Assembly: GCF_963675165.1 (NCBI RefSeq)
Contig: NC_087382.1
Span: 4,503,963 to 4,567,962, forward strand
Length of the DNA stretch: 64,000 nt
Direction of reading: 5' to 3'
DNA from: Halichondria panicea
Lineage: Eukaryota > Porifera > Demospongiae > Suberitida > Halichondriidae
The position numbers and the translations under genes are program-made. The notes under the pieces were generated by a model. That model did no database searches, had not been told where the DNA came from, and was given only the letters and a program-made list of their open reading frames with translations. Shown one piece after another: positions 1 through 64,000 of the stretch. Numbering within the stretch: position 1 is the stretch's first letter; each line of letters starts with the position of its first letter.

Positions 1-927
1 TGGTTGTATGATGCTAATGTTCCCTACTTCAAACCAAGCCACGCTCCACGGTTCATTACAGTGTCAGTAATCATTATTCTGGGACTGGTGTATACAGTGC
101 TTCTTCTGTTTGGCCAGTGGTTGACAAAACTCGGTGGATGGATCCCTTTCCGCTGGGTCAACAACCCAAAGTACAATGAATTCATTGTTAAATACCATAC
201 ACAGCTTAAACCGAAACATCGATACTGGGTAGGATTGTTGCTGCTTGTTCGAATCTCTTACTACACTGTGTCAGCCTTTGTCTCACAATCTGCCGCCCTA
301 CTGTCTCTTATCCTCATTGTGCTTATTCTATTAAGTCTCAAGCATATTTCCAGTCATGTATATGAAGTTAATGCAATTGACAACTTAGAGAGTGCTTTTC
401 TAATTAATCTTGGAGTCCTAGCAGCTTGCTTATACTTCTTGCAAGACAGCGAAGGAATCCCGCATATAGCTGCCAGTATATCTATAACAGTTTCTGCGTT
501 TCTTTTTATTATGATTTTTGGATATCATGCCCACACCTTCATTCTCAAGAATACACGTCTCTGGATAAGAATAATTGCTCTACTCGGGCCAGTTTGGGTG
601 CGTATGAGAGGGTTAGTGCAGTGTCCTAATCTACAACGAAACGCAGATATAGACTTACAAGAAGAAGAAATTGAGCATGAGGAAAATCAATTTTTGTTGC
701 AAGAGCTTCCATATGCACAAAGAGAGTCTGACGATGAAGAACAACATCCGTACGAGGCTCCAATAATCCAGCCTGCTGTTAGAGACAGCCAACCTCGGAA
801 CCAAGACCTCGAAGAACTTTTCCAACCGATAACTGAGCGAGACTACAGACGTTTTCAAGAGCCTTTTAGGCCCCCCCCACAACCCACAACATATTCAGTT
901 GTTGAGATCGACCGAAATCCTGAATGA
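1..927 (+). CDS. 3' part of a giant beta-helix/multi-pass membrane protein
   Basis: The open frame runs from the first base of the window to a TGA at 925-927, so the 5' end lies outside. The 308 residues contain several hydrophobic membrane segments, then an acidic cytoplasmic tail with PYEAPI, DYRRF and TTYSVVEI. It is nearly identical to the C-terminus of the protein at 2404-6837 on the other strand, with only scattered substitutions such as GGWIPF for GRWIPF. The two copies are arranged tail to tail about 1.5 kb apart. The frame is intact and the differences are few and mostly conservative, so this is probably a functional or very recently duplicated gene. Function is unknown; a cell-surface role is inferred from the paralogs. 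Confidence 0.85.
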   Translation, partial: WLYDANVPYFKPSHAPRFITVSVIIILGLVYTVLLLFGQWLTKLGGWIPFRWVNNPKYNEFIVKYHTQLKPKHRYWVGLLLLVRISYYTVSAFVSQSAALLSLILIVLILLSLKHISSHVYEVNAIDNLESAFLINLGVLAACLYFLQDSEGIPHIAASISITVSAFLFIMIFGYHAHTFILKNTRLWIRIIALLGPVWVRMRGLVQCPNLQRNADIDLQEEEIEHEENQFLLQELPYAQRESDDEEQHPYEAPIIQPAVRDSQPRNQDLEELFQPITERDYRRFQEPFRPPPQPTTYSVVEIDRNPE

Positions 928-2403
928 CAGTAACAAGTAGTGTGTATCAATCACCCATCGAATTATATGTTATTATTATTATTATGTTCCTCCTTTAATT
1001 CATCCTGTGAAACACACATTCAGCTAGCTATATAGCTCAATGACATAATTTACGTTAGAAATCTGTTCTCATCCTTCAAATCACATTCATCATTAACTAG
1101 ATAGATAGATTCGTTAGATACTCTTAGCCACCTACACACACATTCAATATATTGGCACTATAATTATTTTGTTATACTATAGTGTACAATTATAATTCTG
1201 CAAATTGGTTATCAATACAAGGGGGGGGTGGTACACGACAAATGTTATACTGAGGGAATTTTAAGGAAAGTTAGCACTCAATACTATATAGCTGCAACCT
1301 ATAATCTGTTATTCATGCATGCATGTTAATAATAATGCGCAACCAAATCTAACCACACTTGTTGCCCTTTGACCTCCAAGATCAAAGAAAATGTAGCATT
1401 ATTTTTATATTCTATTGCAGTGCCACTATTATTATGATAAGAGGAAATGCATGGCAAATACAATTTAAAGTAGACAGAATAAATCAGAACAAGCCAATCA
1501 CCTTCAAGATTTGCTGCAAGCATAGACACTGGTTAGGACAAATACAGCGGCCACATTTTGTAAAATCGCTTGTCTTATACTGCAATGGAATCGGTAGGTG
1601 TAACATCTGTAGAATTTTTCAAACTCTCTGTTAGTCTGTACCATGTCGTTGTTATGCCGAAATGCCAGATGTTTATTAAATGATTGCATGCATGTGAGTC
1701 ATATATACAATGGATGATCGATATACACTAATTTGTTACTGTCATTCAGGGTTTCGGTCGATCTCGAATATTTTGTGGGTTGTTGTGGCCTAACAGGCTC
1801 TTGAAAACATCTGTAGTCTTTATTGACTTGTGGCAGCAGCTATAAGCTTACCCTATCTTTCTTGTTGGTGAATCAACACTTCACCAACATGAGATCTAAC
1901 CTGACATGAGTCCCAAATAAACTTTGAACAGACCACTGCAATAGCTATCTACTGTCAATGGACTGGGGGACCAAATAGTACAGGCGGTAGCTGTCCCTGA
2001 AACCAAATATTATGGCTTTCCTGGTATGGGATAAAGATATTTCATGATCAAGGCATCAAATATAACAGGCCCTTGACCACACCAACTGCCGAACCTTGTG
2101 GCACTCATTGCCAATTAATTGAAGAATTCACACATGTTAACTGATGCCACATGTACAATTATATTTCTGGTTGGGGGGAATCTCAGGGAACTACTTGTGT
2201 ATGAAACACCTGCCTATAGTTAGCACGAAATAACAATGTGAGTACATGTGATTACAAAGAAGTTAATTATGTAATCCAACAAAATATACTAGTTAGTTAG
2301 TTAGTTGCTGTTCAGAGTTTGTTTTACAGGTTGAAACTAAATAATTGCAGGCATGCAAGTGAATCGTATGTATATACACTATTTGTTACTGTCACTCAGG
2401 GTT
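928..2403. other. spacer between the tail-to-tail paralogs
   Basis: About 1.5 kb of AT-rich DNA with an (ATT)n run near 967 and a G-run near 1220. Apart from the paralog remnant at 1733-1830, I see no convincing gene. The small open frames here have no recognisable domain or signal peptide. Confidence 0.6.
1733..1830 (-). pseudogene. truncated third copy of the giant membrane protein 3' end
   Basis: About 95 bases match the last coding bases and 3' flank of the gene at 2404-6837 (its segment 2385-2475) with a few substitutions and a small deletion. Shared landmarks include TGTTACTGTCA, TCAGGGTTTC and GTTGTGGCCTAACAGG. The match stops abruptly at about 1830 in unrelated sequence, so this is a decayed or incompletely duplicated end with no coding capacity. 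It lies in the same orientation as the 2404 gene, so at least three copies of this 3' end occur within 2.5 kb. Confidence 0.75.
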
Positions 2404-5400
2404 TCAGTCGATCTCAACAACTGAATATGTCGTGGGTTGTTGTGGCCTAACAGGCTCTTGAAAACGTCTGTAGTCTCGCGCAGTTATCGGTTGGAAAAGT
2501 TGTTCGAGGTCTTGGTTCCGAGGTTGGCTGTCTCTAACAGCAGGCTGGATTATTGGAGCCTCGTACGGATGTTGTTCTTCATCGTCAGACTCTCCTTGTG
2601 CATATGGAAGCTCTTGCAACAAAAGTTGATTTTCCTCGTGCTCAATTTCTTCTTCTTGTAGATCTATATCTGCATTTCGCCGTAGATTAGGACACTGCAC
2701 TAACCCTCTCATACGCACCCAAACTGGCCTGAGTAGAGCAATTATACTTATCCAGAGACGTGTGTTCTTGAGAATGAAGGTGTGGGCATGATATCCAAAA
2801 ATCACAATGAAAAGAAACGCAGAAACTGTTATAGATATACTGGCAGCTATATGCGGGATTCCTTCGCTGTCTTGCAAGAAGTATAAGCAAGCTGCTAGAA
2901 CTCCAAGATTAACCAGAAAAGCACTCTCTAAGTTGTCAATTGCATTAACTTCATATACATGACTGGAAATGTGCTTGAGACTTAATAGAATAAGCACAAT
3001 GAGGATAAGAGACAGTAGGGCGGCAGATTGTGAGACAAAGGCTGACACAGTGTAGTAAGAGATTCGAACAAGCAGTAACAATCCTACCCAGTATCGATGT
3101 TTGGGTTTAAGCTGTGTATGGTATTTAACAATGAACTCATTGTATTTCGGATTGTTGACCCAGCGGAAAGGGATCCATCTACCAAGTTTGGTCAACCACT
3201 GGCCAAACAGAAGAAGCACTGTATACACCAGTCCCAGAATAATGATTACTGACACTGTAATGAACCGTGGAGCGTGGCTTGGTTTGAAATAGGGAACATT
3301 AGCATCATACAACCAGACTGTTTCACTGGAGCCATCCGGATAGTTTAAGTATGCATGCTGTAAGCTTGCAATGATCGTGCGTATGAACTTGGAATACGAT
3401 AGCAGGATAAGTGTGCACAATGTGCCAACAGGATCTCTCTTCTTGCCTATGAATGTTGAAAATCTCACTGAATACTCACAAAGCATGATGATCAGTACGG
3501 TCAATATGAGAATGTAGGAAGGGAACACTAGTTGAAGAAGAACTTTAGCATACGAGTCCATTCCATTGAAAAAGCAAGTCTCGATTCCAAGATCAAGGTT
3601 AAGCCATGAAATGAATATTCGAAGCAAACCAGGAGTTCCAGAGGGTACAAACAGAGAGCGATTCGCAAAAATCATGTTTGCATAAAAGATAAGTCCATTG
3701 ATTGTACCCGTAGTTACAGTCAAGTTGAATAGAACTACAAATGCAACCAAGGCGATTCCTGCCATTGCAAATGGTATGAGCAGAGAAATATAACTGTTGG
3801 TACACTCTCTGCATTGTGAGCTGCCTAGCACAGCACTTAGGTTCTTTTTGCAGGCACCACACAGTGTTCCAGTGCGATTGAATACACATTGAGAATCTGC
3901 ACCATGAGCTGTATTTAAGTTCACACTGACTAGCTCATCCACACAATAGTCAAAAGGGCAGTTCGGATATAGTAGATAGCCAGATTTAGTACTTGTGTTT
4001 ACATAGTCTATCCACACATTGGGTCTTCTGAGCACAGTTTCATTTTCCGGGAAACAGCTTGTTATATACGATTGTAATACCTCATCACACTCACATTTAA
4101 AGCAGTGTGTTCTGGTCTCCCTTTGCTGAAATCCAATTGGACATATACACGGTTGAAAAATCACGTTTAATGTTCGTTTAGATACCCCAATATTGTTGCA
4201 GGGACCATCTGCAAAAAGTTCAATGTCGGCTGTTCGATCACTTTTGTCTGGAATGAGAGAGTATTCAAGAAGTGAACATTCTGCGGGAATACGTTGAAGT
4301 GCTTTATTACTGTTGAGTAGTCGGCTACCTGTGACAACGGAGCTGATCACTGTCGCATTCACTGGATTGCCCACCTGATCAACCGCAATTACACTAATTG
4401 AAAACAGCTGTCCCTTCTTTACGTACACAGGTGCATGTTGGAAGTCGCTACAATTAGGCTGGTATCCGAAGCAATAACATACTTGAAGGGGTTCTGAAGA
4501 AATAAAATTGTTGACAATTGCACCGCTCACTGCTTGCAAAACCTTTTCAGGGTTGTAGTTGGTTGTCAGATTACTATAATCAATCAGACCAGCGAACTGT
4601 GCAGTAGCTAGAATATAGTCGGCTCCACTCAGGAATGTTTGGTTAGGAAAATCAAGAAGTAGTTTGTTTGCTGGGTTTAAAGAGCACCTGTCCAGTAGTC
4701 CTCCAAAAATGGCATTACTGCTTAGACTTGCAGTATTATTGATAAAGTAGACATTAAAATAGTTGTTGGCAACCCTTGTTACGTTAGATCTGTTTAGTAA
4801 CGTTTGAAGAAAGCACTCTTTTCTTGCATTATATCGTGTCTCACAATCTTGAATTACATCCATCACGTAAATAGCTCCTCCTTGTACAGCAGAATTTTCC
4901 GTAAACAAGATTTTTGATGTCTCATTTTCCTCTTGTTTCACTATATTCAACTTGGTGTCAATACTATACAGTGCACCTCCGTACGTAGCATTATTCTTAG
5001 AAAAGCACATCTTTATATTAATATATTCGCACTGTGTTGTAGTTATGTCGCCTTTGATGGCAATGGCACCGCCGTACTCATCAGCAAAGTTTTCTAAAAA
5101 TCGAGAATCGAAAGTCTTAACCTGTCCTCTGCGAATATTCACTGCTCCCCCCCAATATTTCGCAACATTGTGACGAAACAAGCAGCTACGAATTTTTGTG
5201 AATGTGCTGGATAACATGAATATAGCACCACCGTAGTCAGCTGTATTATTAACGAAGGAAGAGTGTCTAATGATACATTCCGAGTCTGTTCCAGTTGAAG
5301 TGAAATAAATTGCTCCGCCATAAGCAGCGTTATTGTTAAAGAAGTAGCAGTCTGAAATTAGTATTCTTACTGGTTTTATATCCACTGTAGCTCCTATTAA

Positions 5401-6837
5401 GGCTATAGTCCCTCCTCCAAAAGCTGCTTGGTTATCAGAAAAGTTGCTTCTTAAAACTGTTAGATTAACATTACCCACAACACTAATAGCACTGCCTATC
5501 TGTTGTGTTGATTTGAGTTTATTTCGTTTGAAAGAACTGTCTGCAAAAAATGCTGTTGAAACACTTGCCACAATAATAGCACCACTTGTAAAATTTCCCG
5601 CATACGTAGTCTCTGACATAGACAAAGATCCATACTGAAAGAGCATGTCGTAATAATTACCAGCAGCACCGTTTTTAATAAAATGATTGCGAAGGAACGA
5701 AGAGTTACAGCTGGTCATGTATATATTAGTATTACTAGCGCTGTTATTAATGAATGCATTGTCGATGCCTATGAATGAGCAACTAGAACCAACTAACACT
5801 CCACCCACTTGATTATTTACGAACGTGTTATTGACAAAGAAACTGGAACTTTTGATTATGATGTAGACAGAGCCTACGTTGTCGGAATAAGCACTATTGT
5901 TGCTCCTAACAACCGAGCCGTCTTGTATATAAATACATCCGGTGCTTACAGCTGTGTTGTTTAAAAAAGAGCTGCTCAAAATACTAATAGTAGTGTTGCG
6001 TGCATTAATTACTGATGCCAAAATTGCCAAATTACTCTCAAATTCACTTTCAATAATCACTATCAAAGAATTTAGAGTATCTACTGCACCTCCCGAATCT
6101 GTTGCGTTATTCTGGAAGAAGCTACTCTGATGCAGGGTGAGGTCAGTCTGATCAGCAAAAATTGCTCCTCCAGAAGTGGCTGTGTTGTTTTTAAAAAGAG
6201 TATGTTGTATTAGGACGAAATTGTTGTTCTGAAAAAACGCAGCACCACTACATTGATGAATTGACAAATACGCATAGTTATTAACAAAAGAACTATTCCG
6301 AATGCTCACACTTTGTGATTGAAATACGTAGAGTGCGCCACCTCCAGTGTTCCCAGTAATATGGTTGCCAACGAAATGACAGTTAACTATCGAAATGTTT
6401 GTCACATTTATGAAAGATATTGCACCACCAAAGCCGACCTCTCCCTGGTGTGTGCAACCTGAGAACGTAAGTCCAGCTATTTCAACAGTCTGGATATTTT
6501 GAAAGCTCATTCCAGTTGGTCCTCCCTGGCAGAGGATTGTTGGATTACACTGTGGGCTGGAGCATGAAGAGGAAATTTGAACATGGCCACTGGAGACGTC
6601 ATGCATAGAAATGTGTCGTTGTAAGAGGTGTTGACCAGAAAGAAAATACAGCTGTATACTGTTATTGAAGATACTAGATGGTAAATCATTGATGGTGGAG
6701 CAGTGTTCTTGAGGACATGCGTCAGTGAAGTTACCAGGGACTACGACTGTTGCCATGGATGTACAATCCAGGTGGTTCGGACATGATAACAATGTTACTA
6801 CCAGTAGCACAACGGACAGCCTATCTCTATAATCCAT
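2404..6837 (-). CDS. giant secreted-beta-helix, multi-pass membrane protein (intronless)
   Basis: A single open frame of 1477 residues starts at ATG 6837, and the N-terminus is a signal peptide. Residues about 30-760 are repeats with FxNN/NNxA and GGAI/GGAL motifs, the pattern of a right-handed parallel beta-helix like chlamydial polymorphic outer-membrane proteins, with many N-glycosylation sites. A Cys-rich stalk follows (CxCPIGF, CGAC, CREC motifs). Then come roughly eight to ten hydrophobic segments with WLNLDLGIETCF and LLQLVFP, and an acidic tail ending PTTYSVVEID. Similar architectures occur in sponges and other early-branching animals and protists; the function is not known. Lack of introns contrasts with the neighbouring genes. 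The upstream paralog at 7590-13175 lies in the same orientation about 750 bp away. Adhesion or recognition is only inferred. Confidence 0.9.
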   Translation of the reverse strand: MDYRDRLSVVLLVVTLLSCPNHLDCTSMATVVVPGNFTDACPQEHCSTINDLPSSIFNNSIQLYFLSGQHLLQRHISMHDVSSGHVQISSSCSSPQCNPTILCQGGPTGMSFQNIQTVEIAGLTFSGCTHQGEVGFGGAISFINVTNISIVNCHFVGNHITGNTGGGALYVFQSQSVSIRNSSFVNNYAYLSIHQCSGAAFFQNNNFVLIQHTLFKNNTATSGGAIFADQTDLTLHQSSFFQNNATDSGGAVDTLNSLIVIIESEFESNLAILASVINARNTTISILSSSFLNNTAVSTGCIYIQDGSVVRSNNSAYSDNVGSVYIIIKSSSFFVNNTFVNNQVGGVLVGSSCSFIGIDNAFINNSASNTNIYMTSCNSSFLRNHFIKNGAAGNYYDMLFQYGSLSMSETTYAGNFTSGAIIVASVSTAFFADSSFKRNKLKSTQQIGSAISVVGNVNLTVLRSNFSDNQAAFGGGTIALIGATVDIKPVRILISDCYFFNNNAAYGGAIYFTSTGTDSECIIRHSSFVNNTADYGGAIFMLSSTFTKIRSCLFRHNVAKYWGGAVNIRRGQVKTFDSRFLENFADEYGGAIAIKGDITTTQCEYINIKMCFSKNNATYGGALYSIDTKLNIVKQEENETSKILFTENSAVQGGAIYVMDVIQDCETRYNARKECFLQTLLNRSNVTRVANNYFNVYFINNTASLSSNAIFGGLLDRCSLNPANKLLLDFPNQTFLSGADYILATAQFAGLIDYSNLTTNYNPEKVLQAVSGAIVNNFISSEPLQVCYCFGYQPNCSDFQHAPVYVKKGQLFSISVIAVDQVGNPVNATVISSVVTGSRLLNSNKALQRIPAECSLLEYSLIPDKSDRTADIELFADGPCNNIGVSKRTLNVIFQPCICPIGFQQRETRTHCFKCECDEVLQSYITSCFPENETVLRRPNVWIDYVNTSTKSGYLLYPNCPFDYCVDELVSVNLNTAHGADSQCVFNRTGTLCGACKKNLSAVLGSSQCRECTNSYISLLIPFAMAGIALVAFVVLFNLTVTTGTINGLIFYANMIFANRSLFVPSGTPGLLRIFISWLNLDLGIETCFFNGMDSYAKVLLQLVFPSYILILTVLIIMLCEYSVRFSTFIGKKRDPVGTLCTLILLSYSKFIRTIIASLQHAYLNYPDGSSETVWLYDANVPYFKPSHAPRFITVSVIIILGLVYTVLLLFGQWLTKLGRWIPFRWVNNPKYNEFIVKYHTQLKPKHRYWVGLLLLVRISYYTVSAFVSQSAALLSLILIVLILLSLKHISSHVYEVNAIDNLESAFLVNLGVLAACLYFLQDSEGIPHIAASISITVSAFLFIVIFGYHAHTFILKNTRLWISIIALLRPVWVRMRGLVQCPNLRRNADIDLQEEEIEHEENQLLLQELPYAQGESDDEEQHPYEAPIIQPAVRDSQPRNQDLEQLFQPITARDYRRFQEPVRPQQPTTYSVVEID

Positions 6838-7589
6838 TGACTACAAAATGATGAAGTACAGTATATAATAGCTCCAAAACTTACTTCAATCGGTAATGTT
6901 TGAATAGAGCTCATAAAAATGTTTCTTTAGTCCAAATATCGAATGAGTTTTGGAAGTATAAATATCTGTCAGTGATCTTATGTTAGATTGTGATGTATTG
7001 CCTATCCGTTTCTCAGTTCATAGCTTATCTTTCAGTACTTAGTAACTCATTTCTAGCTGTTTGCTAACCACAGTGTTCCAGTTGTGCAGTGACTAAAAAC
7101 ACTGTAATTGGTAACACAAGCCAAAAATAAAAACAATAATTATAGCTTTAAAGTGTTGTTAAGTTATAAGCTGTGTTGATAATAACCGATTGTTGGATAT
7201 AATTGATTCTTAGACAAATTAAGTGTTGCTGTTGTCTATAGTTACCGAAATTACATAGAAAGTACAATTATTATCAAGTCTAAACAGTGCCATGTTTGTG
7301 AAAGTAAGTAATTTGATAGCTGTATCTAGAAGATGTGTTTGTATAATACATCTAGATTTTTAATCATATCGGGTGTTGAAAGAGAAGTTTATAGAGTGTG
7401 AGTAAACAAAAGCAGTGTATAGCTAATATAAAAATGTAGAGTTTGTTTTTAATCGAATAAGTGTTGCTGTTCTATAGTTGACGAAAGCAGAAAGCAAATT
7501 TATCAAGTTTATAGTTAAAATAAAATGTGTTTGTGAAGGTACATTTATCTAGGGACTGAGGTGTAAAAACAAACACGCAAGTTTGGGTA
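6838..7589. other. intergenic between the two giant paralogs
   Basis: AT-rich spacer that should contain the promoter of the 2404-6837 gene and the 3' end of the 7590-13175 gene. It holds an imperfect direct repeat, about 90 bases, at 7221-7315 and 7459-7545. Both copies begin AAGTGTTGCTGTT and include CTATAGTT and GTTTGTGAA. No gene is seen. Confidence 0.5.
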
Positions 7590-10500
7590 TCAGTTGTTGT
7601 TCTTGTGAATTTCGACCAATGCATATGTTGTGGGTTGAGGATATCGTCGATTCGGTTGGTTGAGTCTCCTGTAGTCATCGTCGGTGATAGGCTCCAGTAG
7701 TTCCTCAAGGTCTGCATGACGTGGTTGACTGTATCGAACAGCTGGCTGGATTACAGGAGGATCATAGACATTTGTAGCAACATCAGGTACTTCTCTTTCA
7801 ACGAGCGGTTCGTGAAGTTCTTCATCTTGTTCATCTTGTAGCGGCTGCAGATGATCTTGAAACTGGACCACTACATTCTGCTGTCTTTCACGTAAATGCA
7901 CAAGATTTTTAATAGAGCGAGTCATTTTTACCAACCATGTTATTTCTTTCAATATAAAGGTATAGATGTGATACCCTAATATGACTATAAACGTAATAGC
8001 AGCCACAGCTACAGATAGATCTGCTACAACTGCTGCCATTCTTGCGTTATCACGCACATAATACTGAACTACCGAAATCACTCCAAGGTTAACGAGAAAT
8101 GAGGATTCAAGTATCTCGAGCTTTTTTGATTCATAAATATGAATCGTGAGTAGCTTTAGCAGTATCAGAAAAAGCACAATGCAGAAAGAAAATAGTAACG
8201 ATGTTTGGTCTGAAAAACAAGTGGCAACAATGTGTAGCAAGGCACGAACAAGTAGCAGCAATCCGACCCAGTAACTGTGATGAGGTGCAAATGGTTCAAA
8301 ATGTTTGTTGACAAATTGTTTGATCCACTGTAGTGCCTGCTTTTCTTCAAACTTAGGAAGCCATTGACCGAACAAGATGAGAGAAGTGTATAGTAACACA
8401 ACTATGATAATTACAAACGCTGCTATTAATCGTTGAAAATGACTAGGTTTGAAATAAGGGATGTTCGCATCATGTAACCACACGATATCCCAGGTGTCAT
8501 CTGGATAGGTGATGTATGTATACTGTAAGTTGGTAATGATTGTGCGTATGAACTTGGAATAAGAGAGCAGGATAAGCGTGCACAGTGTGCCAGCCAGATC
8601 CCTTTTCCTGCCAAGGAAATTGGAGAATTGCACCGAATACTTTACAAGTACAATGATAGCTGCAGTTAATAGAATGACGTATAAAGGAAACACTAACTGG
8701 AGAAGAGCTTTAGCATACGAGTCCATTCCATCATAAAAGCAAGTCTCGATTCCGAGGTCAAGATTAAGCCATGAAATGAAAATTGTTAGGAATTTTGACG
8801 TTCTTGGTGGCAATAAGAGAGATTGATTTGCAAAAACGATGTTTGCATAAAAAACAAGTCCATTGATTGTACCAATAGCTATGGTCATATTAAGCATCAC
8901 TATAAATGCAACCAAGGCGATTCCTGCCACGGCAAATGGTATTAGGAGAGAAATAAAACTGTTGGTACACTCTCTACATTGTGAGCTGCCAAATACAGCA
9001 CTTAGGTTCTCTTTGCAGGCACCACACAGTGTTCCAGTGCGATTGAATGCACATTGAGAATCTGCACCATGAACTGTATTTAAGTTCACACTGACTAGCT
9101 CATCCACACAATAGTCAAATGGGCAACTGTCATGCAATAAATAGCCAGATACATTGCTTCTGTTTACAAAGTCTATCCATACGTAAGGCTTTCGAAAAAC
9201 AGTTTCTTTCACCAGTGAGCAGCCTGTTATATACGACTCTAACAGTGGGTCACACACGCAGGAGCACAGCGTTCTAGTTTCCTCAGGATAAAATCCAATT
9301 GGACATGTACACGGTTGAAAAATCACGGTTAATACTCGTTTAGATATCCCGATATCATTACAGGGACCATCAGCAAAAAGCTTGATTTCTGCAAAATTAA
9401 ATTCATCTTGTGGGTAAATGGCATACCCTATAGACGAGCATTTGGAAGAGATTGCTTGTCTTGTTTGATCAACATTAGCTAGTTTGGCATTGTTGATAAC
9501 TGAGCTGATAACCGTGGCATTCACTGGATTCCCTAACTGGTCAACTGCTACAATGCTGACTTCAAAGAATTGACCTTTCTTTGTGTATATAGGTGCATGC
9601 TTGAAATAGCTACAGTTGTGTTGCTGCTGACGACAGAAGCAAATTTGAAGTGGTTCGGAAGAAATAAGATATTTGATGTTTGTTTTGCCAGCTAATGGGT
9701 TGTATGGAAATGTCAGGTTACTATAGTTAAACTGATCAATAAAAGTTGCAATGGTCTGCACGTAGTCAGCTCCGTTGTGTGAGGAAGAATAGTCTGGAAA
9801 GTCAAAAAGGAGCTCATTTGAAGGATTCAAAGAGCATCTGTCCAGTAGCCCGCCAAATATAGCATCACCACTCACACTCGCAGTGTTGTTGACAAAAAAT
9901 ACGTTCAAGTAGTTTGTGTCCCTCAATGGTGCTGATGTTGAATTGAGCAGAAGAGTTTGAAGGAAACATTCTTCTGAAGAATATTGTGAAACGCATTGCT
10001 CTCCAATATCAGAATCGTTAATAAACACTCCGCCCCCTTTCTGTGCTGAGTTTTCTCTGAGTACAAGTTTCAGGTCATCTCGGCTGATGGATTTTTGCTT
10101 TTTCTTGACTAAGTAAAGTTTAGAGTTACTGCTCAAGTAGAATGCACCACCATAAGTGGCAATGTTCTTTGTTAGCTCAAAGTATCCCGAAACCAAGTTG
10201 ATGCTTGAGTTAATAGCGTGTATACCACCTCCTGTTAGAGTTGCCGTGTTTAGAGCAAATATTCCCGATCTTTGCTCGCTGAATGATAATTCCACAACAC
10301 CATTGTACGTCAAGATCCCACCACCTGAAATGTGAGCTGCATTTTGTGTAAACTGTACACTGCAAGAAATGTTGAGATTGCTCCACAATAATGTCAGCGC
10401 CCCTCCATACCCAGCTGAGTTTGAGCTCACAGTAATAGCTTCTTTGCCCTCAAAGAATACGTTAGTTTTAATGGCGACTATAGCTCCTCCAGCTAGTTCA

Positions 10501-13175
10501 CAGAAGTTATTGTAAAGCATTAAATTTTCGATCAGATGTAACTTGCTTGCACCGGCCTCAGTATTAATCAGGTGACTGTTTAAATTACACTGTGCCACAG
10601 AAAACAAGAGAATTGGTGTTATGACAACAGTTTCAAATTCTCTTTCGTTTAAACTGTCATGCCAAAAGCAAGTGGTGATGTATACAGCTCCAGCATACTT
10701 ATGGGCATGGTTACTTAAATAGCAATCCCCACCACTGTACACTTCACCTGATACAGCTGCGATTGCACCACCTGTATGGGCAGCAAAGTTTCCCACATAG
10801 TGCGTGTGTCGAGAGTATAATGATCCACCATAAATGCAAACTGCTCCTCCAAGCTCTAGGCTGGTGTTGTTTGTAAAGTTGGTGTCTCGGCATTCTAGCT
10901 TCCCATTGATGGTGCCAACAGCCCCTCCTCTTAATGCTGTATTGTTTTCATACGCACTGCTTTCAATTGTTATCAAATGAGCATCAAAACCTGCAATGGC
11001 TCCGCCATACTTTACTGCTTTATTGCCAACAAATAAGCAATTCGTTATATATAGACTACTGTTGCTAAAAATAGATACAGCTGCACCATGTTCACCTGCA
11101 TTGTCACAAAATGTGCTCTCTGAAATCATTATTTCCCCTCCTATAATATTGATGGCTCCACGTTCATTCATCACAAATTCTGAAGAAAAGACTGAGGCAT
11201 CTCCATATATAATGTAAATTGCTCCACCCAACGAACCCAAGGGCGCATTATTGTATTTGAAAGAACAGTTAAATGCCATTAATGTGAATATCATTCCACC
11301 CACTGCACTACCTGTATTGTTGTAAAAATAACAATTTGATAAGTGTAGTTGTTGTTTATTACTGATGGAATCTCCATGGATGTATATAGCACCACCTCGA
11401 ATACCAGCGTTATTTTGTACAAAGTGACAGTTTACAATCGATATAATATGGGTGTTGACCAATCCAGTGCTATAAACAGCTCCAGCTTCACTTGCTTGAT
11501 TGTTAGAAAAAGTAGTATCGGAAATGTACACAGGAAATGAGGATACAATGTTCATAGCACTTCCCAATCGTCCACTATTTGTATGAAATAATGTTTTTGT
11601 AACAATTGTGCTTTTTGTTGGCTTATTTAGCGCTATCACACTATACAGTGGTGATTTGTTACTTTCGAAATGACTTCCATTCACTATCAATGAACCAGAA
11701 TGCTGATATATTACTCTACCGTTATTCTTGTAATAGTAATTTTGTATGTCTGTAAGAGCACAGTCTTCGCTAAATATGACACCTCCACCATTGACATAGT
11801 TGTTCATAACATTGTTATCGTTGAGGTTCAGGAAGCAAAGTGTTTTAGAATTGCAAATGCAAAAAATTATTCCACCGAATGCAAACTCGTTATCTGAGAT
11901 AGCACTGTTGTTTGTGAACGTGTTATTTGATGAATATGTGAAACCGTTGCTGATGAAATATACTGCACCAACTTTTGCTCTGTTTCCCATGTAGTAGCTA
12001 CCACTGCTAAATATGGCTGATCCATCATCAGCATATATGCCTCCATTGGCAGTAGCATTGTTGTTGAGGTAGGAGCTGTTTGTAGAAGTGATACTGCAAT
12101 TACGAGTATAAATGATTGAACCTGAGAGTGCAATATTTTTTACAAAGAGACTGCGTGAAATTATAAGAGAACCTTGTTGTATATGAGTTGCTCCTCCTAA
12201 ATTATATGCACTGTTTTGCTTGAATTGACATTCAAGTAGTGATAGTTGTGTTTTTGTGGCAAAAATGGCTCCACCCGTGTAAGCAATATTGTTCGTGAAG
12301 AGGGTTTGATGAATGCGAACAGTGCTCTCGAAAAATGCTGCCGTGCCACCATAGGTTGTTTGTTCACCATTGTGAGCAAAAACTGTACCACTGATTTGAA
12401 TCAGAGAGGATATGACATAAAGTGCAGCCCCAGTTATTGCTCTATTTTGAAGGAATCGGCAATCGCTTATACTCACGTTCATGCACTCCAAAAGATACAT
12501 AGCACCTCCATTGAATTTGTATTTGCTACAGTAATCGGCAAGGCCACCAGGTTGACACTGGGCTGAATTGTTGACAAAGGAACAGTTTTTAAAGTTAACT
12601 TTAAGTGATTGTACTATGAAAATTGCTCCTCCTCCACTAGTCGTTTGTCCAATAATGTAGTTATCAATAAAATTACTATTAGCAACTAAAATATTTGTCA
12701 CATTAGAGAAAGATAAAGCGCCACCATAACCAGTTGTTCCCTGGTGTGAGCATCCTGAGAACGTAAGTCCAACTATTTCAACGGAATGGATATTTTGAAA
12801 GATGATACCAGAAGCTGGTCCGTTGCAGAGGATTATTGGACTACATTGTGAACAGTTGCTTGAAACTGCCATTTCAATGCCAGGAAGTCCTTGTATTCCA
12901 ATGATCTCCTCCAACAAGTGTTCGCCATGAAGGAAACGCAGGCTGATGCTTTGATTAAATGTTACATTCAATCCAGATGCAAGAACATTTAGTGATAAGC
13001 ATGGTTCATGAGGACAAGTGCCAGTAAAGTTTGATGGAACAATTGTGTACAACTCACTGCAACCTTGGCTGCCACTCGAGTATACGATAATTAGTGCTAC
13101 CACCATGAAAATGCACTGCCACAGGTGACCGTTGACAAATATTGTCACCATTTTCCAGTCGATACCTTTGTACAC
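7590..13175 (-). CDS. giant secreted-beta-helix, multi-pass membrane protein, longer paralog (intronless)
   Basis: One open frame of 1861 residues starts at ATG 13175; a second Met eight codons in (13151) would leave a more typical signal peptide and may be the real start. The layout matches the 2404-6837 paralog, but the NNxA/GGAI beta-helix region is longer, about residues 40-1140. The Cys stalk and membrane region are close in sequence (CPFDYCVDELVSVNLNT, WLNLDLGIETCF). The tail keeps the same spacing of motifs: VYDPPV, DDYRRL and PTTYALVEI. No introns and no frame breaks occur across 5.6 kb, arguing for active selection. It is presumably a glycosylated cell-surface protein; the ligand and function are unknown. 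Confidence 0.9.
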   Translation of the reverse strand: MYKGIDWKMVTIFVNGHLWQCIFMVVALIIVYSSGSQGCSELYTIVPSNFTGTCPHEPCLSLNVLASGLNVTFNQSISLRFLHGEHLLEEIIGIQGLPGIEMAVSSNCSQCSPIILCNGPASGIIFQNIHSVEIVGLTFSGCSHQGTTGYGGALSFSNVTNILVANSNFIDNYIIGQTTSGGGAIFIVQSLKVNFKNCSFVNNSAQCQPGGLADYCSKYKFNGGAMYLLECMNVSISDCRFLQNRAITGAALYVISSLIQISGTVFAHNGEQTTYGGTAAFFESTVRIHQTLFTNNIAYTGGAIFATKTQLSLLECQFKQNSAYNLGGATHIQQGSLIISRSLFVKNIALSGSIIYTRNCSITSTNSSYLNNNATANGGIYADDGSAIFSSGSYYMGNRAKVGAVYFISNGFTYSSNNTFTNNSAISDNEFAFGGIIFCICNSKTLCFLNLNDNNVMNNYVNGGGVIFSEDCALTDIQNYYYKNNGRVIYQHSGSLIVNGSHFESNKSPLYSVIALNKPTKSTIVTKTLFHTNSGRLGSAMNIVSSFPVYISDTTFSNNQASEAGAVYSTGLVNTHIISIVNCHFVQNNAGIRGGAIYIHGDSISNKQQLHLSNCYFYNNTGSAVGGMIFTLMAFNCSFKYNNAPLGSLGGAIYIIYGDASVFSSEFVMNERGAINIIGGEIMISESTFCDNAGEHGAAVSIFSNSSLYITNCLFVGNKAVKYGGAIAGFDAHLITIESSAYENNTALRGGAVGTINGKLECRDTNFTNNTSLELGGAVCIYGGSLYSRHTHYVGNFAAHTGGAIAAVSGEVYSGGDCYLSNHAHKYAGAVYITTCFWHDSLNEREFETVVITPILLFSVAQCNLNSHLINTEAGASKLHLIENLMLYNNFCELAGGAIVAIKTNVFFEGKEAITVSSNSAGYGGALTLLWSNLNISCSVQFTQNAAHISGGGILTYNGVVELSFSEQRSGIFALNTATLTGGGIHAINSSINLVSGYFELTKNIATYGGAFYLSSNSKLYLVKKKQKSISRDDLKLVLRENSAQKGGGVFINDSDIGEQCVSQYSSEECFLQTLLLNSTSAPLRDTNYLNVFFVNNTASVSGDAIFGGLLDRCSLNPSNELLFDFPDYSSSHNGADYVQTIATFIDQFNYSNLTFPYNPLAGKTNIKYLISSEPLQICFCRQQQHNCSYFKHAPIYTKKGQFFEVSIVAVDQLGNPVNATVISSVINNAKLANVDQTRQAISSKCSSIGYAIYPQDEFNFAEIKLFADGPCNDIGISKRVLTVIFQPCTCPIGFYPEETRTLCSCVCDPLLESYITGCSLVKETVFRKPYVWIDFVNRSNVSGYLLHDSCPFDYCVDELVSVNLNTVHGADSQCAFNRTGTLCGACKENLSAVFGSSQCRECTNSFISLLIPFAVAGIALVAFIVMLNMTIAIGTINGLVFYANIVFANQSLLLPPRTSKFLTIFISWLNLDLGIETCFYDGMDSYAKALLQLVFPLYVILLTAAIIVLVKYSVQFSNFLGRKRDLAGTLCTLILLSYSKFIRTIITNLQYTYITYPDDTWDIVWLHDANIPYFKPSHFQRLIAAFVIIIVVLLYTSLILFGQWLPKFEEKQALQWIKQFVNKHFEPFAPHHSYWVGLLLLVRALLHIVATCFSDQTSLLFSFCIVLFLILLKLLTIHIYESKKLEILESSFLVNLGVISVVQYYVRDNARMAAVVADLSVAVAAITFIVILGYHIYTFILKEITWLVKMTRSIKNLVHLRERQQNVVVQFQDHLQPLQDEQDEELHEPLVEREVPDVATNVYDPPVIQPAVRYSQPRHADLEELLEPITDDDYRRLNQPNRRYPQPTTYALVEIHKNNN

Positions 13176-13742
13176 GTGCCCAGAGGGCTTAGTCTGAACG
13201 CTTGAATGTAAACTTCAAAGACGATTTACTGGTTTGTATAAAATTGTGTTATGTCAGTTGTCAGTGGAAAAATAAGGCAGCATTTAATTATTGTAGAACA
13301 TAGGCACAAGGGGTGATTATTATGATTATAACAGTGTCCGAAACACTGACTGGTGTGCTATAAAAATGGCCTATAGTCTCCCATGCACCATTGACATACG
13401 TAAAAGATTGCATGCTTGACATGTTGCATGCCCAATACTGTATAGCTACTTATCTGCTAATCTTCTTACCACAATTTTTGTCCAATGGCATGCAGTTTTA
13501 GTCTCAGCTCCTCAGCAAATTATGGATAGTATAATTATGATTCTTTCTAAACTGCTAGTTCTCAATATTCAATGATCAATTTTATGTGACAGGAAGCAGA
13601 TTACTGAGATTAGTCAATCATTGCCATTAGTGGTTAGGGAAATAGAATGTTTATGCAAACAATTATACAGTGATTGATCATGGCTACATAAATGATCGAT
13701 GATGGTGCTATATAAAGATCAAGGTTCATATTAGTGGCTGCT

Positions 13743-14079
13743 CTAACCGCAGCCACTAATAGCTATATATAGCGCTCTAGTGGCAGATTTCGCTATGCTA
13801 TCAAAGCAAGCAAATGTATAGGCCATAACTCGAGAACGTTTATTTTGCAAATCCAAAATTAAAAATCCAAGACTAAAAGCCTCTTCATTCTGAATTTCAG
13901 CCTACACAGACAGACAGACACATAGAGTGGAAGGAAAACAGGGTGCAGTTCTGAGATTGTAGACGAGCTTTGGAATTGCAAAGGAGCGCATGCTTGAGGA
14001 GTAGAGACACACACTTTGTTTAGCGAAATCTGCCACTAGAGCGCTATACATGTATATAGCTATTAGTGGCTGCGGTTAG
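13743..14079. mobile_element. inverted-repeat element with about 55-base arms
   Basis: Left arm 13743-13796 (starting CTAACCGCAGCCACTAATAG) is the reverse complement of right arm 14021-14079 apart from a few changes. The interior carries a reverse-oriented copy of the dispersed repeat also seen near 26252, 31588, 39574 and 48540 (GGCCATAACTCGAG... and a CAGA run). No coding sequence, so it is a non-autonomous element or a composite of two. Confidence 0.75.
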
Positions 14080-14321
14080 CTATTGACACCTACAATGTAC
14101 ACATTTGGCACTAATATCGTACCAGAAAAAAGAGGCGGTGGTGAGTGCTTGCATGGCCTTGCAGGTCCGAAAGCAATGAGCATGGGAACGTGATGCGCAT
14201 GCGCAATAACAACCCTAGATAATTCTAATTATAGCGCATGCGCATCACGTTCCAATGCTCATTGCTTTCGGACCTGCAAGGCCATGCGAGCAAGCACTCA
14301 CCACTGCCTCTTTTTTCTGGT
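14076..14321. mobile_element. foldback element with about 85-base arms
   Basis: Arms 14121-14204 and 14234-14321 are near-perfect reverse complements (ACCAGAAAAAAGAGGC... to GCGCATGCGC) around a 29-base loop. An outer TTAGCTATTGA at 14076-14086 also pairs with TCAATAGCTAA at 14323-14333, so the left arm appears to carry a roughly 34-base extra segment. It directly abuts the previous element. Confidence 0.8.
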
Positions 14322-14613
14322 ATCAATAGCTAATCTGCTAGACCAGAGTTAGTAACTGTATGGGGCTCGGGTCCATATAATATGTAACGTGCACTTTCAT
14401 GTGTCGTGACCGTAGAACTGTTTGTGTTGTATACCGTAAGAGTTAATATTGCGCCAAATTTTTTGAAGCGCATCATTAAACTTCGAAGATAATTATTGTT
14501 TGCTGGTGTAAAGGGGCTTTCCTCGAAGATAAAATCATTTATTTTGAGCTATCTGCATGGTCCTCGGAATTTGGCGATAATAATTATACATGTAGTACTA
14601 ATTTTGCAGGCAT

Positions 14614-14694
14614 AATTATGTAACCATTAATTTACAACTGCTGTTAGGTGACGGAATGTTTTCATTCTTCGTAATTAAAAGAAGACCAGTGAGT
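14614..14694 (+). repeat. duplicated upstream block, distal copy
   Basis: About 80 bases (ATTATGT..CCATTAAT.. CTGCTGTTAGGTGACGGAAT.. AGAAGAC.AGTGAGT) recur at 15189-15270 just upstream of the Arg-rich gene's TATA box. The copies differ at a few positions. No coding remnant follows this distal copy. Confidence 0.7.
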
Positions 14695-15188
14695 GACTGC
14701 TAGTTCACTCAACCTATTATTAATTGTGAGGTCCTCATTTAAGTTCATGTGAAAAACAATTCTAGATCTATAATTATGTAGTAGCTCTCATGACATAATT
14801 TACCTTAGCCATCTGCTCTTATTCAAATTACTATAATTATAGTTAATACTCTAATTTGAGCTGTCAGATGAATGTAGTTTTGTTAGCTACTGCTAATGAA
14901 CTGAAAATGTGCACAGGGAATTGTGTACAGACATTCAGTTGAATAGCAACTTAGTTATGCATCAATAGCTCAGATACAACGAGCGGCTGGTCTCGAGGCT
15001 ACCAATATAGCTGTTATACTAGATAGATCTACAAGCTATATACCTGTTGTTGCGCCCTCAGGGAATACATACAACTGTATGAGGTAGTACAAATCCAATA
15101 CACCCTTGATATCTATGGTACAACTATTACATGTATAGTGTAGCACTCTTGTGTTACACTATACTTGTGTTACATACTAAAACGCAAA

Positions 15189-15270
15189 ATAATTATGTCC
15201 ACCATTAATCTATAACTGCTGTTAGGTGACGGAATATTTTCATGCTTTAGAATTAATAGAAGACAGTGAG
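15189..15270 (+). repeat. duplicated upstream block, promoter-proximal copy
   Basis: Second copy of the block at 14614-14694. It ends about 30 bases before the TATA box of the gene at 15362, so it may contain promoter elements. Its conservation between copies is compatible with a recent duplication or with function. Confidence 0.7.
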
Positions 15271-15300
15271 TATCGTCACACCTAGTCAGCATGCAAAAAC

Positions 15301-15308
15301 TATAAAAG
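15301..15308 (+). promoter_or_regulatory. TATA box of the Arg-rich precursor gene
   Basis: TATAAAAG lies 61 bases before the ATG at 15362. That spacing would give transcription start near 15330 and a very short leader, a layout typical of highly expressed secreted-peptide genes. Confidence 0.6.
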
Positions 15309-15361
15309 GAAGAAACGCTTTGCAAGTTTTCAAGCCAGTTTTCTCGAAAAGGCACACAACC

Positions 15362-16021
15362 ATGAAGGTGGTTACTCTTGTCCTCCTGGCATTAGTTGCC
15401 GTGACTGCCAGTGTGGCTCACACTGCTTCCGAAACTGAAGATAATGAGGTGCAATCTGCTGTGGTCAACACGGCTAGCTATGACAAAAGTAACATGCAGT
15501 CAGCAATCGCTGATGAGGACAGTGATGATGAATTAGAGCTTGCTTTATCCCAAGATGATTCAGATGACGAAAATGCTCTCTCTCAAGATTCTGACCAGGT
15601 TCAGGAGAGCCTTGTAAAAGATCAGTTTTTTCGGCGAAGGTATCGACGTCCTCGTCGCATAATCCGAAGAGTAACACGAAGGTATCGACGTCCTCGTCGC
15701 ATAATCCGAAGAGTAACACGAAGGTATCGACGTCCTCGTCGCATAATCCGAAGAGTAACACGAAGGTATCGACGTCCTCGTCGCATAATCCGAAGAGTAA
15801 CACGAAGGTATCGACGTCCTCGTCACATAATCCGAAGAGGGTACCGTCCCCGCCAGCGTGTGATCATAATTCGTCGTCCTTCTCCGATTTATTTCCAGAG
15901 GATGAGGCGTCTGAGAGCTTTGTTGAGGAACTGCAAACTCAGGCTGCATAGAATGATTGCCCTCCTGAGACGCAGGCAGTACAGGCTAAGGAGGAGGCAC
16001 GTCTCTCGAAGGTGGGGGTGA
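15362..16021 (+). CDS. secreted Arg-rich tandem-repeat precursor (cationic peptide-like)
   Basis: 219 residues in one exon. The ATG at 15362 was chosen over the in-frame ATG at 15266 because it follows a TATA box at the right distance and begins a clean signal peptide (MKVVTLVLLALVAVTASVA). An acidic stretch follows (about residues 25-85; DEDSDDELELALSQDDSDDE). The protein then switches to very basic: four identical 14-residue units (RYRRPRRIIRRVTR in one register), a fifth diverged unit, a GYRPRQRVIIIRRPSP linker, and a Leu/Arg/His-rich C-terminus that could form an amphipathic helix with one Cys. An acidic pro-part neutralising a cationic part is typical of antimicrobial-peptide precursors. 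Silica-, chromatin- or glycan-binding roles are alternatives. I recognise no named family. The signal peptide and layout are seen; the function is inferred. Confidence 0.8.
   Translation: MKVVTLVLLALVAVTASVAHTASETEDNEVQSAVVNTASYDKSNMQSAIADEDSDDELELALSQDDSDDENALSQDSDQVQESLVKDQFFRRRYRRPRRIIRRVTRRYRRPRRIIRRVTRRYRRPRRIIRRVTRRYRRPRRIIRRVTRRYRRPRHIIRRGYRPRQRVIIIRRPSPIYFQRMRRLRALLRNCKLRLHRMIALLRRRQYRLRRRHVSRRWG
15641..15840 (+). repeat. 42-bp coding tandem repeat, four identical units plus a partial fifth
   Basis: Units begin with TATCGACGTC at 15641, 15683, 15725 and 15767. These four are identical at every base. The fifth (15809-15840) has one change (GTCACAT for GTCGCAT) and breaks off. Identity at silent positions means very recent expansion or ongoing homogenisation. 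The length is a multiple of three, so copy changes keep the frame. Confidence 0.95.
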
Positions 16022-17884
16022 GAAGATTGATGAAGCAACACTAACAAGGGACAAAAGTCCAATAGCTAGTTTATATGACTGTATAGTGTTAATGTTCGCA
16101 TACAGTTTTAGTCATTCTGTGTAATTGTACTACATATGTAGCATGTGATCGATATACATGATTGATATCGCTGCAAATCTTTCCGAACGTCAGCGATGCC
16201 GCTTGTTCAAGTCCAACCATAGCTGCATATGTCCATTCAAAAGCAAATACCGGTACTTGGTTAGCTGAGCTTTTGGGTATGTTTTTCTAAGGCCTGCTCT
16301 ACCGAAGAGGATGTCCTGTCAGTGTTTAGTGTCGTCAATGATGACCATGGTGAGAGAATTATTACTTTCAGCTGGATCTTGCATTGAAATATTGTTGTGT
16401 GGGTTGACTTGTCTGAGAATAGGTGAATCCTAAGTAGTACTGCATAATTTATGTTGTTGTATGACTGTCCTGAACTGCTTTTTTAATTGTGGTTTTGGGC
16501 TTAAATTTTCTCGTAATTGTCAAAATTGGTTGCTTTCATTTCCTTACGCGCATATTCATTTTTTTTGTGTTGTACGTTAAGCAGAGATCTGAATGTGTTC
16601 AGGTATTTTGTAACATGTAGGGGCAATATAATTAAATCATGCAGCCATATATGTTTGTTTAAACTTGTTAGTGTCGACTCTTTAGTGCGTTCCTCTGAGT
16701 GTGTGGTGCTATTAAAAAGGTTTGCTCTGAATAAGTTGTTAGGATGAAACTTTCCAAACTATGAGCTATGGTAGCCTTGAGGATTTGCTGGATCAATGTA
16801 AAATTTATTTGCAGCCGTTGGTACGTGTGTTTGTACTGCATGTGTCTAGCTGGAGTAAAGTTTCATTGACTACTAACTGTACCTATGATGTCAAACATGT
16901 GCCAATTAATATCTCGGGTAAAATTTATTTGCAGTCTGTTTTTTGAGTGAGTGCAAATTGAAGTTAAGTTGTGCCTGAGAGTATTGTGTTATGATTCCAA
17001 CGTTGAAGTTTCTATAATAATTATGTAAATGGAGTCTTCCAAGAGCGCATAAAAGCTCTTGAGACTTCTTATAGCAAAGCTTTTAATGTGATGAAAACAA
17101 TAATATTACGGGATAAGTGTATAGTTAACAACTGGTTTGATGATAAAGTGATGTGCGCGTATAATCTTAAACATCACCATGTGCAGTGAATTAATGGTTG
17201 CTTAAATTTATAAGTGCTCTCACTTGATAAATACCGTACGTGTACTGTTTTATTTTTTTATTTTTGGTACTATAATGGTATGTTTCTAGCTGGAATATCT
17301 CTATACCGCTATTTTTAATGTATTCTAGATCTATCTTCAATAATATGATGTGTGCAAGTCATTTTTAAGTTTTGTGATAAATCTATCTTCATGGTAAATT
17401 AAATTAGATTACTGATTGAACCGTAAATCAAATCGTTTTAAAGCATTTTTTTGCAGACTGTTAGTAGGTAAGGGCAATTCACCTACAAGTGCATTGTGTT
17501 GTATTGCTCACACAACCTTGACATGATATGGGTAGGAACAGAGGAGGTACGACAGGTGCGGTGCAGCTCAAGTAATTAGCCTTTGATTGAGCAATAATTA
17601 TTCGCCCACGCCCCGCCCACGTCGTATGTTTTTGCTGAGAGTAATCAAAGGCTAATAACTTGAGCTGCACCGCGCCTGTCACCTCCTCTGAGGTAGGAAT
17701 GTATTTACTCCACGGCTGATTCACCTTCCGATGGAATTGTAAAATCGTAAACATTTTACAAGACACAACATTATTTGTGGAATGATAGTATAAGCAAGTA
17801 AAACAATAAACATGCTCCATGGGACTGTTTGTATATATGCATTCAAACGGAGACAACAACATCAGTTGCTCATTATTCAACACA
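16022..17884. other. intergenic, 3' flank of the Arg-rich gene
   Basis: AT-rich DNA with a 17-base direct repeat (GTAAAATTTATTTGCAG at 16798 and 16918) and the inverted-repeat element at 17539-17690. The small open frames at 16517-16946 lack domains and look random. No gene is supported. Confidence 0.55.
17539..17690. mobile_element. hAT-like MITE with 8-bp target duplication
   Basis: Termini CAGAGGAGGT and ACCTCCTCTG form arms of about 50 bases (17539-17590 and 17643-17690). The element is flanked by the 8-base direct repeat GGTAGGAA at 17531-17538 and 17692-17699, with one extra A before the right copy. CAG..CTG ends plus an 8-base duplication are hallmarks of hAT transposons. With no coding content this is a non-autonomous copy. 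It lies about 195 bases before the start codon of the Sushi gene. Element 47949-48085 shares the termini. Confidence 0.8.
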
Positions 17885-20800
17885 ATGGAGAAGAACCCAG
17901 TGTTTGAAAACAATAGTTACGACACTAAATCCTCACTATCTGACAGCAGGACTGATGTCCTACAACCTGCATGGTCTAAGCAAACCACAAGACGTAAGAC
18001 TTCTTGTCGGACATGTGTATCTGCAACCTTTGCAGTAGTGGCTGTGCTTGCTCTACTCATTCTTGCTGGAGTGGTAGTCACAATGATTGTGCAACCACAA
18101 TATTCCAACACCGAGTCTAACGCTTTGTTGAAACAAGAGATGGAAAGTTTGAAAGAATTTATGACACAACAAGTGAATGTAAACAAGGAACAAACAAAGT
18201 TTAATCAAATGCAACAACGTGAGATTGAATCTCTGAAGCATAATCTTCAGCGTTCAAATAAAAGCAATATCGAGCTACGAATACAGTTTGCCTCTGAGAT
18301 AGATACTTTAAGCAAAAATGTTACTGCTGGAATTGCGACTGTCCAGTTACAACAAAGCCAGAGTGTGATCCATTGCATGGAAAAAACGAATGAAACATAC
18401 TACAGAATTGAAAATTTGACGGAGGTCATCCAGCACTCGCTAGTTAAGTTAACTAGAAAGCAAGAGGAGGATATTTCAAGCCTCGAGAAATCTTCAAATG
18501 AGAGTGTTGAAAATCTACACATTCAACTTCATTTTTTTAATCATTCCTTCACCACTGATATTGAGGGTGTCTGGAGAAGGCTAAACCAGAATGCACTCGA
18601 CTGCCTAGGAGAGACTAACGAAACACAGAACGAGGTGGAGGCAATCAATAATCGAATTAATCATCTCGTTTTGAATTTTACATCAGATGTTGTGTTAATC
18701 CGGACTCTACTCAGTAATATACAAAATTCTTCTGGCTCACAAGGTAAGCAATCTAAAATCAGCTCTTAAAAGTTTTACTGTTGATAATCAATTGCAATGC
18801 AATATAACACATGCAGAATCTGATGGACCGCTAACTTGTGAAGTACTTTCCTCACCCACCAATGGAGGATTCAGTATAGAGGCAGGACCAAACTCACTGA
18901 GTGGTGGATTGGGCTCAGTGGCTACCTACACATGTGACCCAGGCTATGCTCTTGAAGGACAAGGGACCAGGACTTGTGAGGACACTAACGGAGGGACGGT
19001 CACTATGGGAACATGGAGTGGAGCGCAACCATCTTGTAACGGTATACGTTTGATATATATGAGACATACTGATTAATGCTTTTTGAAGCTGCATGGGAAA
19101 TTATACAAATTAAACTGGTATCAGTTCGCATGCCCTTCCTTCACAGACAATTATCTTTTTCTTTATGCATGTACTAGAAATTTTTTGCTTGGAGCCTCCC
19201 ACACCAGTGAATGGAGATGCGGTATTGAGTAGTCAAGAGATGAGTGTGGGCACCATGGCTACCTACTCCTGTGACTCTGGGTACGTTCTTGTTGGCCAGG
19301 TAACCAGGACTTGTGAAGATGTTAGAGGAGAGATAATTGGAACTTGGAGTGGAACTACGCCAGCATGTGAAGGTACACACAATAAACAGTGAATAGCTGG
19401 AGTATTGTAAACAAAACTCATTGCCTGTGATTGTATTAACTTCTCACTTAGTTTTTTTGCTTACTTTCCAATCATGCTTACATACCATTGCATAGTGATT
19501 ATTAGATGCCAGCAGTTGACTCATCCAAGTAACGGAGAAGTCAGTGTTTCTACTGGCACACACGGAGTGAACCTCGGTGTGGGAGCTGTAGCTACCTACT
19601 CCTGCAGCAATGGCTATGGACTAGTGGGACAAGCTACCAGGACTTGTGTTAGTGATGGAGGGAGCTCAGGAATATGGAGTGGGAGTGCACCAACGTGTGA
19701 AGGTTTGTATAAGTGAATGTAGAAAGAATAATACAAGAAGACCCCAATAATGGAGTCTGAATGTGTCGGCATGCATTTCGACTGTGTGCATATGTAAATT
19801 ATTATGAGCTATAACAATAGTCATTTTTAATTTCTAAGGTGACCATCATGCATGCTACATGTTCTGAAAGCTTGGTCTAACATCACCCTCTCTTTAGTTA
19901 TTCATAAGCATCACTGCAAGGAATTCGAAAATAATAACTGAAATATGTAAACAACTACTATTTGTTTTAAAATAATATTGCTTGTTTACACAATTATTCA
20001 CAGAGGTGATAACATGTCTGTCACTTGCACCTCCGGTCAATGGAGTTCTCACATTCACTCCTGGTGCTGACAACAGTAACATTGGACTGGGATCAGTAGC
20101 CACTTATTCCTGTAACCTCGGCTATGTGCTAGTGGGACAATTTACAAGAGTGTGTCTAACTGCAAATGGTGGAGCTTGGAGTGGAAATCAACCAGCATGT
20201 GAAGGTAGACAATATTGTTCTTTAAAAAGTCCATACATGTAGCTAGATGCAATGATCATAAGGATTGTGCAGTGTAATGTATGTCGTATTTAGTTAAGTA
20301 TCGTGCAGTAGCGTATTAATTATTTAGGACTGTCTGATTATACAGGTGCGGTCTACTGTCCATCACTAACGGCCCCAGGCAATGGTAGTGTGACTATCAT
20401 CTCTGGTGTCAACCTTCTCAGTGTTGGGTCAGTGGCTACCTACTCATGTGACCCAGGCAATGTCCTCCTGGGACCCCCCACCAGGACTTGTGAGGACCCA
20501 GACTCTGACTTAGTGGGAACATGGACTGGAACAAAGCGAGAATGTCAAGGTTAAGCTATGAAAATACCCTGTTTTGTAAAAATTACCTGATCTAAATACG
20601 CAAAACGTTGGGTAAATACCTCGGAGTGTAATATGAATTATGGTACTTTCTATCTCTATACATGAAATGGCAAAATTGCACTTGTATTTCCTAAAACCAT
20701 TGGTTTACCTATCTATTTTTCTCATGCTTTGGTTTCTCTTACATAATTGATTTCCTTCTCTCAGTGATTCTCTGTCCTGACATCACGGCCCCTGTTAATG

Positions 20801-22683
20801 GGACCCTCGTCATTTCCACCCCCTCACCAACCCAACCCCTTGGTGTGGGCACCACTGCCACCTACTCGTGTGATCCTGGCTATGTTCTGGTTGGTGATCT
20901 CACTAGGACTTGTGAAAACTCGGAAATTGGAAGTGTCGGAACTTGGAGTGGCTCAGAAGTGGATCCTACATGTGAGTCCACTGCAGATATATATATATAT
21001 ATACTGGTACAAGAGTAGATAAGAGTAAGAGTGTTGAACTGCTACAGCATTTGCCTCGTCCTATGTCATCACTTGATAGTAATCAGTACTAATTGTTATG
21101 TTAGCGACACTTCCCAGAAACCGCACATGCTGTGATTGCGCAGTTCAGTGCTACAAATCACAGACCACAGTTTACTTAACAGCACTCATTAATTGAATAG
21201 TGACGACAGTGATGACGCATGTTAAGGCAAATGCGGTTCCACGATTACTACAGCAGTTCAACACTCCTACTCTTGACTGGTACTATAGTCCCCACCTTTA
21301 CATACACTGTTGTAGTCGAATTAATTGAAATCTGTTTCCGTAACTCTGCTTTCAATTAATCTCCCGGCTCACTCATGATTGTATGCTCATGGGCATCAGT
21401 CTGTATAGGCAGATTGAATTCTATAGTGGGATGATTTTGATTTTGTTTACTAAACTGCAGGTTTTATACCGAACAGGGCTCTAGTGGACTGTGAGGATAC
21501 AAGCTGTCGATATGAACAGCTGGTGTGTCCCGATCGAGACAACTGTACAATACACTGCAATGACATGGAACCATACGCTTGTTTCAGGACTGGTGTTGTG
21601 TGTCCGAGTGTATTGGGAGATTGCAATCTCAATTGTGACGATTCTTACGCCTGCATACAAGCTAACACCACATGCCTTCAAGGGAACTGTAACGTAAACT
21701 GTCCGAATGATTACTCTTGTCAGAATTCAGTCATGCAATGCTCAGGTGACAGCTGTCTCCTATCCTGTGAGGGCAGGGAATCTTGCTCGTATTCAACTAT
21801 CGAATCCTCAGGGGAAAACTACCTACTCAACTGCGTAGGACAAAATTCATGTTCTTATTTGGACTCTGAATGTTCTGGTGAAAGTTGCCGTACTAATTGC
21901 TATGAGGATTATTCATGCTCACACTCAACCTTAGACTGCTCCAATGGAAACTGCAGCTTACACTGCACTGATAGGTACGCTTGTCAATATGCAACAATGA
22001 GGTGCTTAGCGAATGCTTTTTGTAATGTGAATTGCCTCAATGGAAACCGAGCATGCCAATGGTCAGATTTTGTGTGTGAACAAGGTAGTACCTGTGTCTT
22101 TAACTTCGATGGAGAGTTCACTGGTGACACTATTGGCTGGTATACAGATATCACATGTGAAGAGAACAGTACCTGCAGCATCAGGTGCACTGGACTGAGT
22201 AATAATGCTCAGCAACAATGTTATCGTGCTGATATCATCTGTCCCACGAGTAATGGGGAGTGTACTGTCGAGTGCAGTGGCTATCTTTCCTGTCGATATT
22301 CACGCATTACATGTGGACCAAACAATGCCGTGAACTGCACTGGTCTTTCATCATGTCAACAAGCTAACTTTTATTGTCCAGCTAGCAACAATTGCACTAT
22401 CAACTGTAATGCACAGAACTCGTGTCAATCCTCTACCATCACTTGCTCAGCCAACAACAACTGCACTATCAACTGTGACGGCCAGTATTCCTGTAACAAT
22501 GCTCGAGTGACCTGTCCCACTGGAGACCACAGCTGCAACATACGCTGCACTGACCCACTGTCCTGTCAAGGCTTGAGTATCACCAACACACACAATGTCA
22601 ACCTGCTCTGTTGTGGTGGTCCCACTGCTTGTGCAGGAACGAGTGTGGTACCCACCTCCATCGATTGCCCCTATATTAATTAA
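17885..22683 (+). CDS. type II membrane protein: coiled coil, six Sushi domains, Cys-rich repeats (paralog 1)
   Basis: Eight exons: 17885-18743, 18817-19041, 19178-19372, 19496-19702, 20004-20204, 20346-20549, 20765-20971, 21461-22683. All introns are phase 1 and the joined frame is 1106 codons plus stop. The start at 17885 (MEKNPV) is the one conserved in paralog 2. There is no signal peptide; a membrane segment at about 48-69 follows a basic cytoplasmic head (type II). Residues 75-285 are heptad-like with many N-glycosylation sites. Each of exons 2-7 encodes one Sushi/CCP domain (C..P.NG, YSCxxGYxLxG, RTC, GxWSG, PxC). The last exon encodes about 405 residues of short Cys repeats (NNCTINCxxxxSC pattern) that I do not recognise. 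An ATTAAA signal lies at 22710. A surface lectin-like or complement-like recognition role is inferred. Confidence 0.88.
21006..21283. mobile_element. inverted-repeat insertion in intron 7 of Sushi paralog 1
   Basis: Left arm GGTACAAGAGTAG... AGTGTTGAACTGCT pairs with right arm AGCAGTTCAACACT... CTACTCTTGACTGGTAC, and the inner GCATTTGCCT pairs with AGGCAAATGC. The equivalent intron of paralog 2 (34472-34648) lacks it, so it was inserted after the gene duplication or lost from paralog 2. Confidence 0.7.
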
Positions 22684-23151
22684 CTATTGATTGCTGAAGA
22701 ACGTTGACTATTAAATTGTGGACAGATAGTGTTCATAATTATAGTATTAGAACAAAATTCGATATGTAAGACGACAATTTTTATAAGCTGATTGACTGCA
22801 TGTTAATTTACAAAGTTTAAATGGGGGGCGTACTTTAACATCTTTCAACAGCCATAACATTAATATACCGTCAATCTAATGTCAACATTTAATTTCTGAA
22901 AGCTTGGAAAATACCTTTTCACCGAAGCCACAACTTATCATGGTTTAGCCTTGACCATGAATGCTATTATATATACATGGGTATAGAGGCAGTAGCTATA
23001 ATACATGGCAATATACAACAAAAATGTCTTCCGGGAAATTAGTTCACTACTAAATCTATCAGTTTCAGTATCCTGTTTACATGTACAGGTCTAACTGTTA
23101 CTTAGTTATGTAAAGTATCTGCAGAAGTAGTTTGCATTTTGTATTGTATTA
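22684..23151. other. convergent 3' spacer between Sushi paralog 1 and the Calx-beta gene
   Basis: 3' flank of the Sushi gene, sharing AGAACAAAATTCGATATG with the 3' flank of paralog 2 (near 36050), and the 3' end of the opposite-strand gene. No further gene is seen. Confidence 0.5.
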
Positions 23152-26100
23152 CTAATAATAATTACTTTCATCCGCAGACACAGGTCCATAAGCCTCACAC
23201 GGGGTTACTTCAAACTTCACCTCTGACACTTTTTTCTTTGTTGTAGGAGGATTTCCAGTGTTACTCTTCAACTGTACCGCAGGAATGTAATCATAGTCAT
23301 GATTAGGGAGTTCGTTTAGACCAATATCCGACTGCCTGCATATATACATTTAAAAGCATAGAAGTGTTGTACAGCCTCATCATCACCAGGCCAATTTTTT
23401 TCTACTAGAACGCTATATATGGACCTAGCTGTAGCGTTCCACTGGAGAAAAATTAACACGGTGACGAGGTATACAGATCTATACACATTAAGGTAAACTC
23501 ACATTTCAGATGAATTATTGTTGATACTTGGTTCTTTAGATTTGTATCTCCTCCAATACCTCACAATAACCACCAAAACAACACTAAAAAGTATTGCGGC
23601 GACTAATATAATAGTCAGCGATCCAATCACACCACCAAGTACTGCACCAACACTCAATGATGGAGTATCTAGAGCTGCAATAATAAAAAATAATGTCCTG
23701 CTACAATGCAGGCATGAGAAATGTATACGTGCAAATGTACATAGTGCAACATTTACCGTACACCTAATTTCCTCAAAACTTCAGGACATGTGTATAATTA
23801 TATACATTGACTGTAAAAAAAGTGAACAGGAAATTTTGCACTATCCTGTGATCATCCAGGAAATTTCAGGTTTCTGTGAGCTAGAGATCTATACAGGCAT
23901 GTATAATACTTTCAATGGGTTTGCTAATGAGGACACTCGATCCCATGCAGATAGCGCTACCTTGCTTAAAAAATCAACTCACGTGTAACATCCAAGATAT
24001 TCACATGGACAACACTTGGTTGTATATTCACTTGGGTTCTTACTTCATATGACACAAACTCATCAAATAGGAGGAACAAGGAGAAACTTTCATTGCCTTC
24101 CAAAGTTTTGTCAAAGTTTATTGTCACATTAAAACAAGCTCGATGTCTATCACTGCTCAGAGTTTCATAGACGTCTAAGTCTGCTGCTCTGATAGCAACA
24201 AAGTCAGCACCTCCTAAAATATAAGCTATTGTTAATGATGCTCTAATACGACAATGGTATACACAATAAATACCTATTGCTGATCCATCAATTGAAATCA
24301 CCACTAGGTCAAGACTTAAATTGAATTTTTCACTTTCTGGTGTCTTTAAAACTCCGAAGCAAGCTTCAAAAGAGCCAACGTCCTCACTAACAGTGTAGTC
24401 CCCTTCAAATCCAACAAAGAAAGCTGTGAGGAGGAAATGGTTATGCATGTATACATGTATATGAATTCTCACTCACAGTCATAATCAATGATATGTATAT
24501 ATGTGGAGGAATACAGTACGCCAGCAGAGGGGTCAATAAAAGCTGGGTGAAGAGGATTTTCAGAAGGCTGGATGGACGCTTGAAAAGCTTCAGTACCCTC
24601 AGCCACATCATCGGGGAACAATATAAAGGGGAAGTCCAAGCGTTGTTCATTCGGGCCGAACTCCAATATAATTTCATAATCACCAGGGTAACGAACTACA
24701 TAGTCATTGTCAGCATTGACAGTGGATAGGGTGGCTGGTTGTATGTTTGTATTGGGTGTGGCTTGATTCATTTCAATAATGACTACATATCTTTGCTCAG
24801 AGATTTGACCACCTTGCTTCTCTAAGAACACAACACCGCTTATCTCCTCTTCAAATTGAGGCTCCTGGAATGTGTAGCTGGCATTCTGGAAACCAATTTG
24901 TAAGTCTGAAAAAAATAAGAACAATATTATTTTAGACGTGACTGAACTACCTATATAATTATACATTTAATATTTAAATATTAAGGTAATTTGATTGATC
25001 AAATCTCAATAATTATGTACATGTACCTACCATCATTGTCATTTATAATACAGAGGGAACTTCGACGGTTGATACGAATTAAGGCATTGATAGACGAGAG
25101 TAGTGTCAAATCGATCATAAAAACTTCCTCTGGTGCCTCATCTATGTCATCATCGACAATAGGCACTGATGCAGTAACCTCATTCACCTGAGGTCCAGTC
25201 TGGTCAGCTTCAAACCTTACTGTAATTAAATCTGTTGAGAAGTCACGTCGATCTTCAGCTGTTAGGAAATTCATTGCATAATTATATGGGTTATCATGAA
25301 TTTGTTGCTCACTTATTCGAGCACGGTTAGGAGAACGTGTGTTGTTATCAGGTGGTACATTTGGCAATGAAGGTATACCAACTGCTAATGCCTCATCAAT
25401 AGTGTGTGGGGTTAGGAGTAACACAACTGGACTGGCGATACGTATATTCTTGCTCACTTTAGCGTTAATGAACAGCTCATTTTCACTGGATCTGTATTCA
25501 TTATTAGTCAGCTGGAAGACCACAGCTGCATGCACAAGGAAAATTAGTGTGATGTTCCTTATACACGGATAAGCTCACCATCATTATCAATGATGATCAG
25601 GTCAAATCTGTCCTGGACCAATGCAAAGCGAGGAAGGGCTCTCACAGACACACTCAGTCCAAGTTGGGCAGTTTCCACTGGTTCTTGAGCAATTCTGTCC
25701 ACTCGAAACCTGACGAATATCATAGAGTTCAAAGTTGGGCTAATTGTAAACCTTGTAGAGCTGAGTTGAAAGTCCTGCTCCAGATCTGTAGATTTAATCC
25801 CCAAGGGCACAGAAGAGGGTATGCATGCAAGTCAGCATCAATTGTATGTATTCATCAAACTTTATATAGAAATATATTTTGATAGAGCACTTGTTGCATG
25901 CCCTCTTCGTTCTCTTTATACCCTCATGTTGCAGCAAAATACTATAATACCCTCACACTAATATAGCCCAAATGAATAGTATGGCTGTGCACTCACCTGC
26001 AGTGCCACCTTTAGTTATAGTGATGTCTCCTCTGATGATGGTGGAGGTAGTGGGGGGTTTGATGTACCCAATTTCAATAGGATACCTCCGCCCTCCCTCA

Positions 26101-27448
26101 ACAGCTTCAAGCCTCGTTTCCAGAAAACCAAATGCTAAATGTACAATGGTATAGACTAAGATGGTATAAAAACATGTGTTATTTACCACTTGAAAAACAG
26201 GTTCACGGTATAATACTTATACGTAGCTATAGCATAATTGCCTCGGTGCGCATGCGCAAGTTGGGTATACGGTAGTGTGTCTGTGTGTGTGTGTGTGTAG
26301 ACTGCTATAGCTGCATGCTCAAGGATCGTGAAGTACAAGTAAGAGTTTCTATAGGCCTCTAGTCAAGGATTTTAATTCGTATATAGATTTGCAAAATAAT
26401 GCTTCCATATGGTTCTCGAGCTAGTTATGCCTAGTTTTGCTTACTTGGAATGATTTTTCAGAAGAGTGCGTAGATTAACTTGTCCACAGAGTGTTGCTAC
26501 TCTACTTAGTAGTTAGCTCTGCACTAGAATGCGGTGCTTTTTCATTATACAGGTAAGGGAAGAGACATTTGTAGCATTTCTGTGTATATTTATAGGATTC
26601 GTATTTCATTGCCTCTATATATCCAAGTTTGCTAGAGCACACGGAAATGCTGCATGCAAGAGTTTTCAGACATAATCCCAGCTCTACTTGATTTTGCCCT
26701 CGAGCTATTAGGGTTGGCCCAGACTAAAAATGCAGTATAGACCACAAAAACAATTCGGTTGCCAAAAAGTATAGAGGTGGTGGAGGAGCCGCCTATATAT
26801 ACGTCAATCATTCGCCAATCAGGTATATACGTAATTTTCAGCAATTACACATATAAAATTACGTGTGAATCAGATAGCGTAAACTCACTGACACACTTGA
26901 TGCATTCTCCCAGTAGGTTGTAAGAGAGACCGGCCGTGTTGAGACAGCACTCTCTGACTTGAGCAGCAGCTGACCCAGTCGAGGTTAAAGGAATGGTGGC
27001 TCCACTGCACTCATTTCCTGCATAGCAACCGGCGATGGTGGTAGGACCTACATAAGCCAGTAAATTGCAGCAATTGTGAAGCACATGCACACTAAGTGAT
27101 ATAACTTACACATTAGATCCACACAACTTCCATCAATGTTGTATGCAACTCCACCTCCAGCACAGCACTCAGCACGACTCTGAGCTTGCCTGCGACCAAA
27201 ATTATCAGAGCAGTCCGTTGATGTTGAACAAATTCCATTGCCTTCATATACATTAAAAACCCATAATGAATTTGCTGCATATCCATTATAGATCTATAAT
27301 TTTAATACGGGCCTATAATATAAATCTATGTTGAGCAAACTATAGTTATTTATAGCTATAATGCCTATAATTATATATATATATATATACCTTCTGTTTT
27401 TTTTATTAGCAACACTACTGACAGCAGCAGTAGATTTTCAAATTGCAT
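23152..27448 (-). CDS. single-pass receptor with two Cys modules and four Calx-beta-like domains
   Basis: Eleven exons on the minus strand: 27448-27391, 27241-27110, 27047-26889, 26134-25997, 25785-25579, 25525-25031, 24905-24477, 24423-24274, 24213-23983, 23674-23503, 23335-23152. The join gives 784 codons plus stop with consistent phases. Exon 1 encodes a signal peptide (MQFENLLLLSVVLL). Exons 2 and 3 each encode a module with ECC..G..YN..G.C spacing. Exons 4-9 hold four Calx-beta-like units (about residues 117-231, 232-396, 397-539, 540-666), most ending in an IxDxD motif. Exon 10 has the membrane segment (about 673-706). The 75-residue tail is Tyr-rich (HDYDYIPAV, EAYGPV, SNYY), suggesting SH2-type signalling. 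Calx-beta domains also build sponge aggregation-factor cores; this protein is smaller and membrane-bound. It lies antiparallel between the two Sushi paralogs. The 60-base intron 24214-24273 is open and could be retained. Confidence 0.85.
23375..23469. repeat. 95-base inverted-repeat element in the last intron of the Calx-beta gene
   Basis: CCTCATCATCACC..TTTTTTTCTACTAGAACGCTA at the left pairs with TAGCGTTCCACTGGAGAAAAA..CACGGTGACGAGG at the right, with a few mismatches, across a short loop. Confidence 0.65.
26252..26560 (+). repeat. dispersed TG-microsatellite repeat (family A), copy in Calx-beta intron 3
   Basis: Begins ATACGGTAGTGTGTCTG(TG)n, then TTTCTATAGGCCTCTAG, GATTTGCAAAATAATGC, CTCGAGCTAGTTATG and TGCACTAGAATGC in the same order as copies at 31588 and 39574, and 13800-13990 in reverse. 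Diverged but collinear. Confidence 0.65.
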
Positions 27449-28025
27449 CTCGTTCAGTTCCTTATACTTTTGTTCCAGCAATAGTCTCAGTATATTTAGT
27501 TTTTAGCCAGTATATTGAGAAAATTTGCTCTATATACTTGTTGTCTAATTAAGAGTGGGTGTAGCATAATGTTGCCTAAATTAGGTGGTGATGTAAAACC
27601 CATCAGTCTACAAAGCGCATCGATGACACAGTCACTGCTTTGATAAAGCAAAAAGTCTTGTTGTCAAACTAATGTTATGCCTTCAACATTGCGTAGTGCG
27701 TGGAGCGGTTGTCAAGGATTAATGTTCAGTACCATATAAGTATATATACAACTAAAACACATGCTGATTGCAGCCTTTAACACTTGCTATCTCGCTACCT
27801 ACAATTAATAGCTGATTCATGAACTGCATGTGGGTACTGAGATGACAGGATAATTCAGTAATCCACAGAAATTAGTCAGGTACCAATAATCTGGCCCTTA
27901 ATAATCGCAGCTAAAAGAGCATAATTATAATACACAGACAAAGTGAGAAAACTGCACACACCATGCAACAGGTGGAGATGGGACTACCAACTAGCAATGG
28001 GCCAAGTCACTTTCAGTCGGAGTAA

Positions 28026-28185
28026 TTGTGATCACAAGAAAAAATTTACCAATCCTCTAAGGATTGTTCGCAGTATATTATTATATAATAATTATTAATA
28101 TCGGTACTGCATGCATGCTTGTTCTATAATTATATAGGTAGATCCTATATTAACGGGATTGGTAAATTTTTTCTTGTGATCACAA
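28026..28185. mobile_element. 160-base MITE-like inverted repeat
   Basis: TTGTGATCACAAGAAAAAAT..CCAATCC at 28026-28055 is the exact reverse complement of 28156-28185. AGTAATT occurs just outside both ends (28021-28027 and near 28192), a possible imprecise target duplication. Confidence 0.75.
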
Positions 28186-29242
28186 GCGTGAAGTAATTAG
28201 TGATGTGCATAGTAAATATATCTTCAGTAAGGATACACATGCAGTGGATATACCACATTGACAGACATGTTTACCCAAATGCAAATTTTTAAATCGAATC
28301 ATTCACATAAGTTATAACTTTAGTTATCTCGCTAATTATCGTACTGACGTGTTTATTTATTACTACTTCTGTCACCGTACTATTTCGTGAATCATTGGTT
28401 CCTTTGTTACTCGTAAGCTCTATGCTACAAAACAAATTTCTATGATTGTGCTCTATTTTTTGCTCGAAGTATTAGTGACTCTTGCTGTGAACCTTGTAGC
28501 TGTCAACTGCATGGTCGAGTGAGGATAGATCTAGTGCATTTTGAACATAATACCAGGTACTTGTCGCTTTTTGGATACTGTATGTTGTATGGCAGTGCTA
28601 TATATGTCCGAAGGTAAAGGCTATTTTTCAATGTGGGTGCCTGCGTGTTAGAGCTGTATCTAGATTTGACACTGATTTCGACTGCATTTGGAATCGGTCA
28701 CTCTAAATTATCATCATGTACTCCTTTTTCTAAGTGCAATGATGTTAATGCTGTTCTCGTGTGACGAGTCATCATAGCCGACTTGCACAGGAATTGGATC
28801 TTGTGGTTCTACTATCAAATATACAGCTTGTATCCTGGTTTCACTGCCATAGAATGATGTAGATCGTGCTGGCAGGAGTTAATCTTAGCACATAAACTAT
28901 TTCACCAAGTCCGAGCATCGTTGTTGTCGATAGTTTGTGGCAATTAATAGGTTTACTGATTACACAATATTGATCCTCCTTGTATAACATTGGTAATTCT
29001 TACAATACCTTTCATGACCTGCATGAGTAATAAGTGAAAAAACATAAGGTGAAACATGTAAAACTGAATGTTCATCGCAGAAGTTTAGGTCCACAACGGG
29101 AGCGCAGGATTCTCTGATACATTATGGCTGTATGAGTTGTAAGAGAGAGAAGGTGATTCGGCTCAGTGTTCTGCTGTAGCTTTCATTAGATTTAGTTGCC
29201 AAATTTGAGGCTAGACTTTTGTAGAACACCGTTGGCCTGGTT

Positions 29243-29315
29243 GGCCACCATGGCACCTGTACATCACCAATGCATGGTGGCCACCATGGCATCTGTATAC
29301 ATCACCAATGCATGG
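29243..29315 (+). repeat. two-copy tandem repeat of about 36 bases
   Basis: GGCCACCATGGCA.CTGTA..CATCACCAATGCATGG is present twice (29243-29278 and 29279-29315), differing by a substitution and a TA insertion. Confidence 0.8.
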
Positions 29316-29962
29316 AGTGAATGAGGTGCATGTGTTCGATAGCTTTGACACGTTGTTTATATTGTCTTTTCTTCTCAAGTTCATGTTTCCTGTAACAGTT
29401 GGTGTGTTGGTCTAGTCTGGCACTGTCTTGGACGTTCAATGACAATCCGGTTAGTTCTTCACCATCTACAGGTTTGGCTCTATACAGACATCACTAGCAC
29501 TGCACATTTCATGATCAGTGAGTAGGTTGGCTGTAAGGTCTCTTATTTTATTGTACCTGTTGAGAAAACGTTACTAGAAGCCTATAGAACAGAGAAACTG
29601 TTGCTAACATGTGTGCTGCTCTGTGCTTAGCCTCCTTGGCATGCATGCATTTTAAATCTGTCTGGTCTCGAGGCTACTCTGTGCTTTGCTGCACATGCGC
29701 AATCAAGGCATAACAATAGATTATTACGTCATTATTGTTGCACAATAAAATTGAGCCCTTCCCACTTTTTGGACAGATCTTGTGTAAAGCTGTTTCTGTA
29801 ACGTAAGTGATTGCATATCTTTACTGGAGCTTGTTGCCTTTTGACTCTCTATGGTGGCACTCGTGGCTGTGTCACAAGTATTACTTAGTAACCCAAACCA
29901 CCAGAGGTGACTAGAGCAGTTTTCTTGCTGGACAAGGGATAGTGGACAGTTAGCATCACACA

Positions 29963-32900
29963 ATGGAGAAGAACCCAGTGTATGAGTTTGGTAGTTACAA
30001 TGCCAAGTACTCGATATCTGACAGCAGAACCAATGTCTTAAAACCGGCCAATATTGCAAGGTCTAAGCAAGCCACAAGATGTAAGACTTCTTGTAGTACA
30101 TGTGTAACTGCAACCTTTGCAGTAGTGGCTGTTGTGATTGCTCTACTCGTTCTTGCAGGAGTGGTAGTCACAATGACTTTGCGATCACAGGATGCCAACA
30201 TTGAGTCTAACACGAAGATTAAACAAGAGATGAAAGAATTTATGAGTCAACAAGTGAATGTAACCAATGAACTGACAAAGCTTATTCAAATACAAGAACG
30301 TGAGATAGAATCTCTGAAGCATAATCTTCAGCATTCCAATGAAAGCATTATCGAGCTACGAATACAGCTTGCTTCTGAGATAGATACTTTAAGCAACAAT
30401 GTTACTGCTGGAATTGCGACTGTCCAGTTACAACAAAGCCAGAGTGTGATCCGTTGCATGGAAAAAACAAATGAAAAATACGAAAATTTGACAGAGGTCA
30501 TCCAGCACTCGCTAGTGAAGTTAACTAGAAAGCAAGAGGAAGACATTTCAAGCCTCGAGAAATCTTCAAATCAGAGTGTCGAAAATCTACACATACAACT
30601 TCATTCTTTTAATCATTCTTTCACCACTGATATTGAGGGTGTGTGGAGAAGGCTAAACCAGAATGCACTCGACTGCCTAGGAAAGATCAACGAAACACAG
30701 AATGAAGAAAATAACGAGGTGGAGGCAATTAATAATCGAATTGACCATCTTGCTTTAAATTTTACATCAGATGTTATGTTAATCCGGACTCAACTCAGTA
30801 ATATACATAATTCTACTGGCTCACAAGGTAAAACATCATGCAATCCGAAATTAGTACAATAAAAGTATATCTCTTGACCTATATAATTATGCAATATAAT
30901 TACACACACACACAGGTGGACCACTAACTTGCGAAGTACTTTCCCCACCCACCAATGGAGGGGTCAGTATAGAGGCAGGACCAAACTCACTGAGTGGTGG
31001 ACTGGGCTCAGTGGCTACCTACACATGTGACCCAGGCTATGCTGTAGCGGGACAGAGGACCAGGGCTTGTGAGGACACTAACGGAGGGACAGTCACTATG
31101 GGAACGTGGAGTGGAGCACAACCATCTTGTGCAGGTACAGTATGTTTGATATGAGATATATACTGTTCATTTAATGCCATGTTTAATGCTTTTTGAAGCT
31201 GGGAAAATATACAAACTATATATAATGCTACCATAATTAAGACAAGCGTCACAAAGTCGTTCATGCATGTTCGTCCTTCCTTCATAAACAATTAATTTAT
31301 GCATGTATTAGAAACATTTTGCTTGGAGCCTCCCACACCAGTGAATGGAGATGCGGTATTGAGTAGTCAAGACTTGAGTGTGGGCACCATGGCTACCTAC
31401 TCCTGTGACTCTGGGTACGTTCTTGTTGGCCTGGTAACCAGGACTTGTGAAGATGTTAGAGGAGAGACAATTGGAATTTGGAGTGGAACTACACCAGCAT
31501 GTGAAGGTACACACAATAAACAGTGATAGCTGGAGTATTGTAAACAAAATTCATTGCCTGTGATTGTATTAACTTCTCACTTACTCATTATGCCTCGAGG
31601 CGTAGCCGCACGAGGGATACGGTAAAGCTGACTGTGTGTGTGTGTGTGTCTGTTCCAACTGTAACTGCTCAATGGTTGTAATGCGACGAAAACTAACAGC
31701 TTCTATAGGCTTCTAGCCACGTTCTCTTGGATTTTGATTCGTGGATTAGCAAACTAAATCTCTCGAGTTATGGCTAGTTTGACTCACATTGAAGGCTGTT
31801 GCAGTCTCTTCAGAATCTTTCGTAGCATTATCTGTTCGCACAAAGTTTCTATTAAGTTAGTCCTGCACTAAAGCGCTAGCTTTTTGTTGGCTACAAGAGT
31901 TAGAAAAGCAGTGGCGTAGGCAGAGGGGGGCTGACGGGGCTAGAGCCCCCCCCCCTTTTGTGTTTCATCAACTCCAAACCAGCTTGAATCCAGAGGCTTG
32001 AATCACTTTGATCTGTCAATCTATTCTGCACTGCACTGCATGCGTAGTTACTAGAATGATGTCATTCAATGGAAATGTGGGCAGGGTCATCTACTGCGCA
32101 TGCTTACTGCTGATGAAAAGTGATGACCTTTTTTTTAGGAAAATTCCAAACTATTCAGCGCCTGCTCTAGCCCTGCTCAATGGATTTGAGCCCTGCCCTT
32201 CCCAAAATCCTGGCTACGCCACTGAAAAGAGCTGTAAAACTAGCTATACTGTAGCAGCCATTGTGACCTTGCAGACACACCCCTTATTTCTTTGTACGTA
32301 ATGCGCATGCGCGTTCTCCCCCACGTGTGAGAGAATAAAATCCAAAGCAGAGACTAGTCGGGCGCCACCTCCCTCTACCGTTGCCCAGAAGGAGATCGGG
32401 AATCAAGCCTATCCACAGTTTTGTTCTTGCAGTATCTCAAGTGGATTGATCACATGCACCCACTCAACTGTACCACGTGTAAATTTTGCACACATTGGAT
32501 TGACTGATAGGCGAGGCCAACACCCACTTTAATAAATGTTATTCATCGCTATTGGCTAGCACCCACATAGAATAAATGATATTCATGATACTATTGCGTA
32601 ACAGGCCAGAACAAAACTGTGGATAGGCTTGATTCCCGACCTCCTTCTAGGAGGGGGGCGGCGCTCGACTAAGCAGACACAGCTATCATCTTTTCTTGAG
32701 CCAGAGGGCCTGGTAAGCTACCATATACATATACAACAGCTAGATATAACAATACGAATGTATACAAGTCTTTTCTTTTCATCTTATCTTCTCAGTTATG
32801 ATAGATATAAATATGCACTGAGCTCCAGATTCTGGAAGAATCAATTTCTTCTTTCTTGAGACCACAAAACACAACAATGATACCATAATAAATAACAACA

Positions 32901-35900
32901 ATATATGCATGTAATTAGTTTATATAGCTTTAATATAAAATTCATTATAGAAACTACTATAACACTATTGAGCGAAAGCATAACATGGTGAGAGGCATTA
33001 GCAAGCGCACGCTTGCAACACTCGTTTGTTTATTTTTCCAATCATGTTTACATTCCATTGCACAGTGATTATTAGATGCCAGCAGTTGACTCATCCGACT
33101 AACGGAGAAGTCAGTGTTTCCACTGGCACACACGGAGTTAACCTCGGTGTGGGAGCTGTAGCTACTTATTCCTGCAGCAATGGCTATGGACTAGTGGGAC
33201 AAGCTACCAGGACTTGTGTTAGTGATGGAGGGAGCTCAGGAATATGGAGTGGGAGTCAACCAACGTGTGAAGGTTTGTAAATGTACCAGAAAGTATAATA
33301 CAAGGAGGCCTCAAATAATGGAGTCTGGGTGTGTCTTGCATGCAGACTGTGTGCATATGCTATTATGGGCTATAACAATAGTCTTTTTAACGTCTAAGGT
33401 GACTATCATGCATGCTACATGTTCTGAAAGCTTGGTCTAACATCACCCTCTCTTTAGTTATTCATATAAACATCACTGCAATGAATTCGAAAATATGAAT
33501 ATTGAAATAACAATTGTATGTTTGAACAATTTATTCACAGAGGTGATAACATGTCCGTCACTTGCACCTCCTGTCAATGGAGTCCTCACATTCACTCCTG
33601 GTACTGACAACAGCAACATTGGACTGGGCTCAGTGGCCACCTATTCCTGTAACCTTGGCTATATGCTGGTGGGACCATCTACAAGAGTGTGTCTAACTGC
33701 AAATGGAGGAGCTTGGAGTGGAAATGAACCAGCATGTGAAGGTAGACAATTGTTTTCGTTACAAAGGTCGTGTAGCCAGATGCAATGATCATAAGGATTG
33801 TGCAGTGTAATGTATGTCACATCTTCATATAATTCTATAGCTTGTTAAGAGACTTGCTTCTTTAACATATTAAATTGAGTACCATGCAGCAACGTATTAT
33901 TTAAGACCATCTCATTTACTATACAGATGCAATCTACTGTCCATCACTAACGGCCCCAGACAATGGTAGTGTGACTATCATCTCTGGTGTCAACCTTCTC
34001 AGTGTGGGGTCAGTGGCTACCTACTCATGTGACCCAGGCTACGCCCTCCTGGGACCTCCCACCAGGACTTGTGAGGACCTAGACTCTGACTTAGTGGGAA
34101 CATGGACTGGAACAATGCGAGAATGTCAAGGTTAATATAAGTTATGGAAATACCCTGTTTTGTCAAATTTGAATCCCTCTTATTATAAAACCATTTTGTT
34201 TATACCCATATATTTTTCTCATTGTGATTTGGTTTCTCTTACATGATTGATTTCCTTCTCTCAGTGATTCTCTGTCCTGAGATCACGGCCCCTGTTAATG
34301 GGACCCTTGTCATTTCCACCCCCTCACCAACCCAACCTCTTGGTGTGGGCACCACTGCCACCTACTCGTGTGATCCTGGCTATGTTCTGGTTGGTGACCT
34401 TACTAGAACTTGTGAAGACTTGGGCACTGCAACAGCTGGAACTTGGAGTGGCTCAGAAGTGGATCCTATTTGTGAGTCCACTGCAGATACGTACCGGTAC
34501 TAAAAGAGGTATAGAGTTCACCAGAACATTTTTGGTCATCATCACTATACACTCTCTGAATTGCAGTCTAATTCATTTAGCACTGTTTTCACAACTCTGC
34601 GCATTATAGTATCAATTCTAGACAGTTTACAGGTTTTTATGTTTACAGGTTTTATACCGAACAGAGCTCTAGTGGACTGTGAGAATACAACCTGTCGATA
34701 CGAACAGCTGGTGTGTCCCGATCGAGACAACTGCACAATAAACTGTAATGACATGAGATCGTACGCTTGTTTCAGGACTGGTGTTGTGTGTCCGAGTGTA
34801 TTGGGAGATTGTAATCTCAATTGTGATGATTCATACGCCTGCATACAAGCTAACACCACATGCCCTCAAGGGAACTGTAACGTAAACTGTCCGAGTGATT
34901 ACTCTTGTCAGAATTCAGTTGTGCAGTGCTCAGGTGACAACTGTCTCCATTCTTGTGATGGCCAACAATCGTGCTCTTCCTCAGTCATGCAGTGCTCGGG
35001 TAACAGCTGTCTCCAATCCTGTGATGGGCGTGGTTCGTGCTCCTATGCAATGACTGAATGCTTCAATGGAAACTGCAATTTACACTGCACTGATAGGGAA
35101 TCTTGTCAATATGCAACAATGACGTGCTCAGCGAATGCTTTCTGTAATGTGAATTGCGGCAATGGATACCGAGCATGCCGATCGTCAGAGTTTGTGTGTG
35201 AACAAGGCAGTACCTGTGTCTTTAACTTCGATGGAGGGTTCAATGGTAACAGGATCGGCCTGTATACAGATATCACATGTGAAGAGAACAGTACCTGCAG
35301 CATCAGGTGCACTGGACTGAGTAATAGTGCTAGTGATCAATGTCAAGATACTGATATCGTCTGTCCCACGAGTAATGGGGAGTGTACTGTCGAGTGCAGT
35401 GGTTACCAATCCTGTCAATATTCACGCATTACATGTGGACCAAACAGTGACTGCTTGACTTGTAGCGGGGAGCTGTCATGCCGTCAATCAATTATCACAC
35501 TACGAGCGGGTACAGATGCACCCATTATGAAATGCACTGGTCTTTCATCTTGTCAACACTCTCGAATCACTTGCCCAACTAACAACAACTGCACTATCAA
35601 CTGTAATGCACAGAACTCGTGTCAATCCTCTACCATCACTTGCTCAGCTAACAACAACTGCACTATGAACTGTAACGCACAGAACTCGTGTCAATCCTCT
35701 ACCATTATTTGCCCAGCTAACAGCAACTGCACTATCAACTGTGATGGCCAATTTTCCTGTAACAATGCTCGAGTGACCTGTCCCTCTGGAGACTACAGTT
35801 GCAACATACGCTGCACTGACCCACTGTCCTGTCAAGACTTGAGTATCACCAACACACACAATGTCAACCTGCTCTGTTGTGGTGGTCCCACTGCTTGTGC

Positions 35901-35949
35901 AGGAACGAGTGTGGTACCCACCTCCATCGATTGCCCCTACATTAATTAA
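29963..35949 (+). CDS. type II membrane protein: coiled coil, six Sushi domains, Cys-rich repeats (paralog 2)
   Basis: Eight exons: 29963-30827, 30916-31134, 31312-31506, 33066-33272, 33541-33741, 33927-34130, 34265-34471, 34649-35949; all phase 1; 1132 codons plus stop. It begins MEKNPVYEFG like paralog 1. The order is the same: basic head, one membrane segment, coiled-coil stalk, six Sushi domains, Cys-rich C-terminal repeats. Exons 3-7 have exactly the same lengths as in paralog 1. The last exon is 78 bases longer. It carries an extra near-identical NCTxNCNAQNSCQSSTI unit and a rebuilt upstream part (SCDGQQSCSSS, SCDGRGSCSYA). Intron 3 has grown to 1559 bases, against 123 in paralog 1, by insertion of at least three repeats. 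It is a segmental duplicate of the gene at 17885; a recognition role is inferred only. Confidence 0.88.
31588..32290 (+). repeat. family A dispersed repeat in Sushi paralog 2 intron 3, interrupted by another element
   Basis: Begins ATTATGCCTCGAGGCG.AGCC, (TG)n, CAATGGTTGTAATGCGAC, AACAGCTTCTATAGGCTTCT, CTCGAGTTATGGCTAG and TGCACTAAAGCGC, and continues after 32224 (AGCTGTAAAAC..AGCCATTGTGA). Copy 39574-39935 is collinear without the interruption, so 31909-32224 is a nested insertion. Confidence 0.8.
31909..32224. mobile_element. CAGTGGCGTAG-type element with 5-bp target duplication
   Basis: Termini CAGTGGCGTAG and CTACGCCACTG are inverted repeats. The flanks are AAAAG (31904-31908) and AAAAG (32225-32229), and the interrupted family A repeat gives the empty site. 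No coding capacity. Element 62235-62839 has near-identical ends and also a 5-base flanking duplication. Confidence 0.78.
32352..32673. mobile_element. 320-base inverted-repeat element
   Basis: Arms of about 70 bases: 32352-32427 (GACTAGTCGGGCGCC.. GGGAATCAAGCCTATCC) pair with 32608-32673 (GGATAGGCTTGATTCCC.. GGCGCTCGACT). Third insertion in the same intron. Confidence 0.78.
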
Positions 35950-36532
35950 CTGTTGATTGGCGAACATTATTTAGACAGAACTAGCTGCTAGACTAGTGTT
36001 CATAGCAGAATAGCTCATCGATATTATCGATCAGTATTGAGTAGAACAAAATTCGATATGCAATACAACATTATTTTTTAGATTTTGTATAATAGTTGTA
36101 ATTAATTAATGAATGTTGATCGATGTAATTCAAGGTTGTAGTTCAACAGTAGTAGCTATCGCTGATCTAAAAATAATTGATTTTCTGATCCACCCTTTCA
36201 TATATTAACCCAACAAAATAATTTTTGGGCTATGCATGCCAAATTGCAATGTATCTCTCAATCTTGCAAATAATTATGAATGAACAATGACGGAATCATT
36301 TGAAAGGTCTAGAGTGTTGAACTCCTCTATTTTTACTTATAAGTAGAGCGTTAAATGCATGACATGCACGAATCATTACATTTTTTATTATAAATAATTA
36401 TGTCACAATAATAATTACGAAAAAAGTTAGTCTCAGGTATGACATAATTATATGAAAACAACCAATAAGTCAGACAATAATAATAATAATGAATTTAACT
36501 ATAACAATTGATCGCCTAACACAATAGCTCCT
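35950..36532. other. convergent 3' spacer between Sushi paralog 2 and DNAJB11
   Basis: Very AT-rich. TTTATT at 36384-36389 reads AATAAA on the minus strand, a plausible poly(A) signal for DNAJB11 about 145 bases beyond its stop. No gene is seen. Confidence 0.5.
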
Positions 36533-39500
36533 CTACAGTCCATTGTACACTGTCTGTTTAGAGTCTTGTCCCAGCAACCGGATCAACTCTGCAGGGGAGG
36601 TAAACAAAGCATGAAAGCATGAAAGCAAGTATCGTGCATATAAATTACACTGAATTAATATGTAACTAATAAGCTACTGTATAATCTGGTTAGTAAGCGT
36701 ATGCGCCTATAGGGAAAAAAGCAGACCTCTATTATCCGGATGCGCTTATAGAAATTAACCACGCCCATGACGTTTCAATGAACCCAGTATGGGACCACTA
36801 AATGAATCTCCTCCCCAATACCCCACCCCTCACACAGATGCTTCTACACTACAAAACCACACCCACCTTCTCTTGTCTCTTCGGATAAGCTTCCCCTGGG
36901 AAACTCTACATCCTGACGTACAGTGTCCCTTTCATCTTGTTGTTGTCGTAGTTAGGCATGCCCTCCCCAGTCTTTTGGATGATTGCCCCAGGCCATGTCA
37001 CCTTGTCTCTTTTCAAATTCACCTATGGCATTGTCACATGATGATCATCACACTACTACATCCGATACCAATTCAGTATAATTATTATTTGATCACATAC
37101 AAGTACGTGATAGCTTCTACTTACCAAGTGTCCATCCAGATGCTCTATATTCATGTCAAATCCTACCAGTGCATCTCGTAGAGTCACGGTCACGTTCATG
37201 TAGAGGTCGTCACCACGGCGCTCAAACAACGGGTGTCTGTTAGGATATCAAAACAGGGTTAGTTTGAATTAGGGCATAGAGTAAAACATGACTTACAGAG
37301 TGTACAGTGAACACAGGGTCTGCCCACACACGGGATTATTAATCATAATTAAGACCACTTTAACTACGTACATGTACATGTACATACTACGAAATGCATC
37401 GATTCGCTACTTATTGTCAGAAAGTAGTCATCAACTAAAAAAAAATCCTGGGCAGATCCCTGTGTATGTTAAAAAAATAGTACCATGTACACATACAATG
37501 TATAGTGATAAATGTACTGTAATACGAAATCGAAAGTAAAAGAATAAGATGTCCTCACTTTTGAGTCATGATGATGAAGATGAGGTCACCTGGTTCCCCG
37601 TCAGTGTGGGGCTCCCCCTCCGCTATGAACGGGTAGTTATAGCCATCCTTCATACCTGGTTCAATGTCAATCTCCAGCACCTTCTCCTCCAGGACGTATC
37701 TGTGTGTGTGTGTGCATGGGGTGGGGTGAGGCGGCCTGTACGTTCAGTCAATCTCTTATAATACAGTACACATGTACATGTATACACTAACAACATGGAT
37801 GCTATAGCTAGACAGTAGATCAAAGGTTTCAGTCAATTGCTTACAGGGTGGAGGAGGGATACATGTACATGTACAATGTATCCCTCCTCCACCTGAATTA
37901 TTTATACGCTGTCAAACAGTGTTGCACCATACAGTGTACAGTGTACATGTCAAGGTGCTGTATTGCAGCCTCTCACTGCTGAGGTTTAGTCAACAATGTG
38001 TATAGCTGCACTGTATTAATCTCACAAGCTCTCTCACCTAATGTTGGGACACTCCTCACACACTTGCTGTGGAGACATCTGAAGGAGAGAGCAATACAAG
38101 GATTACAATACATGCATGCATACACTGCACACGGAGAAGCCATCACCATCACCAGTACTTGTACTATTGTACAGTGTGTGTGTGTGTCATTAGCAATACA
38201 GATAATAATGTCAGAATTACCAACACTTTAGAGAGATATTTAGGCAATTACTGTCCAATTTCTTAGTTACCTTCCAAAAATGTGAGCAATGCGGCCATCA
38301 ATTTTCACACAGCTGTTCAAAAATCTCTAGATTTTATTGCTACATGTAGGTCCTATCACACAATGGACACACGTATGCACTGTAAAAGTGGACTTCAGGG
38401 TACTACAATCATGTATGCGTTGGAACTTGGTTAGAGTATCCCGATTATAAGAGGTGTCCTAATTGTAGGGGACTTAATGCAATACAGTAATAGTATGCTG
38501 CCTACAAAACAAGCTTTTATAGACAGCACTAAGTGCCCATCCAAATAATGAGATTGAGGCAATAATTATCGTTGTACAATTGTCGTTGTCTATTACTTAA
38601 AGGTCCGGCCGGCCTGTACACAATACAATATACACTGTGGAAATTGTGGATGAAAGTACATGTACATTGTACTAGTCTCTTTTGTACATGTATTACTGAC
38701 AGTTTAGTTGTCCTACACTGTACCTCCACCCACCCAAGCCCTACCTGGAATCGTCCCGGTCCAACCTGGATGGTCTTCATCTCAGTACGGCAGTTGCACT
38801 GTCGTGTCCCCGACGCAGGATGAGGGACCGCCTTGAAACGAGCAAACTAGGGGAGAATAATCAACACATACATGGATACTGGGATTACCACTAGCCTGTG
38901 ACCGTAAATTCTAGCTTTCTACTTTAGTGACCCTGTTCCAGGTAAGGGATCACTGTAACTGAACGAGTGCCTGCTAATGCACTAAGCAGACAAAATAAAA
39001 ATCGCTCAAGTTAGCTGTAAATGTAATACTATATACACGGTTACCCTATAAATATTAAGCAGGCTACACTCTCTACAATACAGCCAGGTTAATGGGCTCC
39101 AAAGTATGGGTTTAGACACATGGGCTAGCAGGCCTTCCTCTATTACCAGTGTCTGGTTACTAGAGACATATTCACGGAAAAGGTACTTAGAAATTTATAA
39201 ACAAACTTAATTAGACAACCCTGTACAGTGGTTTCACATTACACCACTAAATTACGGGAATAACTTCGTGGGTATCAAATGACAACAATACACTTACTGT
39301 GGTTTCAGAAGTCCATCATAATTACTAAACATGTACCAGCCTACTGCATACACGCACACACACTAGTAGGCATGTACCTCAATGAAGCTTCCCTTGTAGA
39401 GGTCCTCCAGTGAGACGTGCATGTCCATGGTGATGGTACCTCCACGGGGGATTTCCCTCTGACCTCCCTGGTTCCCAAAACCAAAGCCAAACCCACCACC

Positions 39501-40664
39501 AAAGAATGAACTGCAGATAAAAAGCATTTGGCATTTAAAAGTGTTATTATTAGCAACAGAGGCATCCCCTTAATTATGCCTCGAGGAGTAAAGCTGACCG
39601 TGTGTGTGTGTGTGTGTGTGTGTACTCCAGCTGTAAATGCTCAACGGTTGCAATGCGACAAAAACTAACAGCTTCTATAGGCTTCTAACCACGTTCTCTT
39701 AGATTTTGATTTGTGGGTTAGCAAACTAAAGCTTCTTTCTCGAGTTATGGCTAGTTATGGCTAGTTTGCAGTCTCTTCAGAATCGTTCGTAGCATCATCT
39801 ATTAGCACAAATTTCTATTTAACTTTTAACTTAGCCTTGCACTAAAGTGACAACTATTTGTAGCCTACAAAAGCTGTACACTGCCAGAAAAAGCCGTTGT
39901 GAACTTCAACCTCTCTGCAGATCCTCCCCTTTTTTGATAGCACGATGTCATAATAATTTTGAACTTCTAGCATCATGTTTCTATCCTTCAAGATCACCTG
40001 TAGCCACCACAGTTCCGTTTCATTAAGCTCCAAAGCCAAACATGCCTCAAGGATGTAATATAAGCGCTTGGGTGCTTGTGGGAGTTTAATACTGTACATA
40101 AACTGTACTGTGATCGTCTCAATTGAAATACAACTAAACCAGTTATCTGTTGNNNNNNNNNNNNNNNNNNNNNNNNNNNNNNNNNNNNNNNNNNNNNNNN
40201 NNNNNNNNNNNNNNNNNNNNNNNNNNNNNNNNNNNNNNNNNNNNNNNNNNNNNNNNNNNNNNNNNNNNNNNNNNNNNNNNNNNNNNNNNNNNNNNNNNNN
40301 NNNNNNNNNNNNNNNNNNNNNNNNNNNNNNNNNNNNNNNNNNNNNNNNNNNNCACCATGGCTAATTTACGATAGGCTTTCTTTATTTGACTGGTAGTAGC
40401 ATCTTTATTTACTCCTAGTATTTTATAAAAATCTCGCCTGAGGGGAAAACGGAGGCAGTACAGTGGTTGGTAAAAAGATATACGACAACATATGTGAGTG
40501 TGCATTATATAAAATATGCAAGTATTTCTAAGTTTTATTCTTTTTCTGACTGTGTGTACGTACGTGTAGCGCTGATGTTCAATGCTAACTTACCCTGACA
40601 AGGCGATAAGGATGCTATTAAAAAGTAGAAGAGACAGCAGGAGTGTGTTTGTAGACAGCTTCAT
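36533..40664 (-). CDS. DNAJB11: ER-lumenal Hsp40 co-chaperone DNAJB11 (ERdj3)
   Basis: Readable exons on the minus strand: 40664-40594 (signal peptide [15 protein letters not shown]), 40437 into the N gap ([18 protein letters not shown], first half of the J domain), 39510-39378, 38846-38745, 38078-38038, 37699-37559, 37236-37125, 37022-36867, 36588-36533. The second half of the J domain with its HPD motif and part of the Gly/Phe region must lie in the gap. The substrate-binding part matches ERdj3: [14 protein letters not shown] and VCEECPN cysteines, [34 protein letters not shown]. ERdj3 recruits the ER Hsp70 BiP to unfolded clients. Exon 37022-36867 is one base out of frame near 36912: after GTLYV the frame hits a stop, while [12 protein letters not shown] continues in another frame. 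This is probably a lost base. The gene shares a 261-base head-to-head promoter with NBR1. Confidence 0.92.
37847..37893. repeat. perfect 18-bp hairpin in a DNAJB11 intron
   Basis: GGTGGAGGAGGGATACAT (37847-37864) and ATGTATCCCTCCTCCACC (37876-37893) are exact reverse complements around an 11-base loop. The interior adds the palindrome GTACATGTAC. Confidence 0.85.
39574..39935 (+). repeat. family A dispersed repeat in a DNAJB11 intron
   Basis: ATTATGCCTCGAGGAGTAAAGCTGACCG(TG)n opens the copy. It continues through CTCAACGGTTGCAATGCGAC, CAGCTTCTATAGGCTTCTA, CTCGAGTTATGGCTAG, TTGCACTAAAG and AGCTGTACACTGCC. It is the cleanest uninterrupted copy in the window. Confidence 0.8.
40153..40352. other. 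assembly gap of 200 N
   Basis: A run of exactly 200 N, a conventional scaffold-gap length. It cuts DNAJB11 exon 2 inside the J domain, so the real gap size is unknown. Confidence 0.98.
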
Positions 40665-40925
40665 CTTCTTAGACTAAGCGCCTTCCCTCGAGACCACTGT
40701 TAATTGTGGCTAGCTGAAAATGTGACACGTAGGCAAGCGTAATGACATTCTTTTGTAGTTTCCGTGTGGTGGGGGAGGTACTGTGCCGCCCACGCAACGC
40801 ACGCCACGCCGTGGGGGTCCTCTATTTCAACATTACGTCATACAGTATTTATTATAAAACCAATGAATTTTGTATTATTATGATAGTTTTGCTTTGAAAC
40901 GAAAACACAACACAACACTGAGATA
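40665..40925. promoter_or_regulatory. bidirectional promoter of DNAJB11 and NBR1
   Basis: Only 261 bases separate the two opposite start codons. The segment holds a GC-rich patch (CCACGCCGTGGG near 40803-40814), an ATTACGTCAT (40832-40841; TGACGTAA on the minus strand, CREB/ATF-like) and an inverted CCAAT context (ACCAATG near 40859). No TATA box is evident. Co-regulation of an ER chaperone and an autophagy receptor under stress is an inference. Confidence 0.6.
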
Positions 40926-43900
40926 ATGGCTGCACAAACTCAAGCCAGTTCAGAGCAAGCTTCAACAAAGTTGAAATGTCACTTGTATCCAGTCCTGACC
41001 CCCCTGGCACCAAAGGTTGTCTTCAAGCTCTGTGCTAGTTACCATGGAAGGAATCTAGAGCTGGACATGACCGAGCCTTCACTGGATGTCTACACTCTGG
41101 TGGCCATTAAGAGCAAGGTAGCTTTATAATAATGCCCTTACAATAATATATTAATTGACGGTACATGGGCAATTTTGGTTAAGTTTTAATTTACAATGTC
41201 TCTGTGCATGTGCGATGCATGTACATTGTATTACTATACCATAGTAGTGTACAGTGCCAACGGCTGTAATTAATTTTTATGGCACTTATAAAAAGGTATG
41301 CCAAGGAAATTTGCAAGTGGCCTTTACTTTTTGGCCTATAACAATTATTTATGTGCATGCATTATTTTGATGCAAAGCTGTGCTTATAATTATAACTGTC
41401 TGGATGCAGCTGTAACATTATGCAGAGACCAAAAACCAAACACTACACAGTAGATCAACCTGCATACTAAAGAGTAGACACTAGCTGTAGCGCATAAGCA
41501 CTACCATGTTGGTAATCACGACAATTAACAGAGCGTATCATTTACATGTGTGCAGGACATCCTTTGGAAGCTTAGGAAACTACATTCCTAACGAAACGTT
41601 AGAGGTTTTCAGCCAATAACAATAACTCACCACAATTTAAGTGCCGCACTTTTAGAAACCTTTAAACCGAGCTGGCGCTCATGCATGTACCGGAATAGTT
41701 TTTCGCTTGCGTTTAGGTTATTAGAAAGCGCAACTAGAATGTTTTGCGAGCATCAAACATAATTATGTGAACTTTGCGAGCGTTGATCGCTTTGCAACAA
41801 TAAATTGCAAAAACCTAAACTAGTACTGGTATGACACCTTGCCAGAATGCAATAGTTAGATAAACTTTTCTGCTAATTAATTTTTACCTTCTAGTAATAC
41901 GGTTGATACGAACAACACACTGTATTTACAAGTTTCAAATTTGATACATCTTTGAAATAAGTTTCCTCGTAAAATAATTGGCGAGACTAAATGTACAGTT
42001 ACTCAATCCTTACTCAATCCTTACTCAAGTTATTACATGGTTCTATGGTTTTGAGTGAATGGGTAAGTGGCACATAGTTGGAAGGTATCTATTTCAAACA
42101 AGTATGGTAATTTCCATTAAAATGTTCCCATAACCGGTAGCTAGCCATTCTTATAACTTCTCCAATTCTTAGTATGATTGATTCCTGTGTCTGTGTGTAT
42201 GCATGCATGGCTTAGTATACACTATAGTAAATAAGTGCTGTAACACAATAATTATCTCTATATGCTTACATGTTGATCATGCATGTGATTTTGGTGATTT
42301 AAACGTGTTTTGTGGTTTGTTTTTCATATGCTAATGGAGATCAAAGGCGTGAACTACAGATATGACTGGTACAGTAGTGCATGTCAGCATCAGAGCATGC
42401 AGTAATGATGCTACTGTACTGCATGTGCACGTCATGTATTCTGCTAGTACATGTAGCAACACACAATTATACAATGCATGCATCAACAAGAATTTGTAAC
42501 GATGTGTGTGCAGTCTGGTTTGCTTACACACTGTGTTATTGAGCTTCTTATTGAGACTCTAAAGGTTTCCTTTATACATGTACATGCAGATTCAAGAGGC
42601 TTTCCATATCAAAGATATTCAACTGACCTACTTGGACGAAGATAGCGACAACATTTCCATTGACACCCAAGGTGAGAGAAGCCTTGCATGTTACAGTCAT
42701 GTACAGCTCTTTGTATACATAGGGCTTTTACTACATAATTACAGTGCATGCATGGGATTGCTGTGCAGCTCCTTGTAGCCTGGGCTTGTCTTATATACTG
42801 TACATGCATATAATGGTATTACGGGCTTGTTGTATAGTGAAATTGCTGTGCAGCTCTTTGTAGGGATTGAATTGTTGTATAATAGGTTTCAATGAGCATG
42901 CATGCAGTTGTAGTTTCATTGTTGTGGGGTTAGTATTCGGAGTATATCCTGTATTGTGATAGCCGCTTAATCTAAATAATTAATGGCTAGTATACAAAGG
43001 GAAGGAGGGGTGCTTTAAAATTATTGGTTCAGCTTCTTTCTTCCCCAATGTTCCCCACTCTTTCCTATACACATGTAACTGGAAGCTGTAAATCCATATA
43101 CATGCACAGTGTGATGACCATGCATGACCTGTCATGCCAGAATCAGGACTCCCACTTATCACTCTGCATAGTTCCAATAATGTGCTATTGATTCTCTGCA
43201 TGGCATGTGGTGTGTCACATAACTCTACAGATGTGGTATGTGGTATAATATCATACTATAATTGCTTCCATAAAGTGGTAACTTTAGAAACCTAAATGTA
43301 ATTTGGTATTTATCAGGACTCCCACTTATCACTCTGCATAGTTCCAATAATGTGCTATTGATTCTCTGCATGGCATGTGGTGTGTCACATAACTCTTACA
43401 GATGTGGTATGTGGTATAATATCATACTGTAATTGCATCCATGAAGTGGTAACTTTAGAAACCTAAATGTAATTTGGTATTTATTGCCAAATGCAGAGGA
43501 GTTTGTGGAGGCACTAAAGGTGGGCAAGAAGATTAGCAAGCTTCAACTCTCTGTTACAGGAAAGGTTAGTCATGCAGAAGTATTCGTTACTGTAATTAGT
43601 TGGCATGCTATACATGTACTGTATCGTGTGTATTAATTCTTGGCTGTTTTGTGTTTGTGATGTCTGCAGTGTTTGCATTACAGCTCGATCCACTTTAAAC
43701 TTTCAATATTCGTGATCTTGTACATGTATAATTATAATTACGTATGTACAGTGAAACATGTCTATATATAGCGATCTTCGTTGGGTAGACCAAACAGTGC
43801 ATGGCTGTAATAAAAAAAAATGGCCTAGCTGCACATAGCTGCACATTTTAATGTGTTTGTCTGTCCCTAATGCACAGGACTACAACGACTATGTGGAGGG

Positions 43901-46900
43901 CATCCACCAGAAGTTGTCTGGAGGTGGTGACCCTGAGCCAATGGATGTGGGACAGGTGAGCATGGCACCATACAGTGTGGTTCGTATTATAGCGATGTTA
44001 CTAATAATTAATAATACCATTTTAAGCAAATTTTTTTATTAGCATGCATTCATGTGCAGACTGTCTTATTATAGCGCATTACCTGCATGCATATTCAAGC
44101 TTGATGTAAACATACACTTACAAAAACCTGCATTGGGAATAGCAGGCTCATCGCTGAGCAGATCTCTCTTTGCATCTCTTTCGCTTCCTCGGTGCCTCAG
44201 GTTGCTAAGCAGTTGCTTGGGTCGTTGCCAGGAAGTGACATGTTTCTAAGCCAGTACACCAGGCTTAGTATGGCTTCTTGTTGCCTGGAGAGTGAGGTGG
44301 CTTCTTGCATGACCACTAATTGTCCCAGGCTATGGTAAATTGTATGAAATTGGTAGTGCCTTAGTCAATTAGTGGTCATATCTCACCACTGCCACTCCAC
44401 TCCACTCATAACAAACACTCTTGCGGTACAGTATGGTTTCTTGGTATTGAATGAGAACCCCTCCATAGTGTATAGTGGTTTTTGCATGACCACTAATAGG
44501 ATCTTGGTCCATCAATTAGTGGTCAGCCATGCACTATAGCCCCTACACTCTTTGGGTTCTCAATACTCGGAACCTGCTACACCTACATATGTACTCTAAC
44601 TATTACCATAATTATATTACCCTAATTGCATGCTATAGAAGAAGCTAGGATATTGTCTCGAAATTACTCCCATCCAGTTGTTAACCTTGAAATTACAATT
44701 ATACTGAGGCTTCCTGGTGGTCGTATTTTTGAAGCAAATAGGCCTATGCAGGAACTTTCACTCAAAAGTGGGAGTGCACGGTGCCTTATATATAGCCATG
44801 CAATAATTATTCTGACACTGTTTCAACCCTCACAGACCCCGTCTCCTGACAGCTCCTCTGTGTTCATTCCAGAGCTCCCAGCTGAGATCAAGTACCCACC
44901 CTCTATCCAGCCACGCCCCCCTAGTCACGAACGACCAGGCCACTATGTACAAATTGCTCACAACCTGGGTGCAGAACGACGTACTTGTAGGTCCCATAAC
45001 AACCCTTACGTTGCTAGCTACAACGCTCGATTCAAGAAGGGAAAATCCCCACCCACATCCCCCAATCCATATGTGGAGTCCCTCCACAAAAAGCTTACGT
45101 CATCAATTGACCCTGTCGAACCCATGGAAACTGCTCCGATCGCGAGTGCAGTTTTTGCAAGCCAGCCTAATTCGTATGTTGAGTCACTGCACACGAAGCT
45201 CTCTCCCGCCACCAAACATCGTGTTACCCGTGTCAGCAACAAACCTAGGGGAGATTCTGACAAGCAAACCACTGAGAAACATCCAAACAGCTATGTTGAG
45301 TCACTGCACACAAAGCTCTCGCCTGCCACCAAACATCGTGTCAATAGCGAACCTACATGTAAAGGAGATTCTGACAAGCAAAGCACTAAGAAACTTCCAA
45401 ACAGCTATGTTGAGTCACTGCACACGAAGCTGCTTTCACCCGCCACCAAACATCGTGTTACCCGGGTCAATAGCGAACCTAAAGGAGATTCTGACAAAAA
45501 AGACACCAAACAAGGTGTCAACAGCGAACCTAAAGCAGATTCTGACAAGCAAAGCACTAAGAAACATCCAAACAGCTATGTTGAGTCACTGCACTCGAAG
45601 CTGCTCTCGCCCCCCACCAATCGTGTTACCCGAGTCAATAGCGAACCTAAAGGAGTTTCTGACAAAAAAACCGAGAAACTTCCGAACAGCTATGTCGAGT
45701 CACTGCATGCAAAATTGTTGGCTCCAGCAAAATCTCTCCCAGAAGGAAGCCAGACTACTCGTGCTCAGAAGGACAGTGTGGAACGTGGGACTCGGTACAG
45801 GAATGAGTATGTTGAGGGTCTCCATGCCAAACTGTCTGGGAGGAGGTGTGGTCATAAGCACCGAGATAAGAAGAGAAAGTTGATCAACAAGAAGGTACAT
45901 GCAGATACGTGTGTACATACATGTACAGTTATTTATGCATGTACATGTATAGTTGAAAAATAAGGAAATTCTGGTATTAGCTTTTCCAGTATCTGGTGGA
46001 CGGAAGTGTTGCTGCCACACCCATTTTACAATGAACTAGTGCATGGCAACTACATTCTGTTCTGTGCTGTTTTGTGCTCGATTTACCATAATACATGCAT
46101 TAGCAGGTAGCAGGTACAGGTTTCGAGGGTTTAAACTTTCGCGTTCGCAGATTTAAATATTCGTGGACTACAACCTTTTGGCGCATCATGCATGCATGCA
46201 ATCTTATTTGTGGGTATAAAATGTTTGCAGAATATGCTTAATCATGCAGCGAAAACACATTATACTTCGAGTATACGGTAGACAGCATGAACAATTGTAG
46301 TTTTAGCTGTTAAATAATGCAAGAGTGATTGTTAAAGCGCTCAGAAGGGGAGCCACAAGCCTCAAAAGGAAGGGGAGCGCGCTTAGAAGGGGAACCATAG
46401 GCCTCAGAAGGGGAGCCACAGCCTCAGAAGGAAGAGCTACAGTTTTTGATGGACCTCCTAGCTCTGGCTAATTTCGATGACGCACAATGACCATCTTTCC
46501 GACAAAAGTTCATTACTTCCGGGTATACCGTATATGCTTGATCAGGAGCCGCGGCTACTAAATGTTTCATTTTGCTGGAAGAGGAGGCTACAATTCAAGA
46601 GAGGCCACTGTTCAAGAGCGGCACCCGTTTATTAGCTCCAGATAATTTAGTTTGTCATCTAAAGTTGTTTTCACCTGCATAAACTTGAACTCTGCCATGA
46701 GAAAGTCTTTGTGAAGCACTAACAAGCTGCTACTTGTAGCTACGTACATGTAGCTAGCTGCTAGTAATAATTTTTTTGGCTGCAGAAATGCTAGAGTCAA
46801 AGTTCACTGAGGCTACTATTTGAGAGCGGCTACTAAATGTTTCATTTTGCTAGCAAGGGAGGCTACTATTTGAGTGCGGCCTTTATACAAGAGCGGCCTC

Positions 46901-48546
46901 TGATCGAGCATATATACGGTAATCTACTTCCGGTATAATCAATCACGAGTTTTGGATGTAACAAATAAGGAAAAGATAATTAGTGATGTCAGGGAATGAT
47001 CATTGCGTAGTCGAGTCATGCTTAATCATTGCTTAGTCAGCAAAAATAAAAAGTAGCAAAACAGTACAAGAAGGACGCGACGCTCTACAGTCGAGTCTAG
47101 TCTAGCTCTAGCAAAGAAGAGGTCGTCTAACTCCTGTAAGTGGTAAGTGACAGTACAGTATTGTATGTAGATGCTCCTCCAACTTTAAGTAAGGCTTAGC
47201 TAACATAAACTCGAAAGTTCTACTGTATGCCATTTAAAAAAAATATTATAGTGTTTGCCACAAAACAACCAAAATGCAGTATTTTTCAGAGCCTACTAGT
47301 AGCCTAGATGGCCCCAGAACATACTTAAGCTCATGTGCAAACAATTTTAGATCTTAACTCAAAGAAATAGGCTAATTATTTGCCTAACAGATTTTAGTAG
47401 GTACACATCTTCTGATAGCTATTTTGTAGTGATGATGCAATTATGATGTAACAGGTGGTGGTCCCAGGTAAGTACCAATAGTTGCGCTTTCAATACCTGT
47501 AGTCAAATTGATCACATCACCATATTCTCAAAAATGTAAAAATAAAAATAATTATATACTTTCTTTGGTTGTCGCACTATAGCTATTAAATTTTATAATC
47601 TAGCCGATGTTAAATCTACATGTACATGTACGTACTGTAGGCAAATAACTGATACCATCTATTATTGATTTATAGCTGTGATTATAAATACTTGATTTCT
47701 CAACACAGGAGTCTCACGCCATTACGACAGAGTTACAGCGTGGTCTTACTGATATGCTGTCTGAAGGAAAGAGGTGTGGTCGTGGAAAGCAATACATCCA
47801 CTACAACGTCATCTGTGATGCATGCCAAAATCCAGTAGTTGGCAATCGCTTCAAGTGCGGGTAAGTACATATATAATAATGTGTTAACTAGAACTTGATT
47901 CGCTTGAATGAAGCATGTGTTTGTACCTATGTTAGCAGCTAGGCCACGCAGAGGAGGTCCGACACGAGTACCTCGATTAGGCTGGAATTGAGTTAATTAC
48001 ATGTAGTCACATGCAACAATGACGTTACTGTTGCATTTTGCACTTGACCAAGCCTAATCGAGGTACTCATGTCATACCTCCTCTGTAGTAGGGCCACCTG
48101 TTTATTGCAGCTACTGTTAGTTTCCCTTAGGGGGGGGGTTGCTATGGAGGGGTTGCTATGGAGAGGTTTCACTATCATTATAAGTACACTGTCATACCCC
48201 ACCCCCTCCACTCACACCACAGCAACTGTGCCGACTATGACCTGTGTGAGTGGTGTGAGCCTAACTCCGGCAGCATTCACCCGAGGGACCATTTATTCCT
48301 CAAGATCAAGATCCCCGGGCCCAGGATAGGAGTGGGCAGGGACGCAAAGCCACGTCCTCTGCTCAAGAGAAACGTGTACACTCATCAGCGAAGCAGTGAC
48401 ACAGTATTGAGGTACCAAACAATTTTGTACATGTGCAGTCCATTTTAGCAACAACCATTTCTCCCTACATTCAGTTCATTATGTTGTTAAAGCAGCTTCC
48501 ACTTAGGTTAATGAAAGCACTGCGAGTACATGCGCCAAGTATACCG

Positions 48547-48601
<55 letters not shown>

Positions 48602-51600
48602 CTGCTGTTACAGTAGCTGTTGTTCAAATCAATGGTTCTGACAGAAGTGCAAGTATGAGTTGCTATAGGCTGCTAGTGGATTTCACTTTGTGTATTTGCA
48701 AAACAGTGCTATTAGGCCACTCCATTGACTCCATTAATACTAGTTTCTCGTAACTCTAGTCAGAGCAAAGGTCACATCAAGTTGTAACAAGATTCATTAC
48801 ATATTTACAAATTACTATTGTGTGAATTAACTTAATCCCCTCCCCCCCCCCCCCGTGTATCATGTATCGTGTGTGCACGTAGCAAATCTGTTGACATAGT
48901 TATAATACTTGTAGGTATTCTACCTAGTTATTTGTAGGTTGTTTATGATTAGTTATAAACTTTAAACTTTAATCATGTTCGATCATTCCCCACATTTTTG
49001 CCTGCATGTAGATTAATAACGATTATAGCTTCATTTCAGCTTTCCACCGAGGCATCAGCACCCGCGGTACTTTCATTAGCACTACTTAAAAGTGTAGTTT
49101 TTATTATACTGTTTACTGTTTGTAGCTTTTTCTCTAAATTCATTCCGAGTCAATTCGTCCCTTGTAGCGATGAAGTCAAACATGAGGCCAAGCAACCCAA
49201 GTGCTGCCCTCCCCCTCCAGTGAGGGAGCCCCTCTCATCAGGCACCACTAACGAGCCCACTGCCATGACAGCTGGCTACGTCACTCGCCCCAGGAACAAA
49301 CTTATTGAGGAAGTGGCCGCCAGCAAACTACGCCGCAAGGAGGAGAAGAAAAGAGTAAAGATGGAGGCAAAGATGGAGAAGCTTCAAGGACGACTGGCCG
49401 CTGTGAAGGTCGACAATGACGAAGAGATGACTGTTAAAGGGCATGGAAAGTAAGGGGTGTATTAGTTTTGAAGAACACTTTTCACTTTTAGCTGGCCAGT
49501 CAAATGACGTTGTATTTATAAGTATAATTATGCAGTTTGTTTTCTGTGTGGGAGTATCATACTTGTATGTGCATGTAGGTCACGTTGACTCCTCTTTACA
49601 CTGCAGGTACCTTGACTGCCAGTTCCTGACAGACACCAGTTACCCTGACGACAGTGTGGTACCCTTCAAGACACCTGTGAGTTGAGAGCACCTGTGTGTA
49701 CTGTAAAACCTGAGTCTATTGTAGGCAGGTCAACCTCTCTGTAATAATACAGCCCGGTTAATGGGCCCTTTATAGCATGTGTTTGCACTCGGGGTGACCG
49801 CTATAGACAGTTGTAAAACTACAAAAGGGTCAATAGTTTAGCAGCTAGCTTACAGGTGTGTAAACGTTATATAATGTAAATCTTGAATAGACTACTTCTT
49901 GCATGTGCAAAATATGCGTATTGTACATAATTATGCTGTATGAGCACTATTATTGTTCAGAATGGCATTCAATATTTCACAGTTTCCTCTCTAATTATCC
50001 AATCTCCTTCCGCCCACTCCTACAGTTTGAGAAGGGTTGGCTTGTGATGAACTGTGGTACTAAGAAATGGAAGCACGTGAAGCTGGTCCACCAAGATGGC
50101 TACCCTCCCCTTCAACGTGAGCTGGCCGTCCCAGAGCTCAAGCCGGGAGAGAGGGTGGAGCTTGTTGCCGAGTACCCACCCGTCATAGACAACGCCCTCC
50201 CATACATTCAGAGGTGTGTGTGTGTGTGTGTGTGCGTGTGTGTGTGTGCGTGTGTGTGTGTGTGTGTGCGTGTGTGTGTGTGCGTGTATGTGTGTGCGTG
50301 TGTGTGCATGTGTGTGTACACAACTGTGTTTTGTTGATTCAAACTTTCGAAACTTTTAAATTTAGGCTACTGGTAACATGTAAGTGCATGTATATACCTG
50401 CCTTTCAAGTGTTAAAAACATCAAATTTGTTTTGATTACACAACACCGTGTACACAGACTAATTATACATGTATAGTCATCACACCTTGAGGTTGTTTAC
50501 AAAAATTATATTGCACATGTATCTCCAAAGACTTTATGGTTGATGATAGATATGGTGTACCAGCCTCTTACCGGTTTTTTGTCCACTGTGCATACTTTTA
50601 ATATCAATATTCTCTTTCTTATTTCTCAGCTGTTGGCGTCTTGTACACAAGGAGACTACACCATTCGGCCCTGTCCTCTGGTTGTCTGTAGCAGTTGACC
50701 AGCCCCCCACCCCCCTCCCAACTGTCACACCCTCACAGCCCCCTGTCAAGGCACCCCTGACAAACGATAATCTGCTCAGGTCCATCGGGTTCATTCCGAG
50801 TGGTGACTGCTCCGTGACCTCTGTGACCTTTGGTGTCCCACCACCAGATGTCCAGGACAACACTACAACAAGCTTTCAGAGTGAGTAGTTTTGTTACGTA
50901 CTGAGTTAGTTATCTGTGTAGCTGGGGTATTAGAATTGGAGCAAAATAATTATGTGTTTTCAGATACCGTTAATAAAAGCTGCCTATGACGGTCACCCTA
51001 TAATCAGATCACCCTCTATAATACAGCTAGATTACTAAGTATGTGTTTCAGCAGGCCACCTCTTTATTACAGCCACTGGTGGTCTGCTCAAGAGTAGGCA
51101 AGGCTGTACAGTGCATGCACATGTACATACATGCAGTATTATTGTCTGTGGCAACACCAAAATTAATGATATCTATACATGTATTTGATTGTCTCTTTCT
51201 CTATGTGCAGTTGCTGGCTCAATCTCTCTGCCAATGGATGATGAAGGTCTGACAGAGAGCTTTGATATGGTGGATACCCCTCAAAGCAATGACAGCTTCC
51301 AACATGTACCACCCTACACCCAGACTGGTGAGTAGGAGGGGGAGAGAGGTCTGGTGGCAGCAAATCAATCAGGGTCGTTGAAACCTGGTTCATGGCCTTC
51401 TGTGTACTTGTGTGCAGTGTTTGTGTATTGTGAGGAATAATTATGTACAAGTACCTCTCGTAGTGTATACTGCTTCATAATGTTTGCGTGTGTTTAACAT
51501 GTACTACATGTACTTTGGTTGAAATTAAATAGCACCTCTCAGAGTATTCATTTTTATTTTGCCACCCTCTGTACTTGCCACCCTCTGTACTGTACATCAT

Positions 51601-52993
51601 GGGCCTGTTTTCTATCTTGTACTGTTACTACATGTACGTGTAATGTGCACTGTCAGGAGTTCATTAATGTACTCCTGGTACTGTATATGACCAAGCTGTA
51701 ACCCCACCCCCTACCCCACAGAGGAGGACCTGCTTGAGACGGCCAGTGTCAGCTCTGCTGATTCAGACGATTTCTTTGTCGTCATACCGGACTGTTTCGA
51801 TGTCAGCAAGCCACTCCCAGGCTACACACCGCCTGTCATTCAACCCCAGTATCCTGTTCCACCACCGATTTTGTCACATGATGTCATGACCAGGTCATCT
51901 GACAGTCACATAACCTCGTCCATTGTTGAAGAGCCGAAACCCACCCTCACAAACTCCACACCCTCACAGACCACACCCCCTACGGCTCGTCGTGAGTACG
52001 TACCTCAGCGAGTCACACTCAAGAACGTGAGGGACGCTCGTATGTATCGTCGACCTTTCACCGTTGCCACCGGACTTGTGAACACCATGTCAGACTTGGT
52101 GAGCAGGAAAGTGAAAATAGCTCCACCCAGAAAGCCGGAAGAAGTGGGTGTGGTCAACAGCATGGAGGAAGACAGCAGTAGTGACGAGGAATTCGAGGTG
52201 AGAATAACACTTCTAAAAGTCCCCACTGTTTTCTGGCAGTGTAATTTCACTTTCAATTTAGGTTAGTTTGGAAAATCACAATTTTACAATTTTGTGTTTC
52301 ATTCTTGATCTCCAGGATGCTCCCGAGCCTCCCACCACTGCCCCTCCCCCTCAGCCGTGGAAGAGCCAGCAGATGCCGAGCGTATCCCACCTCCTACCAG
52401 GACATAACTCCGCTCAGTGGGCGCACAGTGATGAGGTGTGTGTGTGTGTGTGTGGGGGGGGGGGGGATTATACAGTATCTAATCTCTTGTGCATAATTAT
52501 AAGTACACAAACACATTATTGTAGTACTGTACGTTAGTCACATGACGTTAGTCACATGACGTTAGTCACATGACGTTAGTCACATGACATTAGCCTGCTT
52601 CTACATGTACATGACATGTAAGATGTTATTTTAGTATGTAATTCTACGTGAAAGCTTCCTTTTTTTAACTTTGGTGTCTGTATGCGTGTCTATTCTATAC
52701 TTTTTTGACTGCAATGTACTCTGGTATCTCCCACCTGCGTGCTCATTATTACCTCCTCCCCCTCCCTCGGCACACATGCGCAGGATGGAGCCAAGTGGGT
52801 CCAGTCACCTGATGTCTCCCACCTCATCCCTCAGCGCTGGGACGGACCCAAAGCCCCCAGCTCCCCGATGGAGAAGCTCATCTCAATGGGGTTTGCTGAC
52901 AGGGCTTTCAACGAACAAATCCTGGCCAAACACAACAATGACATCTCCATGGTCCTCAACGAGTTGTTGGATGGTTACCAAGTAGACGTCTGA
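40926..52993 (+). CDS. NBR1: selective autophagy receptor NBR1 with a lineage-specific motif array
   Basis: Fifteen exons: 40926-41117, 42590-42671, 43497-43564, 43878-43955, 44836-45894, 47709-47860, 48223-48411, 49168-49449, 49607-49676, 50026-50213, 50630-50880, 51211-51327, 51722-52197, 52316-52435, 52784-52993. The join keeps phase and gives 1177 codons plus stop. Domains: PB1 (about 18-113, acidic [12 protein letters not shown] loop), an insert with eight clear NxYVExLHxKL motifs (115-475), ZZ zinc finger (about 527-570, [18 protein letters not shown]), a basic coiled coil (about 650-690), the NBR1-type FW domain (about 700-820) with its tryptophans (GW, KKW, CW, LW), a LIR motif (DDFFVVIP, 925-932) and a C-terminal UBA ([20 protein letters not shown]). 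NBR1 bridges ubiquitinated cargo to LC3/Atg8 on autophagosomes. The insert makes it longer than human NBR1. It converges on NPEPPS. Confidence 0.93.
41688..41903. mobile_element. family B MITE copy in NBR1 intron 1
   Basis: Shares ACTAGAATGTTTTGCGAGCA, GCAACAATAAAT.GCAAAA, CAATAGTTAGAT and the end CTAGTAATACGGT with the element at 57472-57682. The left end (TACCGG) is separated from the common part by about 40 extra bases. Confidence 0.7.
43144..43484 (+). repeat. 170-base tandem duplication in NBR1 intron 2
   Basis: CAGGACTCCCACTTATCACT begins both copies (43144 and 43314). They run to ATTTGGTATTTAT with only a few differences. The second copy ends 12 bases before the exon 3 boundary. Confidence 0.95.
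44306..44380. repeat. hairpin in NBR1 intron 4
   Basis: TGCATGACCACTAATTG pairs with CAATTAGTGGTCATA across about 40 bases. The same stem motif (GACCACTAAT / ATTAGTGGTC) recurs in the element that follows. Confidence 0.65.
44449..44568. mobile_element. 120-base inverted-repeat element in NBR1 intron 4
   Basis: TATTGAATGAGAACCCCTCCATAGTGTATAGTG at the left pairs with CACTATAGCCCCTACACTCTTTGGGTTCTCAATA at the right, with an inner GACCACTAAT/ATTAGTGGTC stem. It shares that stem with the hairpin at 44306. Confidence 0.7.
45064..45834 (+). repeat. coding array of NxYVExLHxKL motifs in NBR1 exon 5
   Basis: Motif copies start at 45064, 45169, 45286, 45400, 45571, 45685 and 45802. An isolated copy is in exon 4 (43881) and a decayed one ([11 protein letters not shown]) lies at 45001. 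Spacing is mostly 105-117 bases, with a longer 171-base step. Linkers share [17 protein letters not shown]-like sequence. This is tandem expansion of a short linear motif plus a charged spacer. Confidence 0.92.
46340..46440 (+). repeat. short tandem repeat in NBR1 intron 5
   Basis: About four imperfect copies of a 20-25-base unit containing CTCAGAAGGGGAGCCACA. Confidence 0.7.
46526..46921. mobile_element. TACCGTATA-ended MITE in NBR1 intron 5
   Basis: Ends TACCGTATATGCTTGATCAGGAGCCGC and GCGGCCTCTGATCGAGCATATATACGGTA are inverted. The interior repeats GCTACTAAATGTTTCATTTT twice. TACTTCCGG lies close outside both ends (46514 and 46925), possibly part of a longer flanking duplication. Confidence 0.75.
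47949..48085. mobile_element. hAT-like MITE in NBR1 intron 6
   Basis: Arms 47949-47985 and 48048-48085 start and end with CAGAGGAGGT and ACCTCCTCTG, the same termini as 17539-17690, but the sub-terminal sequence differs. No clean 8-base flanking duplication is visible, so the insertion is older or its flanks have changed. Confidence 0.75.
48540..48780 (+). repeat. (TG)n microsatellite with a diverged family A copy, NBR1 intron 7
   Basis: TATACCGTAC is followed by about 24 TG units to 48598, then TAGACTGCTGTTACAG, GAGTTGCTATAGGCTGCTAG, TTTGCAAAACAG and TTTCTCGTAACTCTAG, in the family A order. Confidence 0.65.
50213..50325 (+). repeat. (TG)n microsatellite at the exon 10 donor of NBR1
   Basis: More than 100 bases of TG with interspersed CG and AT units begin immediately at the 5' splice site (CAGAG|GTGTGTG). 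Confidence 0.9.
51766..51789 (+). other. LC3-interacting region (LIR) of NBR1
   Basis: Encodes DDFFVVIP, an acidic lead then an aromatic-x-x-V core, matching the position and form of the LIR in vertebrate NBR1 (aromatic-I/V-rich after acidic residues). It lies between the FW and UBA domains, as expected. Confidence 0.75.
52531..52592 (+). repeat. four 14-bp tandem repeats carrying GTCACATGAC, NBR1 intron 14
   Basis: ACGTTAGTCACATG is repeated exactly four times from 52531 to 52586, followed by a partial ACATTAG. Each unit junction yields GTCACATGAC (the last ends CATGAC), an E-box of the M-box/CLEAR-like type bound by MiT/TFE factors in vertebrates. Confidence 0.9.
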
Positions 52994-53138
52994 GCTGAAA
53001 CAATTCGTGAACTCATTTAAAAAAAAAAAAATGTTTGTGTTGTGTTAACTATAGCGCTATAGCCTCCAAGAACTATCGATGTATTTTATACAATTATTTT
53101 ATACATACTGTACATGTATATAATTATAATCAAGTGTA

Positions 53139-53169
53139 ATTAAATTTCGAGATAATTCCAAATTTTATT
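53139..53169. promoter_or_regulatory. overlapping convergent poly(A) signals of NBR1 and NPEPPS
   Basis: ATTAAA on the plus strand at 53139-53144 lies 146 bases after the NBR1 stop. TTTATT at 53164-53169 reads AATAAA on the minus strand, 122 bases after the NPEPPS stop. Cleavage downstream of each would make the two 3' ends overlap. Confidence 0.55.
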
Positions 53170-53290
53170 CATGTTACTAATGTGTGCATGCGCACACTGA
53201 TATTAATTAATACAAGCAATTCAATAAGGTCACTAATACAGTTGTAAGCACTGTCACTGTTTCAGCAGTTCCAAACATGCAATCTCTCGA

Positions 53291-56200
53291 TCACTGACTG
53301 GCTAGCCACTCCTTGACGATGTCTCGGTCCCTCTGTAACCATTTGGCGTTGAGTCGAATGGCCTCACAGTTTTGCTTGACGATTCTCGCAGCCATTGGCC
53401 ACGGGTTCTCTGAGAAGAACTTCTCTATTTCACCAGCTCTCTCCTCACTCACAAAGCCAGCAGTGGACACCTGGAGAGGGAGAGACAACATTTATTTTTA
53501 TAAATTAATACACGAGAGACAATATTTTAAAACTCATACATGCACTAAAGTCTAGTGAGTTAATTGCCGGCCCCAGAAGTTCTGTGGACAATTATGGCTT
53601 CATTTATATAGCCTTTATATGTGGTTGACAAAAATAGTTCTCTTAATTATAGATCTCTAGCTTTTTAACAATGGCCGCTGCTTATATCGCCAACCGGTAC
53701 CTAGCTCCCCCACACACACTCACATCGATCATCCTAGCCAGCAGGAACTGGCCGTTGTAGCGATCCTTGAGCATGGTCCAGTTCTCCTGTACAAACTTCC
53801 AGACCCTCTCTCTAGAGTCTGGACACGAGCGGGTAAGGGACATGAGGACTGCGGGGAGGTCCTGGGGGCGTATTTTGTCCTGCATGTGGTTAGCGGGAGG
53901 GGCAGAGGGATTAATTATTATGCAGACTATAGCTGAAATGTTGTAACAACATTGTGTACAAATACATTGTACAGTATACCAGACTCGTGCATGCATGGTG
54001 AATGGTACGTATTGTATGGATACTTAACAAGAGCGGGCCCGGGGGAGGTCAACTAAACCTTCAAAGGAGGACCATACAAACCGGTGCTTCCCTGTACCAA
54101 AATGCCCATGCAAACTATAGTATGTAAATGTACATGAATCACACATACATGGCATCGTACACTTAGTAGTACCACAAGCAAAGAACGAACTACATTAATA
54201 TAATTATGGTACAATTCATGTATTTACAAGTAGCTACAATTTTTAATTATATGCACACTTTATATAAAAAGCAAATTAAATCAACTTACACACGCCTTAC
54301 ATAATTATTGAATTTCTGCCTGATTTGCTTTTATTTATTAGTAGTCCATACAAGGTCACACCCACCCCGCCCCCTCACTCACACTGGTGGCAAAGTCGAG
54401 GCACTTGGTAATGAGTGTGTCTGTCTTCCCGTTGCCTAGCGAGCTGTAGATCCTCACCTTCTCCTCGTTGGAGTCAGCCTTGTCGTGGAGCTGCAATCAA
54501 ATAACAATACATGAAATTAAAAATTTCTAGTCCACTAGATCTGAAAATGGTACCATATTCCTTATATGGGGTTGTATTTAATGATTACAGTACAATCATG
54601 TAGTCTTCAAACAAATTCTGAAACAGTGCTTAATTGAGGTAATAAATGTACGGGTATTGCATGTCAATTAAGTACATAGGCAACCAATATCGAGGTTTCC
54701 ATGTACATGTACGACAATAATGTGGTAGTCGTTGCATGCTTAGTATTGTCAGGAACAAACGATCCTATATTTCAACTCCCTTATAATTATATGCAAGTCT
54801 AGTACGCACTATTTGAGTTGATACTTGTATAACAAAACCCCCAAAGTACATCATGTATCAACTGATATTTGAGACCAACAGCTTTCCATTTATAGAACAA
54901 CTCACCGCCACTAGATGGTCGAAGATAGATTCATCCCCACCACTGAGAGCAGCTGAGAACACGGCACTCTTAATGTCAGCAGGGATGGCGTCCTTCTCAG
55001 AGACATGGTCGCTGAATCTACGCTTGGACTCAGATATCATGTCCGGGTCACCATAGCGACCAAGCTGACCAATCACAAGACTCCGCAGCATTGTGTCCAG
55101 AGTACCTACATGTACGAGCGGATGAAATCAATAATCACGAAATGGATTTGTACATGTGAGATATCGGAAATGCATTTCCTGTATACCTGTCACAAATAAT
55201 TATGCCACACATAAAAACAGATTGAGGACTATTTATAACCTCCCTGCTATGCTGACAACTTTAACTTTAATGCTACAGCTCCACTAAAGTATAAAATACA
55301 AGAGATGAAAACTTAAGAGATTGTGCTGGGGGGGGGGGCTCCTGCATATACTTATTTAATATGGCCTCTAGCTGACATAGTCTAGTTTAACGAGGCCGGA
55401 GAGGGCCGGGGGTGAGCCCCCTCACCTTGGATACGCCTTCTATTTCTTGCTCACCTCCCGGCCTTTCCCCGGCCTCGTTAAATTAGCCATGTTTAATGTT
55501 AGGACCGAAGTTTTCAGGAGACCCCACCTCCCAAACAATCTCTAACTCTTATTAAGTTACAAGTCTTAAATGTACTCACTGTCAGTGTCTTTACTGTCCC
55601 AGCCAAGTCGTGCAAAAGATGGAGTCAATAGTTTGAGAGCAAATCTCTTGAAATCCTCGTAACAATCGGTGGAGGAGAAGAGACGAGCGAGGCTGCCAAT
55701 GTTGGAGGCAAGGCTTTCCCACACCGTGTACGATGTCTCGCTAATAAACGAGCCAATCAGACGCAAGACGTCCACGGTGCTGCCCACTCCAGCACGAGCC
55801 TACGTATGTATATAATTATACAAAGTAGAAATAATTTTATTAGATATCGTGGTGTACAGTGTGAAAGTATTACGGGTTTGTCATATCTCCCTTTAGGCAA
55901 AATGAACAAAATACCACAGAATACTATCAAAGGCTTACAAGAGAAGCCCTCGATACTATATTACTTTATAAGCTAGCCTCTTCAGTCAACCAGCATAAGA
56001 AACTCCTTACAAAATTACTACGATGACCTTTGCCGTTGACACGTATTACACTACATTATCTACCCTTCAAATACAAGTGTGTGTGTGTGTGTGTGTGGTG
56101 TGGTGTGGGCGGGGGGTGACGTACAAGAGCGAAGGTGTCATTGAGTAGCCCGAGGCGATCCTGTGCTGACAGCTGCCCCAGAATGGAGAGGATGGGGGAG

Positions 56201-59200
56201 AGAAGAGTGGCCGAGTATGACACACGGTAGAAACCTTGACGACTTGGGTTCACCTGTATCAGTTTATTGGGGAGGGGAGGACACATAATTCTCTGTAATA
56301 ATTATTTTAAGCAATTGACAGGTAGTACGTGAGGAACACACATACACCAAAAAACTGTTACAAGTACGATCTAATGAAAGTTTGTGACAACTAAGAATAT
56401 TTTTTAATTTGCCTGCCCGTACTGCATTATAAGACCATAGCTCATTAGAAGCAAGAGTTGATTACCGTATAGCGCGAAATTTTCGAGGCACTTATATTTC
56501 GTGGATTGGCCTCTAAAAGCCATTTCGTTGCACAATGTTCGCGGAATGACTGCTTACCGGAAGCCACGCCTTTAGATCCTGCACGTTATAGCAGGTAAAG
56601 AACGATTTTCGTGGACTTAATTTTCGTGTGGATTGCTAACCCACGAAATCCACGAAAATTAAGCCCCTCGAAAATTTCGCGCTATACGGTACATCATTGT
56701 GAAGTGTTTGGCTCAGTAAGTGCTATGACTCCACCACTAGCAATGAGAAGGTGCAGCAAAGCCACTCCTTCCCAGCACGTAGTGACTGTTCTCATGGCAA
56801 CAGACATCAGCACCCCTGACATTCTCATCATCACCAAACACAACATCTCGTACACTCTTGCAGATACCGTATAGCGAGAAATTTCGGAGGCACTTAACTT
56901 TCGAGTATATCACTTAGGGAATTATGAGCGTATAACTAGCTTCTTTGGAAGCTAGAAATTTATAATGGTAGGATGCTAACTCTAGTTCGCCAATGAAAGT
57001 GCATAGGATATGTTATAGACTATATTCTAGCAGATAGAAATCACAAACCAGTTACAATACGACATGCAGTTAAACTTATTCTTCACGTACCAGTATCCAG
57101 TCGTCCTGCCCCACCCCCTCCACTGTCACAGTGGTGGACTGACTCTCCAGTACAAACTTGACAGCTGTCGGGTTCTTGCTCGTTGCTATGGTGACTGGTA
57201 CTTGCCACAACACAGACTCATGACCTGGACACACGTGACAATACAATCACTCAAACTAATCATTTCTTCAGAAAATTAGTTCTTCCCTCCCTAAATTTAC
57301 ATTCATACCACATGTAGCTTCTCACCTGAGCTGTCACCATTGGCACAGAACTTCTTCTGAGAGATGGTCAGGATCCTGTTGTTGCCGTCCTGAGAAAATA
57401 CAGTGCACAAGGAGTTAACAAGATGTTAGAATACTAATGCTCGTATCACCAAAACAGTAACTATCAAGACATACCGTATTACTAGAATGTTTTGCGAGCA
57501 TCAAACATTTGCGAACTTCGCGATGGTTGATCAATTCACAACAATAAATCAGCAAAACCTAGTAAATACACACGATCCGTGCCAGAACGCAATAGTTAGA
57601 TTGCACAGGGTCAAATTTTCTGCTGATTTAATTGGCTCATTTGCAAAGGTTTTTCACCCGAAAATATTCTAGTAATACTGTACATGTACTGAATAATAAA
57701 CCTATTAATTTTGGGGAAGCTCCTTTAATCACCTGCTTCCCCTCCACTGTCAGCACAGGGTAGCCCATCTGCTTTGTCCAGGTGTTCATCACCGTGGCAA
57801 CTGGCTTCTTGCTGGCCTCCTCGAGAGACGCCCAAAGGTCCTCTGTCAGATGACATCAATAAAATTTGTTTGAAAACAATAAATTTACATCATACCTGTC
57901 TTCGCGTTTTTGTACGCAAATTTCTTCAAGTAGCTTCCGAGACCAGTTCGGAAATTCTGTAAAAAGAAAGAAATGGAAAAAAGTTGGAAATTTTGCAACA
58001 CGCACAAAATTCAGGCATGCATTTACTTGGTTCCAATGACCTCCTGTACTCACACGCACACAGCAGCCACTATGTAAACCACACCCTAGCCACACCTACC
58101 TCCTTTCCGATCCAGTCGTGGAGCATGCGGATGATACAGGAGCCCTTGCGTAAGAGATGGTATCGAAGATCTCCTCCACCTCAGAGGGGGGTCCCACCTC
58201 AATCTAATGTACGCAGGAGAGGGTATAGCGATCAAACAATATTGAAATAAAATTTCCTTACAATTATTAGGATTCGATCAACATCTTATATATAATTATG
58301 CCTAACAAGCTAGTACATGCAGTATAGCAGACGCCATAATCATAATAAGAGCACCGACTATCTAAGAATATGGATTTCAGTGAGCAAAAATGGCTAGTAA
58401 AACTAAACGTATAATTATATACATGTGGCCATAATCACAAAAACTTTTGAGTGGTAAAAAAATTATCGCTTGAAGAAAGCTAGCTAGCTAGTAGCCTCGA
58501 TCCCAGGCCGAGTTTTCGCTTTTATAACGGTTAGGCGAACAACTAGGCCTGGTACTAGTTGTCTGCGCATGCGTCAGTCGTTCGTTAGATTCTGGCGAAT
58601 GGATATTCTCGTTCACTTTCGTGACATTTATATTCGTGTACTATCGTGTACTAGAAGTCAGTTCCCGTTTTATCATTATTGGAATGGCTCTTAGCTGAAG
58701 CTTCTCTCTTCTCTGAAGCTTAGAAAACATTATTCTGAAGACTAAACAACAAGGGAAGAGGTATAAAGCTTTGTCCAGCTTGTTAAGGTCAGAAATTTTT
58801 GTGTGGGCCCTATGCTATCAAATCTTGTTCATGTTTGGCAAGCTCTAGGTAAACTATAGTTTCATCATTAATATGGTGGATCAAGTGAAGAGTGTGAGCT
58901 AGTGAACTTGGTGCTACCATCATCAGCTCGTCGACAATGACACTATAACCTGTTTAAAATACGAGAAATTTAATAAAGATCTACACGTATTTAGAATGTC
59001 TACTTCTCTGTACAGGAGCAATGGCTAATATCCAGCTATCCCAACAGTGCTCCTCTTGGCTATACTAACGGACGAGACTGGACAGTTTAAGGTAAGGGTT
59101 TAACCGTCTTTGGTTCATGTATTAATTCTTTGTTTGCTCTTTCCCTTGCGTACTTGGACAGACCACGGATTGGAGGGACGCCATCCTTTTTCTCGAAGTA

Positions 59201-62200
59201 TGCAGTGATCACGCTCTTCTTCAGAGGCATCAAGAAAATCTACGTTTTCTCAAAAGTTACGAGTTGGGGCCTAGAATCAGAGAAGTCCAGCAGCCTGCTA
59301 AATCTTTTTGAAACGTAATTTGAAGGCATTCAATCATCCTAAAGTTGTCCTGGGTCACTGTAATCGTGCTGCAGCACAACTGGCAACTCCCCATGCCCTT
59401 GTGAAGCAGCTCTCTATGTGCATCTTTTGTGTACTCACTCTGTGCATTTTCTGTGTACAAATTTTGATTATAGATATTTTTGCCGACCACAAATACAATG
59501 AAAATTTGACGCATGCGCAGACAACTAGTACCAGGCCTAGTTGTTCGCCTAACCGTTATAAAAGCGAAAACTCGGCCTGGGATCGAGGCTAGCTAGCTAG
59601 GTATACTAGGTGGTACCTATCAAGTTGTTTCAAAAGAATTAAGGCCTCCCTCAATGCATGAGCATCAAGTCCATGCAAGCTGCATGTCAACTAAAGTGTG
59701 AAGGAGGAAGGGACGTGTTGTATGGTTTCCTATACTGTGCTACGCAGACAATGAACTTTCAGTGAAAGTATAAAAAATAATAGACATTTATGACAAATTT
59801 TACTACAAGCCCAGATACAATATCTCCTAGGCCTTGTTTCCCCATCTGACATAAAAGCGAATACTCTGCCTGGGAATGAGGTTAGTGCAATATTGTCATT
59901 TTCAGGCCTTCCTTTTCAGGCCTTCCCCTTGGTTGGCCTTCCAAAAATTTTGAGACTTAAAAGCCTCCCATCTGATAATGCTTTCGAGTCTTAACTGCAC
60001 CTTTTATAGTGTGACCCAGTGTGAACTTATTGTGGTGTTGCATATAACACTCGTGAATAACATTACAAACAGTCAATGGAATGCAAGAATAATAACTGTT
60101 TTGATATTGGATATTGTACTATACTGACTGACAGCCATGACAGGAGATCCTGCTTCATTGAACATACCACTGTCTACACTCAACATTATACCGTATAGCG
60201 GGTATATTTCGAGGGTATAAATATTTGCAGTTTTCGCGGATTGAGCCTGTACCGCGAAAATTTATGAATAGTAGGCGTGTTCAGTATTATGGATTCGAGG
60301 CTAACAGTGTGTAGGTACAGCTGCATGTTGATGTGCGCATGCGCCAAAAGGCTGGAACTCAGACCACGAAAATAAAATCCGCGAAATCCTTTGTAATGGT
60401 CCATCCGCGAAAATGTATACCCTCGAAATATACCCGCTATACGGTCTAATTATAGAGTAGTGATGTTTCATCCTTCGCTAATTATACAATTTTAAGCTTT
60501 TAGAAAATAATAGTACACACTAGGATAAAATTAATGGAATATATATACATGTATGTATTTGAAAGCACTATAGCATCTGGGATATTTCTGAAAATCACAT
60601 AAATCGCTGCCAGAGCACAAGTTACATATATATACATGTATGCTAGTTTGAGATGCTACTCCTCCAATAAGAAAGTATATACAAGGTTGGTAAATTATAC
60701 GACTATAGACAGTACACTACCACTACTACTATAGCACAATGACACTACCCCTAAGCACAAGCGTTCGAAAATCTACCTTGGACCCAGAGGATGATCGTCA
60801 GGGTCAAAAGGTCTTAATCATAAAACTACTTCCGGAGGACTTTCCACTCAGCTAGCTCCACGTGAATTGGAGATACTAAAGGAAGAGTAGATGATTAAAG
60901 TCCTCCAGAAGCAGCTTAATATAATAAAATTATTATGATTAAGACCTTTTGACTCTGACGATCCTCCTCTACCTTGGACCCAATAACTATATAAATAGTG
61001 TTACTATAGACTAGACACAGACCAAGTAAGCGGCTTACCTCAATGGGATGAGAGTTATCGAGGGCGTCTAGATTTAGAGCACTGGCGTACTCTCGACTGA
61101 GGAAGTTGGTCCAAATCTCAAACTCTGGGTGGGTGTGGTCAACGCACAGGTATTCAATCCAAGTGGCGAGACCCTCGTTAAGCCAGAGATGGGTCCACCA
61201 CTCCATGGTCACCTGACGCGGGCAATTAACATAATTTATATGCTAACGGAATTTATATTACTGCATGAACACTCACTATCCGCCCCCACACTCCACACTT
61301 ATCACACTCCCCACCCCCACACTTATCACACACCCCACCCTCACACTTTATCACACTCCCCACCTCCACACTTATCACACTCCCCACCCCCACACTTATC
61401 ACTCCGGCTCTATATATACCCTCACTATTTTTCAGACTATCCCCACTTTCTACACTCTCCGCCCCCACACTCCTCACACTATATAATTATATCATCACCA
61501 CTCTTCACACCACCCCATGCACCCTCCTCACATCCTCACCAAGTTGCCGAACCACTGATGAGCGATCTCATGACCCACGACGAGGGCCACCAGCTGTTTA
61601 GTGAAGGCTGAGGAGTTAACAGGATCAACCAGCAACAGCCGCTCCCTGCATGGAGGCAAAGGGGAAGAGGCATACAAAGTATACAAACAAGAAAGTAAGG
61701 GCATAAAGAGTATACCAGGAGTATACTCCAGATTAAACAAACAATTTTTCAGTAATTTTACAAAGGCACAATGAAGCTATGAAGGTTGTAAGTTAAGTAG
61801 CTCTCAGGGCTACCGTACTTCTTTGGCACGCATACTAAAAAATCAACATCCCAGTGTGATATGGTGTGACATGGTCCTTTAGAGATCCTTATACATGTAG
61901 GTCTCAAAATCCAATTGACACCAGAGGAAACAATACTAAAGCAACGCTTACCCTAGCACTTTGTTGCCAATGATTTTGAATAGATTGTAGCAACTAACTA
62001 CACGGTAGAGTAACTTGTAATTGACCACACCCACCTGTAAGTGACGAGCCCCCAGTTCTCCATGGCACCAGCTGCAAAGTCCTGGATGGCGATGAGGTCC
62101 ATCTTTGGCAGAGGGTACTTGATGTCAAAAAGTAGGTGGCGTAGAAGGGGAGGGTCTTCACAGCAACCTGGGGGGGTAGAATGTGTGCTAATGATACAGC

Positions 62201-63877
62201 AACCTGGGGGGTAGAATGTGTGCTAATAATACTGCAGGGGCGTAGCTACCATTGTTTCCTGGTTGCCCAGAAACCCCCCCAGGAGCTGCTGAGAAAATTG
62301 GGCAGGGCTCCCTATAATTGAAATCATGCAGCCCTGCCCATCTTTTCACACGTGGCTGCAAATCAATAATCAGAGCAGCACCGTGAAGCGTTTCACTTTG
62401 GCTTTGTCTCAGCTAGTTAGTCTCAGCTAGCTAGCTACCTCAAGCAAAGAAGACCAAGACTTAAGTTCTAGATCTAGTATCAATCCTGAATGCTCCAGTA
62501 TTCTCAGACTCAGCTCTAAGCACAACTTTATTCAGGAAGTGTACAAGTTTAGAACAATCTCAGCCACATGAAACCTCTCAGGTAAATGACATTTAATTGT
62601 TGCTCAGCTAGACTAGCATACCCAATTGGCACCTGCATGCCTAGTATGTTACGTCTATAGCTAGCTAGCTTCTCACAAACATGTAAAAAAGTCATGAACA
62701 ATAGTCAATAACAGTAGGTGTGCCCCAATCAAGAGGGTGTGGTAGCGGAAGTGGGCGTGGCCACAAAAATTTCGCGGCGCTATCGCGCCGCTCATTATTC
62801 TCCAGAAACCTCTGTCTCAAAAGTCTGGCTACGCCCCTGTACTGCTAGTGATACAACACACTGGGGGGTATATAAAATGCAACGCAAACATTGAGGTATA
62901 TAACTTAAGTTTGTGGGAGGTCAAATTATAATTTCAGAAAGAAATCTGCTACTCTAATGGTGGTTGATTTTATATATGTGCACATGTAGAGCCCAAAATA
63001 GTAAGTAATTGTGCTAGCTAACTTTGAGCTCATAACTTGAGTTTGGAAGTTCAGAATTGAGAATGAAAAGATGCATTCTGTAGCTCTAAGGGAGGTCTAC
63101 CAATAACACAAATAAACTCTGTCAAGTAATTAATTTAACTCACATCAAGAGCGTACTGTCCGTTCTCCTTCTTGCCTGTGGGCGTGAACACCCTCATCAG
63201 CACGCCATTGGAGTCCCGCCCCTCTACATGGTCAAACTCTCCCACGATGAACGCCAGGAGGTACGTGGACATGATGGGAGTGCGGGCCAACATCACTCTC
63301 TTTAAACCACCCTCTACATCCTCACAGCTCGTCTCGTTCTGTGGAGTGGGTGGGTGTGCGTGCAGATCAATTCATATAGTTGGGTGGAGGGTGACAGTAT
63401 ATTAATCTCTCAATTTTCTTAAAAGGCTGCTTTTCGTAAGCAATTGCAATTAAGCAACCTATAGTTGCTGTTAAGAGGGGTAGCTACAAATTGCATGATC
63501 GGTTTTGACCACAACATAAATTATAGAATTTTTACACATGATTCATCACAATCAGTAGACTTAATATAGTACAATAGGGCAAGGTCTAGTACATTGTTCT
63601 AGAAAGACAAAGTCAATCAGAATGGGGGATTTCCACGGGTTTCCCCACCAGTGCATAGAGTACAATAGTGAAAGCTCTAGTGGAAAGATAAGCAATAGTG
63701 ACCCCAAGCATATGTCATTTATACACATGTATATCTCACTACATGTGTTAAATGTATAATTATACTCACCATGTTGGACAGAGCCACAAAGTCCTTGGGT
63801 ACAATGAGGGTGACATTAAAGGAGGCCTTGATGAAAGGTTCGTCCCAGCAGAGGAGGGCTCGGCGGGTATCAGCTGC
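53291..63877 (-). CDS. NPEPPS: puromycin-sensitive aminopeptidase (M1 family), 5' end outside window
   Basis: Sixteen exons on the minus strand: 63877-63770, 63338-63144, 62167-62035, 61645-61540, 61212-61039, 58197-58100, 57956-57896, 57842-57733, 57389-57326, 57224-57091, 56253-56125, 55799-55580, 55105-54906, 54490-54383, 53879-53724, 53470-53291; about 724 codons. Markers in order: [21 protein letters not shown], the exopeptidase motif GAMENWG, zinc site HEIAH with the third ligand in [28 protein letters not shown] and [11 protein letters not shown] near the end. These match cytosolic PSA, a zinc aminopeptidase that trims short and proteasome-derived peptides. Two exons are one base short: at the T-run near 62127-62131, and near 58143-58150 ([13 protein letters not shown]). 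All else is intact, so sequence errors are likelier than a pseudogene. The N-terminal part lies beyond 64000. Confidence 0.93.
55385..55483. mobile_element. 99-base inverted-repeat element in an NPEPPS intron
   Basis: GTTTAACGAGGCCGG..GGTGAGC at the left pairs with GCTCACC..CCGGCCTCGTTAAAT at the right. GC-rich arms of about 33 bases. Confidence 0.75.
56463..56701. mobile_element. TACCGTATAGCG-ended MITE in an NPEPPS intron
   Basis: Ends TACCGTATAGCGCGAAATTT and AAATTTCGCGCTATACGGTA are inverted over about 32 bases. The interior is rich in TTCGTGGA/TCCACGAA half-palindromes. A solo end of the same type (TACCGTATAGCGAGAAATTT) sits at 56875-56905. Confidence 0.85.
57472..57682. mobile_element. 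family B MITE in an NPEPPS intron
   Basis: Ends TACCGTATTACTAGAATGTTTT and AAAATATTCTAGTAATACTGTA are inverted. The interior matches the copy at 41688-41903. Confidence 0.85.
58492..59591. mobile_element. 1.1-kb element with about 95-bp terminal inverted repeats (Mutator-like?)
   Basis: The left terminus (TAGCCTCGATCCCAGGCCGA, to about 58580) is an almost exact reverse complement of the right terminus (about 59500-59591). Flanks are GCTAGCTAG (58483-58491) and GCTAGCTAG (59592-59600), a possible 9-base target duplication, though in a simple AGCT context. Long arms and 9-base duplications are typical of Mutator-like elements. No transposase is recognisable in the roughly 900-base interior, so it is non-autonomous. 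A related, decayed end (AAAAGCGAATACTCTGCCTG) lies near 59852-59882. Confidence 0.8.
60189..60445. mobile_element. TACCGTATAGCG-ended MITE, second family
   Basis: Ends TACCGTATAGCGGGTATATT and AATATACCCGCTATACGGT form about 30-base inverted repeats, with TTCGCGGATT/AATCCGCGAA-like inner repeats. The same first 12 bases as 56463-56701 but different beyond. Confidence 0.85.
60772..60985. repeat. inverted repeat with flanking direct repeats in an NPEPPS intron
   Basis: GATCGTCAGGGTCAAAAGGT.. is inverted as ..ACCTTTTGACTCTGACGATC. An inner GGAGGACTTT/AAAGTCCTCC pairs as well. CTACCTTGGACCCA occurs in direct orientation at both ends (about 60774 and 60969). Confidence 0.75.
62161..62234 (+). repeat. 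two-copy tandem repeat spanning an NPEPPS splice acceptor
   Basis: CAGCAACCTGGGGGG.TAGAATGTGTGCTAAT occurs at 62161 and again at about 62199, and a diverged third copy (GATACAACACACTGGGGGG) follows the element at 62235-62839. The copy at 62161 contains the acceptor and first codons of exon 62167-62035, so a second acceptor-like site lies about 37 bases upstream. Confidence 0.75.
62235..62839. mobile_element. CAGGGGCGTAG-type element with 5-bp target duplication
   Basis: Termini CAGGGGCGTAGCTA and CTGGCTACGCCCCTG are inverted. TACTG flanks both sides (62230-62234 and 62840-62844). 605 bases, no coding content. It shares the ends and a 5-base duplication with 31909-32224. Confidence 0.8.
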
Positions 63878-64000
63878 CTGTGCATGTGCACGTGTGTGTG
63901 TGGTGGAAAACATAAAATGCAAACCGAGTTGGGTGCACATTCGTCCATGAAACCTTGACCTATTCAACATTTCAAATTTCTCAAACAGGAAGATGACCAT

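What the first reader, a model, noticed from the sequence alone, without database searches (positions are those of the whole stretch)
15362..16021. Undescribed secreted precursor: acidic half joined to Arg-rich perfect tandem repeats
A signal peptide, an Asp/Glu/Ser-rich segment and then about 130 residues dominated by Arg, built from identical RYRRPRRIIRRVTR-type units and a Leu/Arg/His helix-like end. Charge-balanced precursors of this sort are known for antimicrobial peptides. Dibasic sites throughout could let proteases release the units. A mineral-, DNA- or glycan-binding secreted protein is equally possible. I recognise no family.
Basis: partly seen in the sequence, partly recalled or inferred. 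Interest (0 to 1): 0.88.

Follow-up and report, generated by a model that had tools for sequence, protein, structure and literature searches.

The report
Sponge antimicrobial-type peptide precursor, arginine repeats
This sponge gene encodes a secreted precursor whose arginine-packed second half makes it an extreme member of a large, apparently undescribed family of antimicrobial-type peptide precursors clustered on one sponge chromosome.

Summary
Window 15362-16021 is a 219-codon frame: signal-like start, acidic segment (net -19), then 132 residues with 61 Arg (net +62) built on a 42-nt repeat, 4.9 copies, 99% matching. It is not an orphan. 34 other single-frame genes found in this genome, 33 on the same chromosome, share the layout signal, acidic pro-part, cationic end. 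P0001 scores 38.5 bits against a profile of 28 relatives; the best of 2000 segment-wise shuffles scores 25.9. 23 of 34 relatives pass an amphipathicity test; one matches the myeloid antimicrobial peptide 1fry, E 6e-4. 33 of 35 members end in Gly plus 0-2 basic residues, the amidation signal, against 14 of 266 control frames, and an amidating-monooxygenase-type exon is present. I conclude: a secreted host-defence-type prepropeptide, probably cut near a conserved Gln and acting as one long amidated polycation, not as 14-residue fragments. Antimicrobial action is inferred; no expression or activity data exist here. P0001 itself is not charge-balanced. The paper listings and review passages seen describe no such sponge family.

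The parts
15301..15308 (+). TATA box (TATAAAAG), 61 bp before the ATG
   Evidence: Read directly; TATAA[AT] within 150 bp upstream in 32 of 37 family-type genes against 22.7% of random 150-bp stretches of the same DNA
15362..15424 (+). signal peptide, residues 1-21 (cut site estimated by homology with ..SVAYA-AP.. of relatives)
   Evidence: Translation; similar hydrophobic N terminus in relatives; no signal-peptide predictor was run
15425..15622 (+). acidic Asp/Glu/Ser pro-segment, residues 22-87, net charge -19
   Evidence: aligns with acidic pro-part of relatives
15623..15625 (+). Gln88, border residue before the cationic part (probable processing site at or near it)
   Evidence: Invariant column in the 9-sequence alignment A3, though not so aligned in A1; border Gln in 29 of 35 members (three rule hits set aside)
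15623..16018 (+). Arg-rich cationic domain, residues 88-219, net +62; C terminus ..RRWG would give an amidated Trp
   Evidence: helices 76-151 and 175-218 in an AlphaFold2 model of low confidence (mean pLDDT 68, pTM 0.34)
15635..15839 (+). 42-nt / 14-residue tandem array, 4.9 copies
16019..16021 (+). stop codon TGA

Best explanation
The gene encodes a secreted prepropeptide of a sponge family of host-defence-type cationic peptides. Shown from sequence: shared signal + acidic pro + cationic layout, chromosomal clustering, TATA boxes, amidation-type C termini, amphipathicity of most relatives. Inferred: the acidic part helps keep the basic part quiet in the secretory path; a protease cuts at or near the border Gln (before Phe-Phe-Arg in P0001); the terminal Gly becomes a C-terminal amide by the PHM/PAM-type enzyme; the ~130-residue polycation acts whole. 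On a four-turn wheel its 14-residue repeat puts Tyr, Pro, Ile, Ile and Val within an arc of about 100 degrees and 7 of its 8 Arg outside that arc, so it should bind and disrupt, or agglutinate, negatively charged microbial surfaces.
For: P0001 matches 10 other C6 places at E < 0.001 and scores 38.5 bits against a profile of 28 relatives, best of 2000 shuffles 25.9. 35 genes pass the signal/acidic/basic filter after removal of one false row. A relative matches the myeloid antimicrobial peptide 1fry, E 6.4e-4. In 24 of 35 cationic domains, P0001 included (p 0.022), the maximal hydrophobic moment is reached by at most 5% of 500 shuffles. 33 of 35 end in G[KR]0-2 against 14 of 266 control frames. 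PHM-type exon on C7: all 13 PDB matches at E <= 0.01 are peptidylglycine monooxygenases. The cationic domain of P0001 aligns with that of the 496-aa relative: score 128; 0 of 1000 repeat-preserving shuffles reach it, but narrowly, best 123.
Against: No expression, peptide or activity data. P0001 is far more Arg-rich than its relatives and not charge-balanced. Searches with two relatives give P0001 at E 0.015 and not at all. 11 of 35 cationic domains do not beat shuffles at 5%, including all five Tyr-rich ones. The P0001 repeat holds a Pro, which would kink a helix, and the moment of the 58-residue tail taken whole peaks at 156 degrees, not near 100, although AlphaFold2 draws a helix there. Counts over paralogues are not independent. 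No positive selection: dN/dS in the cationic part 0.21-0.90 in 7 groups. The cutting protease is unknown. P0001 against the PDB gives only eL32-type matches, best E 0.002, which I take as Arg composition.
Confidence: 0.64

Rival explanations
1. A secreted polycation for silica or extracellular-matrix assembly: the acidic part prevents early precipitation and the Arg repeats nucleate silica or bind acidic glycans, in the manner of diatom silaffins.
For: The animal has silicatein-type genes, so it probably makes siliceous spicules. Signal + acidic part + basic tandem repeats recalls silaffin-1 layout (recalled, not tested). Some relatives are Tyr/Arg or Ser/Arg repeat proteins, more like matrix than membrane peptides.
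Against: The P0001 repeat unit has no Lys or Ser, the residues modified in silaffins (recalled). By the pro-part its best matches are the shorter amphipathic-peptide genes with amidation-type ends. One paper search with silaffin, sponge, arginine-rich, repeats, spicule found 0 papers.
Confidence: 0.16
2. A secreted cytolytic defence peptide aimed at eukaryotic competitors, predators or larvae rather than microbes.
For: Similar precursor anatomy is used by cytolytic peptides (general knowledge); the sponge peptide ASABF is also haemolytic (review passage).
Against: Nothing here separates microbial from eukaryotic targets; the one peptide match in the PDB is to an antimicrobial peptide.
Confidence: 0.12
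3. A multi-peptide precursor cut at dibasic sites into identical 14-residue peptides.
For: Near-perfect repeats; a polyprotein precursor of similar style exists on C5.
Against: In the C5 polyprotein the units are parted by acidic spacers; P0001 has none. P0001 has 27 basic pairs in its cationic part and 33 of 34 relatives have at least one, so dibasic cutting would shred nearly all of them.
Confidence: 0.06

Closest known systems
Hydra arminin / periculin antimicrobial peptide families
   Same: Secreted precursor, bipartite negative/positive charge, many clustered paralogues, lineage-restricted (passages of PMC10945409)
   Different: No sequence relation tested; Hydra peptides are described with complex Cys patterns, P0001 has one Cys; the passages seen mention neither amidation nor Arg tandem repeats
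Cathelicidins (myeloid antimicrobial peptide, PDB 1fry)
   Same: Relative L003 shares a 22-residue cationic stretch incl. GVKKYGPT with 1fry, E 6.4e-4
   Different: No cathelin pro-domain by Pfam in the ten members scanned; pro-part is a short acidic stretch. Most likely convergence (inference)
Frog-skin antimicrobial peptide precursors (recalled)
   Same: Conserved signal and acidic pro-part with a faster-changing cationic peptide: lower identity in the cationic than in the pro-part in 6 of 7 paralogue groups, one of them by 0.01 only
   Different: One group shows the reverse; border is a Gln, not Lys-Arg; sequence relation not tested
Silaffin-1 of diatoms (recalled)
   Same: Signal, acidic part, basic tandem repeats
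   Different: Repeats here lack Lys and Ser
ASABF of the sponge Suberites domuncula
   Same: Gene-encoded antimicrobial peptide of a demosponge (passages)
   Different: 64-residue Cys-stabilised defensin-like fold; P0001 has one Cys

Membership tests
Clustered sponge prepropeptide family of this genome | Shared N-terminal signal and acidic pro-part | tested here: met
   Profile score 38.5 bits, best of 2000 shuffles 25.9; residues 1-90 alone 29.7 bits; BLASTP best E 3e-9 against the 34 members. Weaker in reverse: E 0.015 and no hit
Clustered sponge prepropeptide family of this genome | Single open frame with TATA box upstream | tested here: met
   TATAAAAG at -61; 32 of 37 family-type genes have TATAA[AT] within 150 bp
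Clustered sponge prepropeptide family of this genome | C-terminal Gly with 0-2 basic residues | tested here: met
   P0001 ends ..RRWG; 33 of 35 members
Clustered sponge prepropeptide family of this genome | Pro-part and peptide of near-equal opposite charge (common, not universal: 32 of 34 relatives within 10 charges) | tested here: not met
   -19 against +62 in P0001; relatives. Not taken as defining, since two clear relatives also fail it
Cathelicidin | Cathelin (cystatin-like) pro-domain | tested here: not met
   No such Pfam match in the 10 proteins scanned, P0001 included
Hydra arminin/periculin | Sequence homology | not tested
   No Hydra sequences were fetched
Silaffin | Lys/Ser repeats with modification sites (recalled) | tested here: not met
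   Repeat unit RRYRRPRRIIRRVT has no Lys or Ser
Protamine / nuclear Arg-rich protein | No secretion signal | tested here: not met
   N terminus shared with signal-bearing relatives; no Pfam match for P0001 up to E 1
Antimicrobial peptide (by function) | Kills or inhibits microbes | not testable with these tools
   Needs peptide and assay

The most novel reading that the evidence does not exclude
A demosponge carries a whole arsenal of gene-encoded cationic peptides built on one signal-plus-acidic chassis that has delivered unlike payloads: cathelicidin-like helices, Trp-rich peptides, Tyr-Tyr-Arg repeats, Ser-Arg repeats, an acid-only relative (charge -104), more distantly a five-unit polyprotein, and P0001, an amidated 132-residue Arg-repeat polycation, possibly used both to tend the symbiotic microbes and to arm or mineralise surfaces.
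Probability: 0.4. Interest if true: 0.82.

Novelty: new variant of a known kind. Interest (0 to 1): 0.68.

Why it matters
How sponges control dense microbial communities with their own gene-encoded effectors is an open question. The sponge passages of two reviews name ASABF, a defensin-like peptide, as the gene-encoded example beside cyclic peptides and depsipeptides; sponge knottins were also listed. A set of at least 35 prepropeptide genes with ready-to-synthesise peptides makes the question directly testable, and P0001 would be an unusual natural Arg-repeat polycation. The near match to a cathelicidin peptide would be a striking convergence.

Tried and rejected
Protamine or other nuclear Arg-rich protein: rejected by the signal-like N terminus shared with relatives. 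Ribosomal eL32 resemblance (best E 0.002): taken as Arg composition. Pfam GET2 match of one relative (27.8 bits, over its cut-off of 25.5): taken as composition. Weak NCBIfam and Pfam matches of P0001, the C5 polyprotein and others (none over a cut-off; best DUF5783 at 31.6 against 32): taken as composition or repeats. Positive selection on the peptides: not shown. Silicatein was first sought among single-frame cysteine proteases (cathepsins rank first, silicatein-type chains lower) and in one C12 cluster (cathepsin-like, with the catalytic Cys). A recalled active-site pattern then found 9 places (pattern read backwards: 3), six overlapping Peptidase_C1 hits; one of these exons has silicatein alpha as its best PDB match, while another exon of that gene ranks two other proteases above it. 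Border rules in scripts were crude: one search misplaced some borders; one search gave 32 of 35, of which I set aside three that lie upstream of the true border. Paper searches (57 and 75 with 0 papers; 39, 58 and 74 with loosened terms and capped lists of 20 of 493, 12 of 16 and 15 of 1260) listed no title or abstract start describing such a sponge family; one search served the Hydra comparison. I read passages only, of PMC10608444, PMC6850559 (no mention of amidation), PMC10945409 and PMC12466427. The species was not identified.

Full report
OBSERVATION. The frame at 15362-16021 (+) translates to 219 residues. A 42-nt unit repeats 4.9 times at 15635-15839 with 99% matches (register). Residues 22-87 carry net charge -19; residues 88-219 carry 61 Arg, 1 Lys and no acid, net +62. 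A TATAAAAG box stands at 15301-15308.

RELATIVES. The window lies at C6:4503963-4567962 of a 131-Mb genome. P0001 found 10 further places at E < 0.001, all on C6 between 3.90 and 4.38 Mb. Searches with two relatives gave 29 and 34 places at E <= 1, queries included, nearly all in three C6 clusters near 3.89-3.93, 4.06-4.10 and 4.37 Mb, with one strong place on C4; P0001 itself came at E 0.015 in the first and not at all in the second. Merging the fetched loci and the window and filtering for hydrophobic N terminus, acidic middle and basic end gave 36 frames of 52 candidates; one is an unrelated 1853-residue protein, so 35 remain with P0001. The filter was my own and the fetched loci are only the best matches, so 35 is neither complete nor independent of the criterion. 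Two further family-type places on C6 (near 3919642 and 3893716) were not fetched. One relative at C6:4079741 has the same signal but is acidic, 372 aa, with a charge of -104 in its body by the script.

DISTANT RELATIVES. C11:135132-135866 carries two cationic stretches and matches family genes on C6 down to E 1e-6. It also matches C5:3244777-3245361 at E 2e-8, where a 491-residue frame alternates acidic spacers with five similar cationic units. The C5 link to P0001 is therefore through C11 and was not tested directly.

MEMBERSHIP. A profile from the 28 relatives shorter than 200 residues scores P0001 at 38.5 bits and its residues 1-90 alone at 29.7; 2000 shuffles that keep the composition of signal, acidic and basic parts reach at most 25.9; the cationic part alone is not among the 12 rows printed. 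The cationic domain aligns with that of the 496-residue relative at 3902848 (RRRxRRPxRIIRRxxRR): score 128, best of 1000 repeat-preserving shuffles 123, best of 1000 shuffles of the partner 93, so the support there is narrow. Searched the other way, the 496-residue protein finds P0001 at E 0.005. P0001 is a divergent, repeat-expanded member.

FAMILY FEATURES. TATAA[AT] lies within 150 bp upstream of the ATG in 32 of 37 genes (the 35 plus the acid-only and C11 genes), P0001 at -61, against 22.7% of random 150-bp stretches. 33 of 35 proteins end in Gly plus 0-2 basic residues, against 14 of 266 other frames of 50 aa or more in the same DNA. This is the substrate form for C-terminal amidation (established knowledge of PAM; for ..GR and ..GRR a carboxypeptidase must act first). 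The genome has 18 Cu2_monooxygen matches; the C7 exon matches only peptidylglycine monooxygenases in the PDB, the one C1 exon tested matches only dopamine beta-hydroxylase. A Gln stands just before an aromatic residue or Leu at the start of the cationic part in 29 of 35 members (32 by the rule, less three misplaced). 34 of 35 have at least one basic pair inside the cationic part. This favours one processing site over many dibasic ones; it does not name the protease.

PHYSICAL CHARACTER. The maximal 18-residue hydrophobic moment of the cationic domain is reached by at most 5% of 500 shuffles in 24 of 35 members, P0001 included (0.98, p 0.022); the five Tyr-rich members fail. The repeat block of P0001 peaks at 104 degrees per residue, as expected of a helix, but any 14-residue repeat must peak at one of a few harmonics; the tail taken whole peaks at 156 degrees, and each repeat holds a Pro. 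An AlphaFold2 model on nine sequences gives helices 76-151 and 175-218, mean pLDDT 68, pTM 0.34: low confidence. In seven paralogue groups identity is lower in the cationic part than in the pro-part in six (one by 0.01) and higher in one; dN/dS in the cationic part is 0.21-0.90.

KNOWN KIN. Ten proteins gave no convincing Pfam family; one relative passed the GET2 cut-off, which I take as composition. Four sequences gave none over a cut-off in NCBIfam. Relative L003 matches PDB 1fry, myeloid antimicrobial peptide, over 22 residues at E 6.4e-4; it was the only relative searched against the PDB. P0001 gives only eL32-type PDB matches. The layout resembles what PMC10945409 (passages) describes for Hydra antimicrobial peptides: signal peptide, bipartite charge, clustered paralogues, no homologues outside the lineage.

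THE ANIMAL. One C2 exon has silicatein alpha 6zq3 as best PDB match, with Ser at the catalytic Cys place; six CGxSYAF-type sites overlap Peptidase_C1 hits. This points to a siliceous sponge; the species was not determined.

MECHANISM. Shown from sequence: precursor family, clustering, TATA boxes, amidation-type ends, amphipathicity of most members. Inferred: secretion, pro-part silencing, cut near Gln88, amidation to ..RRW-amide, action of the whole Arg domain on anionic microbial surfaces. The silica/matrix rival stays open because the animal seems to make silica and some paralogues are Tyr- or Ser-Arg repeat proteins.

NOVELTY. Searches of the held open-access library listed no description of such a sponge family (titles and abstract starts; three lists capped). 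Sponge passages of two reviews (PMC10608444 and PMC12466427) name ASABF as the gene-encoded antimicrobial peptide. Subscription literature was not searched. The kind (bipartite antimicrobial-type prepropeptides) is known; the family and its Arg-repeat form appear new.

Noticed in passing
window 2404-6840 (-) and 7590-13175 (-): Two large neighbouring proteins with Chlamydia-PMP repeats, one also with a right-handed beta-helix match, and hydrophobic C-terminal stretches by eye; possible sponge surface receptors.
   Followed up: partly
window 17810-22683 and 29954-35949: Two similar stretches, each with a coiled-coil-like start frame and a Cys-rich repeat frame, look by eye like a segmental duplication; a Sushi domain was found in the first (18792-19073).
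   Followed up: no
L090 (C5:3244740-3246260): 491-residue frame alternating acidic spacers with five cationic units: a polyprotein version of the same precursor idea. A second match in a 733-aa frame lies at C5:3165619, not fetched.
   Followed up: partly
C6:4079741-4080859 (L030, L062): Relative with the family signal but an acidic body (372 aa, charge -104, internal repeats), inside the peptide cluster; perhaps a separate neutralising partner.
   Followed up: no
C6:3909449, 3927004, 3890082, 3908023, 4083341: Family members whose cationic part is rich in Tyr-Tyr-Arg type repeats rather than amphipathic.
   Followed up: partly
L035 (C11:134094-137231): Precursor-like frame with two cationic stretches parted by acidic, Cys-containing spacers.
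   Followed up: partly
window 44626-45963 (+): Tandem-repeat frame with [16 protein letters not shown] units; no Pfam family over its cut-off.
   Followed up: no
C1:14.86-14.92 Mb (L068, L069, L072, L074, L075): Cluster of copper-monooxygenase-type exons; the one tested, L068, matches only dopamine beta-hydroxylase in the PDB.
   Followed up: no
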